From Microbacterium trichothecenolyticum (lineage in GTDB: Bacteria > Actinomycetota > Actinomycetes > Actinomycetales > Microbacteriaceae), in assembly GCF_030818955.1 (NCBI RefSeq), contig NZ_JAUTBF010000001.1, positions 806,001 to 870,000 on the forward strand: 64,000 nt of DNA, given 5' to 3'. This document shows positions 1 through 64,000 of this stretch, piece after piece. The notes under the pieces are model-generated. The model had not been told where the DNA came from, made no database searches, and saw only the letters and a list, made by a program, of their open reading frames with translations. Positions within the stretch are counted from its first letter, which is position 1. The number at the start of each line of letters is the position of its first letter. The translations under genes were made by a program, and so were the position numbers.

Positions 1-1187
1 TTAGCCTCGAGCTTGCCGATCTCCTCGTGAATGGATGCCACGCCCTTGTCGACGCGGCCCTGATCGAGGTCGGTGATGATCACGGGCACCCGCAGCTTCC
101 GCACGAACAGCAGCGCGAACTGCGACGCCATGAGCCCCGCACCGATGACGCCGACCTTCGTGACCTTCTTCGCGAGCGCCTTGTCGGGAGCTCCGACCGG
201 ACGCTTCGCGCGCTTCTGCACGAGATCGAAGGCGTACATGGATGCCGCGAACTGGTCGCCCGAGATGAGGTCGGCGAGAGCCTCGTCCTCGCGGGCGAAC
301 CCCTCGGCCTTCGTGCCGCTCTTGGCCTTGTCGAGCAGGTCGAGCGCGACATAGGGGGAGCGGGGGACGGTACCGATCTTCGACTCGAGCATGTTGCGAG
401 CCATCTTGATCGCGATGGGCCACTTCGTGAGGCGCTCGAGCTTGCCCGGCTCGTTCTTGCGCTCGACGCGCACGCGGCCGGTGAGCACGCCATCGGCCCA
501 GCGCAGCGAATCCTCGAGGTAGGAGGCCGCCGGGAAGATGGCATCCATGATCCCGAGGTCGAACGCCTGCTGCGGCTTGAGCATGCGGTTCTGCTTGAGC
601 GGGTTCGAGACGACGACCTCGAGGGCGTTCTCGATGCCGATGAGGTTCGGCAGCAGGTAAGCGCCGCCCCAGCCGGGGATGATGCCCAGGAACACCTCGG
701 GCAGCGCGATCGCGGCCGCCGAGGCGTCGACCGTGCGGTAGGTCGAGTTCAGCGCGATCTCGAGGCCGCCGCCGAGAGCGAGGCCGTTGACGAACGCGAA
801 CGACGGCACGCCCAGGTCGGACAGCGAGCCGATAACCTGGTGTCCGCGCTGCGCGATGAGGCGCGCGATGTCTTTCGACGGCAGCTTCGCCACGTCCGAC
901 AGGTCGGCGCCGGCGGCGAGGATGTACTGCTTGCCGGTGATCGCCACCGCGTGGATCTCACCCGCGGCCGCACGCTGCTTCAGCGTCGCGAGGGTCTCGC
1001 CGAGCTCGGCGAGCGTCGCGGGCCCCAATGTGTTCGGGCGCGTGTGGTCGCGCCCGTTGTCGAGGGTGATGAGCGCGAGCACGTTGCCCGAGGGCAGGCG
1101 CACGTCGCGGACGGGGGAGTGGGTGACGACCTCGCCGGCCGTGAGGGCGTCGAGCGGCGTGAAGTCGATGGTCGAGTAGTCGGTCAC
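1..1187 (-). CDS. fadB: FadB/FadJ-like enoyl-CoA hydratase / 3-hydroxyacyl-CoA dehydrogenase (partial, C-terminus outside window)
   Basis: Bifunctional cytoplasmic beta-oxidation enzyme: hydrates enoyl-CoA and oxidises the 3-hydroxyacyl-CoA product with NAD+. I translated about 395 codons from the GTG at 1187. Residues 20-180 form a crotonase fold with the oxyanion segment AAGADLS near residue 91 and NGLALGGGLEIAL near 134. From about residue 340 a Rossmann motif (VGVIGAGLMASQ) opens the dehydrogenase domain, which runs off the window edge. The GTG start overlaps the TGA of the upstream thiolase gene (GTGA), so the pair is translationally coupled. The remainder of the gene lies to the left of the window. 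Confidence 0.93.
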   Translation of the reverse strand, partial: MTDYSTIDFTPLDALTAGEVVTHSPVRDVRLPSGNVLALITLDNGRDHTRPNTLGPATLAELGETLATLKQRAAAGEIHAVAITGKQYILAAGADLSDVAKLPSKDIARLIAQRGHQVIGSLSDLGVPSFAFVNGLALGGGLEIALNSTYRTVDASAAAIALPEVFLGIIPGWGGAYLLPNLIGIENALEVVVSNPLKQNRMLKPQQAFDLGIMDAIFPAASYLEDSLRWADGVLTGRVRVERKNEPGKLERLTKWPIAIKMARNMLESKIGTVPRSPYVALDLLDKAKSGTKAEGFAREDEALADLISGDQFAASMYAFDLVQKRAKRPVGAPDKALAKKVTKVGVIGAGLMASQFALLFVRKLRVPVIITDLDQGRVDKGVASIHEEIGKLEA

Positions 1188-2392
1188 TTGCGCTTCTTCT
1201 TTCCGTCGAAGAACGGGTTCTCCCAGATGACCGAACCTCCCTGCCCGAGACCGACGCACATCGCGGTCAGGCCGTACCGCACGTCGGGACGCTCGGCGAA
1301 CTGCGCGGCGAGCTGGATCATGAGACGGACCCCGGATGCCGCCAGCGGATGGCCGACGGCGATGGCACCGCCCCACGGGTTCACGCGCGGGTCATCGTCG
1401 GCGATGCCGAAGTGATCGAGGAGCGAGATCACCTGGATGGCGAACGCCTCGTTCAGCTCGAACAGGCCGATGTCGTCGATCGTCAGGCCGGCCTTCTTCA
1501 GCGCCTTCTCGGTCGAGGGGATCGGGCCGATGCCCATGATCTCGGGCTCGACGCCGGCGAAGGCGAACGACACCATGCGCATCTTGGGCGCGAGGCCGAA
1601 CTCCTTCACGGCGTCGGCGCCGGCGAGCAGGCTGATCGTCGCGCCGTCGGTGAGGGGCGACGAGGTCCCCGCGGTGACGCGACCGTGCGGACGGAACGGC
1701 GTCTTCAGCGTGGCGAGGCCTTCGAGGGTCGTCTCGGGGCGGCGTCCCTCGTCCTCGGTGGCGAGGCCCCAGGCGCCGTCGGCGTTCTTCACGGCGACCG
1801 GCACGAGGTCGGGCTGGATCTTGCCCGCCTCGTACGCCGCCTGCACCTTGTGTTGGCTGGCGACACCGAAGCGGTCGGCGCGCTCCTTGGTCAGATGGGG
1901 GAACCGGTCGTGGATGCGCTCGGCCGTCACGCCCATGTTGAGGGCGCCCGGGTCGACGAGCTTCTCGGCGACGAAACGGGGGTTCGGGTCGACGTTCCCG
2001 CCGATGGGGTGACGCCCCATGTGCTCGACGCCGCCCGCGAGCGCGAGGTCGTACATGCCGACACCGATCGACGCGCCCATCGTGGTGACGCTCGTCATGG
2101 CGCCGGCGCACATGCGCTCGATCGCCAACCCGGGAACGGTCAGGGGCAGTCCCGCGAGGATCGCCGCCGTGCGTCCCAGAGTGAGTCCCTGATCACCGGT
2201 CTGCGAGGTCGCGGCGATCGCCACGTCGTCGATCCGGTCCTTCGGCACATCGCCGTTGCGCTCCATCAACCCGATGATCGCCTTGACCACGAGGTCGTCG
2301 GCGCGGGTGTTCCAGTACATGCCCTTCTCGCCGGCGCGCCCGAAGGGGGTACGCATTCCGTCGACGAAGAAGACGTCCGTCATCTCGGCCAC
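1184..2392 (-). CDS. fadA: Acetyl-CoA C-acyltransferase (3-ketoacyl-CoA thiolase)
   Basis: Catalyses the thiolytic last step of beta-oxidation. The 402-residue protein has normal thiolase length. Cys95 in ERMCAGAMTS is the expected acyl-accepting nucleophile. NEAFA, GHPLAASG and the C-terminal CVGLGQGG supply the remaining active-site loops. The GTGA overlap with the fadB-like gene downstream indicates one operon encoding a FadBA complex. A second ATG three codons inside (MTDVFF) is an equally possible start. Upstream bases 2393-2463 separate it from rnd and hold no gene. Confidence 0.95.
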   Translation of the reverse strand: MAEMTDVFFVDGMRTPFGRAGEKGMYWNTRADDLVVKAIIGLMERNGDVPKDRIDDVAIAATSQTGDQGLTLGRTAAILAGLPLTVPGLAIERMCAGAMTSVTTMGASIGVGMYDLALAGGVEHMGRHPIGGNVDPNPRFVAEKLVDPGALNMGVTAERIHDRFPHLTKERADRFGVASQHKVQAAYEAGKIQPDLVPVAVKNADGAWGLATEDEGRRPETTLEGLATLKTPFRPHGRVTAGTSSPLTDGATISLLAGADAVKEFGLAPKMRMVSFAFAGVEPEIMGIGPIPSTEKALKKAGLTIDDIGLFELNEAFAIQVISLLDHFGIADDDPRVNPWGGAIAVGHPLAASGVRLMIQLAAQFAERPDVRYGLTAMCVGLGQGGSVIWENPFFDGKKKRK

Positions 2393-2463
2393 TCTGCCTC
2401 CATTGTTTGGGATGTCCCCAGCCTAGGAACTGGGCGTCGGCAGGTGGAATCGGTTGTTCGAAC

Positions 2464-3660
2464 CTACGAATCCGCGCCCGGAGCCGGGTCGACCGCGTTG
2501 CGGGAAGCTACAAAGCTATCGACGATCACCTGTGCAGTCTGCTCAATCTGCCACTGCCGGGCGCCAAGCTCCGCGAGAGCTGCGCCGACCGTCCCGACCG
2601 TCACTTCGGCGGGCGGCGACCAGGCCACACGCCGCAGTATCTCGGGTGTCAACAAGTTCTCGGTCGGCATATGCAGTTCTTCTGCACGTGCCTCGACGGC
2701 GGGCCGTGCAGCCTTCAGCCGCGCGTCGGCTTCGGGGTTACGGTCGACCCACGCCCGCGGCGGAGGGAGCGTGTCACTCGGCACCCGATCGGCGGGAAGA
2801 TCGGTGGTCTCTCGGCCGGCCACGATCGCGTTCCACCAGCGGTCCAGCTGCGTGCGGCTCGCGCGTCCGTTGAAGTCCTTCACGCCGGCGAGTACTTGCT
2901 TGCTCGCCGGGTCGGCGAGGACCGCGGCGACGAGAGCGCGGTCGGGTACGAGGCGCCCCGGCGCGACGTCCTGCTCGCGCGCGTAGTCCTCTCGCGCCTG
3001 CCACAGCGATCGCGCAACCGCGAGGGCTTTGCGTCCCCGTACCGCGTGTAGCCCGCTGAGGCGGCGCCAGGGGTCGTCGCGGGGCGGTTTGGGCAAACGC
3101 TCCAGGACCGCCTGGAACTCCTGGCGAGCGAACTCGGTCTTGTGCTGCTCTTCGAGCTCGGCGACGAGCACGTCGCGCACGTCGATGAGGTGCTCGACGT
3201 CGAGAGCGGCGTATTCGAGCCAGGATGCCGGGAGGGGCCGCGTCGACCAGTCAGCCGCCGAGTGCGCCTTGGCGAGCGTGATCCCCAGCGTGTGCTCGAC
3301 CACGGCGCCGAGCCCGACCCGCTCGCGGCCGAGCAGACGCGAGCCCAGTTCGGTGTCGAAGATGAGCGGCGGCTCGAGTCCCCGCTCACGCAGGGAGGGA
3401 AGATCCTGGCTCGCCGCGTGGAACACCCATTCGGTGTCTCCGATGGCCGCCTGCAGGGGGCCGAAATCGTCGATGGTGGACGGATCGAACAGGAAAACGC
3501 CCGCCTGGCGACGGAACACCTGAATGAGGTACGCGCGCTGAGAGTAGCGGAAGCCGGATGCACGTTCGACATCGACGGCAACGGGGCCGGTGCCCGCGGC
3601 CAGCTTCTCGCAGGCGGCGCTCAGCCCCGCGGCATCCTCGATGACGACGTACTCAACCAC
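2464..3660 (-). CDS. rnd: Ribonuclease D-like 3'-5' exoribonuclease with HRDC domain
   Basis: Likely trims tRNA and other stable RNA 3' ends. From the GTG at 3660 the protein has 398 residues. The DEDDy exonuclease residues are visible: D30 and E32 in AVDVERASG, D86 in HAASQDLPSL, and Y150/D154 in EYAALDVEHL. An HRDC-type helical domain follows (about residues 200-290), then an actinobacterial C-terminal extension. The GTG start overlaps the end of the DUF3000 gene by 8 bp, so the two are probably co-transcribed. The open frame extends further upstream, but those residues are arginine-rich antisense-like sequence and are not part of the gene. Confidence 0.9.
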   Translation of the reverse strand: MVEYVVIEDAAGLSAACEKLAAGTGPVAVDVERASGFRYSQRAYLIQVFRRQAGVFLFDPSTIDDFGPLQAAIGDTEWVFHAASQDLPSLRERGLEPPLIFDTELGSRLLGRERVGLGAVVEHTLGITLAKAHSAADWSTRPLPASWLEYAALDVEHLIDVRDVLVAELEEQHKTEFARQEFQAVLERLPKPPRDDPWRRLSGLHAVRGRKALAVARSLWQAREDYAREQDVAPGRLVPDRALVAAVLADPASKQVLAGVKDFNGRASRTQLDRWWNAIVAGRETTDLPADRVPSDTLPPPRAWVDRNPEADARLKAARPAVEARAEELHMPTENLLTPEILRRVAWSPPAEVTVGTVGAALAELGARQWQIEQTAQVIVDSFVASRNAVDPAPGADS

Positions 3661-4249
3661 GCGTGGGCCTCCGGGCTCCGAGAACAGCGACACCCTCCGA
3701 CCCCGGCGGGAGTCCGGCGAGCATGCACACAAGCTCCGCCCACGCCTCGAGGTGCGGACGGAAGGGACCGCGCGGCGTCCATGACGCGCGAAGCTCGATC
3801 TGCGACCCCTCGCCCTGTGCGGCGAGGGCGCCGAAGCCGGTGGAGAGGGTCTTGGTGGCGGTGCCGGACTCGGAGTGGCGCTCGGCGCCGCGCGAGTCGA
3901 GGGCATCGATGAGCCACGACCAGGCGACCTCGGCGAGCAGGGGATCGACGCCGATCTCCGGCTCGAGGGGCGCCTGTGCGAAGCACACGATGCGCCAGGC
4001 TCCGCCCCAAGGCTCGGGCTCCTCGGGGTCGTGCAGCAGAATGAAGCGGCCCGTGCCGAACGGGGAGTCGGTCGCGTGCGCCTCGGGCCGCACGTCGCCG
4101 GCCAGGGCGAGAGCGAACGGGGCGAGACCCGCGGGAGCGGGGATCTCGCGCACCACCAGATCGTCACGGAACGTCGTCGCGCGAACCTCGTCGGCCGCGC
4201 GCGCGAACGGGCCGGCGGCGTCCGCGGGGCGCTGGTCAGTCACGGCCAC
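3653..4249 (-). CDS. DUF3000 family protein
   Basis: A 198-residue actinobacterial protein of unknown function, recognised by its overall sequence (ending VLGARRPTRG) and by its usual position directly upstream of an RNase D gene. There is no signal peptide or membrane segment. The ATG at 4249 is the first start in the frame. The stop overlaps the rnd start by 8 bp. A role in RNA metabolism is suggested only by the coupling with rnd. Confidence 0.85.
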   Translation of the reverse strand: MAVTDQRPADAAGPFARAADEVRATTFRDDLVVREIPAPAGLAPFALALAGDVRPEAHATDSPFGTGRFILLHDPEEPEPWGGAWRIVCFAQAPLEPEIGVDPLLAEVAWSWLIDALDSRGAERHSESGTATKTLSTGFGALAAQGEGSQIELRASWTPRGPFRPHLEAWAELVCMLAGLPPGSEGVAVLGARRPTRG

Positions 4250-4268
4250 AGACTAGAGTGAGGCCACG

Positions 4269-5486
4269 ATGAACGCTTTCAGGCGCGCCGCGGGTCCCCG
4301 CGCATCGCGGCGATCGATCGCCGGTGTGCGGATCGCCCTGTCCTCCCTCTCGGTCGCGTTCGGGCTGTCCTCCGCAGCGCTGGCGGCAGTCTCACTGCGC
4401 GTCGCACGCACCGTGGTCACACCGGCGGGCCGCGTCCCGAACGTGCGGATCGTCTCGCTCGATGCCGCAGCGCAAACGATCACCCTCGAGCGCACCCCTG
4501 ACACGGCCCTCCCCGGTCGCTACGGGCTGTTCACCGTGGGCAGCGCCGACTACCTCCGGCTGGGTGCGGTGGTCGGGGGAGACGAGTCGACCGTCACGCG
4601 CAAACTCCTCACCCACGTGCCCGCCGACGGCGACCTCGCCCCCGAGGCGGCTTTCAGCGGGTGGTACTTCGACCAGCCGGAGCAGCTTCACCTCCCGTAC
4701 CGATCGGTGACCATCCGCACCGCGGTCGGTCCGTGTCCGGCATGGGAGTTCCCGGCCGCGCACGACACCGACGTCTGGGTGATCCAGGTGCACGGGCGCG
4801 GGACCACGCGGGCCGAGACGCTGCGGGCCGTGCCCGTCTTCCACGACCTCGGCATCACGAGCCTCGTTGTCTCGTACCGCAACGACGGCGAGGCCGCGCG
4901 CAGCCGTACGGGCACCTACGCGCTGGGGGCGACAGAGTGGCGGGATCTGGATGCCGCGATCGGCTACGCCCGACGAAACGGTGCACGTCGTGTGATTCTG
5001 ATGGGGTGGTCGATGGGCGGCGCCCTGGCCTTGCAGGCGGCATTCGACTCCCCGCACGACGACGTCATCGCGGGCCTCGTGCTCGAGTCGCCCGTCGTCG
5101 ACTGGCGCACCGTGCTCACGTATCAAGGCCGCATGATGAAGCTGCCCGCACCGGTGTCGCGGTTCGCGCAGTACCTTCTCGGGACCGCCTGGGGCGCCAC
5201 TCTCCTCGGCAGCGGCGCGCCCATCCCGCTCGACCAGCTGGACGGCGTCGCCCGCGCGGGCGAGCTGCGCGAACCGGCGCTGATCCTGCACAGCGACGAC
5301 GACGGGTTCGTACCCGCCGACGCCTCGCACGCCCTCGCGGCGGCGCGCCCCGACCTGGTCACCATGGAGACCTTCGAGATCGCGCGGCACACCAAGCTGT
5401 GGAACTACGACGAGACGCGCTGGTCGGATGCCATTCGCACCTGGGTCCGCGCGCGCGGACTGTCCCGCGAGGATGCCGACGCCTGA
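4269..5486 (+). CDS. Alpha/beta hydrolase, N-terminally membrane anchored or secreted
   Basis: 405-residue hydrolase of unknown substrate. Residues 20-45 (RIALSSLSVAFGLSSAALAA) form a hydrophobic segment after basic residues, consistent with a signal anchor. The nucleophile elbow GWSMGG places the catalytic serine at 248. An aspartate in HSDDDGFVP (about 339) and a histidine in ARHTKLWN (about 372) can complete the triad. The N-terminal 130 residues before the fold are specific to this actinobacterial family. A TAGAGT box lies 9 nt before the ATG, and the gene is divergent from DUF3000-rnd. Confidence 0.85.
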   Translation: MNAFRRAAGPRASRRSIAGVRIALSSLSVAFGLSSAALAAVSLRVARTVVTPAGRVPNVRIVSLDAAAQTITLERTPDTALPGRYGLFTVGSADYLRLGAVVGGDESTVTRKLLTHVPADGDLAPEAAFSGWYFDQPEQLHLPYRSVTIRTAVGPCPAWEFPAAHDTDVWVIQVHGRGTTRAETLRAVPVFHDLGITSLVVSYRNDGEAARSRTGTYALGATEWRDLDAAIGYARRNGARRVILMGWSMGGALALQAAFDSPHDDVIAGLVLESPVVDWRTVLTYQGRMMKLPAPVSRFAQYLLGTAWGATLLGSGAPIPLDQLDGVARAGELREPALILHSDDDGFVPADASHALAAARPDLVTMETFEIARHTKLWNYDETRWSDAIRTWVRARGLSREDADA

Positions 5487-5501
5487 GAGCGCCGGACGGT
5501 C

Positions 5502-5951
5502 TCAGGCTCCGCGCTTGGCGCGCACCTGGCGCTTGGCGCGCATGAGCATGCCGGTCATACCGGCGATGCGCAGCGGGCTCACCGCGCGGGTGAGGCCGAT
5601 GCTCTGCGGGAAATCGTCGGGTACCGCGAGCATCTCGTCGGCTGTGAGCCCGGTCAGTCCCTGCGCGAGGATGCTCGCGAAACCTCGGGTGGTCGGCGCC
5701 TCGGCCGGTGCGGTCGCGTGCATCGCGACACGGTCGTCATCGTCGACCGTGACGATGATGTAGACCGGCGACTGGCACTCCGCGACGCGTTCGCACATCT
5801 CGGGGTGGTCGGTGTACTCGGCGGGCACCGCCGGCAGCTCTTGCGAGAACTCCAGCAGCAGCTGCAGGCGATCGGGCTCGTCGAGCTCGAGGAACTCCTC
5901 GCGGATCTCGGCGAGGCGGGCGGGGAGGGCGTTGTCGGACATCTCCGTCAT
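5502..5951 (-). CDS. sufE: SufE family Fe-S cluster assembly / sulfur acceptor protein
   Basis: Accepts persulfide sulfur from a SufS-type cysteine desulfurase. The 149-residue length is normal. The acceptor cysteine is C59 in ECQSPVYIIV, matching the conserved SufE loop, with C53 in MCERV nearby. An alternative start is the ATG four codons in (MSDNAL). It lies 38 bp downstream of a rhodanese-type sulfurtransferase on the same strand. This pair is common in actinobacteria and suggests shared sulfur-transfer work. Confidence 0.92.
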   Translation of the reverse strand: MTEMSDNALPARLAEIREEFLELDEPDRLQLLLEFSQELPAVPAEYTDHPEMCERVAECQSPVYIIVTVDDDDRVAMHATAPAEAPTTRGFASILAQGLTGLTADEMLAVPDDFPQSIGLTRAVSPLRIAGMTGMLMRAKRQVRAKRGA

Positions 5952-5989
5952 CCTCCCACGCCCTCACCCGCCGGGATCGACGCGCGAGC

Positions 5990-6892
5990 TCAGCGCCCCG
6001 GAACCTCGCCGGGCTCGGCTCCCGTGACGATCGGCACGCGCACCGCGCTGCCCCACTCCGTCCACGAGCCGTCGTAGTTGCGCACGTCTTCGAAGCCCAG
6101 GAGGTGCTTCAGCACGAACCAGGTGTGGCTCGATCGCTCACCGATCCGGCAGTACGCCACGACCTTGTCGCCGTCGCTCAGTCCCGCACCGTCGCGGTAG
6201 ATGGCATCCAACTCTTCGCGTGACTTGAACCCGCCGTCCTCGGCGACGGCCTTGGCCCACGGGACGCTCTGAGCCGTCGGGATGTGTCCGGCGCGCAGCG
6301 CACCCTCTTCGGGGTACGCGGGGGCCGACGTGCGCTCGCCCGAGTACTCCTCGGGGGAGCGCACGTCGATGAGCGGGTTGCCGAGATGCGCGAGCACGTC
6401 TTCCTTGTACGCGCGGAGCACGGAGTCGTCGCGCTCGACGACGGGGTAGTCGGTGCGCGCGGGCGTGCTGGCATCGGTGGTCAGCGGCCGCCCCTCGGCG
6501 ATCCACTTGTCGCGGCCGCCATCGAGCAGGCGCACGTCCTCGTGCCCGAACAGCGAGAAGACCCACAGGGCGTACGCGGCCCACCAGTTGTTCTTGTCGC
6601 CGTAGATCACGACGGTGTCGTCACGGGAGATGCCCTTGCGGCTGAGGAGCTTCGCGAAGCCCTCTCCGTCGACATAGTCGCGCACGATGGGGTCGTTGAG
6701 CTCAGTGTGCCAGTCGACTTTGACCGCTCCCGGGATGTGCCCGGTCTCGTACAGGAGCACGTCTTCGTCGGACTCCACGACGACGAGGCCGGGCTGGCCC
6801 AGGCGTTCCTGGAGCCACTCGCCCGTCACGAGCCGGCCGGGCTCGGCGTAGGCGGCGAACTTGTCGGACGTGGTGTCGAACTCGACGGTCAC
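5990..6892 (-). CDS. sseA: Thiosulfate sulfurtransferase (two-domain rhodanese, SseA/CysA2 type)
   Basis: Transfers sulfane sulfur via a persulfide on its catalytic cysteine. I start it at the GTG at 6892 because GAGGAG precedes it at good spacing and the rhodanese fold begins just after; the open frame further upstream (to 6976) is not conserved-looking. The resulting 300 residues contain an inactive N-terminal rhodanese domain (about 20-135) and a catalytic C-terminal domain with the loop CRIGERSSH, catalytic Cys about 248. That loop is the actinobacterial CysA2/SseA form. It probably works with the adjacent SufE. Confidence 0.93.
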
Positions 6893-7011
6893 GGGAGTCT
6901 CCTCGGTCGGGGCGGGCGATGCAGCGGCATAGGGTGGACACCGCACCTTTGACCCTAGATCGGGCCGTCGGGGCACGCACTCCTCCCGTAAGACTTGGAC
7001 ACAGGACGGCC

Positions 7012-8049
7012 ATGACCTCTACGCCCGCGACGACCGGCCTCATCCATCTGACCGAGCGCGAGCCCGCCGTGTCGGGGGCCGAGATGGTGAACGCGCTGGT
7101 GCCGCCGCCGCAGTTCGACGGCGCGACGTTCGAGTCCTATCGAGCGGATGCCGCTTACGCGTCGCAACAGGAGGCGAAAGAGCTGCTCCAGGCGTTCGCG
7201 GGCAGGCAGTCGACGCCGGCGAAGAAGGGCGGTTTCTTCCGCCGCGCCGAGAAGACGCCGCCGGTCAAACCGGGGGTCTACCTCGACGGCGGATTCGGCG
7301 TCGGCAAGACCCACCTGCTCGCCTCGATCTACCACGCGATGCCCGCCCGCCGGAAGTACTTCGGCTCGTTCATCGAGTACACCGCCCTCGTCGGGGTGCT
7401 CGGGTACGCCAAGGCCGTCGAGCTCTTCCGCGGCAGCGACCTGCTGTGCATCGACGAGTTCGAGCTCGACGATCCGGGCGACACGATGGTGATGACCCGT
7501 CTGCTCGGCGAGCTGGTGGCATCCGGGACCCGCCTCGCCGCGACCTCGAACACTCCGCCGAACGCCCTCGGAGAGGGGCGGTTCGCCGCTCAGGACTTCC
7601 TGCGCGAGATCCAGTCGATGTCGGACAGCTTCCGAACGATCCGCATCGACGGCACCGACTTCCGTCAGCGCGCCATCGACGGCGAGGCCCGCGTGCTCAG
7701 CGAGGACGAATACCGGGATGCCATCGAGGGCGCCGCTGCCGGGGGAGTGGCATCCGATGACGCCTTCCTCGACCTGATCGGTCACCTGGCCCGGGTGCAC
7801 CCCTCGCGCTTCATCCGTCTGATCGACGGCCTCGACACCATCGGGTTGCGCGACGTGCACGTTCTGCACGACCAGTCGGCGGCCCTGCGTCTGGTCGCAT
7901 TCGTCGACCGCGCTTACGACGCACAGATCCCGATACGAGCCACCGGCGCGCCGTTGAGCAGCGTGTTCAGCGACGAGATGCTCGCGGGCGGCTACCGCAA
8001 GAAGTACCTGCGGGCCATCTCGCGCCTGGTCGCCTTGACGCATTCATAG
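7012..8049 (+). CDS. zapE: ZapE-type AFG1-family ATPase
   Basis: AFG1/ZapE AAA+ ATPase; in E. coli ZapE influences Z-ring stability. The start ATG at 7012 follows AGGACGG and gives 345 residues. Walker A is GGFGVGKTH (about 93-101), Walker B is [11 protein letters not shown], and a sensor arginine region follows ([14 protein letters not shown]). The frame stays open upstream to 6919, but those codons overlap the intergenic region shared with the divergent sulfurtransferase. The neighbouring amt promoter region begins right after the stop. Confidence 0.9.
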
Positions 8050-8079
8050 AGGCAGCTCATCGTCGGCTCACGGATTCAC

Positions 8080-8149
8080 GAAACGTGATCTTTACAAACT
8101 CGACCCCTACGTAACGCGCCTGTAACACAACGCGAACGCCGACGGTAAC
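8080..8149 (+). promoter_or_regulatory. Putative GlnR-type nitrogen operator upstream of amt
   Basis: GAAAC (8080) and TTTAC (8091) are separated by 6 bp. GTAAC (8111), GTAAC (8122) and CGAAC (8133) then recur with an exact 11-bp period, and another GTAAC lies at 8145. This matches the established actinobacterial GlnR box pattern gTnAC-n6-GaAAC. The placement 70-130 bp before an ammonium transporter start supports the reading. Binding by a GlnR protein is inference; no glnR gene is in this window. Confidence 0.6.
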
Positions 8150-8215
8150 CCGCGATGGGAACACTGAGAGAACCCGACGCTACACCTGCGTCCCCGCAGA
8201 GAGGTTCCCTCCGAG

Positions 8216-9493
8216 ATGGATCAAGGCAACACCGCATTCATCCTGTTAGCAGCCGCCCTGGTGCTGCTCATGACACCAGGACTCGCATTCTTCTACGGCG
8301 GCCTCGTCAAGGCCAAGAGCGTCATCAGCATGATGATGATGAGCTTCGGCGCCATGGGCCTCATCGGAGTCCTGTGGGTGCTGTACGGCTACTCGATCGC
8401 TTTCCCCGCCACCGAGGCCGGCACCACGCAGTTCCCCTGGACGATCGACACCGCCGACTTCGGTCTCGCGAGCGCGATGACCATCCCTGACGGCGCCACC
8501 TACCCGCCCCTGGCCTTCGTCGCGTTCCAGGCAACGTTCGCCATCATCACCGTGGCGCTGGTCTCAGGCGCCATCGCCGACCGCGCCAAGTTCGGCTCGT
8601 GGATGATCTTCGCGGCCATCTGGGCCACGGTCGTCTACTTCCCCGTCGCGAGCTGGGTCTTCAACTTCGGCCTCAACACCGAAGACGGCTCGTTCTCGTA
8701 CGGCGGCTGGATCACGCACGGCCTGCAGGACGTCTTCGGCGTCGGCGCGATCGACTTCGCCGGTGGAACCGCGGTGCACATCAACGCCGGTGCGGCGGCT
8801 CTCGCCCTCGCCCTGGTGCTCGGCAAGCGCGTCGGCTTCCAGAAGGGCGCTCACGTCCCCCACAACCCGCCGTTCGTCCTGCTCGGCGCGGGCCTGCTGT
8901 GGTTCGGCTGGTTCGGCTTCAACGCCGGCTCCGAGCTCGCCGCCGACGGCACCGCCGCGCTGGCCTTCGTGAACACCATCGCGGCTCCCGCCGCAGCCCT
9001 GCTGTCGTGGCTGATCGTCGAGAAGATCAAGGACGGCAAGCCCACCTCCGTGGGTGCCGCTTCGGGTGCCGTCGCCGGTCTCGTCGCGATCACCCCCGCG
9101 TGCGCCGCTCTGACGCCGTTCTGGGCGATCATCCTCGGCCTCCTCGCGGGTGTCGTCTGCGCCCTCGCCATCGACCTGAAGTACAAGCTCGGCTTCGACG
9201 ACTCACTCGACGTGGTCGGTGTCCACCTCGTCGGTGGTCTGCTCGGAACGCTGTACATCGGCTTCTTCGCGACCAACACCGGCCTCATCAACAGCGGCTC
9301 GTTCAACCAGCTGATCGTCCAGGCGATCGCCGCCTTCGCGGTCCTCATCTACTCGTTCGTCCTGGCCTTCATCATCGGCTTCGCGATCGAGAAGACGATC
9401 GGCTTCCGCGTGAAGAACGAAGACGAGATCGCCGGCATCGACACCGTCGTGCACGGTGAAGAGGGCTACGTCCTGAGCGACGCCCGCGCCTGA
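8216..9493 (+). CDS. amt: Ammonium transporter (Amt/MEP/Rh family)
   Basis: Trimeric membrane channel that takes up ammonium. 425 residues with about 11 hydrophobic segments and the normal extracellular N-terminus. Family signatures include GTAVHINAGAAALALA with the first pore histidine, WFGWFGFNAGSELA, and VVGVHLVGGLLG with the second pore histidine. The start ATG follows a GAGGTTCCCTCCGAG leader. No PII (glnB) gene follows; instead a hairpin terminator closes the unit, so it appears monocistronic. The upstream GlnR-like boxes suggest induction under nitrogen limitation. Confidence 0.97.
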   Translation: MDQGNTAFILLAAALVLLMTPGLAFFYGGLVKAKSVISMMMMSFGAMGLIGVLWVLYGYSIAFPATEAGTTQFPWTIDTADFGLASAMTIPDGATYPPLAFVAFQATFAIITVALVSGAIADRAKFGSWMIFAAIWATVVYFPVASWVFNFGLNTEDGSFSYGGWITHGLQDVFGVGAIDFAGGTAVHINAGAAALALALVLGKRVGFQKGAHVPHNPPFVLLGAGLLWFGWFGFNAGSELAADGTAALAFVNTIAAPAAALLSWLIVEKIKDGKPTSVGAASGAVAGLVAITPACAALTPFWAIILGLLAGVVCALAIDLKYKLGFDDSLDVVGVHLVGGLLGTLYIGFFATNTGLINSGSFNQLIVQAIAAFAVLIYSFVLAFIIGFAIEKTIGFRVKNEDEIAGIDTVVHGEEGYVLSDARA

Positions 9494-9507
9494 TACCGCT
9501 TCACCCC

Positions 9508-9547
9508 CGAACGGGGCGTCACCGATTCGTCGGTGGCGCCCCGTTCG
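9508..9547 (+). terminator. Hairpin terminator after amt
   Basis: CGAACGGGGCG (9508) pairs with CGCCCCGTTCG (9537), and the inner TCACCGA pairs with TCGGTGG around a TTCG loop. This long GC stem lies 14 bp after the amt stop. It lacks a clear T-tract, which is common for actinobacterial terminators. Confidence 0.8.
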
Positions 9548-9714
9548 CCGTGAGCGGGTGCACTCGCCCGCACGGTCGCACGCGATCAGCACCGCGTCGC
9601 CTCGCGGTCGATGACGCGCTCCGTCTGTACCCGTCACGCCGCATCCGGTGTGCGGATGGCCGGGGTAACGGGATGCCACGACTCCGCGGAACGCGGTTGC
9701 CTAAGGTGTGAGGT

Positions 9715-10239
9715 ATGGGAACCGCCTCTCGTCTCGTGTCGGCCGTGCGGGGGATCTTCCGTACGGTCTCGCCCTCCCGCCCGGCCGCACCCCCGACGAC
9801 TCAGCACCGCTCCGCCGGTTCACCGGCGCCGACTGTCGGGCAGACGGTCGAGATCGACCCGCCGCGTCGCCTGACGATCACGTACGCGCCCCAGCGTGAC
9901 AATGCGCCCGACGGCGGTGAGATCGTGTGGACATGGGTGCCCTACGAAGAGCGGGACGGTCGCGGAAAGGACCGCCCCGTGCTCGTCATCGGACGAGCGG
10001 ATGCCACCCACTCGTACGCTGTGCGCTTGACGAGCAAGCCGCACGACGGCGACCGACAGTACCTCGCACTGGGCACGGGGGAGTGGGACCCCCAACGACG
10101 CCCGTCGTGGGTCGACGTCGAACAGGTCTACCTCGTGCACGACACCGGCATGCGTCGCGAAGCCGCCGCACTGGACCGTCAGCGCTTCGACGCGATCGCG
10201 GCAACGCTGGCGGCCCGGTACGGGTGGCGCCGAGGATGA
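9715..10239 (+). CDS. PemK/MazF-like family protein
   Basis: 174 residues. From about residue 60 the sequence GEIVWTWVPYEERDG.GKDRPVLVIGR resembles the beta-barrel opening of PemK/MazF endoribonuclease toxins. The first 45 residues are a Pro/Ser/Ala-rich extension with no match I recognise. No antitoxin gene lies upstream or downstream, so it may be an orphan toxin fold with another role. The ATG at 9715 is 7 nt after TAAGGT, consistent with a leaderless transcript. Confidence 0.75.
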   Translation: MGTASRLVSAVRGIFRTVSPSRPAAPPTTQHRSAGSPAPTVGQTVEIDPPRRLTITYAPQRDNAPDGGEIVWTWVPYEERDGRGKDRPVLVIGRADATHSYAVRLTSKPHDGDRQYLALGTGEWDPQRRPSWVDVEQVYLVHDTGMRREAAALDRQRFDAIAATLAARYGWRRG

Positions 10240-10249
10240 CGAAGCAACC

Positions 10250-10446
10250 TCACCCACGCTGACGGATCGCTGCGTCGAACGCCTGCGTCAGCCACGGGAT
10301 GAAAGACGCCGCGCCGCTCGCCGTGAGGTGGTCGGAGTCACGTAGGCAGCGCCACCGCCGCGGACGGGGGGGCAGACCTTCGCGTCGCGGGAGACGTCGG
10401 TCACGTCCACCACGTGCGCGTCATGAGCGTGCGCGTGCGCGCCCTG
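10250..10446 (-). pseudogene. Remnant of an SGNH-hydrolase/acyltransferase C-terminal domain
   Basis: Reading the minus strand, DAHVVDVTDVSRDAKVCPPV is followed in the next frame by LRDSDHLTASGAASFIPWL and a stop at 10250. Together these look like the end of an SGNH domain as found at the C-terminus of acyltransferase-3 proteins (the D-x-x-H block is DSDH). One base appears to be missing between the two parts. Upstream I could not trace the rest of the protein, so this is a short decayed fragment. Confidence 0.5.
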
Positions 10447-10641
10447 ACCCGCCGCGCAGAGGAACGGTTCGCCCTCAGCCTCGTCCGACCGACGACGCCC
10501 CGTGGGAGGGGGACACACCGCCGGTACTGGACGCGCGTGTGCGCAGCCCTGGGCCGGGAATGGTCGGAGGACGACGACGAGATCGACTTCGAACGCTTCT
10601 GCGTCGTGTGGCCGCCCGAGAGGGCCGACGTGAGGGCCTGA
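10414..10641 (+). CDS. Hypothetical 75-residue protein
   Basis: Small open frame with GC-rich third codon positions; the acidic C-terminal half reads EWSEDDDEIDFERFCVVWPP. No family is recognised and there is no clear ribosome-binding site. It partly overlaps the SGNH remnant on the other strand. It may be a chance frame. Confidence 0.25.
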   Translation: MRVMSVRVRALTRRAEERFALSLVRPTTPRGRGTHRRYWTRVCAALGREWSEDDDEIDFERFCVVWPPERADVRA

Positions 10642-10790
10642 GGTGGGAGCGTCGACGACGACCTCCGTGATGATGCGGCGGGATCTCCCGGTTGTGGCCT
10701 GCGCTTTCGCGGGGAGCGCTCCACATTCGACCCACGGAACCGCACTGACGTACACGAGGAAGAATGGCCCCGACTGACAAGGGGTTTCTG

Positions 10791-10866
10791 TGGTGGGCGA
10801 TGCCGGACTCGAACCGACGACCTCTTCCGTGTGAAGGAAGCGCGCTACCAACTGCGCCAATCGCCC
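10791..10866 (-). tRNA. tRNA-Val (CAC anticodon)
   Basis: On the minus strand a 7-bp acceptor stem (GGGCGAT/ATCGCCC), D-loop GCGCAGTTGGTAGCGC, anticodon stem CTTCC/GGAAG around TTCACAC, and T-loop GGTTCGAGTCC are present. CCA is encoded (10791-10793). The anticodon is CAC, reading GUG. Apparent protein frames across it are spurious. Confidence 0.95.
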
Positions 10867-11029
10867 GCATCCCGAACGGGACTCATCGATCGTACCGGAT
10901 GCCGAGGAGTGCTTCGAACCACATCGACCCCCGAGAGTGGAGACACGCGCGGGCCGCGCCCCGTTTTGCGCACGCGCTCAGATCGGGTAATGTCTTACGA
11001 GTGCTCGGGGCAAGCCCCGGGAACGAAAT

Positions 11030-11102
11030 GCGGATGTAGCGCAGTTGGTAGCGCACAACCTTGCCAAGGTTGGGGTCGCGAGTTCGAGTCTCGTCATCCG
11101 CT
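11030..11102 (+). tRNA. tRNA-Gly (GCC anticodon)
   Basis: Acceptor GCGGATG/CATCCGC, D-arm GCGCAGTTGGTAGCGC, anticodon loop TTGCCAA with GCC, and T-loop GTTCGAGTC. No CCA is encoded. First of three plus-strand tRNAs that end at a shared terminator. Confidence 0.95.
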
Positions 11103-11167
11103 CGAGTGGAGGAATCTCTGTACGGTCAGCCGGCAGAAGATTACGACACGTGGGTCGAACCACACAC

Positions 11168-11238
11168 GGTGGCGTGGCCGAGCGGCTAGGCACCGGCCTG
11201 CAAAGCCGTTTACACGGGTTCGAATCCCGTCGCCACCT
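11168..11238 (+). tRNA. tRNA-Cys (GCA anticodon)
   Basis: Acceptor GGTGGCG/CGCCACC, D-arm GCCGAGCGGCTAGGC, anticodon loop CTGCAAA with GCA, and T-arm CGGGTTCGAATCCCG. It lies 66 bp after tRNA-Gly. No CCA is encoded. Confidence 0.95.
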
Positions 11239-11265
11239 CAACTCACAAGAGAACAGCCTGTATAG

Positions 11266-11340
11266 GCGCGATTGGCGCAGCGGTAGCGCGCTTCCCTGAC
11301 ACGGAAGAGGTCACTGGTTCGATCCCAGTATCGCGCACCA
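11266..11340 (+). tRNA. tRNA-Val (GAC anticodon)
   Basis: Acceptor GCGCGAT/ATCGCGC, anticodon stem CTTCC/GGAAG around CTGACAC giving GAC, T-arm CTGGTTCGATCCCAG, and encoded CCA at 11338-11340. A strong terminator follows within 4 bp. Confidence 0.95.
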
Positions 11341-11343
11341 TAT

Positions 11344-11370
11344 AAAACCCCCGGCTCGCCGGGGGTTTTT
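11344..11370 (+). terminator. Intrinsic terminator of the tRNA cluster
   Basis: AAAACCCCCGGC pairs with GCCGGGGGTTTTT around a TC loop: a classic Rho-independent terminator with a T5 tract, placed directly behind tRNA-Val(GAC). Confidence 0.93.
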
Positions 11371-11600
11371 GCGTTGCCTCGGTCTTCTTCCCGGGTGGGA
11401 ACAGCGGCGCCGTAGCGCACATCCGCCCGGCGTACGTCCCAACCCCCAGGCGGCCCGAGACGCCATGGTGCGCGCGGCCGATCGGTTTCGAACGAGACGC
11501 ACTTGCGTGGACGCCGAACGCTCCGCATTCGGGCCGCCAGGATGTCTTTTCGTGAGCAGGGAGACAACGGCGTCTCCCTCGCAACCGGGCGAAGACTGGA

Positions 11601-11684
11601 GACTCCCGCCCCAGGCAGGGGGTGCCGAGGGGGCGGGGCGGGAGTCCTCAAAAGGATACACGATTGTCCCCCAAATGGGGGACA
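11601..11684 (+). promoter_or_regulatory. Two consecutive hairpins in the leader of the PPOX gene
   Basis: GACTCCCGCCCC (11601) pairs perfectly with GGGGCGGGAGTC (11635), and TGTCCCCC (11665) pairs with GGGGGACA (11677) around an AAAT loop. The rest of the 370-bp gap from 11371 to 11741 shows no gene. The hairpins could act as an attenuator or an operator; the sequence does not distinguish these. Confidence 0.4.
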
Positions 11685-11741
11685 CGAGCCTGGAGCCCCG
11701 CGCCCATCCGCACCCACGTCGACACGGGCGAGCGTGAGGCG

Positions 11742-12197
11742 ATGGCGCAACCCTCCGACGCGCGTCCCGGACAGCGCTACCGTGAGGACCTGAGCGTCCC
11801 CGACACCCGCTGGCGCGAGATCGCGGCATCCCCCTTCGTCTCGCTGGGCACCTACCGCAAGAACGGCGACGTCGTCGCCGTTCCCGTGTGGATCGCCCGT
11901 GAGGGCGACGAACTCGTCGTGACGAGCGAACGCAACACCGGCAAGGTCAAGCGCCTGCGCAACGACGGGCGGGTGACGCTGCGCCCGTGCAGTCGGATGG
12001 GTGCCGTGGCGCCCGACGCCATCACGGTCCAGGCGCGCCCTCGCATCGCCGCCGCGGCACCCGAAGACCGCCGAGCCGATGCCGTCCTGCACCGCAAGTA
12101 CGGTCTGCAGTATCGACTGATCCTCGGGTTCGAGGCTCACGTGCGTCGGGTGCAGCACAAACCGGGCGACCGGGTCATCATCCGGATCTCGCGCTGA
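11742..12197 (+). CDS. PPOX-class (pyridoxamine 5'-phosphate oxidase-like) flavin/F420-binding protein
   Basis: 151 residues from the ATG at 11742, preceded by GTGAGG. The split beta-barrel pattern of the PPOX family is clear: TRWREIAASPFVSLGTYRKN, then VVAVPVWIAREGDELVVTS and TGKVKRLRNDGRVTL. Such proteins bind FMN, F420 or heme-like ligands. The short length and the T-x-K-V-K-R-L-R motif fit the actinobacterial F420-dependent oxidoreductase group, but the cofactor is inference. Confidence 0.8.
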   Translation: MAQPSDARPGQRYREDLSVPDTRWREIAASPFVSLGTYRKNGDVVAVPVWIAREGDELVVTSERNTGKVKRLRNDGRVTLRPCSRMGAVAPDAITVQARPRIAAAAPEDRRADAVLHRKYGLQYRLILGFEAHVRRVQHKPGDRVIIRISR

Positions 12198-12389
12198 CGA
12201 CGCGCTCGCTCCGGACGTGCGGCGCAGGGAGCTGGCCGGATACCGCATGCCGTCGCAAAGGGGGTTTGTCGAACCCGACGATCCGCGAGACTTTATCGAG
12301 GAAAGATGCGGTCGACACCCCCCGGCTACCGCGTTCGACATTCTCGCCCAGGGATGCGCGGCCCCGGTTCGTCGACCCGTGAGGATCTC

Positions 12390-12773
12390 ATGGGCAAATT
12401 CATCTACGACAACAACATCAAGGTCGACTTCGAAGACCGTCTTCTGGCGCACCTTCAGGCCGTGATCCTCGCCAAGGTCCGCCGTGGGGAGAGCTTCCCC
12501 TTCACGTGGAAGGACGACATCAGCACCGGCGGCGGCCGCACGACGGTGTACATCCATCCGCATGTGTCACTCGTCTTCAAGTTCCACGGCAGCCGGACGC
12601 CGCAGCTGAGCACGCCGTGGTTGCACGCGCTGACCTACAACGCCAATTCGGGCCGTGGGCTGTACATCGTGACCGAGCCCGACGACTTCGCCCCCCGCGA
12701 GAGCACGCGGCGCGAGGAGATGGTCTTTCGTGAGGTGCCCCACGGTGAGGAACCCCCGGCCCAGATCAGATGA
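12390..12773 (+). CDS. DUF7882-type small protein (often mislabelled ATP-dependent DNA ligase)
   Basis: 127 residues starting MGKFIYDNNIKVDFEDRLLA after a GAGGATCTC ribosome-binding site. The pattern ILAKVRRGESFPFTWKDD and VSLVFKFHGSRTPQLSTPW is typical of a small Microbacteriaceae family sometimes annotated as DNA ligase. No ligase nucleotidyltransferase motif (KxDG) is present, so that name should not be used. Function unknown. Confidence 0.7.
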   Translation: MGKFIYDNNIKVDFEDRLLAHLQAVILAKVRRGESFPFTWKDDISTGGGRTTVYIHPHVSLVFKFHGSRTPQLSTPWLHALTYNANSGRGLYIVTEPDDFAPRESTRREEMVFREVPHGEEPPAQIR

Positions 12774-12788
12774 AGGCTGGAGCCCCTG

Positions 12789-13940
12789 TCACAGCGCGAG
12801 CGGCAGAACTCCGAGCAGCAGGATCAGCGGGGCGATCACGGCGCCGAGGGCGATGAAGCGGCTCCACCGCACCTCGACGCCCGCGGCACGCAGGCGCTCG
12901 TGCCACAGAAGCGTCGCCAGCGATGCCCACGGCGTCACGATGGGCCCGGCGTTGACGCCCACGAGCAGGGCCGCCAACCGCGCGGGAGAGCCCGCGACGG
13001 ACTCCAGCGCCAGGTAGGCGGGGAGGTTGTTGATCCCGTTGGCCACCAGAGCACCCACACCGGCCACCTGCCACAGTGCGCGGAGGTCGTCGCCCGTGCC
13101 GGCGAGCAGCGCGGTGATCCGCCCGATGCCGAGCGCCTCCAGCGCGCCGACGGCCAGGAACAGTCCGCCCGCGAAGACCAGGAGCGACCATGGCACGAGA
13201 CGGATGCCGAGCGCCCGGGGCGCGCGCCACGCGAACACCGCGACGAGTACGACGGCGGCACCGAGGGCCGGCATCCACGGTTCGAGTCCGATCACCAACA
13301 GCGGCAGCAGAGCGAAAGTCACCACGCCCGACACCCGCAGCAGCACCGGATCCGACACGGTGGGGGACGCGGCATCCGGGTACGTTCTCGGCAGGCGACG
13401 CAGGAACACGAGCGTCAGCACCACCACCGACACCGCGATCACGATCAGCGCCGACGGCCCCAGCATGGCGAGGAAGGCCACGGGGTCGTGCCCGCCGCCC
13501 AGCGCCTCGGATGCCAGCAGGTTGGTGAGGTTGGACACGGGCAGCACGAGCGAGGCGGTGTTGGCGAGCACAACGGTGACGAAGGCGAAGGGCAACGGAT
13601 CGAGCCGACGCGCGACGGCCATCGAGACGACCACCGGCGTCAGGAGGACGGCCGTGGTGTCGAGCGAGAGGAATGCGGTCGCCACCGTGGCCAACCCCAC
13701 CACGAGCACCCACAGCGCCGCGGTTCGCCGCCGCGCGAGCCGGGCGAGGCGTGCGGCCACGACGTCGAACAATCCGGCCTTCGATGCGAGCTCGGCGACG
13801 ACCGTGACGGCGACGACGAAGAGCAGGATCGGCCATACCCGGTCGGCGACTTCGATGGCGTGATCCGCGGGGAGAACGCCGGTGAGCAGCGCGACGATGC
13901 CGAGGATCCAGAGCACGCCGCCGATGATGGCCAGAGTCAC
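12789..13940 (-). CDS. ArsB/SLC13-type anion permease
   Basis: 383-residue polytopic inner-membrane transporter with roughly 10-11 hydrophobic segments. Hallmarks of the ArsB/NhaD/SLC13 fold are [17 protein letters not shown] and [16 protein letters not shown] in the first half and [19 protein letters not shown] in the second half (paired N-rich hairpins). The GTG at 13940 follows GTGGAGCG. The substrate could be arsenite or a carboxylate; there are no ars regulatory genes nearby. It is divergent from thrS. Confidence 0.82.
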
Positions 13941-14024
13941 CGCTCCACTATGGGGCACCGCGCGTGCAATGCGGGCCACGCCCCGCCGGGTAGCCTGGAA
14001 CGCGACCCTTTCAGGAGATGTGCT

Positions 14025-16012
14025 GTGACTGATTTTCCCGCCGATGGCTTCGCCCTCTTCCCCGACCGTTCGGTTGTCGCCCTGCGCGTCAACGGGGAGT
14101 TGAAAGACCTGGCCACGACCGTGACGGCCGATGACCAGGTCGAGCCGGTGACCATCGACAGCGCGGACGGGCTCAACATCCTGCGGCACTCCACGGCGCA
14201 CGTGCTCGCGCAGGCAGTGCAGCGTGTCAAGCCCCAGGCGAACCTCGGCATCGGCCCGCCGATCACCGACGGCTTCTACTACGACTTCCAGGTCGACGAG
14301 CCCTTCACCCCCGACGACCTCAAGGTCATCAAGAAGGAGATGGAGCGCATCGTCCGCGAGAACCAGCGCTTCGTGCGCCGCGTCGTCAGCGACGACGAGG
14401 CCCGCACCGAGCTCGCCGACGAGCCGTTCAAGCTCGAGCTCATCGGGCTGAAGGGCGGGTCGGCCGAGGCCGCGGAGGGCGCCTCGGTCGAGGTCGGCGC
14501 CGGCGAGCTGACCATCTACGACAACGTCACCCGCGACGGCGAGACCGCCTGGAAAGACCTCTGCCGCGGACCCCACGTGCCCGGCACCCGTCTCATCGGC
14601 AACGGCTGGGACCTCACCCGCATCGCCGGCGCCTACTGGCGCGGCAGCGAGAAGAACCCGCAGCTGCAGCGCATCTACGGCACCGCCTGGCCCACCAAAG
14701 ACGAGCTCCGCGCCTATCAGCAGCGCCTCGAAGAGGCTGCCAAGCGCGACCACCGCAAGCTCGGCAAAGAGCTCGACCTCTTCTCGTTCCCCGACGAGAT
14801 CGGCTCGGGCCTGAGCGTCTGGCATCCGCGCGGAGGCATCATCCGCGGCGAGATGGAGCAGCACGCCCGCCGTCGGCACATCGAGGGCGGCTACACCTAC
14901 GTGTACACGCCGCACATCTCGAAAGAAGACCTCTTCCTCACCTCGAACCACCTCGTGACGTACAGGGACGGGATGTTCCCGCCGATCGTCATGGATGAGG
15001 AGCGCGACGCCGACGGGCATGTCACCAAGCAGGGCCAGGACTACTACCTGAAGCCCATGAACTGCCCGATGCACATCCTCATCTACAAGGAGCGTGCGCG
15101 CAGCTACCGCGACCTGCCGATGCGCCTGGCCGAGAACGGCACCGTGTACCGCAACGAGCTCTCGGGCGCCCTGCACGGCCTGACCCGGGTACGGGGTTTC
15201 ACCCAGGACGACTCGCACCTGTTCGTCACCCCGGAACAGCTCGAGTCCGAGGCGACGCGCGTGCTGGAGTTCGTCATCTCGATGCTCCGAGACTTCGGTC
15301 TCGACGACTTCGAGCTCGAACTGTCGATGCGCGACGACGAGAAGTCGAAGTGGATCGGCAGCGACGAGTTCTGGGAGTACTCGACCAACGCCCTGCGCAA
15401 CGTCGCCGTCGCCTCGGGTCTGAAGCTCACCGAGGTGCCCGGCGAAGCCGCCTTCTACGGCCCGAAGATCGACCTCAAGACCCGCGGGATGCCATCGGCC
15501 GCACCTGGCAGCTGTCGACGGTGCAGGTCGACCCCAACCTGCCCGAGCGCTTCGGCTTGGAGTACACCGGACCCGACGGCGAGAAGCACCGCCCGATCAT
15601 GATCCACCGCGCCCTGTTCGGGTCGATCGAGCGCTTCTTCGCGATCCTGCTCGAGCACTACGCCGGCGCCTTCCCCGTGTGGCTCGCGCCCGTTCAGGTC
15701 GTGGCCGTGCCGGTGGCCGCCGAATACGGCGACTACCTGCAGGACATCGTCGCCGACCTCACGACCAAGGGCGTCCGCGCCGAGACCGACCACAGCGACG
15801 ACCGCATGCAGAAGAAGATCCGCACGCACACCACGCAGAAGGTGCCGCTCATGCTGATCGCCGGCGAGCAGGACCGCTCGAACGGCACGGTCTCGTTCCG
15901 CTTCCGCGACGGCACGCAGCTCAACGGCATCCCCGTCGACGAGGCGGTCGCCCGCATCACCGGCGCGATCGCGGCCCGCACGCTCGTGAACACCGCGGAG
16001 GACCTGGCGTGA
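14025..16012 (+). pseudogene. thrS: Threonine-tRNA ligase, interrupted by one frameshift
   Basis: Charges tRNA-Thr. From the GTG at 14025 (AGGAG upstream) the frame carries the TGS region, the editing-domain motif HSTAHVLAQ, and class II core motifs through [10 protein letters not shown] near 15485. There two extra G (or one missing base) shift the frame, and the expected continuation [15 protein letters not shown] appears in the other frame and runs to the stop at 16012 with the anticodon-binding domain. Repaired length is about 661 residues, normal for the family. The gene is essential, so a sequencing or assembly indel is more likely than true loss. Confidence 0.9.
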
Positions 16013-16575
16013 CGAACGACCCGGATGCCGTCGCGGCCGATGAGTCGTCGCTCGTCGATGCCGCGACGCTTCCGGGCGTGCCCGACGAGTTCCAGCGCCT
16101 GTGGACGCCGCACCGTATGGCGTACATCTCAGCGGGCCGCGAGCCCATGGAGCAGAACTGTCCGTTCTGCGCGGCACCCGACAAGTCGGACGAGGACGGC
16201 CTGATCGTCGCGCGCGGCACGACCGCGTACGTCCTGCTCAACCTCTTCCCGTACAACTCCGGCCACCTACTCGTCTGCCCGTACCGCCACATCGCGACCT
16301 ACGACCAGGCGACCGACGAAGAGGTGGCCGAGATCGGCGCCCTGACCCAGCGCGGCATGCGGGTGCTGCGGGCGACCTCGCGCTGTGAGGGATTCAACCT
16401 GGGTATGAACCAGGGGGCGATCGCCGGCGCGGGCGTCGACGCGCACCTGCACCAGCACATCGTGCCGCGGTGGGCATCGGACGCCAACTTCTTCCCCATC
16501 ATCGCCAAGACCAAAGCCTTGCCGCAGCTCCTGGGCGACGTTCGGCGCACGGTGGCGGAGGCCTGGGGGGCCTGA
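16009..16575 (+). CDS. HIT family protein, Ap4A phosphorylase-like
   Basis: 188 residues. The histidine triad is [12 protein letters not shown], and an N-terminal CPFC pair suggests a zinc site. The GTG start overlaps the thrS stop. The thrS-HIT order is the one seen for the mycobacterial Ap4A phosphorylase (Rv2613c), which degrades the Ap4A made by aminoacyl-tRNA synthetases. The phosphorylase rather than hydrolase activity is inferred from that similarity. pgsA, which follows in mycobacteria, is absent here. Confidence 0.87.
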
Positions 16576-16630
16576 GGGCGTTATCCACAACCCCTCGGCA
16601 CGCACGCCGACCGGTGGCTAGCGTGAGTGG

Positions 16631-17233
16631 ATGAACGCTCGCCCTCGTCTTCTCGTACTCCCGCTGCTGGTCGCGGCTGTGCTCTCGAGCACCAGCGGTT
16701 GCATCCCCCTGCCGAGTCCTCTCTCACCCGATGCCGCGCTGTCGTCATCGCCGACGCCGACGAGCGAGGCGGGGGAGGAGTCCGACGTCTCTTCCCCACC
16801 GGATGCCGATGCACTCGGTGACGCGTTCGTCGAGCGCGAGGAGTTCTTCCGCGAGCAGCAACTGCCCACGGACGGCTCCCCGCTGGTCGCGGTGACACCG
16901 GCCCAGAAGGAGTTCATCGCGCAGCAGCGGGCGTATATCGAGAGCCAAGGGGCATCGTGGTCGGCGCAAGACGAGAACATCGCCCTCGCCCTCGCGGCCG
17001 ATGCCTGCGAGACAGCGATCCTCAACGCGCACCGGGTCGATGCGAGCGTGTTGCAGAGCCACGTCGTTTCCTCGCCGTTGTTCGCGGCGATCCTGCCGAA
17101 AGACGCGGATGCCGCCACCCGCGCGGCCGGCGAGCGCAACGTGGCGAGCGTCATGGTCTTCGGAACGTCGTTCCTCTGCCCCGACGATGCCCCCGCGTGG
17201 CAGTCCGCGTACACCGAGGTGTACGGCGGCTGA
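16631..17233 (+). CDS. Putative lipoprotein, DUF732-like
   Basis: 200 residues with a clear lipoprotein signal: basic N-terminus, hydrophobic VLPLLVAAVLSS and lipobox STSGC (Cys24). A Ser/Pro/Glu-rich linker follows, then a helical domain with a conserved cysteine pair (ACETAI and TSFLCPDD) resembling DUF732 in size and spacing. TAGCGT sits 6 nt before the ATG, so the mRNA may be leaderless. Function unknown. Confidence 0.75.
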   Translation: MNARPRLLVLPLLVAAVLSSTSGCIPLPSPLSPDAALSSSPTPTSEAGEESDVSSPPDADALGDAFVEREEFFREQQLPTDGSPLVAVTPAQKEFIAQQRAYIESQGASWSAQDENIALALAADACETAILNAHRVDASVLQSHVVSSPLFAAILPKDADAATRAAGERNVASVMVFGTSFLCPDDAPAWQSAYTEVYGG

Positions 17234-17308
17234 CGGCGCCTGACGGCGGGCGTCGCGAGGGGCCGTGCGGGCGAACCGTGGCCGTCGGCGGGCCTCGGCC
17301 GGAGGGTC

Positions 17309-18163
17309 TCAGCGCACGCGGCGCACCGAGAACTGCAACCGCGGGTGCGCGTAGGCCTCTTGCGATTCGATGAGCCGCAGCTCGCGCGACCCCGACTCGT
17401 AGGTGTTCGTCAACAGGTCGAAGACGCTGGACGACGTACGCGCCAGGGCGTCGGCCGCATCTCCGCCGCTGCGGCGGTAGTGCGCGGTGAAGAGCGCAGC
17501 GGTGACGTCCCCCGAGCCATTGGCCTTCATCGGGATGAGCGGGGTCTGCACGATCCACGCGCCGTTGTCGTCGACGACCATCGTCTCGATGGTGTCGGGC
17601 TCGCGGTCGGGGCGCTCGACACTGGTGACGAGGATCGTGCGAGGACCGCGGGCGCGCAGCGCGTCGGCCGACTCGAGGGTCGAATCGATGCTGTCTGGCT
17701 CGGTGCCCGTGAGAAAACCCAACTCGAACTGGTTGGGGGTGAGGATGTCGGCGACCGGTACGACGCGCTCGCGCAGCAGCTCGGGGATGGCGGGGGCCAC
17801 GAAGCACCCCGACTTGGCGTTGCCCATCACGGGGTCGCACGCGTAGACGGCATCCGGATTCGCCTTCTTCACCCGCGCAACGGTGTCGATGATGACGTCG
17901 GCGATGCCTTCACCGCCCTGATAGCCCGAGAGCACGACATCGATCTCGGGGAACACCCCGCGGTCCTCGATCCCGGCGATCACCTCTGCGACGTCGTCGG
18001 GAGAGATCAGCGGGCCGCGCCACGCGCCGTACCCGGTGTGGTTGGAGAAGTTGACCGTGTAGACGGGCAGAACCTCGACGCCGATGCGCTGGAGAGGGAA
18101 GACGGCGGCGGAGTTGCCGACGTGTCCGAACGCGACGGCCGACTGGATCGAGAGAACCTTCAT
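17309..18163 (-). CDS. pdxY: Pyridoxal kinase (PdxY/PdxK family)
   Basis: Phosphorylates pyridoxal in vitamin B6 salvage. 284 residues of the ribokinase-like fold. Motifs: [24 protein letters not shown] at the N-terminus, [28 protein letters not shown] and the anion-hole [12 protein letters not shown]. The ATG overlaps the TGA of the MocR-type gene (ATGA), so kinase and regulator are one unit, opposite to pdxST. This joins salvage and de novo B6 genes at one locus. Confidence 0.93.
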
Positions 18164-19503
18164 GTCTCGATCCTTCCACCTCGGGCGGGGGCGCGCCGTG
18201 CGCCCGCGGCGACGGCGATGTCGTCGGCGAGGGCCGCCGCGGCGTCGGCATCGAGATCGTGCACGGTCAGTCGCAAGAACGCCCCGGTCGGTGCGGGGGA
18301 GAGGAAGAAGGGGTCCCCCTCGCGCACGAGCCATCCGCGTCGCATCAGCTCTTCCCGCACGCTGGCGGCGGGGACCGGAAGGGGAACCCAGAGATTCAGG
18401 CCGTCGCCGGGGCTCACGGGGAGCCCGCGATCGGTCAGCGCGCGGGCGAAGACCGCGTTGCGCTCGGCGTAATGAACGGCGGCGCGTTCGATGTCGGCCC
18501 GCACGGCGTCGTCGGTCACCAGCGCGAGCGTCATGCGCTGCAGGATATGACTCACCCACGTGGTTCCCGGGGTCAGACGCACGGCCAGCCCGTCGGCGGT
18601 GTCGGGATCGGATGCCGTGACCGCGAGGCACGTGTCGGGTCCGAGGAACTTCGACATGGAGCGGATGCGAGCCCACCGGCGCTGCGCCGGCCCGATGACC
18701 GAGTGCAGCGGCATCCGCGAGAGGAGCGAGAAGTGGTCGTCCTCGATGACGAGGACGTACGGGTGATCGGCCAGGACATCGCGCAGCGCTGCGGCGCGGG
18801 CGGCGCTGAGGCTCGCGCCGGTGGGGTTGTGCGCGCGCGGCGTGCAGATGACCGCGCGCACCCCCGCCTCGAGGGCGGCCCGGAGCCCATCGACGGTCAT
18901 GCCCTCGGCATCCACCGCGACGGGGACCGCCCGGTACCCGCCCGTGCGTACGGTGTGGAGGGCGGAGAGGAAGCAGGGGTCTTCGAGTGCCACCGCGTCG
19001 TCGCGCTGCAGCGCCTGAGCGAGGAGGCGCTCGATCGCATCGCTCGCGCCGCTGGTGACGGTGATGCGCAGGTCCTCGTCGCGGGGGAGCTGGTCGGCCA
19101 TCCACTCGCGCGCCCACGCCTCGAGCCCCGGGTCGATGACGGGCTCGCCGTAGAGGACGGGCCGCGTCGAGCGGGCGAGAGCGGCGGTGGGGTCGGGGAT
19201 GAGGGCGGGGTCGGGATTGCCGGTTCCGACGTCACGCAGCACGGTGTCGGGCGCGTACCCCTCCTGCGCGACGCTGGCACGGTCGGCCACGCGGGTCCCG
19301 CCGCGGCCGCGCGCCTCGACGAGGCCGGCCTGCGCGAGTTGCCGGTAGGCCGCGACGACCGTGTTGCGGTTCACGCCGAGCTCGGCCGCCACGGCCCGGA
19401 CCGAGGGCAGGAGCGTCCCGGGCGTGAGATCGCCGCGCTCGATGCGCTCGCGCAGGTCGGCGGCGATACCGGATGCCGAACGGCCGGTCATGTCGATGGT
19501 CAT
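18160..19503 (-). CDS. pdxR: MocR/PdxR-type GntR-family regulator with aminotransferase domain
   Basis: 447 residues. The first 75 form a GntR winged helix ([42 protein letters not shown]). The rest is a fold-type I aminotransferase domain with the PLP-lysine motif SMSKFLGPD. MocR proteins of this class sense PLP and control pdxST. The divergent position next to pdxS and the coupling to pdxY make that role likely here. A palindrome lies in the shared promoter region. Confidence 0.88.
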
Positions 19504-19553
19504 ACGCCCCCCCTGGGTCGTCGTCCAGCCTATGTCCTGAGCCATGCTACGGT

Positions 19554-19567
19554 TTGGCCTAAGCCAA
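19554..19567. promoter_or_regulatory. Palindrome in the pdxR-pdxS divergent promoter region
   Basis: TTGGC-CTAA-GCCAA is a perfect inverted repeat midway between the divergent starts at 19503 and 19624. It is a candidate operator for the adjacent MocR regulator; this is inference from position and symmetry. Confidence 0.45.
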
Positions 19568-19623
19568 TACATCGCGCCCCGAAGCGCGAACCATCGCGCC
19601 CCCGCGGGCGGAACGGAGCAGCC

Positions 19624-20508
19624 ATGACCGACACCGGAACCTCGCGCGTCAAGCGCGGCCTCGCCGAGATGCTCAAGGGCGGCGTGATCATGGACGTCGT
19701 CACCGCCGAACAGGCCCGCATCGCCGAGGACGCCGGCGCCGTCGCCGTCATGGCGCTCGAGCGCGTGCCCGCCGACATCCGCGCTCAGGGCGGCGTCGCG
19801 CGCATGAGCGACCCCGACCTCATCGACGACATCATCGCCTCGGTGTCGATCCCCGTCATGGCGAAGGCCCGCATCGGTCACTTCGTCGAGGCGCAGGTCC
19901 TGCAGGAGCTCGGCGTCGACTACATCGACGAGTCCGAGGTGCTCTCGCCGGCCGACTACATCAACCACATCGACAAGTGGAACTTCACCGTTCCCTTCGT
20001 CTGCGGAGCCACGAACCTGGGCGAGGCCCTGCGCCGCATCACCGAGGGCGCGGCCATGATCCGCTCCAAGGGCGAGGCGGGCACCGGCGACGTGTCGGAG
20101 GCGACCAAGCACATCCGCACGATCCGCGCCGAGATCAACGCGCTGCGCGCCAAGACGAAGGACGAGCTGTACGTCGCGGCCAAGGAGCTGCAGGCCCCGT
20201 ACGAACTCGTCGCCGAGATCGCCGAGACGGGGAAGCTCCCTGTCGTGCTGTTCACCGCCGGGGGAGTGGCCACGCCCGCCGACGCCGCCATGATGATGCA
20301 GCTCGGGGCCGACGGCGTGTTCGTCGGCTCGGGCATCTTCAAGTCGGGTAACCCCGCCCAGCGTGCCGCGGCGATCGTGAAGGCCACCACCTTCCACGAC
20401 GACCCCAAGGTCGTCGCCGAGGCCTCGCGCGGCCTGGGCGAGGCGATGGTCGGCATCAACGTCGCCGACCTGCCCGCGCCGCACCGCCTCGCCGAGCGTG
20501 GCTGGTAG
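19624..20508 (+). CDS. pdxS: Pyridoxal 5'-phosphate synthase subunit PdxS
   Basis: Synthase subunit that makes PLP from ribose 5-phosphate, glyceraldehyde 3-phosphate and ammonia. 294 residues, a (beta/alpha)8 barrel. The lysine in [11 protein letters not shown] and the [13 protein letters not shown] and [11 protein letters not shown] phosphate-loop segments are conserved. It overlaps pdxT by 11 bp. Confidence 0.97.
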
Positions 20509-21115
20509 CGCCCGCGTCGGCGTGCTCGCCCTGCAGGGCGACGTGCGCGAACACCTCGCGGTGCTCACCGCCCTCGGCGCCGACGCGCGACCCGTGCGTC
20601 GGCCCCAGGAGCTCGCCGCCGTCGAGGGGCTCGTGCTCCCCGGCGGCGAGTCGAGCGTCATCGACAAGCTCGCCCGCGCGTTCGGGATGCAGCAGCCCAT
20701 TCGCGAGGCGATCGCAGCCGGGATGCCGATGTATGGCACGTGCGCGGGCCTCATCCTTCTCGCGGACCGCATCGACGGAGCCATCGAAGGACAGCAGACG
20801 TTCGGCGGCCTCGACGCGCGCGTCGCCCGCAACGTCTTCGGCAGCCAGACGGCCTCGTTCGAGACCGACCTCGACGTCCCCACCCTCGGCGACCCGCCGG
20901 TGCACGCGGTCTTCATCCGTGCGCCCGCGGTGACGGAGTGGGGACCGGATGCCGAGCCCCTGGCATCCCTTCCCGACGGACGTGTCGTGGCGATCGAGCA
21001 GGGGGCCCTGCTCGGCACGGCGTTCCACCCGGAGTCGACGGGCGAGACGCGCTTCCATGCGCGCTTCCTCGACCGCGTGCGCAACCGACGCGGCGCGGAC
21101 GTCGTCGCATCGTAA
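20498..21115 (+). CDS. pdxT: Pyridoxal 5'-phosphate synthase glutaminase subunit PdxT
   Basis: Class I glutaminase that supplies ammonia to PdxS. 205 residues with LPGGESSVI, nucleophile cysteine in YGTCAGLIL, and the His-Glu pair in FHPEST. The GTG start lies inside the end of pdxS. In related genomes yebC normally follows; here the two are separated by the 11.6-kb island. Confidence 0.96.
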
Positions 21116-21160
21116 ACTGGAGCAATGTCCGGACGCCTCGCATGACGAGGGTCACGGGCC
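21100..21160 (+). other. attL-like left junction (yebC 5' end + P' arm)
   Basis: Left of the core is the native yebC promoter end: TAAACT (21113), six bases, then ATG at 21125. Right of the core the yebC sequence is lost after ATGTCCGGAC and is replaced by an arm containing TGACGAGGGTCACGG. This arm resembles the right arms of the four internal sites. A stop codon (TGA at 21143) ends the frame after six codons. An inverted repeat CCTCG-catga-CGAGG lies in the arm. Confidence 0.75.
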
Positions 21161-21235
21161 GGAGCATGTCGCGCGACCTCAGACTCGGATGAGGACTCGA
21201 GTCGATACCTCAATCGCCCGCGAGACACTGCTCAC

Positions 21236-21658
21236 CTACTGCGTGAGCGACTCGAGCAGGTGCGCGGTGCCCGTCGGGTAGAGCGGACGGTCCATTGTGC
21301 TGATCGGCGCCCACACGACCGGACTTCCTTCATCGAGTACATGCAGTTCAGCGTCGAGCGGCACCGCCTCGATCTCGGCGGACTCGACGGCGAAAACGTG
21401 AGCGATCTCGTGACCCCGGTTTCCCTCGTACACGAAGATGTTCTCGACAACTGCGAGCAGTGTCACCCGCCCCAGTTCGACGCCCAGCTCCTCATCGAAT
21501 TCACGACGCAACGCCTGTTCCGCGGTTTCTCCGAACTCGATGCCGCCACCGATGGCTCGATGAAAGTCCTCACCCTCCACGGCGTCCGTCCCGTTCAGCA
21601 CGAGAACGTGCCCGGCCTTGACCGGGAGTCCGACGGAGATGTTTCGGATGGAGGCCAT
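21236..21658 (-). CDS. Nudix hydrolase (cassette 1 cargo)
   Basis: 140 residues from the ATG at 21658. The Nudix box is intact: GGIEFGETAEQALRREFDEELGV fits GX5EX7REUXEEXGU in full. Nudix enzymes hydrolyse nucleoside diphosphates linked to another moiety; the substrate cannot be told from sequence. It is the only gene of cassette 1 and points toward the attL side. Confidence 0.88.
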   Translation of the reverse strand: MASIRNISVGLPVKAGHVLVLNGTDAVEGEDFHRAIGGGIEFGETAEQALRREFDEELGVELGRVTLLAVVENIFVYEGNRGHEIAHVFAVESAEIEAVPLDAELHVLDEGSPVVWAPISTMDRPLYPTGTAHLLESLTQ

Positions 21659-21779
21659 GCGATTGACCCTAGGACGGGCGGTGGAGTGTGTCACTCGACC
21701 GCGCTGAGCCCGAGGAGACGGCCGCTGCCGCGGGTCGGCGCAGCGGGCAGAGGGTCGCGACATAGATCGCCGCGGGCTC

Positions 21780-21850
21780 GCAGCATCCCAGGATGAAGTT
21801 GCAGCATGTCCATGGATCCCACATGACGGGGGATACGGATCACCCGGCGC
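21780..21850 (+). other. Internal att-like site A
   Basis: Core ATGTCC at 21806. The left arm (CCAGGATGAAGTTGC) is a diverged form of the arm at sites B and C. The right arm contains ACGGGGGATACGGATCACCC, nearly identical to sites B and C. The frame from ATG ends after six codons (TGA at 21824). It marks the boundary between cassettes 1 and 2. Confidence 0.7.
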
Positions 21851-21947
21851 AGACGTCATGCGATCTGCGGAAGGACGTCCGCACCGTCACGCCGTTCTGG
21901 TCACAAAAGTCGCTGCCGGCGTGGGACGGGTGCTGCATGATGGAGCA

Positions 21948-22784
21948 ATGTCGTCGGGATCGAACCGTCATCCTGTGGTGCTGCTTCACGGCTGGCCGGT
22001 CACAGAGGGGCACTGGCGGCATCTGACCCCGCGGCTCGAGCAGGCAGGCTTCGACGTCGTCCCCGTTACGCTGCCGGGTCTCGGCGCAGCACCTGAGGAA
22101 GACCAGAGCCTTCGGAAGGCCGACCTCGCCCACTGGCTGCGGTCGTTCCTGGATCGACGGGGGATTACGCGCTTCGCACTGATCGGCCACGATTGGGGCG
22201 CGACGGTCGCCGTGCTCCTCGCCGGCGAGCTGGGCTCTCGTGTCACCGCGCTCGTCATCGAGGAGGAGATCCTCCCCGGAATCGATATCGACATCCCCGC
22301 CGCAGGCCGTGACCACTATCCCGAGTGGCACGGACCCTTCAACCGCGCCGTCGGTCTCGCCGAACGCCTCGTCCCGGGACGCGAGGCTGTGTACTACGGT
22401 CTATTCCTTCAGCAGAGCGCAGGCCCGGCAGGACTCGACGATGACGTGACGCGGTCGTACGTGAATGCCTACTCCGCGCCGGGTGTTTCGGAAGCAGGGT
22501 TTGGCTACTACCGCACCCGCTCAGACGACGTCAACTATGTTCGGCGTCTGCTCACTCGACGCATCACGCCGCCGGTGCTAGCGATCGGCGGACGGTTCGC
22601 CATGGGCTCCGCCGTCGGGGACGGCATGCGCGCCGTGGCTGAGGATGTGACGAGCGTCGTTCTCGACGACTCCGGGCACTACCCGCTCGAGCAGGAGCCC
22701 GAGGAGGCCGGACGCGCGGTCATCCAGTTCCTTCGCAAGCGTCACGACAGAACGAGCACCGTCGTGGCACGCGGTCAGACATGA
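21948..22784 (+). CDS. Epoxide hydrolase-like alpha/beta hydrolase (cassette 2 cargo)
   Basis: 278 residues from the ATG at 21948 with TGGAG upstream. The motifs HGWPVTEGHW (oxyanion hole), GHDWGATVA (aspartate nucleophile) and DSGHYPLEQEP (catalytic histidine) define the HDWG group, which includes epoxide hydrolases and haloalkane dehalogenases. The aspartate nucleophile argues against an esterase. It is the only gene in cassette 2. Confidence 0.85.
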   Translation: MSSGSNRHPVVLLHGWPVTEGHWRHLTPRLEQAGFDVVPVTLPGLGAAPEEDQSLRKADLAHWLRSFLDRRGITRFALIGHDWGATVAVLLAGELGSRVTALVIEEEILPGIDIDIPAAGRDHYPEWHGPFNRAVGLAERLVPGREAVYYGLFLQQSAGPAGLDDDVTRSYVNAYSAPGVSEAGFGYYRTRSDDVNYVRRLLTRRITPPVLAIGGRFAMGSAVGDGMRAVAEDVTSVVLDDSGHYPLEQEPEEAGRAVIQFLRKRHDRTSTVVARGQT

Positions 22785-22834
22785 CGGCCGCGGGGACGGA
22801 TGGACCATGTGCGCCACAAGAACGTCCATCGCGC

Positions 22835-22935
22835 GTCACCCACGATAAAGTTGCCCTATGTCCATAGTCGCCGCACAAAGGGGGATACGGATCACCCGAC
22901 ATTCGCCACATAAAGGGGGATACGGATCATCCGAC
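22835..22935 (+). other. Internal att-like site B with duplicated right arm
   Basis: Core ATGTCC at 22858. The left arm CACGATAAAGTTGCCCT is identical to site C and contains TAAAGT six bases before the ATG. The right arm has AAAGGGGGATACGGATCACC, and a second copy of the same arm (ATAAAGGGGGATACGGATCA) follows 34 bp downstream. At the codon where the other sites have a stop, this one reads CAA (22876), so the frame runs on to 23049. Bases 22785-23199 hold no gene that I can support apart from this site. Confidence 0.72.
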
Positions 22936-23199
22936 GCGGCGGCCGGGGAAAGCATTCTTCGCGCGGCTATAGCGGTCGCCGAACGCACACGCTTCTGCGT
23001 ATTAACGGCCGGGGCGCGAGCCCGCCCTCTCAAACCGGGCCGCCTCTGAGTAGCAAAAATTCTCAGCGAGCACTTTCGCGTTGGCGGTCGCGAGCCGCTC
23101 GTCTGACAGTTGAAGGCGCAGCAGCTCTCGAATCCGCGCATTTGTGTTCGAATGATCGTTACTAAGCGCGAAGGTGGGGCCGCCGCTACAATCAGCGGC

Positions 23200-23583
23200 A
23201 TGACGCAGCACCAAGCGATGCTCGTGTACGACGGTGACTGCGCATTCTGCACGACATGGGTGACCCGCCTCAAGAACACCCTTGGCGTGTTCCCCGAGGC
23301 GCAGCCCTGGCAATGGCTTGATTTGAAACAGTTCGACCTCACAGATAGCGATGTGAGAAGCGCTGCCTGGTTCTTCCGGGGTGGCGAGGCATTCCGGGGA
23401 CATGCTGCATTCGGTGCAGTCTTGCGCATGCAAGATTCGCTCGGCTTGAGATTCCTCGGGAACCTCCTCGTGACTCCACCGTTCTCGTGGCTCGCGAGAG
23501 TTGGATACTTCTTCATTGCTCGCTACCGGCATCGCCTTCCGGGAGGAACACCTGCCTGCGCGATGCCGAATCAGCGAAGCTAA
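23200..23583 (+). CDS. DUF393 thiol-disulfide oxidoreductase-like protein (cassette 3 cargo)
   Basis: 127 residues beginning MTQHQAMLVYDGDCAFC. The motif YDGDCAFCTTW is the DUF393 signature, where the CxxC resembles a thioredoxin-type redox pair. The middle (WQWLDLKQFDL, then AWFFRGGEAFRGHAAFGAVLR) follows the family. Third codon positions are less GC-rich than in core genes, in line with acquired DNA. Its redox partner is unknown. Confidence 0.85.
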   Translation: MTQHQAMLVYDGDCAFCTTWVTRLKNTLGVFPEAQPWQWLDLKQFDLTDSDVRSAAWFFRGGEAFRGHAAFGAVLRMQDSLGLRFLGNLLVTPPFSWLARVGYFFIARYRHRLPGGTPACAMPNQRS

Positions 23584-23639
23584 ATCAGACCCTCGGCGCG
23601 AAAATTCTCGACGCGCTCCCGAAATCCCATCCGACGCTC

Positions 23640-23815
23640 GCGTTGGTGCGCCGCCCATAGGTTCGGCGGGTCCCCCTCGTCCATGCCGGCGCGATGCGGC
23701 CGCTCCGGCCGCTGATCGCCCGCGTGATCGTCGATCCGAAGCGACCCGCCGGGCAGCGCCAGATTCTGCGCTGAACAATCATCCCGGCGTAAGAGGACGA
23801 CGCCGAACCCGGTAC
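23640..23815 (+). pseudogene. Decayed 3' end of a second serine integrase
   Basis: The plus-strand frame reads RPLIARVIVDPKRPAGQRQI, then stop, TIIPA, stop, EDDAEPGT, stop. This aligns with the intact integrase C-terminus (TPLIARVEVFPVRPAGQRHI ... RIVPAWEDDADTGE), with two tryptophan codons turned into stops. A further stop lies upstream at the expected position of another tryptophan. It is followed by the same hairpin and att-like arm as the intact integrase, so it is the remnant of the recombinase of cassette 3. Confidence 0.75.
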
Positions 23816-23836
23816 CTAAGCCCCAGAAGCACAAGA

Positions 23837-23862
23837 GGCCCGCGGCTTGGTAGCCGCGGGCC
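23837..23862 (+). terminator. Hairpin after the integrase remnant
   Basis: GGCCCGCGGCT pairs with AGCCGCGGGCC around TGGT. The stem is almost the same as that after the intact integrase (32703-32732), which shows that terminator and att arm travel together. Confidence 0.75.
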
Positions 23863-23865
23863 GTT

Positions 23866-23930
23866 CGTAACCCACGATAAAGTTGCCCTATGTCCATGGG
23901 CGCCACGTAACGGGGGATACGGATCTCTGA
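23866..23930 (+). other. Internal att-like site C
   Basis: Core ATGTCC at 23890. The left arm CACGATAAAGTTGCCCT equals that of site B, with TAAAGT six bases before the ATG. The right arm is AACGGGGGATACGGATC. The frame ends after six codons (TAA at 23908). Bases 23931-24033 hold nothing that I recognise. Confidence 0.72.
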
Positions 23931-24033
23931 TGCGCTCGCGAACAAGAGCTGCGCGTCAATGGCATAAGGGGCAGCGACCACGCCGAAATCTGTGCTGCCG
24001 GGACTTACACGAGCGCACCCGCTCGCGACGAAT

Positions 24034-24465
24034 TCAGAACTCTTGGAACGCGCGGGCTCGAATACGTTGCGTGCTCACGGCTTGGGCGTTGAGTGCGACA
24101 CACCAACTCGGATACACCCGGAACCCGCGCTTGCCGGGCCCCTTCCCCGACGTCACACCCAGTTCGACGAGATGCGCAGCTGTGGAACGAAACATCCCGC
24201 GTCTGTCATTCTGCGCGACGAAGACGAACAGCCCCGCCGCAGGATCCAGGTCGCCGAACGGAATGATCTTCCCCTTCGCATCCCGTCGCCAAAATGCGAC
24301 GAAAGCTCCCGACTTGGTGGGCGTGTTCCGTGCAGTCCGGATGTGCCAGGCGTCCGCATCTATCTGCACGATCCCAGACTCGTAGTCGCTGCTTTGGGCC
24401 TCGGGGATCACCTCGGCGGCCACTCCCATCGCCGCGGAGTAGACCGCAAAGGCATCAAACTGCAT
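24034..24465 (-). CDS. MepB family protein (cassette 4 cargo)
   Basis: 143 residues from the ATG at 24465 (an ATG four codons upstream is possible). YESGIVQIDADAWHIRTAR, TKSGAFVAFWRRDA.GKIIPF and KGPGKRGFRVYPSW match the MepB family, first named from the Staphylococcus mepRAB multidrug locus. Biochemical function is unknown. Its start overlaps the end of the GNAT gene by 11 bp, forming the last gene of a VOC-GNAT-MepB operon. Confidence 0.83.
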   Translation of the reverse strand: MQFDAFAVYSAAMGVAAEVIPEAQSSDYESGIVQIDADAWHIRTARNTPTKSGAFVAFWRRDAKGKIIPFGDLDPAAGLFVFVAQNDRRGMFRSTAAHLVELGVTSGKGPGKRGFRVYPSWCVALNAQAVSTQRIRARAFQEF

Positions 24466-24931
24466 GCGGCCGCGCATTCTCGCATGGACGAGTGAGGCGC
24501 AGGTGGAGCAACGGATACGGGCGACCGGCCTCGTCGGTCGCGCTGCGATTGACGACCTCGAATCCGCGATGGGCGTAGAAGCCTGCGGCCGAGACGTTCT
24601 GCTCGTTGACATCGACTTTCGTCACACCGTGGTTCTCGACCGCATGCGCGAGCAGAGCCGTGCCGACACCCCCGCCGTGCTGCGCCGCGTCGACGAACAG
24701 CATCTCCAGCACTCCGTCGAGCACACCCGAAAATCCCACCGGTCGACCTTCGCGCTCGGCGACCGACAGAACGACGGCGGGAAAGTAGTCGGACTGCAGC
24801 CGGGCCTCGATCTCCTCTCGATCCGCCTCGGCGAGGAAGTCGTGCGTCGCATAAACGGCCCCGCGCCAGATCTCCGCGAGCCACGGGTACTCTTCCGGTC
24901 CCCTCACAGACCGGATGGTCAGCGGTTCCAT
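24455..24931 (-). CDS. GNAT N-acetyltransferase, YjaB-like (cassette 4 cargo)
   Basis: 158 residues. The acetyl-CoA loop is FVDAAQHGGGVGTALL (Q/R-x-x-G-x-G/A type), followed by KVDVNEQNVSAAGFYAHRGFEVV, the usual GNAT motif B. The sequence resembles the YjaB group. The substrate is unknown; with VOC and MepB neighbours a detoxification role is possible but unproven. Confidence 0.85.
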   Translation of the reverse strand: MEPLTIRSVRGPEEYPWLAEIWRGAVYATHDFLAEADREEIEARLQSDYFPAVVLSVAEREGRPVGFSGVLDGVLEMLFVDAAQHGGGVGTALLAHAVENHGVTKVDVNEQNVSAAGFYAHRGFEVVNRSATDEAGRPYPLLHLRLTRPCENARPHAV

Positions 24932-24934
24932 GAA

Positions 24935-25300
24935 CTACCGGTTACTGAGGGCGAGTCGATTACCCTCACTGTCTCGTAACTCGGCGACGATCAGCCCATC
25001 CGCAACCTCCTGAGCGGGGTACAAGATCGACCCACCGAGTGCCCTCACACGTCCCAACACGTCCTCGACGTCGTCGACCGTCACGTACACCCGGGTGCCG
25101 TCGATGGACGGCACATACGACTCGCCTTCCATGAGAGCGATGACCGCGCCCTCGGCGTCCGAGTCCTCATCCAGAACGCAGCAGGGGTGCGCGTCGATGA
25201 CCGTTCGACGCAGCGACACACCGAACAACTGTCCGTAGAAGTAAGCCGCGCGGTCCAGATTCTCCACGGGAATCTCGATATATGTGGCTCGCACCCGCAT
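24935..25300 (-). CDS. VOC/glyoxalase-bleomycin resistance family protein (cassette 4 cargo)
   Basis: 121 residues from MRVRATYIEIPV. The pattern IEIPVENLDRAAYFYGQLFG, a central beta-hairpin and GLIVAELRDSEGNRLALSN is a standard VOC module. These proteins include metal enzymes and antibiotic-binding resistance proteins; residues seen do not decide which. It is the first gene of the minus-strand VOC-GNAT-MepB operon, with 3 bp to GNAT. Confidence 0.85.
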   Translation of the reverse strand: MRVRATYIEIPVENLDRAAYFYGQLFGVSLRRTVIDAHPCCVLDEDSDAEGAVIALMEGESYVPSIDGTRVYVTVDDVEDVLGRVRALGGSILYPAQEVADGLIVAELRDSEGNRLALSNR

Positions 25301-25526
25301 CGCTCTCCGCTCCCTCAAAGACCTCTACGATCGCACACATGGCGAAGCGCGTTCGAACGAACCTCACCTCCCCCTCGTCGCGTGGATGGCGGTCATCGTC
25401 GCCGTGGTGTACCTGATCGTCACCAGCGGGATTCTGTCGCTGATCTTCGATTCGGACGTCGAGTCGGGCGGCGGGGAGCGGCCGACCGCTCATGCCTCCT
25501 CGGGTGAAATTCGCTTGTCGGTCTGA
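25284..25526 (+). CDS. Small single-span membrane protein
   Basis: Up to 80 residues; the convincing part is one transmembrane segment (LPLVAWMAVIVAVVYLIVTSG) with an acidic tail. The ATG at 25284 would overlap the divergent VOC start by 17 bp, so a shorter start is likely. An ATG at 25339 in another frame begins MAKRVRTN, raising the chance of a small indel. Confidence 0.4.
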   Translation: MARTRIALRSLKDLYDRTHGEARSNEPHLPLVAWMAVIVAVVYLIVTSGILSLIFDSDVESGGGERPTAHASSGEIRLSV

Positions 25527-25630
25527 CATTCAGCGCGTATTTTCCCCACCGATGTGGGTCGCAGGGCGATCATCGCCAACCGCCGATCCGAAAACGTCGC
25601 TGCATCTCCGCCCACGAAAGGTTTCGAGCC

Positions 25631-26044
25631 ATGAGAATCCGAGGGTTCGGCGTCGTGGCGGTACTGCTCAGCAGTTCTCTCCTCGTCGCCTGCACCCCGC
25701 CCGTGCTCGCGTGCCCCGCGATCGGGTTCGTCTACACGGACCCCGTGAAGCTCGAGATCAGCTCGGAGGCCCTGGGCGACGGCAGCGTGGCAGCGTGTTT
25801 CGGGTCAGGATGCGAGCCGACCGCGATCGTTCGTGGCGAGGACGGGACGTGGGAGGTTCCGCCCGTGGCGCCGTACGTCGCCTCGGACACCGTAGGCCTG
25901 GACCCCGGGGATCACATCCGGATCGTGGTCGTCGACGGTTCGGGAGAGGTCACCCGTGACGAGGTGATCGAGATTCCGTACACCACCACCTCGGACGGGT
26001 TCTGTCCCGGCCCCATCGAGTTCCACCCTGTCGTTCTGTCGTGA
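25631..26044 (+). CDS. Putative lipoprotein (cassette 4 cargo)
   Basis: 137 residues with a lipoprotein signal (VVAVLLSSSLLVAC, lipobox LVAC, Cys21). The mature part has several cysteines (ACPAIG, AACFGSGCEP, GFCPGP), probably disulfide bonded, and a beta-rich pattern. No family recognised. Confidence 0.7.
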   Translation: MRIRGFGVVAVLLSSSLLVACTPPVLACPAIGFVYTDPVKLEISSEALGDGSVAACFGSGCEPTAIVRGEDGTWEVPPVAPYVASDTVGLDPGDHIRIVVVDGSGEVTRDEVIEIPYTTTSDGFCPGPIEFHPVVLS

Positions 26045-26169
26045 CCTGCTCTCAGGCTTCCCCGTCGCCAGATCGCGGCGACGACGGCATGGCGCGCGAC
26101 ATGATCGCGCACGCGCGCCGCGCGGCGACCTCGATGACGGCGGGGTGCCCGCTGCCGGCAGCCGCTGGG

Positions 26170-26240
26170 CCCGTTGTCCATCTGCCGTAATGTTGGGTGC
26201 ATGTCCATCAACGCCCAGTGACCTGGGTTACGTGCGGCCG
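26170..26240 (+). other. Internal att-like site D
   Basis: Core ATGTCC at 26201. The left arm (ATGTTGGGTGC, preceded by CGTTGTCCATCTGCCGTA) closely matches the arm at the yebC end. The right arm TGACCTGGGTTACG resembles that at attL. The frame ends after six codons (TGA at 26219). It separates cassettes 4 and 5. Outside the site, bases 26045-26462 show no gene. Confidence 0.7.
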
Positions 26241-26462
26241 CCGTCAGGCGATCGGGCGGCCCTCGCAGGCGAGAGTGGCAACGCCGCGGATCAGCGCGGG
26301 AGCGTCTTCGTGGGGAGGAGCCCTCCGCTCTCAAACAACCCGAGCGTGGGAACGACGTAACGCGGTGGACGACACCGAGTCGATCACATGTGGCGGAGAC
26401 GGCGGCAGTCGAGGTCTCGGCGTGCGCTTCGTGGCGGAGCTGGTCAGCACTAGTTTAGGGTC

Positions 26463-26633
26463 ATGAGCAAAAGGCCTTCCAAAGCAAGAGCGGCGATCGC
26501 CGTCGCCCTGATTCTCGGGGCTGTGACGATCGCCGCTCTTTTGGTAGCGGTTGCCTTCGGGGTTTTCGCAGGGGATACGCTTCAGTGCTACATGCCGAAC
26601 GACAACCGCACCTTCACGCCGGTCTGCTCGTGA
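26463..26633 (+). CDS. 56-residue small membrane protein
   Basis: Starts MSKRPSKARAAIAVALILGA and has one long hydrophobic span, then a short outer tail with two cysteines (LQCYMPNDN and PVCS). TAGTTT lies six bases before the ATG, fitting a leaderless transcript. It is too short for routine calling but has a clean membrane-protein pattern. Function unknown. Confidence 0.5.
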   Translation: MSKRPSKARAAIAVALILGAVTIAALLVAVAFGVFAGDTLQCYMPNDNRTFTPVCS

Positions 26634-26636
26634 AGG

Positions 26637-26793
26637 TCAGTAATTGGTGTTCGTCATGAGGGTAAGGCCGCCATTCATGTTCGCGATTGCAGGGTAGATC
26701 GGGGAGATCAGGGCCGTTCGTGAGCACTTCCGGCCGTTGCACTGCAAGCCTTCGCAGGAAGTACCACCGTTTCGGATGCCGGAAATGATTCCC
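26637..26793 (-). pseudogene. Possible small ORF truncated by the IS3 element
   Basis: Minus-strand frame GIISGIRNGGTSCEGLQCNG to a stop at 26637, cut at its N-terminal side by the IS end. Beyond the IS, at about 28090-28134, a minus-strand start MSQKADSLYQHGSRE could be the missing beginning, but joining needs a one-base adjustment. Low certainty. Confidence 0.3.
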
Positions 26794-26862
26794 GGGACTG
26801 CTGCACGAGTAGGTGACATCTGATCTGGCTTGCCCGCGGGGTGGGCCTGGAAGGATGCCATC

Positions 26863-27171
26863 GTGCCAAAGCCCTACCCGTCCGAGTTCCGTGACGACGT
26901 CGTGCGCGTCGCCCAAAATCGCGAGCCCGGCGTGACGATCGAGCAGATCGCGGAAGACTTCGGTGTTCATCCGATGACACTGCAGAAGTGGTTGCGTCGC
27001 GCTGACATCGACTCGGGCGCCAAGCCCGGCCAGTCACGGTCCGAGTCCGCGGAGATCCGTGAGCTGAAGAAACGGAACCGGCTTCTCGAGCAGGAGAACG
27101 AGGTCCTTCGTCGGGCTGCGGCGTACTTGTCGCAGGCGAACCTGCCGGGAAAAGGCTCTACCCGCTCGTGA
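26863..27171 (+). CDS. IS3-family transposase OrfA
   Basis: 102 residues from the GTG at 26863. The helix-turn-helix (EFRDDVVRVAQN, then TIEQIAEDFGVHPMTLQKWLRRAD) binds the IS ends. A leucine-zipper-like C-terminus (EIRELKKRNRLLEQENEVLRRA) follows. The stop overlaps the orfB start (GTGA). Confidence 0.9.
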   Translation: MPKPYPSEFRDDVVRVAQNREPGVTIEQIAEDFGVHPMTLQKWLRRADIDSGAKPGQSRSESAEIRELKKRNRLLEQENEVLRRAAAYLSQANLPGKGSTRS

Positions 27172-28056
27172 CGGAGCTCGCCGCTGCAGGGATCCCTGTG
27201 ACGGTGACGTGTCGGGTGCTCAAGCTCTCCCGCCAGCCCTATTACCGGTGGTTGGCGAACCCCATCACCCCGAGTGAGGTGGTGGAGGCGTATCGCGCGA
27301 ACGCGCTGTTCGATGCCCACCGCGATGACCCCGAGTTCGGGCACCGGCTCCTCGCCGACGAGGCCCGCGACAACGGCGAGGCGATGTCGGACCGGACCGC
27401 ATGGCGGATCGCCTCCGCGAACGGCTGGTTCAGCGCGTTCGGCAAGCCCAAGCGCGGCAAGCACCGCAAGCCGGGCCCGCCGGTTCACGACGAACCTCTG
27501 CGCCGTCGTCGACGAGCACGGCCAGACCCGGCACGTGTTCGCCGCGGACGCGCCGAACGAACTCTGGCTCACAGACATCACCGAGCATCGGACCGCGGAG
27601 GGCAAGCTCTACCTCTGCGCGATCAAGGACGTGTACTCCGGCCGGATCGTGGGGTACTCGATCGACTCCCGGATGAAGTCGCGCCTGGCCGTTCAGGCGC
27701 TCGAGAACGCCGTTGCGATGCGCGGCGACGTCGCCGGTTGCGTCGTGCATTCGGACAGGGGATCTCAGTTCCGCAGCCGGAAGATGCTCCGCGCACTGGC
27801 CCGTCACCGCATGGTCGGGAGTATGGGCAGAGTCGGGTCGAGCGGAGACAACGCGGCCATGGAGAGCTTCTTCGCGCTGCTACAGAAGAACGTCCTCGAC
27901 CGCCGCTCGTGGACCACCCGCGAGCAGCTACGCATCGCGATGGTGACCTGGATCGAGCGAACCTACCACCGCCGCCGACGTCAGGCCCGCCTGGGCCGTT
28001 TGACGCCCATCGAGTTCGAGACCATCATGAACACGACCGCCGCACTGGCGGCGTGA
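27168..28056 (+). pseudogene. IS3-family transposase OrfB, frameshifted
   Basis: The N-terminal HTH_21 part (TAWRIASANGWFSAFGKPKRGKHRKPGPPVHD) is in one frame. After one extra base near 27492-27495 the catalytic rve core continues in the next frame: LWLTDITEH (first D), VVHSDRGSQF (second D) and NAAMESFFALLQKN (E). The DDE triad is therefore present. Repaired length is about 295 residues. Confidence 0.88.
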
Positions 28057-28139
28057 CTAGGAACTGTCACCTATCCGTGCAGCAGTCCCCTCTCGACTGC
28101 CATGCTGGTACAGCGAATCTGCTTTCTGAGACATGCGCG

Positions 28140-28361
28140 TCAGCCCGCGTCCTCTACACGACGTCGTTTCCGCGGGCGCGCCATGAACCATGCAATCGGG
28201 CCCACCACGGGCAACAGCACCGCGACCAAGATCCAAGGTGCTCGAGCATCGGTGGACAGCTCCGCGTTGCGCGAAATGCTCACGAGCGAGGCAACCAGCA
28301 GAACCGCGGCCGCTACTAGGAGCACTGACCACAGTAGGTCAGGTGTAGCTAGTGAGAACAT
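28140..28361 (-). CDS. PLDc_N-domain small membrane protein
   Basis: 73 residues with two transmembrane segments (LLWSVLLVAAAVLLVASLVS and WILVAVLLPVVGPIAWFMA) and a basic tail. The second segment with the P-V-x-G-P-x-x-W pattern is the phospholipase D N-terminal (PF13396) motif found in small membrane proteins. Function unknown. The following gap, 28362-28524, shows no gene. Confidence 0.7.
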   Translation of the reverse strand: MFSLATPDLLWSVLLVAAAVLLVASLVSISRNAELSTDARAPWILVAVLLPVVGPIAWFMARPRKRRRVEDAG

Positions 28362-28524
28362 AATGCCCCTTTCGTCGACCTATCTGACTTTCTGCTGCCC
28401 AAGCTAGCTGATGTAAGCGTTTATCAGCCCGCCGGACAATCGCAGACGCGAGGATGTTCCCGCATTAGAAACATTTAATCCTCCGATCGAGCCACCTCGC
28501 TCAAGCCATCCAGGGCACTCCTCG

Positions 28525-28977
28525 CTACCCGGATAGCGTGGAGCGGTACTCGCGCCTGGTGAGGGGGCGACCCTCGGCGTCCGCGGGGACGGTCTGCACG
28601 TTCAGCACGCCCAGGAAGGACGACACGACGGTCAGGCCGACGGTGACAAGCGACGCGACGTGCGCCACGGTGTCGGAGCCGACGAGCCCGAACGCGAGGC
28701 CGACAGCGCCGCCCGCGGCCGCGAAGCCGTAGACGAGCCCGCGGCCCGTGACGTCGAACCAGCGCGCGGCCGCGGAGCCGCGCAGCAGGGCGAGCGAGAG
28801 GAGGCCCTGCGCCAGCGCGAGGCCGGAGCCCGCGAGGCCCACCACGGCGGCCGACTGGCCGTCCGTGATGAGCCCCGCGGTGACGCCGAGCGTCGAGAGC
28901 GTGCCGAGCGCGGCGTGGAGCGCCTGGCGGCGAGCATCCGTGAGCCATGCCCGGAGGCGATCGAGAGTCTTCTTCAT
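28525..28977 (-). CDS. Holin-like phage membrane protein
   Basis: 150 residues beginning MKKTLDRLRAWLTDARRQAL. It has three to four hydrophobic segments (ALGTLSTLGVTAGLI, GLALAQGLLSLALL, AAGGAVGLAFGLVG, LVTVGLTVVSSFLG). Size, topology and position next to an endolysin suggest a phage holin or holin-associated protein. Its ATG overlaps the stop of the next gene upstream (ATGA). Confidence 0.55.
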   Translation of the reverse strand: MKKTLDRLRAWLTDARRQALHAALGTLSTLGVTAGLITDGQSAAVVGLAGSGLALAQGLLSLALLRGSAAARWFDVTGRGLVYGFAAAGGAVGLAFGLVGSDTVAHVASLVTVGLTVVSSFLGVLNVQTVPADAEGRPLTRREYRSTLSG

Positions 28978-29258
28978 TCCATGTCCTTTCGACGGTGGTA
29001 GGTAGGCCAGGCGGGGATATCCGCGGGATCGACGCACGGGGCCTCGAGCAGCACGCGGCGGCACGCCGAGGCGTGCTCCTCCGCCAAACGACGCCGGTAG
29101 GCCTCCTCGTCGACATCCCGCCGCACGCGATCAATCTCGCGGCGCTGGCGGCCCGCCCGGCCGGTGAGTGCGCCCCACAGCGCAGCCGCGATCTTCGGCA
29201 CCAGGACGGTGCCCCCTACAGCGGTCAGCAGCAGCGCGGCGTCACGAGCGATGTCCAT
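28974..29258 (-). CDS. Small phage-type membrane protein with coiled-coil tail
   Basis: 94 residues: one N-terminal transmembrane span (LLLTAVGGTVLVPKIAAALW), then a charged helical region (RRDVDEEAYRRRLAEEHASA). The layout recalls Rz-like or holin-partner proteins, but no family is recognised. Part of the four-gene lysis-like operon on the minus strand. Confidence 0.55.
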   Translation of the reverse strand: MDIARDAALLLTAVGGTVLVPKIAAALWGALTGRAGRQRREIDRVRRDVDEEAYRRRLAEEHASACRRVLLEAPCVDPADIPAWPTYHRRKDME

Positions 29259-29261
29259 GCG

Positions 29262-29684
29262 TCACCTCCGGGGCTCGAAGTCGTGCCCCCGGATCAGCAG
29301 CAGACGAACGATGTAGAACAGCAGCGCGACGATGAGCACGCCGAGCTGGGTCAGGAGCGAGCCGGACGACTGGAAGTGCAGCGTCGCGACGACGACGCCA
29401 TAGATGCCGATGCCGAACAGGCACGCCCCGACGGCCGCGCGCTCGAGCTGCCAGTACCCCGGCAGGACGGTGAGCGCGCCGACGGAGCCGCCGACGATCC
29501 AGAAGACCGCCCACGAGACGGAGAGGATCGGCCCGAGAGCGCCCTCGATCGTCGTCGGCGGGTTCGTCAGCGTCGCGACGCCCGTGCAGAGCGTCACGAC
29601 GTAGCCGAGCAGGAAGACCACGCGCAGCACGCGCGGCTCAGCGATGCGGCGCCATGCCCGGCGGGCCGCGCGGATCAGTTCCAC
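29262..29684 (-). CDS. Four-span phage-type membrane protein
   Basis: 140 residues from the GTG at 29684, which lies inside the end of the endolysin gene (10-bp overlap). Four hydrophobic segments: VVFLLGYVVTLCTGVA, ILSVSWAVFWIVGG, AAVGACLFGIGIYGVVV, LGVLIVALLFYIVRLLLI. Similar proteins occur in actinophage lysis cassettes; function inferred from position only. Confidence 0.6.
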   Translation of the reverse strand: MELIRAARRAWRRIAEPRVLRVVFLLGYVVTLCTGVATLTNPPTTIEGALGPILSVSWAVFWIVGGSVGALTVLPGYWQLERAAVGACLFGIGIYGVVVATLHFQSSGSLLTQLGVLIVALLFYIVRLLLIRGHDFEPRR

Positions 29685-30559
29685 GGGAGGCGGAACTTCA
29701 CGACGGCCCAGAGCAGGTACTTGGCCGTCTCGTATCCGCCGATGCCGTCGACCGCGAGCGTGCCGTAGCCGTTCTTGGCGGCCATCGCCTGCTCGAACCG
29801 CACGATTTCCTGCGTCCGCGGGCCGTCCTGGCCGTCGACCCCATCGGGGCCGAGATCGTGGCCGAGCGCGGCGGCGAGCCGCTGCACGTAGCGGACCCAC
29901 GTCGAGCCGTAGCGCGAGCGCGCGGGCTGGCCGGGCGTCTCGTCCGGGCGAGCCCGGTAGTTGAGGAACGCCCAGAGGAGGTAGGTCACCGTGTCGGGGC
30001 CGCCGATCCCGTCGCGAGCGATGCGCCCGAAGCCGTTCCCTTCAGCCGCGCCCTGCTCGTGGAGGACCGCCGCCTGGGTGGCGAGGCCGTCCTTGCCGTC
30101 GCGGCCGCCCGTGTTGTGGCCGAACTCGCCGAGCAAGTCCTGAGTGAACAGGACGAAGCCGCCGCCGTAGCGGGCGCGGGCGGGGAAGTTCTCGCCGGAG
30201 CCGCCAGCAGCGCCGCCGCCGCGGAACTCGAAGTGCACCGGGTCGGTCTTCGGGTAGGGCTGCACGAAGCCGTAGGGGCCGCACACAGCGGTGAAGCGGG
30301 CGGGGTCGGCCACGTCCACGGCGATGCCGCCGTTCGCGACGTGGTTGGAGCGCTCGGCGGGCCGAGCGGGCTCGTACAAGTACGGGGGCCGGTTGGCCGG
30401 GCCGCCCTGATCCCAGCGCCGGATGAGGCCGTTCTGCGACTCGACGGAGCGGCCCGCCGAGTTGACGCCGAACACGCCGTGATCGTCCTCGAGGCGATCG
30501 AATGCGGCGGCCGCGTCATCGCGCAGCCAGTGGCCGCGGTGGTTCTTGAGGGTAGCCAT
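29675..30559 (-). CDS. Phage endolysin: M15/VanY-type peptidase with C-terminal peptidoglycan-binding repeats
   Basis: 294 residues. The metal-binding residues of a D-Ala-D-Ala carboxypeptidase-like (M15) domain are visible: H73 and D82 in SNHVANGGIAVDVA and H109 in DPVHFEF. Two repeats follow (each G-H-x-x-GG/PDG-x-DG-x-x-TQ), with YLLWAFLNYR and YLLWAVVKFR between or after, the form of a cell-wall binding module. It is the first gene of the minus-strand lysis module. No capsid, tail, terminase or portal genes accompany it. Confidence 0.85.
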   Translation of the reverse strand: MATLKNHRGHWLRDDAAAAFDRLEDDHGVFGVNSAGRSVESQNGLIRRWDQGGPANRPPYLYEPARPAERSNHVANGGIAVDVADPARFTAVCGPYGFVQPYPKTDPVHFEFRGGGAAGGSGENFPARARYGGGFVLFTQDLLGEFGHNTGGRDGKDGLATQAAVLHEQGAAEGNGFGRIARDGIGGPDTVTYLLWAFLNYRARPDETPGQPARSRYGSTWVRYVQRLAAALGHDLGPDGVDGQDGPRTQEIVRFEQAMAAKNGYGTLAVDGIGGYETAKYLLWAVVKFRLPWN

Positions 30560-30585
30560 TTCGTTCCTTTCGATGGCATGACAAA

Positions 30586-30614
30586 GGCCCCCACCGCGGG
30601 ATGCGATGGGGGCC
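30586..30614 (-). terminator. Terminator left upstream of the endolysin gene
   Basis: On the minus strand GGCCCCCA pairs with TGGGGGCC and is followed by TTTGTC. It lies in front of the endolysin, so it would end a transcript from a gene farther upstream, and no such gene remains. It looks like the residue of deleted phage DNA. The rest of 30560-30787 has no supported gene. Confidence 0.6.
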
Positions 30615-30787
30615 GGGACTACGCACTTTGCTTCGGCCGGCGCGGGGGTCGGCTGAGCAATATGCGCAGGGTTCTAGCGGACGACGGTCTACACCTCATC
30701 GGCGGTTGCTGCCTCGACCGGGGTGGGGGAGGCCCAGGGGGGCCGGACTGATATACGAAACCGAAGAGATTGCGATCACCCGAAGAA

Positions 30788-31186
30788 ATGCACAGCACTA
30801 CCATCCGGGCCGGGGAGGTCTACGGCCCGAACTACGACCCGACGCCCGAGGCCGCGAAGCACGGCATCCAGATCGTGCACGACCTCGACGCCGACGACGC
30901 GGGCGAATGGCACCCTGAATCTCGGACCATCCGCGTTCGTACCTCGGATCGCTCGCACTTCCGCAGCACCGCCACCTATCAACTCGCCTATGCGCTCGAC
31001 CCCGGCGCGACGCGGGAGAGCGCGGTGGCATTTGCCATGAGCCGCTTGGTCGATAGCGAAGACCTTGCGGAGCTGGCCACCGTGACGAACGACCCCACCC
31101 TGTTGGCGAAGATCCTTCGCGTCACCCCGGGCCTCCTGCGTACGCACCTCGAAATCAACGTCGGATCGCGGGTGGCGGTCGGATGA
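30788..31186 (+). CDS. ImmA/IrrE-like protein with lost HExxH motif, coupled to the integrase
   Basis: 132 residues from the ATG at 30788 (an ATG at 30770 is possible). The layout H-x-PESRTIRVR..., STATYQLAYALDPG, RESAVAFAMSRLVD and LAKILRVTPGLLRTHLE follows ImmA/IrrE metallopeptidases. The zinc motif HELAH, however, reads YQLAY (residues 64-68): each changed residue differs by a single base. It should therefore be catalytically dead. The stop overlaps the integrase start (ATGA), so the two are co-translated. A role as integrase partner, for example directionality factor or regulator, is inference. Confidence 0.6.
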   Translation: MHSTTIRAGEVYGPNYDPTPEAAKHGIQIVHDLDADDAGEWHPESRTIRVRTSDRSHFRSTATYQLAYALDPGATRESAVAFAMSRLVDSEDLAELATVTNDPTLLAKILRVTPGLLRTHLEINVGSRVAVG

Positions 31187-32688
31187 GCGCCCGGATCACA
31201 CGCCTTCCGGCTCCGGCCGTAGAGCGCGCCGTGATCTACCTACGGCAGTCGACCTATAAAGAGGAGTCGATCAGCCTCGAAGTGCAGGAACAGGCCGCCC
31301 GCCAGCACGCCGAGGAACAGGGATACACCGTCGTCGGAGTCGAGTCCGATCCTGGCATCACCGGGCGGTCCTGGAAGCGCCGTGCGGGCGTGCAGCGCGC
31401 CATGAACGCGCTCGAAACGGGAGAGGCCGAGGTCGTCATCGTTTGGCGCTGGTCGCGCCTCAGCCGCAGCCGCCGGGACTGGGCGGTCGCGGCGGACATG
31501 GCCGATGTCGTCGGGGGACGCATCGAGTCAGCGACCGAGCCGAACGATCGGACGGCGGCCGGACGGTTCGCCCGCGGCGTGATGACCGAACTCGCCGCGT
31601 TCGAGTCCGAGCGGATCGGGGAGCAGTGGGCGGAGGCCCCGGCGCATCGCATCGCCCGCGGCCTCCCCGCCACGGGAGGCCCCCGGTTCGGCTACCAACA
31701 GGTCGACGGTGCCTACGTCGTCGATCCCGTGACCGGCCCCGCCCTCGCCGAGCTGTACCGGCTTTATCTGGGCGGATGGGGGAGCGTCCAGCTCGTCCGT
31801 TGGCTCCACGAGCGCGGGATCATGCGCGGCAAGGACAACGACCGGCCGTGGAAGTATCAGGACGTCTTGCAGACGATGGATGCCGGGTTCGGAGCCGGGC
31901 TCCTCGTCCGCACGCCGCCGAAGCCGAAGGGCACGAACATCTCGACGCCGAAGATCGCCGTCTGGCTTCGCGAGTTCCGGCCCGGCGCACATGAGCCGGT
32001 GATCGACCGCGCGACGTGGGACGCCTACGTCGTCGCCCGACGCGCCCGCAGCCGCCACTCGGCCCCGATGCTCTCCGGCCTCCTTCGCTGTATGGATTGC
32101 CAAGGAGCGATGAGCGGGCAGAGCGTCACCGGCAAGCGCGGGTTCTACCGATGCACCCTCGGCGCGAGCACGACGAGCGTCCGAAGCGTTCAGGTGTACA
32201 TGGACGTCCTCGACGCCGCGGTGGAAGAGTGGGTGCTGGCGTTCGCCGACAGCATCAGCTTGCAGCGCGAGGCACAGGAGCAGACGACGGAGCACGGGAA
32301 CCGCGTGCAGATCACCGCGCGGCGCGCGCAGCAGCAGCTCGGTCGGATTGAGGACCGCCTCGCGAGACTCACGCTCAAGTACGTGGATGACGCGATCCCG
32401 CGCGACATGTACGAGCGCCTCCGCGCCGAGCTTGAGGCGGAGCGCGACGACGCCGAGCGGCGCGTGCAGGATGCGACGAGGAACCCGGTGCGGGATGCCG
32501 CCCCGGCGGCCGTGTCGCCCGATCTGCGCCGCCAGTGGCAGAACATGACGCCGAGCAAGCGCAACCACGTTCTGACGCCGCTGATCGCCCGCGTCGAGGT
32601 GTTTCCGGTGCGGCCCGCCGGACAGCGCCATATCCCGCGCTGGCGCATCGTCCCGGCGTGGGAGGATGACGCCGACACGGGGGAGTAA
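31183..32688 (+). CDS. Large serine recombinase (site-specific integrase)
   Basis: 501 residues. The catalytic domain (1-150) has the nucleophile S23 in IYLRQST and the arginine-rich WRWSRLSRSRRDW at 88-100. A recombinase domain follows (GPRFGYQQVDG to about 290). The zinc-ribbon has C303, C306 and C324, but the usual fourth cysteine is replaced in GASTTSVRS. A coiled coil at about 370-450 precedes a conserved tail. The gene ends 72 bp before yebC and its att half-site, the expected place for an integrase. Confidence 0.93.
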   Translation: MSARITRLPAPAVERAVIYLRQSTYKEESISLEVQEQAARQHAEEQGYTVVGVESDPGITGRSWKRRAGVQRAMNALETGEAEVVIVWRWSRLSRSRRDWAVAADMADVVGGRIESATEPNDRTAAGRFARGVMTELAAFESERIGEQWAEAPAHRIARGLPATGGPRFGYQQVDGAYVVDPVTGPALAELYRLYLGGWGSVQLVRWLHERGIMRGKDNDRPWKYQDVLQTMDAGFGAGLLVRTPPKPKGTNISTPKIAVWLREFRPGAHEPVIDRATWDAYVVARRARSRHSAPMLSGLLRCMDCQGAMSGQSVTGKRGFYRCTLGASTTSVRSVQVYMDVLDAAVEEWVLAFADSISLQREAQEQTTEHGNRVQITARRAQQQLGRIEDRLARLTLKYVDDAIPRDMYERLRAELEAERDDAERRVQDATRNPVRDAAPAAVSPDLRRQWQNMTPSKRNHVLTPLIARVEVFPVRPAGQRHIPRWRIVPAWEDDADTGE

Positions 32689-32702
32689 TCGAGCAACGAC
32701 AA

Positions 32703-32732
32703 GAGGCCCGCGGTCTACCAGCCGCGGGCCTC
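32703..32732 (+). terminator. Terminator between integrase and attR
   Basis: GAGGCCCGCGG pairs with CCGCGGGCCTC around TCTACCAG. It insulates yebC from integrase transcription and is shared, nearly unchanged, with the integrase remnant at 23837. Confidence 0.8.
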
Positions 32733-32790
32733 GTTGTCTATCTACCGTTATGTTGGGTACATGTCCGGACACTCCAAATGGGCCACGACC
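32733..32790 (+). other. attR-like right junction overlapping the yebC start
   Basis: The left arm (ATGTTGGGTAC, preceded by GTTGTCTATCTACCGTT) matches internal site D. The core ATGTCC at 32761 is also the first two codons of yebC, and everything to the right is native yebC. TATGTT at 32749 sits exactly six bases before the ATG and can act as a new -10 element giving a leaderless yebC mRNA. Confidence 0.75.
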
Positions 32791-33519
32791 AAGCACAAGA
32801 AGGCGGTCATCGACTCCCGCCGCGCCAAGTCGTGGGCCAAGCTCATCAAGAACATCGAGGTCGCGGCGAAGCTCGGTGGAGCCGACCTCCAGGGCAACCC
32901 GACCCTCTTCGACGCCGTTCTCAAGGCCAAGAAGACCTCGGTCCCGAAAGACAACATCGACCGTGCGATCAAGCGCGGCGCCGGCATCGGCGGCGAAGCG
33001 GTCGAGTACTCCTCGATCATGTACGAGGGCTACGGACCCAACGGTGTGGCCTTCCTCATCGAGTGTCTGACCGACAACAAGAACCGCGCCGCGGCCGAGG
33101 TGCGTACCGCCCTCAGTCGTAACGGCGGCACGCTCGCCGACCCCGGCAGCGTCGCGTACAACTTCAGTCGCAAGGGCGTCATCGTGGTCCCGAGCGAAGG
33201 CACCAGCGAAGACGACGTCATGCTCGCCGTGCTCGAGGCGGGCGCTGAAGAAGTCGAGCCGCACGGCGAAGGCTTCGGAGTCATCACCGAGGCCTCCGAC
33301 CTCGTCTCGGTCCGCAGCGCCCTCCAGGATGCCGGTATCGAGTACGACTCCGCCGACGTGGAGTTCGTCCCCTCGCTCAAAGTCGAGGTCGACGCCGACA
33401 CCGCGCGGAAGGTGTTCCGCCTCATCGACGCGCTCGAAGACAGCGACGACGTGCAGAACGTGTACACGAACTTCGACCTCAGCCCCGAGGTACAGGCCGA
33501 GCTCGAGAACGACGAGTAA
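32761..33519 (+). CDS. yebC: YebC/PmpR family DNA-binding / translation-associated protein
   Basis: 252 residues, full length, starting [21 protein letters not shown], the family signature. YebC proteins bind DNA as regulators, and some act on ribosomes at proline stretches. The start ATG is inside the integration core, so the coding sequence is intact but its promoter and 5' end now come from the island. It is followed by ruvCAB, the conserved order. Confidence 0.97.
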
Positions 33520-33567
33520 GGGCGCGCCCTGCCGTCCGCCACGCCCCCTGCGCCTAGCGTGGGGGGC

Positions 33568-34170
33568 GTGTCTCGTTCTCTGCGCGTCCTCGGCATCGAC
33601 CCCGGGTTGACGCGCTGCGGCATCGGCATCGTGGACGTCTCGGCGAACCGCACGGCATCCCTCGTCCATGTCGGTGTCGTGCGTTCGGCGACCACCGACC
33701 CGATCGAGAAGCGACTGGCCGCGATCGCCGCCGGCATCCGCTCCGTGTTGCGCGAGCACGACCCGATGGTCGTCGCCGTCGAGCGGGTCTTCGCGCAGAA
33801 CAACCGACACTCGGTGATGGGCACGGCCCAAGCGAGCGGTATCGCACTGCTGCTGGCCGCCGAGCACGGCATCCCCGCCGCCACCCACACGCCCAGCGAG
33901 GTCAAGGCGGCGATCACCGGCTACGGCTCGGCCGACAAGCTCCAGGTGCAGACGATGGTCGCCCGCGTGCTGCGGCTCGACGCGCTGCCGCAGCCCGCCG
34001 ACGCGGCAGATGCCCTGGCCATCGCGCTCTGTCACGCCTGGCGCGGGGGACCGGCGACGCCGGCCGGCGGAACGACGCTCACCCCCGCGCAGAAGGCGTG
34101 GCGGGATGCCGAGAAGCGGCGTTCTCCACAGCCTCGTGTCGCTCGAACACATGTACGAAGCGACGCGTAA
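33568..34170 (+). CDS. ruvC: Crossover junction endodeoxyribonuclease RuvC
   Basis: Resolves Holliday junctions. 200 residues from the GTG at 33568; TAGCGT lies 7 nt upstream, and a GTG three codons earlier is less likely. Acidic active-site residues are in GIDPGLTRCG, VAVERVFAQNN and the C-terminal PADAADALAIALCHAW. Confidence 0.95.
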   Translation: MSRSLRVLGIDPGLTRCGIGIVDVSANRTASLVHVGVVRSATTDPIEKRLAAIAAGIRSVLREHDPMVVAVERVFAQNNRHSVMGTAQASGIALLLAAEHGIPAATHTPSEVKAAITGYGSADKLQVQTMVARVLRLDALPQPADAADALAIALCHAWRGGPATPAGGTTLTPAQKAWRDAEKRRSPQPRVARTHVRSDA

Positions 34171-34179
34171 GCTGGGCGC

Positions 34180-34800
34180 ATGATCTCTTCGCTGCACGGG
34201 ACGGCGGCTCACGTCGCCGACGACTCGCTGGTCGTGGTGGTGGGCGGTGTCGGCTTCTCGGTCGCCGTGACGGCACAGTTCGCCCGCACGGTGCACATCG
34301 GCGACGACGTGCACCTGCACACCAACCTCATCGTCCGCGAAGATGCGCTCTCGCTCTACGGCTTCGAGAGCCGCGAAGAGCTCACCGTCTTCACGCAGCT
34401 CATCGGCGTCACCGGCGTCGGCCCCAAGTCCGCGCTCGGCGTGCTCTCGTCGCTGACGGTACCGCAGATCGCCCAGGCCGTGGCAGACGACGACGACGCA
34501 CCGTTTCGCCGCGTCTCGGGCATCGGCCCGAAGACCGCGAAGCTCATCGTGGTGCAGCTGGCCGGCAAGCTGTCCGTGGTGCCGACTGCCGCCCCCGCGG
34601 CCGTCTCCGCCCAGGGACAGGTGCCAGTACAGGTGACGCAGGCGCTCGTCGGCCTCGGCTGGAGCGAGCGCACGGCGGCGGAGGCCGTGGCATCCGTCGC
34701 CGAGAGCGCCTCCGACGCCGACCGCGCCTCGGTCCAGAGCTTGCTGCGTCTCACGCTCGCCCTGCTCGGTCCCGCACGCAAGGAGACGGTGGGTGGCTGA
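34180..34800 (+). CDS. ruvA: Holliday junction branch migration protein RuvA
   Basis: 206 residues, tetrameric junction binder that loads RuvB. Helix-hairpin-helix motifs [13 protein letters not shown] and [16 protein letters not shown] are present, with the RuvB-contacting C-terminal domain ([17 protein letters not shown]). TAAGCT is six bases before the ATG. The last codons overlap the ruvB start by 8 bp. Confidence 0.96.
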
Positions 34801-35839
34801 CGTCCGCGACGCCGGCGCGCCCGACGACGAGACCGAGCTCGCGATCGAGGGGGCGCTACGCCCGACGTCGCTGGCCGAGTTCGTGGGGCAGCAGAAAGTG
34901 CGCGGCCAGCTGCAGCTGTTGCTCGACGCGGCGCGCATCCAGCAGCGCTCACCCGACCACATCCTGCTGTCTGGTCCCCCGGGCCTCGGCAAGACGACGC
35001 TCGCCATGATCGTCGCGCACGAGAGCCGGCGCCCCCTGCGCCTCTCGAGCGGACCGGCGATCCAGCACGCGGGCGATCTGGCCGCGCTGCTGTCCTCGCT
35101 CACCCCAGGCGAAGTGCTCTTCATCGACGAGATCCACCGCATGGCCCGCTCGGCCGAAGAGATGCTGTACCTCGCGATGGAGGATTTCCGCATCGACATC
35201 ATGGTCGGCAAAGGGGCCGGGGCGACCAGCATCCCGCTCGATCTGTCGCCCTTCACCCTCGTGGGCGCGACGACGCGGGCGGGACTGCTGCCGAACCCGC
35301 TGCGCGACAGGTTCGGCTTCACGGCGCACCTCGAGTACTACGAGCCCGAAGAGCTCGAGCGCGTCGTGTCCCGCTCCGCCGCCATGCTCGACGTGGGGCT
35401 TCCGGGGACGGCGCGTTCCGAGATCGCGCGGCGCTCCCGCGGCACGCCCCGCATCGCCAACCGCCTGCTGCGGCGCGTGCGCGATTACCTCGTGGTGCAC
35501 GGGCCGTCGGTCGGCGCCGACGACGGCGACGCCGATGTGCGCACCGTCGATGCCGCGCTCGACCTCTACGACGTGGATGCCATCGGACTCGATCGCCTCG
35601 ACAGAGCCGTGCTCGATGCCCTCGTCCGCCGTTTCCGCGGCGGGCCGGTGGGCCTCAGCACGCTCGCCGTGGCTGTGGGCGAAGAGCCCGAGACGATCGA
35701 GTCGGTGGTCGAGCCCTACCTGGTGCGCATCGGGTTCATGGGGCGCACCCCTCGCGGACGCGTCGCAACGCCAGAGGCCTACGATCACCTCGGCGCCCCC
35801 CACCCCGACGGCCTGCTCCGATTCAGCCAGGGGTCATGA
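34793..35839 (+). CDS. ruvB: Holliday junction branch migration ATPase RuvB
   Basis: 348-residue AAA+ motor. Walker [12 protein letters not shown], Walker [10 protein letters not shown], sensor GATTRAGLL and the winged-helix C-terminus ([14 protein letters not shown]) are complete. The GTG start overlaps the end of ruvA. Confidence 0.97.
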
Positions 35840-35841
35840 CC

Positions 35842-35847
35842 TATACT
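35842..35847 (+). promoter_or_regulatory. Candidate -10 element for the yajC-secDF unit
   Basis: TATACT lies just after ruvB and 73 bp before yajC. It is the best -10 match near this junction; no convincing -35 is seen. Confidence 0.4.
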
Positions 35848-35919
35848 CGGCGGGGGATTCCCCGACCCCCGCAAGGCAGTGCCACACGGCGCGCCTGACT
35901 CGAAAGGTGCACCGCCTCG

Positions 35920-36378
35920 ATGGATATCGCACGGTTCTTCGCCGATTACGGCATCGTCATCCTGCTCATCGGCCTGCTGGTCTTCATGTTCTGGAGCTCG
36001 CGCCGCCGCATGCAGAAGCAGAAAGCCGAGATCGAGCAGAAGGCACGCGAGACCGTACCCGGCGCCGAAGTCCTCTTGCAGGGCGGCCTGTACGGCACCA
36101 TCGTCGACTACGACGGAGAAGACCTCGACAAGCCCGCTCACGTCGAGATCGCGCCCGGCGTGGTCATCAAGGTGCACAGCCAGGCCGTGCTGCGCATCGT
36201 CAACCCGGCTGAGGGCTTCGTCACCGAAGACGACTACATCGAGGCCGAAGAGACCGAGGCCGAGTACGTCGCAGGCGTCGCCGACGGCGACATCACCTCG
36301 ATCAGCGACGATCACCGCGCCGCGCGCCAGAACGCCGCCGAGGCCGAGCCGACCGACAAGGATCGCCCGCAGGCCTGA
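35920..36378 (+). CDS. yajC: Preprotein translocase subunit YajC
   Basis: 152 residues: one N-terminal membrane span (GIVILLIGLLVFMFW), basic RRRMQKQKAE, and the cytoplasmic beta domain with PGAEVLLQGGLYGTIVDYD. An acidic C-terminal extension is typical for actinobacteria. First gene before secD and secF, with which it forms the accessory translocase complex. Confidence 0.93.
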   Translation: MDIARFFADYGIVILLIGLLVFMFWSSRRRMQKQKAEIEQKARETVPGAEVLLQGGLYGTIVDYDGEDLDKPAHVEIAPGVVIKVHSQAVLRIVNPAEGFVTEDDYIEAEETEAEYVAGVADGDITSISDDHRAARQNAAEAEPTDKDRPQA

Positions 36379-36425
36379 CACCCCGGCATCCCGTCCCGTT
36401 CACCGCCGCACAGAAAGCCGACTCC

Positions 36426-38132
36426 GTGGCGCCCTCGACACCCGTCCGTCACGCCTGGCGCGTTCTGACCGGATTGCTTGCCATCACCGGCGTGCTCTTC
36501 GGCATCAACGCGCTTGGCGTGTACGTCTTCCACGCCAGTTCTTGGACCCCCGAGCTCGCGCTCGACCTCCAGGGCGGCACGCAGATCATCCTCCAGGCAC
36601 AGACCACCGATGGCGCAGCGCCCGAGAACGAGCAGCTGCAGCAAGCCGTGTCGATCATCCGCCAGCGCGTCGACGCCTCGGGCGTCGGCGAGGCCGATGT
36701 GGCGACCGAGGGTGGGCGGAACATCGTCGTGCAGATCCCCGGTGAAGCCGACGAAGCGACGCGCGAACGTATCCAGAGCTCCGCGCAGCTGCAGCTGCGC
36801 CCGGTGCTGTTCACGGGTTCGCCCGCCACGACGTTCGTCGGACAAGACGGCAACACCACGCCGTACCCCACCCCTGCCCCCGACCTGCCGGCCACGCCCA
36901 CCGCGTCGCCCACCAACGCGAGCGACACGGCGTGGATCACGCCCGCCCTGCAGGCGCAGTTCCTCGCGTACGACTGCGCGAACCCGCCGAGCAACCCCGC
37001 CCACGCGCCGGCCGATCAGCCGATGATCACGTGCGGCGTCGGCGACTCGACGAAGTACATCCTCGGTCCCGTCGAACTCGACGGCACCGACATCACCAAC
37101 GCGACCAACGGCCAGGAGCAGAACACCGGTCAGTGGGCCGTGAACTTGGTCTTCAACGACCAGGGCACCCAGAAGTTCGCCGAGATCAGCCAGCGTCTGT
37201 ACGGAGCGCAGCCCCCGCTCAATCAGTTCGCGTTCGTCCTCGATGGAAAGGTCCTTTCGGCTCCGTCGATGAACGGTCTGATCGTCGACGGTCGCCCCAG
37301 CATCACCGGCAGCTTCACCCAGGAATCGTCGAAGGCCCTCGCCGACCAGCTGAAGTACGGCGCCCTGCCGCTCAGCTTCACCGTCGTCAGCTCCGACACG
37401 GTCTCGGCCACCCTCGGCTCACAGCAGCTGCAGGTCGGCTTCATCGCCGGCCTCATCGGTCTCGGACTGGTGGCGGTGTACTCGCTGATCGTGTACCGGG
37501 CGCTCGGAACCGTGATCATCGCATCGCTCGCGGTCATGGCGGTCCTGACCTATGTCGCGCTGTGCATCCTGGCGTGGCGAGCGGGCTTCCGCCTGTCGCT
37601 CGCCGGCGTCGCCGGCCTGATCGTGACGATCGGATTCACCGCGGACTCGTTCATCGTGTACTTCGAACGCATCCGCGACGAGCTCCGCGACGGCAAGTCG
37701 ATCACCGCGGCCGTCGAAGACGGATGGTCGCGCGCCAAGCGCACGATCTACATCTCGAAGTCGATCAACATCCTCGCGGCTGTTGTGCTGTACATCCTCG
37801 CCGACTCCACGGTGAAGGGATTCGCTTTCACGCTGGGGCTGACGACCGCGATCGACATCCTCATCTTCGTCCTCTTCACGCACCCCGTCATGCAGCTGCT
37901 GGCGCGCACACGGTTCTTCGGCAACGGCCACCCGCTGTCGGGGATGGACCCGAACGCACTGGGGGCCGTCTACCGGGGCCGGGCCCAATTCCGCGCGCCG
38001 GTCGCCGACGCCGGTCGCGTGAAGCGTTCGCGCGGCGAAGCCCAGCGGCGCCAGACGATCGCCGAGCGGAAGCAGGCCGAACTGGCTGCGGCCCAGAGCG
38101 ATAGCCGCTCCACGAAGGAGGGAGACGCCTGA
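36426..38132 (+). CDS. secD: Protein translocase subunit SecD
   Basis: 568 residues, six membrane spans with the large periplasmic-type P1 domain between spans 1 and 2. Signatures: LALDLQGGTQIILQ, IRQRVDASGVGEADV and the C-terminal VGFTADSFIVYFERIRDE-type block (here VTIGFTADSFIVYFER). It uses proton-motive force to pull exported proteins outward. The TGA shares its A with the secF ATG. Confidence 0.95.
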   Translation: MAPSTPVRHAWRVLTGLLAITGVLFGINALGVYVFHASSWTPELALDLQGGTQIILQAQTTDGAAPENEQLQQAVSIIRQRVDASGVGEADVATEGGRNIVVQIPGEADEATRERIQSSAQLQLRPVLFTGSPATTFVGQDGNTTPYPTPAPDLPATPTASPTNASDTAWITPALQAQFLAYDCANPPSNPAHAPADQPMITCGVGDSTKYILGPVELDGTDITNATNGQEQNTGQWAVNLVFNDQGTQKFAEISQRLYGAQPPLNQFAFVLDGKVLSAPSMNGLIVDGRPSITGSFTQESSKALADQLKYGALPLSFTVVSSDTVSATLGSQQLQVGFIAGLIGLGLVAVYSLIVYRALGTVIIASLAVMAVLTYVALCILAWRAGFRLSLAGVAGLIVTIGFTADSFIVYFERIRDELRDGKSITAAVEDGWSRAKRTIYISKSINILAAVVLYILADSTVKGFAFTLGLTTAIDILIFVLFTHPVMQLLARTRFFGNGHPLSGMDPNALGAVYRGRAQFRAPVADAGRVKRSRGEAQRRQTIAERKQAELAAAQSDSRSTKEGDA

Positions 38133-39118
38133 TGCGCTCCATGTCGCAGCTCGGTAACGACCTCTACTCGGGGAAGACATCGTTCCCCTTCGTGCAGCGT
38201 CGACGCCTGTGGTTCATCATCGCCGCGGTGCTCGTGATCAGCGCGGCCCTCGTGCCGCTTGTTCGTCCCGTACAGTTCTCGATCGAGTTCACCGGCGGAT
38301 CCCAGTTCACGGTGTCCAACCCGGCATCGTTCGACCAGGCCACCGCGACGCAGGCGGTCACGTCGGTCGTTCCCGGAGCGACCACGCGCGTCACCACGAT
38401 CAGCGATCAGGCCGTTCGCGTGCAGACCGATCAGATGGACAACGACCAGACGCAGGCGGTCGCCGCAGCTCTCGCCCAGGCGTACGACGTGCCGGCTTCC
38501 GAGGTCACCAACTCGTTCATCGGACCCACCTGGGGCAGCGACGTCACGCGTCAGTCGCTGTGGGGTCTGTCGATCTTCCTGGCCCTGACGTTCCTCATCC
38601 TCGCGCTGTACTTCCGCACGTGGAAGATGTCGGTCGCGGCGATCATCGGCCTCGTCGACGTGCTGGTCATCACGATCGGCGTGTACGCGGTGTTCGGCTT
38701 CGAGATCTCCCCGGCGGCCGTGATCGGCTTCCTGACGATCCTGTCGTACGCCCTGTACGACACCACCGTCGTCTTCGACAAGGTGCGCGAGAACACCCGA
38801 GAAGACGGCGAGATCTCGGGTCGAACCTTCGCGGAGTCGGTCAACCTCGCGGCGAACCAGACGCTGATCCGTTCGATCAACACCACCGTCGTGGCGATCC
38901 TCCCCGTCGGCGCCATCCTCTTCATCGGTGTGCCGCTCGGAGCCCGTACGCTCAGCGACATCTCGCTGTCGATCTTCGTCGGCACCATCGTCGCGGCGTA
39001 CTCGACGCTGTTCGTGGCCGTTCCGATGTACGCGCTGCTGCGCGAGAAGGAGCAGCCGATCGCCCAGCGCGACGCCCGCGTGCTGGCCGCCCGTGAGAAG
39101 GCGGGCATCCCGGCCTGA
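38132..39118 (+). CDS. secF: Protein translocase subunit SecF
   Basis: 328 residues with six membrane spans. Signatures VQFSIEFTGGSQF, SYALYDTTVVFDKVREN and NQTLIRSINTTVVAILPVG. The start may be the ATG at 38132 or the ATG at 38141 (MSQLGNDLY). Works with SecD and YajC. Confidence 0.95.
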   Translation: MRSMSQLGNDLYSGKTSFPFVQRRRLWFIIAAVLVISAALVPLVRPVQFSIEFTGGSQFTVSNPASFDQATATQAVTSVVPGATTRVTTISDQAVRVQTDQMDNDQTQAVAAALAQAYDVPASEVTNSFIGPTWGSDVTRQSLWGLSIFLALTFLILALYFRTWKMSVAAIIGLVDVLVITIGVYAVFGFEISPAAVIGFLTILSYALYDTTVVFDKVRENTREDGEISGRTFAESVNLAANQTLIRSINTTVVAILPVGAILFIGVPLGARTLSDISLSIFVGTIVAAYSTLFVAVPMYALLREKEQPIAQRDARVLAAREKAGIPA

Positions 39119-39178
39119 GCCAGGAGCCCGCCCCTCGGGGCGTAGGATTGATCGACTGACCGAAGAAGAGGGGGAGCG

Positions 39179-41428
39179 ATGACGGAGACCGCCTCTTCTG
39201 CGCCGCCGCCGTCCTCGCTACGGCGCCTCGTGCCCCGCATCTTCTCCAGAGCGGCACGCCGCGACGACGTAGACAAGCTCCTTCGGACCGTGCGCACGCA
39301 CCACCCCAAGGGCGATCTCGCCATCATCGAACGCGCATACGCGGTCGCTGACAAGGCACACGACGGTCAGAAGCGGCAGAGCGGCGAGCCGTACATCACG
39401 CACCCGCTCGCCGTCGCACAGATCCTCGCCGAGCTCGGACTCGGACCGAAAGCGATCGCCGCGGCCCTGCTGCACGACACCGTCGAAGACACCGGGTACC
39501 CGCTCGACGAGCTGGCGGCCGATTTCGGCGACGAAGTCGCGATGCTCGTCGACGGAGTGACCAAGCTCGACAAGGTCAAGTACGGCGACAGCGCTCAGGC
39601 CGAGACCGTGCGCAAGATGATCGTCGCGATGTCGAAAGACATCCGCGTGCTTCTCATCAAGCTCGCCGACCGCCTGCACAACGCGCGCACGTGGGGCTTC
39701 GTGCCCCCGCACAAGGCGGCGAAGAAGGCCACGGAGACGCTCGAGATCTACGCCCCGCTGGCCCATCGTCTCGGCATCCAGGCCATCAAGAGCGAACTCG
39801 AAGACCTGTCTTTCGCGGTCATGCACCCCAAGCTCTACGCGGAGATCGAGAGCCTGGTCAAGCAGCGCACCCCGCAGCGCGAGCAATATGTGCAGAACGT
39901 CATCGACGCCGTCGACGCCGATTTACGCGAACTGCGCGTGCGCGGCCGAGTCATGGGCCGGCCGAAACAGCTCTACTCGGTCTACCAGAAGATGGTCGTG
40001 CGGGGCCGTGAGTTCGACGATATCTACGACCTGATCGGCATCCGCATCCTGGTCGGCACCGTGCGCGACTGCTACGCGGTGCTGGGGGCGATCCACGCCC
40101 GATGGACTCCTCTGCCCGGGCGGTTCAAGGATTACATCGCCACCCCGAAGTTCAACCTGTACCAATCGCTGCACACGACGGTCCTCGGTCCGGGCGGACG
40201 CACGGTCGAGATCCAGATCCGCACGCACGAGATGCATCAGCAGGCCGAGTTCGGTGTCGCGGCCCACTGGAAGTACAAGGAGCGCATGGCCGGCGGCAAG
40301 CCGGATGCCAAGGCCGTCGACGCGGACATGGCGTGGATCGCGCACATCTCCGACTGGCAGGCCGAGACAGCCGACCCGGGGGAGTTCCTCGACTCGCTGC
40401 GTTTCGAGATCGGCGCGAAAGAGGTCTACGTCTTCACGCCCAAGGGCCGCGTGATCGGCCTGCCGACGGGGGCGACCCCCGTCGACTTCGCGTACGCCGT
40501 GCACACCGAGATCGGCCACCGCACCATGGGGGCGAAGGTCAACGGGCGCCTCGTGCCGCTGGAGTCCACGTTGCAGAGCGGCGACGTCGTGGAGGTCTTC
40601 ACCTCGAAGAACCCCGACGCCGGCCCCAGCCAGGACTGGCTCGGGTTCGTCAAGAGCACACGCGCGCGCAACAAGATCCGCGGCTGGTTCACGAAGGAGC
40701 GGCGCGAAGAGGCCATCGAACAGGGCAAGGACTCGATCGCCCGCGCGATGCGTCGCCAGAACCTTCCCCTGCAGCGTCTCATGAGCCAGGACTCGTTCAC
40801 CGAGGTCGCGCGGCTCTTCCACTACGAAGACGTCTCGGCGCTGTACGCGGCGGTGGGCGAAGGCCACGTCTCGACCCAGTCCGTCATCGAGAAGGTGACG
40901 GCGCTCGTCAACGTCGAAGAGGCCAACACCGGACCGATCGACCTCCCGGTAGGGCGCAGCCGAGCGCCGCGCGGCGGCGATTCGGGTGTGCTCGTCCGCG
41001 GTGCACCCGACATCCTGGTCAAACTCGCGAAGTGCTGCACCCCCGTCCCCGGCGACGACATCGTCGGCTTCGTCACGCGCGGCAGCGGCGTCTCGGTACA
41101 CCGCGGCGACTGCACGAATGTCCGTGCGTTGAAGGAAGAGCCCGACCGTCTGATCGACGTGGAGTGGGCACCCACCACGAAGAGCGTCTTCCTGGTACAG
41201 ATCCAGGTCGAGGCGCTCGATCGGTCGGGGCTGCTCAGCGATGTCACCCGTGTTCTCAGCGAACACCACGTCAACATCCTGTCGGCGACCGTGTCGACGA
41301 CGAACGACCGATTGGCTCTGAGCAAGTTCGTCTTCGAGATGGGCGACACAGTGCATCTCGATCGCGTGCTCAACGCCGTTCGCCGTATCGACGCCGTCTA
41401 CGACGTCTACCGCGTCACCTCGTCGTAG
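39179..41428 (+). CDS. relA: Bifunctional (p)ppGpp synthetase/hydrolase, RelA/SpoT family
   Basis: 749 residues. Domain order: HD hydrolase ([25 protein letters not shown]), synthetase ([25 protein letters not shown]), TGS ([29 protein letters not shown]), helical/zinc-type region with [11 protein letters not shown], and C-terminal ACT ([26 protein letters not shown]). Both activities appear intact. It controls the stringent response; the yajC-secD-secF-rel order is conserved in actinobacteria. Confidence 0.97.
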
Positions 41429-41460
41429 GTCGCAGCCCCGAGCCGGGCGACAGCCGCCCC

Positions 41461-42000
41461 TCACCCCGTCGGGCATGCCCGGAGAACGACTCCGGCCCGG
41501 CGGCCGTAGGGGAAACGCGGGTGCGTGGCGAGCCATTCGCGCGCGGCTGCCGCCATGCCGGGATCTTCCCGTGCCCACGCTGTGGCGATCTGCACCTCGG
41601 ACGGCTCCGCGGAGCGGGCCAGATCGACGAGCGTGCGCGTCGGTGTACTCACATGCACCCCCGCGATCGAGACGATATCCGCGCCCTCCAGACGCACGTC
41701 GTGAAAATGCGCCCGCGCGGTGGGGCGAACACCTCGCCGCGCGGCCCCCACGCGCTGCGCGTGGTGACACGTCGGCTCCAGAGGCACCTGCCCATGTATC
41801 CACGCCGCGCTGGCACGCACCGCCGCCCACCGCCCGCCGAGAAGGGGACTCAGACTGCGTGCGCGCATCCACGGGGTCTCGACGGCATCGGCCGGCACGA
41901 AGCCCTCGCCGAGGGCGACGAGGCAGCCGTCGAGACACGCGGCGGTCAGTTCGGCGAGCGACAGACGCTCGTCGGCGAAGAAGAGGAAGGGCGACACCAC
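41461..42000 (-). CDS. Possible AbiEi-type antitoxin-like protein
   Basis: 179 residues from the GTG at 42000. The arrangement of an N-terminal helical region, RWAAVRASAAWIHG, an internal His pair (THHAQRVG) and GVHVSTPTRTLVDLAR resembles AbiEi-like antitoxin/regulator proteins common in Microbacteriaceae. No AbiEii-type nucleotidyltransferase toxin is adjacent. It is convergent with relA. Confidence 0.5.
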   Translation of the reverse strand: MVSPFLFFADERLSLAELTAACLDGCLVALGEGFVPADAVETPWMRARSLSPLLGGRWAAVRASAAWIHGQVPLEPTCHHAQRVGAARRGVRPTARAHFHDVRLEGADIVSIAGVHVSTPTRTLVDLARSAEPSEVQIATAWAREDPGMAAAAREWLATHPRFPYGRRAGVVLRACPTG

Positions 42001-42065
42001 CCCGCCAGTGTGGCGCGTGGTGTCGCCCTACCGTGGCGACCCGTGAGGATCTGTGGAGAACCGGC

Positions 42066-43601
42066 TCAACCGCCGAGCGCGCGCAACCAGGTGCGCCGCG
42101 CCTCGAGCGCTTCGGATGCCTGCGCCGCCGCGCGCTTGTCGCCGCGCGCGGTAGCAGCGGCCACCTCGGCTTCCAGTTTGTCGATGGCGTCGGTGAGCTG
42201 ACGCGTCATGTCGTTGGCGCGCGCCTTCTGCTCGGGATCGTTCCGCTTCCAGTCGGCGTCCTCTCGGGTGCGCACGCTCTGTTCGATCTTGCGGAGGTCG
42301 TCGTCGAGGGCGCGTTCCTTTTCACGGGGGAAGATCCGGCCGATCTCGTCCCACTGCCGCTGGATCGCGGTGAGCTTCTGGCGAGCGGTGGCGAGGTTCT
42401 TCTCGTCGACGAGCGGCGCGGCCTGCTCGAGCAACGCCTTCTTCTGCTCGATCTTCTCTTTCGACGCCTCCGCGTCGGCCGACTCCCGCTCGATACGAGC
42501 ACCGTAGAGCGCGTCACCGGCGGCCTTGAAACGTGCCCACAGCGCATCGTCGACCTTGCGACCCGCGCGCCCCGAGGCCTTCCACGCCTCGAGCAGATCG
42601 CGATAGGCGCCGATGCCCTCTTCGCCGCGCGGCGCGAGGGCCTCTGCTCGCTCGACGAGACGCGTCTTGGTGTCGCGGGCGGCCTTATGCGTGTCGTCGA
42701 GCTGCGAGAAGAATTCCCGACGGTGACGGTCGACGGTGGCACGCGCGTCGCGGAAGCGACGCCACAACTGCTGAGCCGTCGACTTCGACAGGCGCGGTCC
42801 GTTCTGCTGGTGCGCCTGCCAGCGGTCGAAGAGCGCAGACATGTCTGCGGTCATCTGCTTCCACTGCACCGTCTGCGGATCGCGGGCAGCCAGCGCCTCG
42901 GCTTGCTCGACGATGGCCGTGCGCTCGCGAACGGCCTCCTCGACGGCTTCCTTGGCGGCGGCGGCCTCGCTCTCGCTCGCCTCGGCGAGTTCGGAGGTCA
43001 ACGCATCGAGTCGAGAAAGCAGCGCGGACAGATCGCCGACGGCGGCCGCACCGTCGACCTTCGCGCGCACGGCCTTCGCGGTGGAACGCAGGTCGCTGGC
43101 GGAGGCACCCCCGCGACGGTGACGCACCTCGAGGAGGGTCACCTCGCCGGCGAGGTCGGCGAACTTGCGCTCGAAGTAGGCGAGCGCCTCGGCGGGGGTG
43201 CCATCGGGGTACTGACCCACGACACGCCACTCGTCGCCCTCGCGCACGGAGACCGTGCCCTCGTCGTCGACACGACCCCAGGGCACAGACGGTGCGCTCG
43301 ACACGGCGGCGCCAGCCGGAGCCGACGGCACGGGCGCGCCGGGACGCGGGCGGGCGACGGGCTTCGCCGACGGGCGGGGGCCGGGTGCGGCAGGAGCGAT
43401 CGTGGGCTCCGCGGTGTCGGAGACCGGCTCGACGGCGTCGGAGGCCGCTTCGGTCTCGCCGACGGCCGAATCAGCCGCCACGGCATCGCGGTCGACCAGG
43501 TCGCCGGACGCCTCGGCCTCGGGCGCGGTGGAGGGAACGAGTTCTCCGTCGCTCGCGTCGTCGCGCGGGTCGGAGTTCTCGGGGGTGGGAGCGGAAGTCA
43601 C
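42066..43601 (-). CDS. DUF349 domain-containing protein
   Basis: About 511 residues from GTG 43601 (GTG 43610 is an alternative). A disordered Ala/Pro/Glu-rich N-terminus (1-115) leads into DUF349 repeats of about 75 residues, e.g. AKTRLVERAEALAPRGEEGIGAYRDLLEAWKASGRAGRKVDDALW. The repeats are long helices rich in charged residues. The family's function is unknown. Confidence 0.9.
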   Translation of the reverse strand: MTSAPTPENSDPRDDASDGELVPSTAPEAEASGDLVDRDAVAADSAVGETEAASDAVEPVSDTAEPTIAPAAPGPRPSAKPVARPRPGAPVPSAPAGAAVSSAPSVPWGRVDDEGTVSVREGDEWRVVGQYPDGTPAEALAYFERKFADLAGEVTLLEVRHRRGGASASDLRSTAKAVRAKVDGAAAVGDLSALLSRLDALTSELAEASESEAAAAKEAVEEAVRERTAIVEQAEALAARDPQTVQWKQMTADMSALFDRWQAHQQNGPRLSKSTAQQLWRRFRDARATVDRHRREFFSQLDDTHKAARDTKTRLVERAEALAPRGEEGIGAYRDLLEAWKASGRAGRKVDDALWARFKAAGDALYGARIERESADAEASKEKIEQKKALLEQAAPLVDEKNLATARQKLTAIQRQWDEIGRIFPREKERALDDDLRKIEQSVRTREDADWKRNDPEQKARANDMTRQLTDAIDKLEAEVAAATARGDKRAAAQASEALEARRTWLRALGG

Positions 43602-43694
43602 GGATAGCACCTCATCGCGGCAGGACCGCCTGGGGGAGAAGGACCCTCCGAGCCTAGTACGAGCCGCAGGCGCGGAACAGGATCGCTCCCCGGC

Positions 43695-43970
43695 TCACCC
43701 GGCCGGTGCAGAGGTCGGCGTCGCCGAAGCGGACGTCGGCTCGGGCGTCGGCGCGTCGGAGACGGCGGGAGCGGGAGCGCCGGGACCCGCGACGAAGTAC
43801 GCCGTCTGCAGCGCGCATGCCCCCAGGATGACGACGAGCCCGACCCCGAGGCCGATCACATTGTCGCGGCGACGGCGCCGCCTCTGCCGCTCGTGCAGCT
43901 CGACCCGCGCACGATAGGCGCGGGCACGCTCGCGCTGCTCCTTCGTCTGGCGGTCTTTTCCCCGTGTCAC
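43695..43970 (-). CDS. Small basic single-span membrane protein
   Basis: 91 residues from GTG 43970, with AGGAGG at 8-nt spacing (GTG 43973 is adjacent). A very basic N-terminus (KDRQTKEQRERARAYRARVE, then a run of arginines) is followed by one membrane span (VIGLGVGLVVILGACAL) and a Pro/Ser/Thr-rich outer tail. No function assigned. Confidence 0.6.
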   Translation of the reverse strand: MTRGKDRQTKEQRERARAYRARVELHERQRRRRRRDNVIGLGVGLVVILGACALQTAYFVAGPGAPAPAVSDAPTPEPTSASATPTSAPAG

Positions 43971-44092
43971 CACATCGACCTCCTGCTCGGACCGGCGAAA
44001 CGATCCTACGCACCGGCGCACCCACCGCCCGCGCACGGGCGCGTTGCGAACTGGCACCGGCCGCTGTCGGAGGCCCCGGCTAGCCTGGGGAG

Positions 44093-45511
44093 GTGACCAG
44101 ATCCTCCGCTCTCTTCCAGGGCCAGACCCCGCTGGCGGTGCGCATGCGCCCGGTGAGCCTCGACGAGGTCGCCGGGCAAGGGCACCTGCTGCGGCCCGGC
44201 TCGCCATTGGTCACCCTCGCCACCACCGACTCGTCGGCATCCGGTTCCGCCGTGTCGGTGATCCTGTGGGGGCCTCCGGGCACCGGGAAGACGACGTTGG
44301 CGCAGGCGATCGCACGGTCCTCCGGCCGGCGCTTCGTGGAGTTGTCCGCCATCACGGCGGGAGTGAAAGACGTGCGCGAAGTCATGCAAGAGGCGCTGAC
44401 GCAGCGCGATCTGTACGGACAGTCGACCATTCTCTTCCTCGACGAGATCCACCGTTTCACCAAGGCGCAGCAAGACGCGCTCCTTCCCGGCGTCGAGAAC
44501 GGCTGGGTCGTGCTCATCGCCGCGACCACCGAGAATCCCTCCTTCTCCGTCATCTCGCCTCTCCTCTCCCGGTCGCTGCTGCTCACGCTGCGACCGTTGG
44601 GCGACGACGACCTCGGAGCCCTGGTCGATCGCGCCGTCACCGATCCCCGCGGCCTCGCGGGTCGCGTCATGCTCGACGATGAGGCACGCGCAGCGCTCGT
44701 GCGCCTGGCTTCCGGAGACGCCCGCCGCGCTCTGACGGCTCTCGAGGCTGCGGCAGCGGTCGCGGCTGACGACGCCGGCTTGTCGTCGCCGACCGCCCCG
44801 CCCGACGACGACGATTCCGACGACGACGAACCGGATGCCGAGACCCCCGCCGTTGGCGAAGACCCCGCCGAGCCGCCGGTCGTCACCGCCGATCACATCG
44901 CCCAGGCCGTCGATCGCGCCCTTCTGCGCTATGACCGCCAGGGCGACGAGCACTACGACGTGATCAGCGCCTTCATCAAGTCGGTGCGTGGATCGGACCC
45001 GGATGCCGCGATCCACTATCTGGCCCGCATGATCGAGGCGGGGGAGGATCCGCGCTTCATCGCCCGGCGGTTGGTGATCTCGGCCGCGGAAGACGTCGGG
45101 ATGGCCGACCCGCAGGCCCTGCAGATCGCCGTCGCCGCAGCCGACGCCGTGGCCTTCATCGGCATGCCCGAGGGTCGCATCCCGCTCGCCGAGGCCACCG
45201 TGTACCTCGCGACGACCGCGAAGTCCAACGCCGCGTACAACGCCATCAACGCCGCCATCGCCGACGTGCGGGCCGGTGGGTTCGGGCGCGTGCCGATGCA
45301 TCTGCGCGACGCGCACTATCCGGGCGCGAAACGCCTGGGCCACGGCAAGGGATACAAGTACGCGCATGACAGCGAGATCGGCATCGTCACCCAGCAATAC
45401 CTTCCCGATGAGCTGCGCGGGCGCCGGTACTACGAGCCGACGAACCACGGCGCCGAGCGCGACGTGTCGGTACGTCTGGAGAAGATCCGCCGCATCCTCG
45501 ACGGGAAATGA
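44093..45511 (+). CDS. rarA: Replication-associated recombination protein RarA (MgsA)
   Basis: 472-residue AAA+ ATPase acting at stalled forks. Walker [12 protein letters not shown], Walker [17 protein letters not shown], sensor AATTENPSF, and C-terminal tetramerisation region ([28 protein letters not shown]) are intact. An acidic insert near residues 235-260 ([14 protein letters not shown]) is unusual. TAGCCT is six bases before the GTG, suggesting a leaderless mRNA. Confidence 0.94.
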
Positions 45512-45542
45512 CGTGGCCATCGGTGGTATCCGCCCGCTCTGG

Positions 45543-45548
45543 TAGCAT
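45543..45548 (+). promoter_or_regulatory. Candidate rpsD promoter -10 with long leader
   Basis: TAGCAT at 45543 would start a leader of about 145 nt before rpsD. The leader contains several GC-rich inverted segments, which would suit S4-type translational control. The latter is inference. Confidence 0.35.
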
Positions 45549-45697
45549 GAATCGGCTCGAAACAGGGTTTTCGGGCATCCCCTCCTTCCTGTGATCACCT
45601 TCCGGTGCGCCCCGGCGTGCGCTCCGGATCGGGCGGAAGGGGGCGATACGCCCGCGAGCCGCGAAACGCGCGGCCGCGTCATCGGAAGGAGAACTTC

Positions 45698-46327
45698 GTG
45701 ACCACGAAGTCTCAGGACCGCCGCAAGGTGCGTCTGTCGCGCGCCCTCGGCGTCGCACTCACCCCCAAGGCCGCCCGTTACCTCGAGAAGCGTCCCTACG
45801 CTCCGGGTGAGCACGGCCGCACCAAGCGCAAGGCCGACAGCGACTACGCCGTGCGTCTGCGCGAGAAGCAGCGTCTGCGCGAGCAGTACGGCATCCGCGA
45901 GAAGCAGCTGCGCATCGCGTTCAACGAGGCCCGCCGTACCGACGGCCTGACCGGTGAGAACCTGGTCGAGCTGCTCGAGATGCGCCTGGACGCCCTCGTC
46001 GTGCGTTCGGGCTTCGCCCGCACCACCGCGCAGGCTCGCCAGCTCGTCGTGCACCGCCACATCCTGGTCGACGGCCAGCTCGTGGACCGCCCGTCGTTCC
46101 GCGTGAAGCCGGGTCAGCAGATCCACGTCAAGCCGAAGAGCGAGGGCCTCGAGCCCTTCCAGGTCGCCGCCGCCGGTGGGCACGCCGAGGTGCTGCCCCC
46201 CGTTCCCGGTTACCTCGAGGTCGACCTCTCGACGCTCCAGGCGAAGCTCGTGCGTCGCCCCAAGCGCGCCGAGGTGCCCGTCACGTGTGACGTGCAACTC
46301 GTCGTCGAGTACTACGCCGCCCGCTGA
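45698..46327 (+). CDS. rpsD: 30S ribosomal protein S4
   Basis: 209 residues from GTG 45698 with GGAAGGAG upstream. The N-terminal domain (YLEKRPYAPGEHG, KQRLREQYGIREKQLR) and the S4 RNA-binding domain (MRLDALVVRSGFARTTAQARQLVVHRHILVDG) are complete. The N-terminus has no zinc cysteines (the C- type). Confidence 0.97.
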   Translation: MTTKSQDRRKVRLSRALGVALTPKAARYLEKRPYAPGEHGRTKRKADSDYAVRLREKQRLREQYGIREKQLRIAFNEARRTDGLTGENLVELLEMRLDALVVRSGFARTTAQARQLVVHRHILVDGQLVDRPSFRVKPGQQIHVKPKSEGLEPFQVAAAGGHAEVLPPVPGYLEVDLSTLQAKLVRRPKRAEVPVTCDVQLVVEYYAAR

Positions 46328-46342
46328 TCCCAGCGAGCACGG

Positions 46343-46402
46343 AAGGGCGTCGGGTTTTCCCGGCGCCCTTTCCCGTCGTCGGGTCGGGCTCTCGCCCGAC
46401 CC
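46343..46402 (+). terminator. Double hairpin after rpsD
   Basis: AAGGGCGTCGGG pairs with CCCGGCGCCCTT around TTTT and is followed by T and C bases. A second hairpin GGGTCGGGC/GCCCGACCC follows at 46381-46402. The stretch 46403-46583 has no supported gene. Confidence 0.8.
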
Positions 46403-46583
46403 ATTGTCATTCCACGCCATTCCCGTTGTCATTCCCGGCCGCGCTCCCGCGTCGCCGCGGCCACTCCCGGGACATCCCGGCCGGGCGCATGTCATCCACT
46501 CAGAAGCCGGTCGCGCGCGGCGAGGGGGCCGTCGCCTACGATGAAGAATGCCGCGACCGCGGCGTCGTATCGAGGAAGAAGTG

Positions 46584-46868
46584 GTGATCGTGAAAAGCCT
46601 CGTCTGGTTCGCGTTGGGCATCGCCGGCGGCTTCGTCGCCGCGCACCTCGTCAACAAAGACCCTCGCGGACAGGAACTGCTCGCGCAGCTCGACTCCCGC
46701 ATCGGTGAATTCACCGATCACATGAGCGACGCCTACCACCAGCAGGAGACGCGGCTGTCCGAGATCATCGACGACGCGAAGGGGGTCGCCGCCGCCGTCG
46801 ACCGCTCGACCGAGGTCCTCGACGACACCACCGCCGACGCCAAGAAAGCCGTCTCTTCCTCCGACTGA
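46584..46868 (+). CDS. Small membrane protein, DUF948/YtxH-like
   Basis: 94 residues from GTG 46584 (GAGGA at 7-nt spacing; GTG 46590 also possible). One N-terminal span ([18 protein letters not shown]), then a helical region [20 protein letters not shown] and an Ala/Asp-rich coil. It lies directly before alaS, a place often taken by such proteins in actinobacteria. Confidence 0.65.
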
Positions 46869-46929
46869 CCACCCGACCCTCGGTCCCCACCGCCGGGGCC
46901 GTTACCGCTCGCGCACGGAAAGACCCGAC

Positions 46930-49600
46930 ATGAAAACCGCCGAGATCGCCCAGCGCTTCCTCGACTTCTTCGAGAAGAAGAACCACACGATCGTCCCTTC
47001 GGCCTCGCTCGTCACCGACGACCCGGCTCTGCTGTTCACCGTCGCGGGCATGGTGCCCTTCATCCCGTACCTCAGCGGTGTCGTGCCGCCGCCGTACCCG
47101 CGTGCGGCCGACGTGCAGAAGTGCATCCGCACCAACGACATCGAAGAGGTCGGCAAGACCCCCCGCCACGGCACCTTCTTCCAGATGCTCGGCAACTGGT
47201 CTTTCGGGGACTACTTCAAAGAGGGCGCGATCCGCTTCGCGTGGGAGCTGCTCACCTCCCCCGAGTCCGAGGGCGGCCTCGCCTTCGACCCGAAGGACCT
47301 CTGGGTCACCGTCTACGAAGAGGACGACGAGGCGCACGACCTGTGGCGCCGTCTCAGCACCCTGCCCGAGGAGCGGATCCAGCGCCTCGGAAAGGACACG
47401 AACTACTGGTCGACCGGTCTGCCCGGTCCCGCGGGTCCCTGCTCGGAGATCTTCTTCGACCGCGGTCCCGCGTACGGCATCGACGGGGGACCCGCCACCG
47501 ACGACGACCGGTACGTCGAGATCTGGAACCTCGTCTTCATGCAGTACGAGATCACCAACGTGACCTCGAAGTACGACTTCGACATCGTCGGCGAGCTCCC
47601 TGCCAAGAACATCGACACCGGCATGGGCTTGGAGCGCATCGCGTTCATCAAGCAGGGCGTCGACAACATGTACGAGACCGACCAGGTGCGCCCTGTCCTT
47701 GACCTCGCGGCATCGCTCGCGGGGAAGCAGTACGGCAACGAGTCGCACGAAGACGACGTACGACTGCGCATCGTCGCCGACCACGTGCGGTCCTCGCTCA
47801 TGCTGCTCGCCGACGGCGTGACACCCTCGAACGAGGGACGCGGTTACATCCTGCGCCGCATCATGCGCCGCGCCATCCGTTCCATGCGTCTGCTGGGCGT
47901 CGAGGGGGCGACCTTCCCCCAGCTGTTCGCCGCCTCGCGCGACGCGATGAAGGAGTCCTACCCCGAGGTCGAGACCGAGTACCGCCCGCCTCTCGGCGTA
48001 CGCGATCGCCGAGGAGCAGACCTTCCTGCGCACGCTCGCGGCGGGCTCCGCCATTCTCGACCAGTCGGTCGCCGAGGCCAAGGACGGCGGGAGCACCACC
48101 CTGTCGGGTTCCGAAGCGTTCCTCCTGCACGACACCTACGGTTTCCCCATCGACCTGACGCTCGAGATCGCCGAGGAGGCCGGCCTCTCGGTCGACCGTG
48201 GCGCCTTCGATCAGCTCATGCAGGAACAGCGCGCACGCGCGAAGGCTGACGCTCGCGCCCGAAAGGGCGCCATCGCCGACCAGAGCGCGTACCGACAGTT
48301 CCGCGCGATCGGCGAGACGGTCTTCACCGGGTACACCGAGCTGCAGACCGAGTCGACCGTGCTCGGCATCCTCGTCGACGGCCACGGCACCGACCGCGCC
48401 GCGGAGGGGCAGATCGCCGAGATCATCACCGCCGAGACGGCGTTGTACGCCGAGTCCGGCGGCCAGGTCGCCGACAAGGGCACCATCGTCGGCCCGGGCT
48501 ACGAGCTCGAGGTGCTCGACGTGCAGCGCCCGGTGCCCGGACTGATCAGCCACACGGTCGAGGTCACCACGGGCGAGGTGTCGGTGGGGGCTGCGGCCAC
48601 GACCATCGTCGACGCGCTGAACCGACACGCTGCGCAGCAGGCGCACTCGGCGACGCACCTCGTGCACGCCGCCATCCGCGACACGCTCGGACAGTCGGCG
48701 ACACAGACCGGATCACTCAACCGTGCCGGCTACATGCGCTTCGACTTCAGCTGGAGTGCGGCGCTCTCACCCGAGACACGCACCGAGATCGAGGAGATCG
48801 CCAACAACGCGGTGCGCGACAACCTCGAGGTCACCACGCGCGTGATGTCGCTCGACGAGGCGAAGGCCGCCGGCGCGATGGCCCTGTTCGGCGAGAAGTA
48901 CGGCGACACCGTGCGCATGGTCGACATCGGCGGCCCCTGGTCGCGCGAACTCTGCGGCGGCACGCACGTGGCCCGCAGCTCCGAGATCGGCCTGGTGAAC
49001 CTCGTCGGCGAGCAGTCTGTCGGCGCCTCGAACCGCCGTGTGGAGGCTCTCGTCGGTCTCGACGCCTTCCGCGACCTCGCGGCCGAACGTGCGATCGTCT
49101 CGCAGCTGTCGACGTCGCTCAAGACGCCGCGCGAGCAGCTCACCACCCGCATCGCGGAGCTGTCTGCGAGCCTCAAGGCCGCCGAGAAGAAGATCGCCGC
49201 CTTCGAGGCGCAGGCCCTGACGAATCGCCTTCCGCAGCTCGTCGAATCGGCCGTGGTCGTCGGCTCGGTGCGGGTCGTCGCCGAGAGCCTCGGCGAGGGC
49301 GCGTCGGCCGACGACGTGCGCTCGCTCGCGCTCCAGGTGCGCGACCGCCTGGGATCGGACCCCGTCGTCGTCGCTCTGGCCTCGGTCGCGGGTGGGCGCG
49401 CGACGGTCGTCGTCGTCACCAACGACGCCGCCCGCGATCGCGGCCTCGCCGCCGGCGCGCTGGCCAAGGCCGCTGCAGGTGTGCTCGGCGGTGGCGGTGG
49501 GGGACGCCCGGATGTCGCACAGGGCGGCGGAACCGATGCGGCGGCCCTGCCCCGGGCGCTCGAGGGCATCGTCGCCGACGTGCGGGCGACCACCGCGTGA
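46930..49600 (+). pseudogene. alaS: Alanine-tRNA ligase, interrupted by one frameshift
   Basis: The first frame runs from [20 protein letters not shown] through class II motifs ([19 protein letters not shown]-type [12 protein letters not shown]) to [10 protein letters not shown] at 47982. One extra base there (run CCGCCCGCC) shifts the reading. [17 protein letters not shown] continues in the next frame with the editing domain (HSATHLVHAAI) and CGGTHVARSSEIG zinc motif to the stop at 49600. Repaired length is about 889 residues, normal. The gene is essential, so a sequencing indel is the likeliest cause. Confidence 0.92.
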
Positions 49601-50079
49601 CCGACTTCCGGCGCGGCATCCGCCTCGGGATCGATGTCGGGCGGGCCCGCGTAGGCGTGGCCCGCTCCGACCCGGACGGAGTCCTCGCCGTGCCCGTGGA
49701 GACGGTTCCGCGCAAGGGAGAGCCCGTCCGCCGCATCGCCGCGCTAGCCGCTGAGTACGAGGCCTTCGAGGTGCTGGTCGGTCTCCCCTTGAACCTGCGC
49801 GGAGAGGACACGCCCTCGACGACCGACGCACGGGCGTTCGCAACAGCGTTGGCCACGGCGCTGCCGATGCCGGTACGCCTCGTCGACGAGCGGCTCAGTA
49901 CGGTCTCGGCGCACGGCGCGCTGCGGGAGGCAGGGCGCTCCCAGCGGGAGTCTCGTAGCATTGTGGACCAAGTCGCCGCCGTGGTGCTTCTGCAGCAGGC
50001 GCTCGACGTGGAGCGACAGTCCGGTGCCCCGGCCGGACCCGCCGTCACACCGGGACAGGAGCCCGACCGACATGCCTGA
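49597..50079 (+). CDS. ruvX: Holliday junction resolvase-like RNase RuvX (YqgF)
   Basis: 160 residues. RNase H-like fold with LGIDVGRARVGVARSD, VLVGLPLNLRGED, LVDERLSTVSA and a C-terminal VDQVAAVVLLQQALD. It processes rRNA or recombination intermediates. The GTG start overlaps the alaS stop (GTGA). Confidence 0.93.
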   Translation: MTDFRRGIRLGIDVGRARVGVARSDPDGVLAVPVETVPRKGEPVRRIAALAAEYEAFEVLVGLPLNLRGEDTPSTTDARAFATALATALPMPVRLVDERLSTVSAHGALREAGRSQRESRSIVDQVAAVVLLQQALDVERQSGAPAGPAVTPGQEPDRHA

Positions 50080-51850
50080 GAACGATTCCCCCCCGAACGA
50101 CTCTCCCGAGAACGACAGGTTCGCCGACCTGTTCGGGCGTCTTCCCGACCCGCGCACCGGCGCTCGTGCTGCATCGCCCGACGCGGCCGGCGCTGCGCCG
50201 TCGCGCCGTGCCGCGCGCGAAGCGCGCCGCGGCACGACCGGCCCCACCCCGACGTCGGCGAGCGGCTCTGCACCGGCGACAGGGAAGACGGCCGCCGGCG
50301 CCGGCGAAGACGCCCGTGCACCGCACGGCGTCGGGGACCCGGGTGCGACGCCCGCGCCCTCCCGGTCGCGGGAGACCACGTCGGTACCCGCTCCGCGCGC
50401 GGCAGCCGCCGCGACGCCAGATGCCACGGCTCCCGCGACCGCGCCGAACCCGCCCACCCGGCGACCCGACGCCGCGCGCCGCGCCCAAGAGCCCGGACCC
50501 CGACGCACCGCCGCTCCCGCGGGCCCCGGCATCTCGGCATCCACCGCCGCCCCGGCGGGTCGAGCCGACGCCGCCCGGCGCGCCGAGGAGCCGCATATCG
50601 ACGAACCGGCACGAGAGCGCACGGCCGCGCTCGTCGGCGCCGCCGTCGCGGCGGCTCCGACGACCCCAGCCCACGGAGCGACCGGCTCGGGTTCGCTCGA
50701 AGACCTCTTCACCGGCGAGACCACGACGCACGAGATCGGCTCGCCGCCGCCGCGCCCGGCGAAGAAGCGGCGTCGTGTCGGCGGCTGGATCGCGCTGGGC
50801 GTGGTCGTGCTGATCCTCGGCGGCATCGTCGGCGGCGGCGTCGCCCTGTGGAACACGTACGGCGAACGCGTGCAGGCATTCTTCGGGGCGAGCGAACCTA
50901 CCGATTTCGAGGCCGGCCAGGCCACGGGCGAGGCGCGTATCACCATCGTCGCCGGCGACACGGGAGAGTCCGTCTCACCCAAGCTGTTCGAGGCGGGTGT
51001 CACGAAGGCCTCGAACTCGCTGTACACGTTCATGGTCGACAACGGCGTGGTCTTCACCTTCCAGCCCGGCGTCTACAAGCTGCAGCAGCAGATGACCTCC
51101 GAAGCGGTGCTCACCGCTCTGCGCAATCCGGCGAACCGCCTCAACTACTCCGTGCAGTTGCGCGAGGGTCTAACGCTGAACCAGTCGCTCGAACTCATCT
51201 CGGAGCAGATCGGCATCCCGCGCGCCGACCTCGACGCCGCCGTCGCGGACCCGTCGCAGTACGGCGTGCCGGCCTCGAGCCTCGAGGGATGGATCTTCCC
51301 CGCCACCTACGACTTCGACGAGGGCGTCACCGCCCGACAGGTGATCCAGCGCATGGTGCAGCGGACGATCCAGTCGCTCGACACCGCGGGGGTTCCCGTC
51401 GACGATCGCGAGCGCATCCTGATCATCGCGTCGATCATCGAGCGCGAGGCGCGCAGCAGCGACGACTTCTACAAGGTCTCGCGGGTCATCGAGAACCGCC
51501 TGCAGCCGAGCAATCAGGAGACCTTCGGCAAGCTCGAGATGGACTCCACGGTGCAGTACGGCGCGGGCGAGATGGGCAGCGGTTCGGTGAGCACCTCGAC
51601 CGAGGCCCGCAACGACGACAACCCGTGGAACACCTACATCCACCCCGGGCTGCCGGTCGGACCGATCGCGAACCCGGGTGATCTCGCCATCGACGCCGCC
51701 ATGAAGCCGGTCGACGGTCCGTGGCTGTACTTCGTGACCGTCAACCTCGACACCGGTGAGACCGTGTTCACATCGACCTACAGCGAGCACGAGAAGGCCG
51801 TCGCGCAGTGGCGCGCGTGGTGCGCCGACAACCCCGACTCGGGATGCTGA
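50072..51850 (+). CDS. mltG: Endolytic murein transglycosylase MltG
   Basis: 592 residues from ATG 50072. A long disordered Pro/Ala/Arg-rich cytoplasmic region (about 230 residues) precedes one membrane span (IALGVVVLILGGIVGGGVALW) and the extracellular YceG-like domain. The catalytic glutamate is in IIASIIEREARSSDDF; WIFPATYDFDEG and NPWNTYIHPGLPVGPIANPG are family blocks. It cleaves nascent glycan strands. It overlaps ruvX by 8 bp and aroE by 7 bp. Confidence 0.93.
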   Translation: MPENDSPPNDSPENDRFADLFGRLPDPRTGARAASPDAAGAAPSRRAAREARRGTTGPTPTSASGSAPATGKTAAGAGEDARAPHGVGDPGATPAPSRSRETTSVPAPRAAAAATPDATAPATAPNPPTRRPDAARRAQEPGPRRTAAPAGPGISASTAAPAGRADAARRAEEPHIDEPARERTAALVGAAVAAAPTTPAHGATGSGSLEDLFTGETTTHEIGSPPPRPAKKRRRVGGWIALGVVVLILGGIVGGGVALWNTYGERVQAFFGASEPTDFEAGQATGEARITIVAGDTGESVSPKLFEAGVTKASNSLYTFMVDNGVVFTFQPGVYKLQQQMTSEAVLTALRNPANRLNYSVQLREGLTLNQSLELISEQIGIPRADLDAAVADPSQYGVPASSLEGWIFPATYDFDEGVTARQVIQRMVQRTIQSLDTAGVPVDDRERILIIASIIEREARSSDDFYKVSRVIENRLQPSNQETFGKLEMDSTVQYGAGEMGSGSVSTSTEARNDDNPWNTYIHPGLPVGPIANPGDLAIDAAMKPVDGPWLYFVTVNLDTGETVFTSTYSEHEKAVAQWRAWCADNPDSGC

Positions 51851-52680
51851 ACGCACCGCCGCGCCTCGCCGTCTGGGGCGACCCGATCACGCACTCGCGG
51901 TCGCCCCGACTGCACGCGGCGGCGTACGGTGCGCTCGGCCTGGACTGGGAGTACGGCCGCGAACGCGTCGGCGAGTCCGCGTTCGCGGCGCGCGTCGCGG
52001 AGCTGGATGCCACCTGGCGCGGCCTCTCGCTCACGATGCCGCTCAAGCAGGTCGCGGCTCGTACCGCGGTCTCGCTCGACGACGACGCGCGCCTGACCGG
52101 CGCCGTGAATACGTTCCTCCTCACCGCCGACGGTCCGCGCGGCTTCAACACCGACGTCGGTGGCCTCGCGCGGGCGCTTCAGGAGCACGGGGTCGGCACT
52201 CCCCGCAGGATCCGTGTGCTCGGAGCGGGAGCGACCGCGACCTCGGCGGTGGTGGCGGCGTGTCGCGCGGGTGCGGCAGAAGTCGAGGTGCGGGCGCGTC
52301 GCGTCGGCGCGGCCGAAGCGCTGCAGAGGCTGGGAACCGCTCTCGGTCTCGACGTGCGCATCGGCGCCCTCGAATCCGCAGACCTCGATCCCGTCGACGC
52401 CACGATCGCGGCCCTTCCCGGGGGAACCGACCTGGGCGCGGTGGCCGACGCCCTGGCATCCACCTCGGGGCCCCTCGTCGACGTCGTCTATGGCGGATGG
52501 CCCACGCCGCTCGCACAGGCGTGGGAGCGCGCGGGCGTCGCCGCGCACGACGGGCTCGGGATGCTGCTGCACCAGGCGCTGCTGCAGGTGCGTGTCTTCG
52601 TCGCCGGCGACCCCGCGCTTCCGCTCGACCGCGAGGACGCGGTGCTGGCCGCAATGCGCGCCGCGCTCGTGGGAGACTAG
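51844..52680 (+). CDS. aroE: Shikimate dehydrogenase
   Basis: 278 residues. Reduces 3-dehydroshikimate. Substrate motifs [16 protein letters not shown] and [11 protein letters not shown] (catalytic K), NTD block GAVNTFLL...GFNTDVGGL, and NADP loop [15 protein letters not shown] are visible. The C-terminal [12 protein letters not shown] is also conserved. First of the aroE-C-K-B-Q run; its ATG overlaps the mltG stop. Confidence 0.93.
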
Positions 52681-52684
52681 ACGA

Positions 52685-53911
52685 ATGCTTCGCGTTCTCA
52701 CGGCCGGCGAGTCCCACGGCCCCGAACTCATCGCCCTCATGGAGGGGATGCCGGCCGGCGTCCCCATCTCGTCCGCGCAGATCCGTGCCGAGCTCGCGCG
52801 CCGACGCCTCGGTTACGGCCGCGGCTCGCGCATGAAGTTCGAGGAAGACGAGCTGTCGCTGTCGACGGGCATCGTGCACGGCTTCACCATCGGCAGCCCC
52901 ATCGCGCTGCGCATCGGCAACACCGAGTGGCCGAAGTGGACCGAGGTCATGAGCCCCGAGCCCGTCGAGCTCTCCGACAAGTCGCGCGGTCGCGGCGCGG
53001 CGCTGACGCGTCCGCGTCCCGGCCACGCCGACCTCGTCGGCATGCAGAAGTACGGCTTCGACGAGGCCCGCCCGATCCTCGAGCGCGCCTCGGCGCGCGA
53101 GACGGCGGCGCGTGTGGCGCTCGGCGCCGTCGCCCGTTCGTTCCTCGGCGAGCTCGGCATCCGTCTGGTCAGCCACACGCTGTCCATCGGTCCCGTGCGC
53201 GTGCCCGAGGACGCCCCGATCCCCGCGCCCGACGACGTCGACCGCCTCGACGCCGACCCGTTGCGGTGCTTCCACCCCGAGACCAGCGCGGCGATGGTCG
53301 CCGAGGTCGACGACGCGAAGAAGGCCGGCGACACGCTCGGCGGTGTCGTCGAGGTGCTCGCCTACGGCCTGCCGCCCGGGCTCGGCTCCCACGTGCAGTG
53401 GGATCGCCGACTGGATGCCAAGCTCGCCCAGGCGCTCATGAGCATCCAGGCCATCAAGGGCGTCGAGGTCGGCGACGGCTTCCTCACCACCACACGCCGT
53501 GGTTCGCAGGCCCACGACGAGCTGTTCGCGACGGAGGACGGCATCACGCGCTCGTCCGACCGCGCGGGCGGTACCGAGGGCGGCATGTCGACCGGCACCG
53601 TGCTGCGCGTGCGCGCCGGCATGAAGCCGATCGCCACGATCCCCAAGGCGCTGCGCACGGTCGACGTCGCCACCGGCGACACCGCGGCCGCGCACCACCA
53701 GCGCTCCGACGTCTGCGCGGTCCCGGCCGCCGGTGTGGTGGCCGAGGCCATGGTCGCGATCACCCTCGCCGACCAGGTGCTGCAGAAGTTCGGCGGCGAC
53801 AACATCGTCGAGACGCGTCGCAACCTCGACAGCTACCTCGCGAACCTCCCCGAGACGCTGCGGAGCACCGACGCGTCCGACGCCGCGCTGCTCGCGCATG
53901 ACCTCGCCTGA
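52685..53911 (+). CDS. aroC: Chorismate synthase
   Basis: 408 residues, normal length. Converts EPSP to chorismate using reduced FMN. Signatures: [67 protein letters not shown]. Starts 4 bp after aroE. Confidence 0.97.
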
Positions 53912-54497
53912 GCCGGTGACGCTCGATCCGTCCGACGCCGACTCCGCGAAGCCGGAGGTCCCGGGCGCGGACGCTGCGCTCGATGCGGCCATCGTGCTCA
54001 TCGGGCCGATGGGCGCGGGCAAGACCAGCGTCGGCCGCCGCGTCGCCCGCGCACTCGAGGCCTCGTTCACCGACACCGACAAGCTCGTGGTGCGCGATCA
54101 CGGGCCCATCCGCGATCTGTTCCTCGCCCACGGCGAGGCGCACTTCCGCGCGCTCGAGCGCGAGGCCGTCGCCGAGGCCCTGGCCCGGGGCGGCGTCGTC
54201 GCGCTCGGCGGGGGAGCGGTGCTCGACCCGGTGACCCGCGAACGCCTGCGCGAGCACCACGTCGTGCTGCTGACCGTGGCCGCGCACGTCGTGGCATCCC
54301 GGATCCACGGCGACGAGCGTCCCCTGCTCGACGGCGAGGACCCCGTGGCCCGCTGGCAGCGCATCTTCGACGAGCGGCGGCCCGTGTACGAGCAGACAGC
54401 CGACATCGCATTCGACACCTCGTCGGGCCCGCTCGCGCGGGTCGTCGACGACATCGTGGCCTGGGCACGCCGTGTGCCGGCCGGAGAGACGGCATGA
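53898..54497 (+). CDS. aroK: Shikimate kinase
   Basis: 199 residues from ATG 53898, which overlaps the aroC end by 14 bp. Walker [12 protein letters not shown], shikimate site [11 protein letters not shown] and [13 protein letters not shown], and [11 protein letters not shown] are present. A non-conserved N-terminal extension of about 30 residues precedes the kinase fold. Confidence 0.93.
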
Positions 54498-55570
54498 CCG
54501 ACACCACCACCATCAGCGTCGCCGGTGACGCCGGCTACGACATCACGATCGGCCGCGGACTGCTGGCCGGCCTCGGCGACGTGCTGCCCGCCGCGGCGCA
54601 GAAGGTGCTCATCGTGCACCCGCCGACGCTTTCTGCCCAGGCCGAGGCGCTGCGCGCCCAGCTGATCGGTGACCGGCAGGTGCTGCTCGCCGAGATTCCG
54701 GATGCCGAGGCCGGCAAGCGCGTGGAAGTGGCGGCGTTCTGCTGGCAGGTGATGGGCCAGGCCGACTTCACCCGGACCGACGCCGTCATCGGCTTCGGCG
54801 GGGGAGCGGTCACCGACCTCGCCGGCTTCGTCGCGGCCACCTGGCTGCGCGGCGTCGCGCTCGTGCAGGTGCCGACGACCGTGCTCGGCATGGTCGACGC
54901 GGCCGTGGGTGGCAAGACCGGCATCAACACCGCGGAGGGCAAGAACCTCGTCGGGGCGTTCTGGCCGCCGGTGGCCGTCGTGTGCGACCTCGACCTGCTC
55001 GAGACTCTGTCGAAGAACGAGGCGACCGCCGGGTTCGCCGAGGTGGTCAAGGCCGGCTTCATCTGGCATCCGGAGATCCTCGACCTCATCGAAGCCGACC
55101 CCGAGGGGATCGTCGACCCGCGCGGCGACGCGTTCCGCCGCTGCGTCGAGCTCGCGATCGACATGAAGGCGCGCGTCGTGGGGGAGGACCTGCGGGAGGC
55201 GGGGCTTCGCGAGGTGCTGAACTACGGGCACACCCTCGGCCACGCGATCGAGCACGCCGAGCGGTACCGCTGGCGCCACGGTGCGGCGATCTCGGTGGGC
55301 ATGGTCTTCGCCGCCGAGCTGTCGCGCCTGGCCGGCCGCCTGTCGGACGAGGTCGCGCAGCGGCACCGCACCGTGCTCGAGTCTCTGGGTCTTCCGACCA
55401 CCTACCGCGCCGGTGCCTTCCAGACGCTCAAGGCGACGATGCAGCGCGACAAGAAGAGCCGCGGCAGCATGCTGCGCTTCATCGTGCTCGACGACCTCGC
55501 GCGCCCGACCGTGCTGCAGGCGCCCGACGAGTCGCTGCTGTTCGCGGCGTACCAGGAAGTCGGGGCGTAG
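54494..55570 (+). CDS. aroB: 3-dehydroquinate synthase
   Basis: 358 residues. NAD+ and metal-dependent cyclisation of DAHP. Signatures [41 protein letters not shown] and metal histidine [11 protein letters not shown]. Its ATG overlaps the aroK TGA (ATGA). Confidence 0.97.
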
Positions 55571-55643
55571 GTTCGCTGACGCCCCCGGCGCGCGCCTGTG
55601 GGGCGCGTCACCGACCAGGGACAGCGCTGATAGCGTGCCCGAC

Positions 55644-56102
55644 ATGACCACGCCCCGCCGCCTGCTGCTCCTCAACGGGCCGAACCTGAACCTCCTCGGC
55701 ACGCGCCAGCCCGAAATCTACGGCTCCGACACCCTCGCCGACGTCGAGCGGGTGACGGCCGCAGCCGCCGCCGCGCACGGATTCGAGGTCCGCGCGCTGC
55801 AGAGCAACCACGAGGGCGTGCTGATCGACGAGATCCACGCCGCGCGCCGGGACTGCTCCGGCATCGTGATCAACGCCGGGGGACTCACGCACACCTCCGT
55901 CGCGCTGCGCGACGCCCTGGCATCCGTGGATCTTCCCGTCGCCGAGGTGCACATCTCGAACATCAAGGAGCGCGAGAGCTTCCGGCACTTCTCCTACATC
56001 GAGGACGTCGCGGCCGTGCACGTGATCGGCGAGGGCGTCCCGGGATACGCGCGGGCGGTCGATCTGCTCGTCGAGGTGATCACGGGGCGCGCCGACGGCT
56101 GA
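55644..56102 (+). CDS. aroQ: 3-dehydroquinate dehydratase, type II
   Basis: 152 residues. [21 protein letters not shown] carries the catalytic tyrosine; [15 protein letters not shown] and [17 protein letters not shown] complete the type II site. TAGCGT lies 7 nt before the ATG, so it may have its own leaderless promoter. Confidence 0.95.
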
Positions 56103-56197
56103 CCGATCCCACCTCCGGCGGGGCATCGCGTAGACTCGACCGCTGGGCGTGCGCCAGAGCGCCGCCTCTCCTCACACGAAACGGAACATCGGCACTC

Positions 56198-56758
56198 ATG
56201 GCATCCACCGCAGACATCAAGAACGGCGTCGTCCTGAACATCGACGGTCAGCTCTGGAGCGTCGTGGAGTTCCAGCACGTCAAGCCCGGCAAGGGCGGCG
56301 CGTTCGTGCGCACCAAGCTGAAGAACGTCATGAGCGGCAAGGTCGTCGACCGCACGTTCAACGCCGGCGCCAAGGTCGACCTCGAAAACGTCGACCGCCG
56401 CGACTTCACCTACCTCTACAACGACGGTGAGGGCTTCGTCTTCATGGACGTCGCCGACTACGACCAGATCACCGTGGGCGCGGCCACCGTCGGCGACGCC
56501 GCGAACTTCCTGCTCGAGAACCAGCAGGTGCAGATCGCGCTGAACAACGGCAACCCGCTCTACATCGAGCTGCCGCCGTCGGTCATCCTCGAGGTCACCT
56601 ATACCGAGCCGGGCCTGCAGGGCGACCGCTCGTCGGCCGGCACCAAGCCCGCCACCGTCGAGACGGGCTACGAGATGCAGGTGCCCCTGTTCCTCGAGAC
56701 CGGTACGAAGATCAAGGTCGACACTCGCACCGGCGAGTACCTCGGCCGCATCAGCTGA
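56198..56758 (+). CDS. efp: Elongation factor P
   Basis: 186 residues. Rescues ribosomes stalled at polyproline. Begins [20 protein letters not shown]; the tip loop [17 protein letters not shown] carries the lysine at the usual modification site. The C-terminal [13 protein letters not shown] ends in a normal OB fold. TAGACT at 56131 is a likely -10. Confidence 0.97.
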
Positions 56759-56760
56759 CG

Positions 56761-57171
56761 TTGAGCGCCCGCACCAAGGCGCGAAAGCGCGCCCTCGACA
56801 TCCTGTTCCAGGCCGACGTCCGCGGTGAGGAACTGCCGATCATGCTGGCCACCGAGGCCAAGCGCGCGGCATCCGAGCCCGACCGGCAGGCCTCGTGGCT
56901 GTACGCGCGCGACATCGTCGACGGCGTGATCGACAACCGCGACGCGATCGACGAGCAGATCACCACGTTCGCCAAGGACTGGTCGCTGCAGCGCATGCCC
57001 GCCGTCGACCGCGCCCTGCTGCGCATCGGCGCGTGGGAGATCCTCTACAACGACGAGGTGCCCACGGCCGTCGCGATCGACGAGGCCGTGGAGCTCGCGA
57101 AGGAGTTCTCCACCGACGACTCCGGCTCGTTCGTGCACGGCGTGCTGGCGCGGATTGCGCGCTCTTCCTGA
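56761..57171 (+). CDS. nusB: Transcription antitermination factor NusB
   Basis: 136 residues from TTG 56761, 2 bp after the efp stop. All-helical NusB fold: SARTKARKRALDILFQADVRG, and LLRIGAWEILYNDEVPTAVAIDEAVELAKEFSTDDSGSFVHGVL. Acts in rRNA antitermination with NusE. Confidence 0.94.
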   Translation: MSARTKARKRALDILFQADVRGEELPIMLATEAKRAASEPDRQASWLYARDIVDGVIDNRDAIDEQITTFAKDWSLQRMPAVDRALLRIGAWEILYNDEVPTAVAIDEAVELAKEFSTDDSGSFVHGVLARIARSS

Positions 57172-57281
57172 ACACGCGGCACCTTCTGCGACGCGGTCCC
57201 GGCCTCACGCCGGTGGCCGCGTCGCGGCGTTTTCGGGCGGTGGGCGGGGCGTCGGGCGCGCACGCGGCGGTGCCGGTGGGA

Positions 57282-57350
57282 CGCATAAACGCGATTCGCG
57301 CGCGTAAACACGGTGTGCACGCGTTTCTGTGCGCGGATGGCGTTTATGGC
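57282..57350. repeat. Four-arm CGCATAAACGC repeat, copy 1 (diverged)
   Basis: Four 11-bp arms at 57282, 57301, 57321 and 57340: two in direct orientation, then two inverted (CGCATAAACGC, CGCGTAAACAC, GCGTTTCTGTG, GCGTTTATGGC). Spacing is 19, 20 and 19 bp, identical to copy 2. It lies in the 235-bp gap between nusB and the SNF2 helicase, which has no gene. Confidence 0.75.
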
Positions 57351-57406
57351 TGCGGGATGCCCGGGATCGCGCAGCCGATGTCGGAGGCACCGGGCAGGAT
57401 GCTTCC

Positions 57407-60355
57407 GTGACCACGTGGCGTGACCTCCTCCCCGGCACCGAGCCGCTTGCGTTCGAGGCGCTCGCCCTCGGCGTCGAGCTGCGCCAGCGCGAGGCCTACG
57501 ACCCTTCCCGCTGGGAGGCCCGCGCGGTCGTGCCGGTGACCCCGCGGCTGCTCGCCCAGCGGCAGGACGACCTGCAACTCGTCGCGCGTCCCCTCGTGCG
57601 CGGCGCCCGCGAGGCCTGGATCAAGGCGGATGCCGCCTGGGACACGGTGCGCCGCTCCACCGGCCGGTTCGACCCGGCGCACGTGCGCTGGTTCGCCGAG
57701 CTGCACGCGCTGGCGCAGGCGTTGCGGACGACGGGGCCCTTCGCCGCGTCCGGCGACACGGTCGCCCTCGACACCGTCGACTCGCCCCTGCTGTGGCCGC
57801 ACCTGGCCGGGGCGGCGGGGCTCGGCATCCCGATCGTGTCGATGCACCCGCAGCAGAGCGTGCGCCTGGGAGTCGAAGCCGTGGCCCGCGTCGCCCTCGA
57901 GGCGGCCGGCGGGGGAGCGCTCCGCGTCTCGGCCGACCTCGAGATCGACGGGCACCGGGTGGATGCCGCCCACGCCCGCGCCATCGGCACGTCGGGGCTG
58001 TTCGCGTACGAGCTCGATCGGGATCCCGTGCCGCTGGTGCTCGCCGCCGTCGAGCTTCCTGCGCCGCTGCCATCGCTGATCGGTCGCGCGGCGGTCGAAG
58101 TGCCGGCGGCCGACGCGGGGGAGTTCGTCGGCGAGGTCTATCCGCGGCTGGCCCGGCGGGCACCGTTGTCGGTGGGAGCGGGGGTGCCGCCTCCGCCGCC
58201 GGCACGGCCGACGCTCACGGTCGAGGTGTCCTACCTCGACGACGACGCCGTCGCCTACACGCTCGAGTGGGCATACCCGGGCGGATTCCGCGCCGCGTAC
58301 GACGGCGGTGACGGACCGGAGCGGGACCCGCGCGCCGAGGCGCAGATCGGTGAGCGGTTCGAGACGGCGTGGATGGCGGCATCCGATCTGCCCGTCGCCG
58401 GCCGTGCGAAGCTGCGCGACGCGGATGCCGCGGTGTTCGCCGCCCGCGTGCTGCCCGCCGTCGACGTGCTCGACGAGGTGCGGGTGCGCACGCGGGGCAC
58501 GCGGCCCGCGTTCCGCGAGCTGCGCGGCGACCCGACGCTGCGCATCACCGCCGTCGAGTCGCTCGACCGCGACTGGCTCGACCTCGGCATCGTCGTGACC
58601 ATCGACGGACGGCTCATCCCGTTCGGAATGCTCTTCAGCGCCCTCTCGCGCGGCCGCACGCGCATCAAGCTGTCGGACGGGGCGTGGTTCTCGCTCGCGC
58701 ACCCCGCGCTACAACGGTTGCGCGATCTGCTCGAGGAGGCCGCGACGCTCGACGAGTGGGAGACCGGTCCGCGCCTGCCACGCACGCACCTGGCACTGTG
58801 GGCCGAGTTCGAAGACCTCGCCGATCAGTCCGAGGCCGCGGTCGAGTGGCGCGGACTCGCGCGGGCGCTTCGCGACGTCGCCGACGTCCCCGCCGTGCCA
58901 ACGCCGCCCGGGTTCCGCGCCGAGCTGCGCCCGTACCAGCGCGAGGGGCTGTCGTGGCTCGCGCTGCTGCACGCGCACCGGCTCGGCGGCATCCTGGCCG
59001 ACGACATGGGGCTCGGAAAGACGCTGCAGCTGCTCGCGCTCATCGCGCATACCCGCGCGCGCGGCGACGGACGCCCGTGGTTGGTCGTCGCGCCCACGTC
59101 GGTGCTGCCGACGTGGCGCGACGAGGCCGCGCGCTTCGCCCCCGACCTGCGCGTCACCGTCGTCGAGGCGACGGCCGTCCGCCGCGACCGCACGATCGCC
59201 GAGATCGCGGGCGACAACGACGTGGTGGTGGCGTCGTACGGGGTCGTCCGCGCGGATGCCGGGGAGTTCGCCGTTCCGCACTGGTCGGGCGTCGTGCTCG
59301 ACGAGGCGCAGTTCGTGAAGAACCCCGCGACGCGCATCCATCGCGCGATCGCCGCGCTGACCACCGACGCCGTGTTCGCCGCGACCGGCACCCCGATCGA
59401 GAACGGCCTCGACGACCTGTGGGCGCTGCTCGCCCTGACCGCGCCGGGACTGTTCCCCTCGATCCGGCAGTTCCGCGAGGACTACACCCGCGCGATCGAG
59501 CAGCTACCCACCGACGCCCCCACCGAGCTCGCGGCGCACGCGGCGAGCGCGCACCGCGAGAGAATGCTCGAGCGTCTCCGCCGACGCGTGCGGCCGTTCC
59601 TCCTGCGCCGCACGAAAGACGTCGTGGCATCGGACCTGCCGCCCAAGCAGGAGCAGGAGATCGCCGTTTCCCTGGGCCCCGCCCACCAGGAGGTCTACGA
59701 CCGGGTGCTTCAGCGCGAGCGGCAGAAGGTGCTCGGCCTGCTCGACGACCTCGACCGGCAGCGGTTCATCGTGTTCCGCTCGCTGACGCTGCTGCGCATG
59801 CTCGCGCTCGCGCCGGGGCTCGTCGACGAGCGCGACGCGCACCTCGGGTCCGCCAAGCTCGACGTGCTGCTCGAGCGCCTGGTCGAGGTCGCCGCCGAGG
59901 GCCACCGGGCGCTGGTGTTCAGCCAGTTCACCTCCTTCCTCGACATGGCAGCCGAAAGACTGGATGCCGCGGGCCTCGCGTACGCGCACCTCGACGGCAG
60001 CACGGCCCGTCGCGGCGAGGTGGTGGCGGGGTTCCGCGAGGGCGAGGCACCGGTGTTCCTCATCAGCCTCAAGGCCGGGGGCTTCGGGCTCACCCTCACG
60101 GAGGCGGAGTACGTGTTCGTGCTCGACCCGTGGTGGAATCCCGCCGCCGAGGCCCAGGCCGTCGACCGTGCCCACCGCATCGGCCAGGACAAGAGCGTGT
60201 TCGTCTACCGGCTCATCGCCGCGGGCACGATCGAAGAGAAGGTGCTCGCGCTGCAGCGCCGCAAGGCGGCCCTGTTCGACGCGGTCATCGACGACGGCGA
60301 GGCCTTCGCCGCGGCGCTCGACGCCGACGACATCCGGGGGCTGCTCGGGCCGTGA
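57407..60355 (+). CDS. SNF2-family DEAD/DEAH-box helicase
   Basis: 982 residues from GTG 57407. A long N-terminal region (to about 500) of unknown fold precedes the Snf2 motor: ADDMGLGKTLQLLALIAH (motif I), VVAPTSVLPTW (Ia), VLDEAQFVKN (II), TGTPIENGLDDLW (III), HLDGSTARRGEVV and DPWWNPAAEAQAVDRAHRIGQ (V-VI). These ATPases remodel protein-DNA complexes; the cellular role here is not known. No Zn-SWIM protein partner lies beside it. Confidence 0.92.
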   Translation: MTTWRDLLPGTEPLAFEALALGVELRQREAYDPSRWEARAVVPVTPRLLAQRQDDLQLVARPLVRGAREAWIKADAAWDTVRRSTGRFDPAHVRWFAELHALAQALRTTGPFAASGDTVALDTVDSPLLWPHLAGAAGLGIPIVSMHPQQSVRLGVEAVARVALEAAGGGALRVSADLEIDGHRVDAAHARAIGTSGLFAYELDRDPVPLVLAAVELPAPLPSLIGRAAVEVPAADAGEFVGEVYPRLARRAPLSVGAGVPPPPPARPTLTVEVSYLDDDAVAYTLEWAYPGGFRAAYDGGDGPERDPRAEAQIGERFETAWMAASDLPVAGRAKLRDADAAVFAARVLPAVDVLDEVRVRTRGTRPAFRELRGDPTLRITAVESLDRDWLDLGIVVTIDGRLIPFGMLFSALSRGRTRIKLSDGAWFSLAHPALQRLRDLLEEAATLDEWETGPRLPRTHLALWAEFEDLADQSEAAVEWRGLARALRDVADVPAVPTPPGFRAELRPYQREGLSWLALLHAHRLGGILADDMGLGKTLQLLALIAHTRARGDGRPWLVVAPTSVLPTWRDEAARFAPDLRVTVVEATAVRRDRTIAEIAGDNDVVVASYGVVRADAGEFAVPHWSGVVLDEAQFVKNPATRIHRAIAALTTDAVFAATGTPIENGLDDLWALLALTAPGLFPSIRQFREDYTRAIEQLPTDAPTELAAHAASAHRERMLERLRRRVRPFLLRRTKDVVASDLPPKQEQEIAVSLGPAHQEVYDRVLQRERQKVLGLLDDLDRQRFIVFRSLTLLRMLALAPGLVDERDAHLGSAKLDVLLERLVEVAAEGHRALVFSQFTSFLDMAAERLDAAGLAYAHLDGSTARRGEVVAGFREGEAPVFLISLKAGGFGLTLTEAEYVFVLDPWWNPAAEAQAVDRAHRIGQDKSVFVYRLIAAGTIEEKVLALQRRKAALFDAVIDDGEAFAAALDADDIRGLLGP

Positions 60356-60458
60356 CGGCCGGGTCACGGCATCCATCGTCGGAACCCGCCGCGCCCACCG
60401 CCCACTCAGGCACCCCCCGCGTAGACTCGACAGGTTCCGTCCACGACACAGGAGCGAC

Positions 60459-62021
60459 ATGAGAATCACCGGCCTCGGCCACGCGGGCATGTTCATCGAG
60501 ACGGCGGGCGGCAGCATCCTGTGCGACCCCGTCATCGGTCCGAGCTTCTTCGGCTCGTGGTTCCCGTTCCCGGATAACCGTGCGCTCGAGTGGGAGCGCT
60601 TCGGCCAGGCGGACTTCCTGTACATCTCGCACCGTCACCGCGACCACTTCGACCCGGCGCTGCTTGAGCGCTATGTCCCGAAAGACGTCAAGGTGCTCCT
60701 GCCCGAGTACCCCACCGATGACCTCGAGCAAGACCTGATCTCCCTCGGGTACACCAACCTCGTCCGCACCGAGGCGGGCGTCCCGCTGCAGTTCGGTGAT
60801 CTGAAGCTCATGGTGACGCCGCTGCGCGCGCCCTCCGACGGCCCCATCGGCGACTCGTCGCTCTCGGTCGACGACGGCACGGCATCCATCCTCAACCAGA
60901 ACGACTCGCACCCCCTTGATCTGGAGAAGCTGTTCGACTTCGGCAAGCCCGACGCGTACTTCACCCAGGTCTCGGGTGCCATCTGGTGGCCCATGGTCTA
61001 TGACCTGCCCCAGGATGCCAAGCAGAATTTCGCGCAGCTCAAGCGCGACGCGCAGAACAAGCGCGCGATGTACTACATCGACAAGGTGGATGCCGAGCAC
61101 GTCTTCCCCATGGCCGGGCCGCCGATGTTCCTGCGCGAGGCGTTGTTCCGCTACAACGGCACGGGGCTCGAGAACGACTCGATCTTCACCGATCAGCGTG
61201 AGTTCCTCGCCCACATGAAGGAGCAGCGCCCCGACCAGAAGGGCTACCTGTTCCTGCCCGGCACCGAGGTCGAGGTGCAGGGGTCCGACGTCACCGTCAC
61301 GCAGACGCTCTACACCGATGACGAGATCGAGCACGTCTTCGGCGACAAGTGGAACTACCTCGCGGAGCAGCGCGACAGCCGCCAGGCCGAGATCCAGGCC
61401 GAAGAGGCATCCCGCGCCGAGATCATCCCGCCGGCCGAAATGCTCGCGGCGCTGAAGGAGTGGTGGGAGCCGCTGCTGCGTCGTGCCCGCACGATCCGCA
61501 ACGGCGTCGGGGGAGCGGTGCGCTTCCGCATCGGCGAGCTCGACATGGTCGTGGACTTCCCGAAGGCAAAGCTGCGCGAGTACGCGGGCGAGGAGTGCAT
61601 CTACTGGTACACGATCCCCGCCGACCTGGTGTCGACGAACATCCGTGACCACGAGATCGACTGGTCGAACTCGATCTTCCTGTCGATGCAGTTCGAGGTG
61701 GGCCGCTCCGGCAAGTTCAACGAGTTCCTCACCACGTTCCTCAAGTGCCTCTCGCGCGACCGCATCGAGTACGTCGAGAACTGGTACGCCGAGCAGTCGG
61801 ATCAGACCGAAGACGCCGAGATCGACGGCTGGACCGTGCAGCGCCGCTGCCCGCACCTGCGCGCGGACCTGACGAAGACCGGCAAGATCGAGAACGGCGT
61901 GCTCACCTGCTCGCTGCACGACTGGAAGTGGGACCTTGCGTCGGGCCGGTGCCTGACGACCACGGGTCACCCCATCCGGTCGACGCCTAGCGCGGCCGCG
62001 GCGGAGGTCGCTGCGGGCTGA
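60459..62021 (+). CDS. namH: Rieske/metallo-beta-lactamase-fold protein, UDP-MurNAc hydroxylase NamH-like
   Basis: 520 residues. The N-terminal MBL-like domain has H58-x-H60-x-D62-H63 (SHRHRDHFD). The C-terminal Rieske [2Fe-2S] site is CPHLRADLT plus CSLHDWKWD. This architecture and length match mycobacterial NamH (Rv3818), which hydroxylates UDP-MurNAc to the N-glycolyl form. Glycolylated muramic acid is a recognised trait of Microbacterium, so the match fits the host. ATG preceded by GGAGCGAC; TAGACT upstream is a likely -10. Confidence 0.83.
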   Translation: MRITGLGHAGMFIETAGGSILCDPVIGPSFFGSWFPFPDNRALEWERFGQADFLYISHRHRDHFDPALLERYVPKDVKVLLPEYPTDDLEQDLISLGYTNLVRTEAGVPLQFGDLKLMVTPLRAPSDGPIGDSSLSVDDGTASILNQNDSHPLDLEKLFDFGKPDAYFTQVSGAIWWPMVYDLPQDAKQNFAQLKRDAQNKRAMYYIDKVDAEHVFPMAGPPMFLREALFRYNGTGLENDSIFTDQREFLAHMKEQRPDQKGYLFLPGTEVEVQGSDVTVTQTLYTDDEIEHVFGDKWNYLAEQRDSRQAEIQAEEASRAEIIPPAEMLAALKEWWEPLLRRARTIRNGVGGAVRFRIGELDMVVDFPKAKLREYAGEECIYWYTIPADLVSTNIRDHEIDWSNSIFLSMQFEVGRSGKFNEFLTTFLKCLSRDRIEYVENWYAEQSDQTEDAEIDGWTVQRRCPHLRADLTKTGKIENGVLTCSLHDWKWDLASGRCLTTTGHPIRSTPSAAAAEVAAG

Positions 62022-62100
62022 CACGGACATGGGATGCCGGAACCCCGGTCTGGAGCAGCGCCGTGCCGCTGACCCTGGCACGGGATGCCACGACCCTCGC

Positions 62101-62559
62101 GTGACGCGGGAGCGATGCCGCGCCGCCGACGTGCCGGCGCTCACCGCGTTTCTCCGCGAGGTCGACCTGACGTTGAGCAGCCTCAACGCCCCCGAGGTAC
62201 GGCTGTGGATCGAGCGGGATGAAAGCGGCGCGGTCGTCGGGAGCACCGGCTACGAGCTCAGCGCCGACGGTGCGCACGCGCTCATCCGCAGCGTTGCCGT
62301 CGCCCCGGCGACCCGGTCTCGCGGGCGCGGCACGGCTCTGGCCCGGTTCGCCCTCGACCAGGCGGCCGCCGAGGGTGCCCGCACCGCCTGGCTGTTCAGC
62401 CGCCGTTCGGGCCCGTTCTGGCAGAGTCTGGGCTTCGTCCCCGCCGACCGCGAAGAGCTCGCCGCTGCGCTGACCGACACCCACCAGGTGAGACTCTTCA
62501 CCGAGACCGGTCAGCTCGGCACCGAGGTCGCCTGGAACCGCCGCCTGCGGCAGATGTGA
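62101..62559 (+). CDS. GNAT N-acetyltransferase, ArsN2-like
   Basis: 152 residues from GTG 62101. The acetyl-CoA loop is IRSVAVAPATRSRGRGTALARFAL, followed by TAWLFSRRSGPFWQSLGFVPADREEL. The arrangement resembles ArsN2-type acetyltransferases, but there is no ars gene nearby, so the substrate is open. The following gap 62560-62788 has no gene. Confidence 0.75.
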   Translation: MTRERCRAADVPALTAFLREVDLTLSSLNAPEVRLWIERDESGAVVGSTGYELSADGAHALIRSVAVAPATRSRGRGTALARFALDQAAAEGARTAWLFSRRSGPFWQSLGFVPADREELAAALTDTHQVRLFTETGQLGTEVAWNRRLRQM

Positions 62560-62788
62560 CGCGGTCGCTCTGGCTGGATCTGACGCCGTCGGTCGCGGTC
62601 GATCCCGTGAGCGGGTCGGGTGCGACCTCTCCCCCCGGGAGGACGATCCGGCGCGCGGCGTCGGCCGTGCGGCATCCGTCCTCCGTTCCCGTGGTCCCGC
62701 CCAGACGAGCAGCGCCAGAGCTGTCCAGCCCATTCGCCACGCGCGGTACGGGCTGCGACGGTGCTCCCTCGCTACCAGGGGAGCAACC

Positions 62789-63416
62789 ATGTCGCACATC
62801 ACACGCAAGGCGGCGATCGCCGCGATCGTCGGGGTGCTCGTCGGGCTCATCCCCGTCTTCCTCGGCGCCACCGAGCTCGCGCCGCTCGTCGGTTGGGCGG
62901 TCGCCGCCGCCGTGTTCCTGACGTGGGCGTGGACCGTGGCCTGGCCCGCCGATCCCGAGAAGACCCGTCGCCTGGCGACCCAAGAGGAGCGCGCGCAGAC
63001 TCGTCGACACGCTCATCATCGGGGTGACCTTCGTCGGCCTGATCGGCGTGGTGCTGGCTCTTATCCGCAGCCAGCAGAAGGACCCGATCGGCTCGGCCTG
63101 CGCCATCCTTGCGGTCGTCGGCGTGGTCGCGTCGTGGGCCGTGGTCAACACCGTCTACGCGTTCAAGTGCGCCCGCATGTACTACCTCGACGACACCCAC
63201 CGCTTCGACTTCGACCAGGAAGAAGACCCGTCGTACAGCGACTTCGCGTACGCCGCATTCGACATCGGCATGTCGTACAGCTTGAGCAGCGTGACCCAGT
63301 CGTCGACGCCCTCGCGTCGCGTCGCGTTCGGGCACGGCCTGCTGGCGTACTTCTACGGCACCTTCGTGGTCGCGGTGTCCATCAACCTCATCACGAGCCT
63401 TACGCAGTCGGGCTGA
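62789..63416 (+). pseudogene. DUF1345 membrane protein, interrupted by one frameshift
   Basis: MSHITRKAAIAAIVGVLVGL through AWPADPEKTRRLATQEE is in one frame. After one extra base in the GCGCGCG run near 62990 the frame RLVDTLIIGVTFVGLIGVVL continues to the stop at 63416. The joined protein of about 208 residues has the DUF1345 pattern of four or more membrane spans with AFDIGMSYSLSSV. GGGGAGCAACC precedes the ATG. As with thrS and alaS an assembly indel is possible. Confidence 0.8.
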
Positions 63417-63461
63417 CGAGGCGGCAGGTCCGCACCCGCCGGGCGGGCAGCGCGGCATCCA

Positions 63462-63530
63462 CGCATAAACGCAATCCGCGCGCATAAACGCGGGGAGAAC
63501 GCGTTTATGCGTGCCGATCGCGTTTATGCG
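63462..63530. repeat. Four-arm CGCATAAACGC repeat, copy 2 (perfect)
   Basis: CGCATAAACGC at 63462 and 63481, then its exact inverse GCGTTTATGCG at 63501 and 63520. Spacing 19, 20, 19 bp. All four arms are perfect. It occupies the 308-bp gap between the DUF1345 gene and pyrR, otherwise without a gene. Confidence 0.85.
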
Positions 63531-63684
63531 TGCGTCATGAGCCCCGGGATGCCGTCACCTCGACACGGACGCGTGACCTCGGCCCCGGGCCACCCCGCGC
63601 ATGCACCGCCCGCGCCCCACACACCTCGCCCACGCCCGCCATCGGCCCGGGCCACCCGCTAAGCTGGACCGAGAACCACAGCAA

Positions 63685-63716
63685 CCTTTAACACCGTCCC
63701 GTGAGGCGGAGAAGGG
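63685..63716 (+). promoter_or_regulatory. PyrR-binding-loop type RNA element before pyrR
   Basis: CCTT pairs with AAGG and CCG with CGG around the loop TCCCGTGAGG. This resembles the PyrR anti-antiterminator binding loop. It is close enough to the pyrR ribosome-binding site (GGGAGCAGCGG) to block it, as described for mycobacterial pyrR translational repression. Confidence 0.6.
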
Positions 63717-63724
63717 AGCAGCGG

Positions 63725-64000
63725 ATGAGTACGCGCACCGTCATGCACGATGCCGACATCGCCCGCGCTTTGACGCGCATCTCGCACGAGATCCTGGAGT
63801 CCAACAGAGGACCGGAAGGACTCGTCCTCCTCGGCATCCCGACCCGCGGAGTCACGCTCGCCGAACGCATCGCCTCGCTGGTCAGCGAGTTCGGCGGCAC
63901 ACAAGTCCCGGTCGGCTCGCTCGACGTCACGATGTACCGCGACGATCTGCACCGCAACCCCACGCGGGCACCGCGCAAGACCGAGATCCCCGCCGGCGGC
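63725..64000 (+). CDS. pyrR: Bifunctional pyrimidine regulator / uracil phosphoribosyltransferase PyrR (partial)
   Basis: 92 codons are in the window, starting MSTRTVMHDADIARALTRIS. LVLLGIPTRGVTLAERIA and VGSLDVTMYRDDLHRNPTR are PyrR hallmarks. The PRPP loop would follow beyond the window. It senses UMP/UTP and represses the pyr operon, probably through the leader element just upstream. Confidence 0.95.
   Translation, partial: MSTRTVMHDADIARALTRISHEILESNRGPEGLVLLGIPTRGVTLAERIASLVSEFGGTQVPVGSLDVTMYRDDLHRNPTRAPRKTEIPAGG

Follow-up and report, generated by a model that had tools for sequence, protein, structure and literature searches.

The closest known counterparts of the array described here are the accreted SCC, ssrA and IME/CIME islands. 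In the IME/CIME islands, insertion is likewise followed by decay to an integrase-less, att-flanked element, after which a newcomer enters attR beside the target gene (PMC5704250, in the portion available). The Dehalococcoides ssrA islands also stand in tandem at one conserved gene and involve serine recombinases; 15 of them are without an integration module, and the integration modules of the vcr islands measure 9-11 kb (PMC3146451, in part). SCC and ECC elements share with our locus a serine recombinase, a single housekeeping gene (rlmH) and remnants; multiple attR sites were found in 16 of 32 ECCs, and the accessible portion of PMC6222049 records no direct observation of ECCs in tandem that have several ccrAB. 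Similarly, the tandem prophages of Mycobacterium abscessus T36 are two phages at one attB, the second proposed to have entered an att site of the first (PMC9934374, in part).

Serine integrases are valued for performing a single reaction only. Integrons, in which gene-sized cassettes also line up next to the gene for an integrase, depend on IntI, a tyrosine recombinase; their attC sites act as folded single strands, and the cassettes share a promoter and mostly one orientation. Here, we examine a succession of foreign segments that separates pdxT from yebC in 64,000 nt of the Microbacterium trichothecenolyticum genome (hereafter the window), a locus which an earlier note had interpreted as serial integration at the yebC start codon.

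Results

Junctions at the start of yebC

The six ATGTCC cores on which this interpretation was built were all recovered by a sequence scan of the window (Table 1). By itself the hexamer is uninformative (21 matches against 24.6 expected); it is the arms that carry the signal. Each outer site has one native half, and the four inner sites, A to D, are chimeric with two foreign arms (P-P'), exactly as had been proposed. In attL, the native half has TAAACT 6 nt before the core and the P' arm has GGGTCACG at +19. The spacing between cores is 681, 1052, 1032, and 2311 nt for cassettes 1-4.

Table 1. Features of the yebC array and its flanks, in window coordinates
Feature	Position	Strand	Remarks
pdxT, left host flank	20498..21115	+	ORF; precedes yebC in relatives
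attL	21095..21156	+	Core 21125-21130; native yebC promoter half and foreign P' arm
Cassette 1, NUDIX hydrolase ORF	21236..21859	-	PF00293, E 9e-13
Site A	21776..21841	+	P-P' junction, core 21806-21811
Cassette 2, alpha/beta hydrolase	21858..22784	+	PF00561, E 2e-18
Site B	22828..22893	+	P-P' junction, core 22858-22863; left CGTCACCC, right GGGATACG
Second P' arm copy	22903..22935	+	91% identical, 35 nt past the first; internal repeat comparison
Cassette 3 (B-C), DCC1-like thiol-disulfide oxidoreductase	23200..23583	+	Also in G235
Cassette 3, integrase gene 3'-end remnant	23708..23806	+	78% to 32577-32675
Cassette 3, terminator-like inverted repeat	23831..23862	+	84% to 32699-32730, after the intact integrase
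Site C	23860..23925	+	P-P' junction, core 23890-23895; left CGTAACCC, right GGGATACG
Cassette 4, MepB-like protein	24034..24612	-	PF08877, E 9e-37
Cassette 4, GNAT acetyltransferase	24455..24931	-	PF13673; NF007807 above cut-off
Cassette 4, glyoxalase-like protein	24935..25318	-	PF00903, E 1e-6
Cassette 4, ORF	25631..26044	+	Lipoprotein-like signal by eye; no family match
Site D	26159..26236	+	P-P' junction, type 2, core 26201-26206
IS3-family element within element 5	26794..28089	+	25-nt inverted repeats; orfB split across two frames
Element 5, holin-like and membrane proteins, endolysin	28525..30559	-	Endolysin 29675-30559; phrog_6116, phrog_8599, phrog_2649
ORF overlapping integrase start	30770..31186	+	No family match
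Large serine integrase	31183..32688	+	501 aa, open frame; PF00239, PF07508, PF13408
Terminator-like inverted repeat	32699..32730	+	In the integrase to attR gap; repeat comparison
attR	32731..32790	+	Core 32761-32766; P arm and yebC half with GGGCCACG at +14
yebC, target gene	32761..33519	+	Core forms codons 1-2

The right arms were scored by a 16-nt match against the right arm of attL in G235, a genome of another species. The scores were 10 (attL), 14 (A), 15 (B), 15 (C), and 9 (D), that of B being not independent of the reference because the B-C and G235 cassettes are homologous. The yebC right half in attR scored 4 and the remaining 15 ATGTCC cores of the window 2-5; scores of at least 9 occur at 0.44% of window positions. 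When both strands were scanned with a motif derived from B and C, sites C, B, and A took the top ranks together with their reverse readings, which are near-palindromic; attL (14/18) scored no higher than a single chance site at 9934, while D (13/18) fell to the background level because its left arm differs. A 70-nt site B query of the genome's own sequence returned nothing further better than E 0.79, and the inner type of site is thus seen only within the array.

Counted from the core, the motif GGGNNACG stands at +19 in attL, A, B, C, D, and G235, at +18 in G092, and at +14 in attR/yebC and the five empty sites scanned; it is found at 0.075% of window positions. In the right half, and there only, the attB motif thus lies 5 bp nearer the centre than the attP motif, the displacement expected of the ZD motif in sites of large serine integrases (PMC3783163, in part). 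Both attP halves carry the motif in B and C, the left half is degenerate in A, and in the type-2 left arms the motif is absent from its expected place.

The division of the arms into two families was borne out, and repeated site-specific insertion at one attB is supported. Two details of the earlier typing held less well. The right arm of attL, placed in type 2, matches A at 17/30 and D at 15/30 and is not clearly of that type; the decayed integrase, placed in type 1, is a 3' end of only ~100 nt whose assignment rests on adjacency to site C. Cassette 4, with a type-1 left and a type-2 right end, looks like a fusion.

The arms also bear on the expression of yebC. A TAnnnT box ends 6-7 nt before the ATG in 10 of 11 P arms (background 0.19%); in the P arm of attR it is TATGTT, 6 nt before the core. 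The -10-like box of the incoming arm replaces a similar native one. Judged by sequence, these boxes would act as promoters and yebC probably keeps a leaderless transcript. By reading, the frame opened by the core has its stop at the seventh codon in attL, A, C, D, and G235, and may encode a real peptide, but this stop falls in the integrase-motif region. Of 598 ATGs, 14 have a codon-7 stop.

Arm patterns were also sought in other collections. The right-arm pattern (17 fixed bases) matched 19 stretches of genome contigs from various bacteria, none with a Microbacteriaceae title, a number close to the ~30 expected by chance; in viral contigs neither it nor a wider attP consensus had any match, and the 114 and 16 viral stretches found by looser patterns were taken as chance. 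None of 154 viral loci examined had GGGNNACG at +19 after ATGTCC or encoded YebC.

Cargo and remnants

The claim that cassettes 1-4 contain no working integrase was supported: elements that have att sites and no integrase stand in tandem at one target. The N-terminal part of the NUDIX ORF crosses site A, and the gene more likely starts near 21659. The DCC1 assignment (PF04134, E 5e-10) comes from a 157-aa ORF at 23110-23583. Traces of decay take the form of an integrase stub and terminator before C, a terminator end before D (85% over 48 nt to 32719-32766), and a weak trace before A; no stub precedes B. No phage protein resembles the stretch that separates the DCC1 gene from the stub. A search for defence cargo gave one weak PADLOC match only (NUDIX to PDC-S07), and Pfam scans of 15 proteins revealed no conjugation protein.

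Element 5, adjacent to yebC, retains phage lysis genes, its Phage_holin_9 match being below the cut-off. Its integrase, a protein of ~500 aa, combines the Resolvase, Recombinase, and zinc-ribbon domains, and matches phrog_95 (E 2e-84) and the integrase structures 9iu2 and 3bvp; these serine recombinase domains rule out IntI. It is the only integrase of such kind in its genome at E <= 1e-60. Its closest relatives reach 49% among 295 genus genomes and 46% among 398 family genomes; the best match is 41% in phage records and 28% in plasmids, with the exception of two viral contigs whose integrases stand at 71% and 60%. Relatives at 55-76% from metagenomes and Microbacterium are known without genome context, and a back-search of genome contigs gave no relative. 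Three relatives (60-71%) with readable flanks end at another core. By eye, an ORF similar to that overlapping the integrase start also precedes the 71% integrase in L007. Neither a complete type-1 element nor a yebC-targeting phage was present in the viral contigs and phage records searched.

The yebC junction in related genomes

In 25 of 31 close relatives fetched, yebC follows pdxT immediately, 12-37 nt past the end of the pdxT match, and these empty junctions equal the two outer halves of the array joined at ATGTCC, as the earlier note had predicted; they could be precise losses instead of sites never occupied. P-arm footprints occur at yebC in at least 7 of 366 genus genomes. This is a minimum, because the pattern was exact; two of its nine matches (G307, G221) were unoccupied on reading. 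Eroded footprints stand at yebC of G149, G072, G267, and G054. A 246-nt site-C probe matched 158 of the 366 genomes at E <= 0.01; those in G000, G235, G092, and G054 were taken as real and the others as short G+C matches (one, L083, was read).

A second copy was found for one of the four integrase-less cassettes, each searched in 33 genomes. The B-C cassette, with its DCC1 gene and integrase stub, stands alone at yebC of G235, and the stub is shared in part by G092. The two copies are 92% identical (917/995 nt; 41/43 at the left end) and both end exactly at the cores, outside which similarity falls to chance level (20/60 and 25/60). The DCC1 genes differ by dN 0.028 and dS 0.176, the latter resting on 14 differences, while between the window and G235 synonymous divergence is 0.567 for pdxT and 0.365 for yebC. 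Comparisons judged to be of real genes gave 0.26-0.50; most ORF comparisons, many in wrong frames, were excluded, and some of these lay below the DCC1 value. Identity in non-coding parts of the cassette is 273/299 and 277/305. L034 and L035, the nearest relatives of G235 in a tree of the 7-kb flank (quick method, SH-aLRT support only), are both empty at yebC. Cassettes 1, 2, and 4 gave weak partial matches only: 68-70% over ~200 nt of the NUDIX region in G220, G215, and G206, and otherwise 35 nt in G220, 361 nt at 72% in G243, and 86 nt in G219.

Discussion

We consider it probable that elements accreted at a single attachment site and decayed to cassettes of gene size, at least one of which was mobilised in trans. 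The start of yebC would serve as attB for one family of large serine integrases of the phage type, and elements would enter at ATGTCC when attP recombines with attB. This attB has its right half inside the coding sequence, where it should outlast each insertion, and no GGGCCACG-like motif was seen in its left half; we therefore infer that the resident attR can act as attB for an element arriving later. Newcomers would stack beside yebC, displace older elements towards pdxT, and leave chimeric junctions behind them, while the residents would lose their genes for phage functions and integrase until cargo remained between a P' and a P arm, some retaining an integrase-end stub and terminator. The mixed ends of cassette 4, the uncertain type of attL, and the missing stub before B are hard to reconcile with an orderly series. 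The recovery of a second copy for one dead cassette in four, the lack of a complete type-1 element or yebC-targeting phage in the collections searched, and the different core of three integrase relatives also count against this reading.

The presence of four P-P' junctions, of which three share an arm type, implies that elements were added at an occupied site; hence either attR can act as attB or there is a second route. Accretion into attR has been described (PMC5704250; PMC9934374, both in part), but according to the available portion of PMC3783163 recombination of attP with attR or attL is not among the reactions of characterised serine integrases. A second route, in place of the insertion of circles, would be intermolecular attR x attL recombination, by the integrase with a directionality factor, between two occupied yebC loci, followed by homologous exchange. 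It would yield exactly P-P' junctions, by a reaction that the same source appears to allow when the factor is present, but its need for two occupied molecules in one cell as well as that factor makes it unlikely. If instead complete phages had inserted in turn and decayed where they stood, the small cassettes being immobile ever since, one would understand the lysis genes and integrase of element 5, the eroded footprints, and the lack of second copies of cassettes 1, 2, and 4. Yet two species have the same truncated integrase end and junction in the B-C cassette, which has diverged less than the flanking genes, and the nearest relatives are empty; we regard decay alone as rather unlikely.

From its exact ends, the empty nearest relatives, and its lower dS, the DCC1 cassette apparently moved after the loss of its integrase. 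This suggests carriage by another element's integrase acting in trans, so that the mobilisation proposed earlier gains sequence support for one cassette at least. Homologous recombination, common in bacteria, might have spread the yebC region with its cassette between species; the chance-level match outside the cores and a G235 pdxT only 84.7% identical to the window's, a mid-list value, make this extremely improbable. A true integron-like system, in which the integrase inserts, excises, and reorders the cassettes, is very unlikely. Its gene-sized units, cellular cargo, and complete integrase at one end recall one, and to that extent the earlier label "integron-like" stands. The recombinase is not IntI, however, and cargo lies on both strands, unlike the one-orientation cassettes of integrons; no variant arrays were seen, and shuffling by excision at inner sites would require attP x attP recombination, which known enzymes do not perform according to the part of PMC3783163 at hand.

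A dead cassette in two species means that a single gene may travel without its own recombinase, and that searches for integrase genes would miss such units. A wider extension of accretion is more tentative and, on balance, somewhat unlikely: an economy of minimal one-gene units, each made up of a P' arm, cargo, an integrase-end stub, a terminator, and a P arm with a promoter, spreading between species without their own integrase, the newest next to yebC, each newcomer replacing the promoter. Were it true, this would be an analogue of the integron built on serine recombination, and attR would have to serve as attB.

Among described systems, the yebC array differs from the IME/CIME islands (PMC5704250, in part) in its phage-type serine integrase, its target at a start codon instead of a 3' end, and its units of one to few genes. 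The Dehalococcoides islands use a CcrB-like enzyme with a smaller partner, DsiA, and 20-bp repeats at the 3' end of ssrA (PMC3146451, in part). SCC and ECC elements have the CcrAB pair, insert in the 3' region of rlmH, and span tens of kb (PMC6222049, in part); the array was rejected as an SCC, its target being yebC and its integrase matching phrog_95 and phage integrases, not CcrA or CcrB. The T36 elements are two functional prophages, and for one of them, 2a, a tyrosine integrase is listed (PMC9934374, in part).

Empty and Occupied yebC Sites in the Genus

A YebC search across 295 genomes of the genus, in a set holding one genome per species, gave matches in 289. Outside the window's own genome, the 40 top loci among the matches listed were fetched, 31 of them at 95–99% YebC identity and nine more distant. 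In 25 of the 31 close loci yebC starts 12–37 nt past the end of the pdxT match, and sequences such as catcgtaaactggagaaATGTCCGGACACTCC in these relatives correspond to the outer halves of the array joined at ATGTCC. Attachment-site footprints occur in five others (G267, G149, G092, G072, and G235), and the remaining close locus, in G166, has other DNA (1.5 kb) between pdxT and a native-looking yebC promoter; an attachment-site footprint was not seen there. The nine distant loci have gaps of 120–2517 nt, and in the two inspected by reading a footprint was not seen.

An exact pattern placing a P arm (the foreign arm to the left of the core) directly at yebC matched 9 of 366 genus genomes. Two candidates, G307 and G221, proved native on reading and were dropped, which leaves G000, G235, G267, G054, G092, G072, and G149. 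The weakest of these seven footprints is that of G267, with 8–17 of 30 matches to other arms.

Anatomy of the Sites

All six ATGTCC cores reported in the earlier note were found where it had placed them. The hexamer itself occurs 21 times in the window against 24.6 expected, which is chance level, so that the case for the sites is carried wholly by their arms. Over 16 compared positions of the right arm of the insertion in G235, the other 15 ATGTCC cores in the window score 2–5.

Sites of the array and neighboring features (right-arm scores against the G235 reference)
Feature	Position	Right-arm matches (/16)	Start of GGGNNACG after core	Integrase-end remnant before site
attL	21125	10	+19	
Site A	21806	14	+19	weak trace
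Site B	22858	15 (depends on the reference, as the B–C and G235 cassettes are homologs)	+19	arm alone
Site C	23890	15	+19	99 nt, 78% to end of intact integrase gene; 32-nt terminator-like repeat, 84% to counterpart after that gene
Site D	26201	9	+19	48 nt, 85% to 48 nt before attR
attR (yebC right half)	32761	4	+14	
Doubled P' arm of the DCC1 cassette, 35 nt apart (single in G235 copy)	22868–22935			
IS3-family element in element 5 (25-nt ends 92% complementary, orfB split; 73% match to an unannotated human gut phage record)	26794–28089			

When a motif built from B and C was scanned on both strands, C, B, A and reverse readings ranked top and attL equaled one chance site; site D was not prominent, because its left arm belongs to the other type. 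The motif GGGNNACG, present at 0.075% of window positions, also starts at +19 in the attL of G235, at +18 in that of G092, and at +14 in the five scanned empty sites. The resulting 5-bp shift between P' arms (those to the right of the core) and yebC agrees with the attP/attB difference published for large serine integrases (excerpt of PMC3783163). A mirrored left motif at 17 in B, C, and G092, degenerate in A, places the site center by symmetry after ATGT; it was not found at position 17 in type-2 arms or scanned native left halves. The attB function of yebC seems to reside mostly in the right half of the site, inside the coding sequence, which would leave attR still usable as attB.

A Cassette Probably Exchanged between Species

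The B–C cassette, which holds a DCC1-like gene and an integrase-end stub, sits singly at yebC of G235, both of its ends lying at the two cores. Over the main piece and the left end the two copies share 917 of 995 and 41 of 43 nt, respectively; outside the cores the genomes match at 20/60 and 25/60 positions. Between the copies the DCC1 gene has a dS of 0.176 (14 differences), lower than the 0.567 of pdxT and the 0.365 of yebC, and the noncoding parts are 91% identical. The dN of 0.028 gives a ratio to dS consistent with purifying selection on this gene.

A tree built from 7.1 kb of host flank (quick method, SH-aLRT support only) has 35 rows, one of them covering 41% of the columns. It places G235 with two empty genomes, L034 and L035 (support 95); the window groups with G092 (support 99), the carrier of a different cassette. 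Precise loss of the cassette from the two empty relatives would be an alternative account of their state, but it leaves the low divergence of the cassette unexplained. This divergence, the shared stub, and the empty nearest relatives together make it most likely that the B–C cassette was exchanged after the species split and after its integrase had shrunk to a stub. Its gene part was found in two of 33 genomes, the window's own and G235; for cassettes 1, 2, and 4 these 33 yielded weak partial matches and no comparably similar second copy. At yebC, G267 and G054 both have LysM-gene segments; these show 84% similarity and the pdxT genes of the two genomes 81%, a comparison that says little.

Proposed Growth of the Array

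The genome search turned up one integrase of this kind, which lies in element 5, nearest yebC, as do the phage lysis genes, and units farther from yebC are more decayed. This arrangement fits growth at the yebC side, of which a gradient of decay is not proof. The stub of site C is common to G235 and, in shorter form, G092, and an integrase-end stub with a type-2 arm lies at yebC of G054. Such remnants before the arms indicate that several units once ended like element 5, with integrase gene, terminator, and P arm. Cassette 4, with a type-1 left end and a type-2 right end, is probably two elements fused through deletion; the searches made found no complete type-1 element.

Known serine integrases refuse attP x attR (excerpt of PMC3783163), so that stacking would require either a newcomer inserting in an attR tolerated as attB through its yebC right half or recombination of attR with attL across two loci. 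Integrases 60–71% identical to the window's (loci L007/L136, L008/L137, and L147) end, by reading, at a core of another sequence, ATGTCG with a GAGTCAGCC-like stretch after it, and yebC specificity is thus probably derived within this subfamily. The 3.1-kb yebC insert of G072 contains 2.65 kb at 72% to positions 11894–14527 of L007 (WXG100/hydrolase-like genes, by eye), a stretch lying in this viral contig about 320 nt beyond the core beside the 71% integrase.

Possible Replacement of the yebC Promoter

Of 11 P arms, which represent few families and are not independent counts, 10 have a TAnnnT box that ends 6 or 7 nt upstream of the core ATG, and so do the eight native left halves listed (seven empty relatives and the window attL), against a background of 0.19%. 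In its native state yebC thus looks to be leaderless, and an insertion would bring it a new -10 box; a terminator-like repeat lies upstream of some P arms. By reading, the P' arms at attL, A, C, and D and in L037 continue ATG TCC with four codons and a stop, which would place a frame of six codons under the native yebC promoter.

Comparison with Known Systems

Excerpts of the respective papers describe tandem accretion of decayed islands for IMEs (PMC5704250), Dehalococcoides ssrA islands (PMC3146451), and SCC-like elements (PMC6222049), and tandem accretion for a prophage pair in M. abscessus (PMC9934374). In the literature searched, no paper joined serine integrase, yebC, and attB, none combined most features of an integron-like serine-integrase gene-cassette array in Microbacteriaceae, and none covered every aspect of a leaderless promoter carried in attP. 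We therefore file the array as new, relative to known accreted islands, in its phage-type enzyme, its start-codon target, its gene-sized units, and its stack of five.
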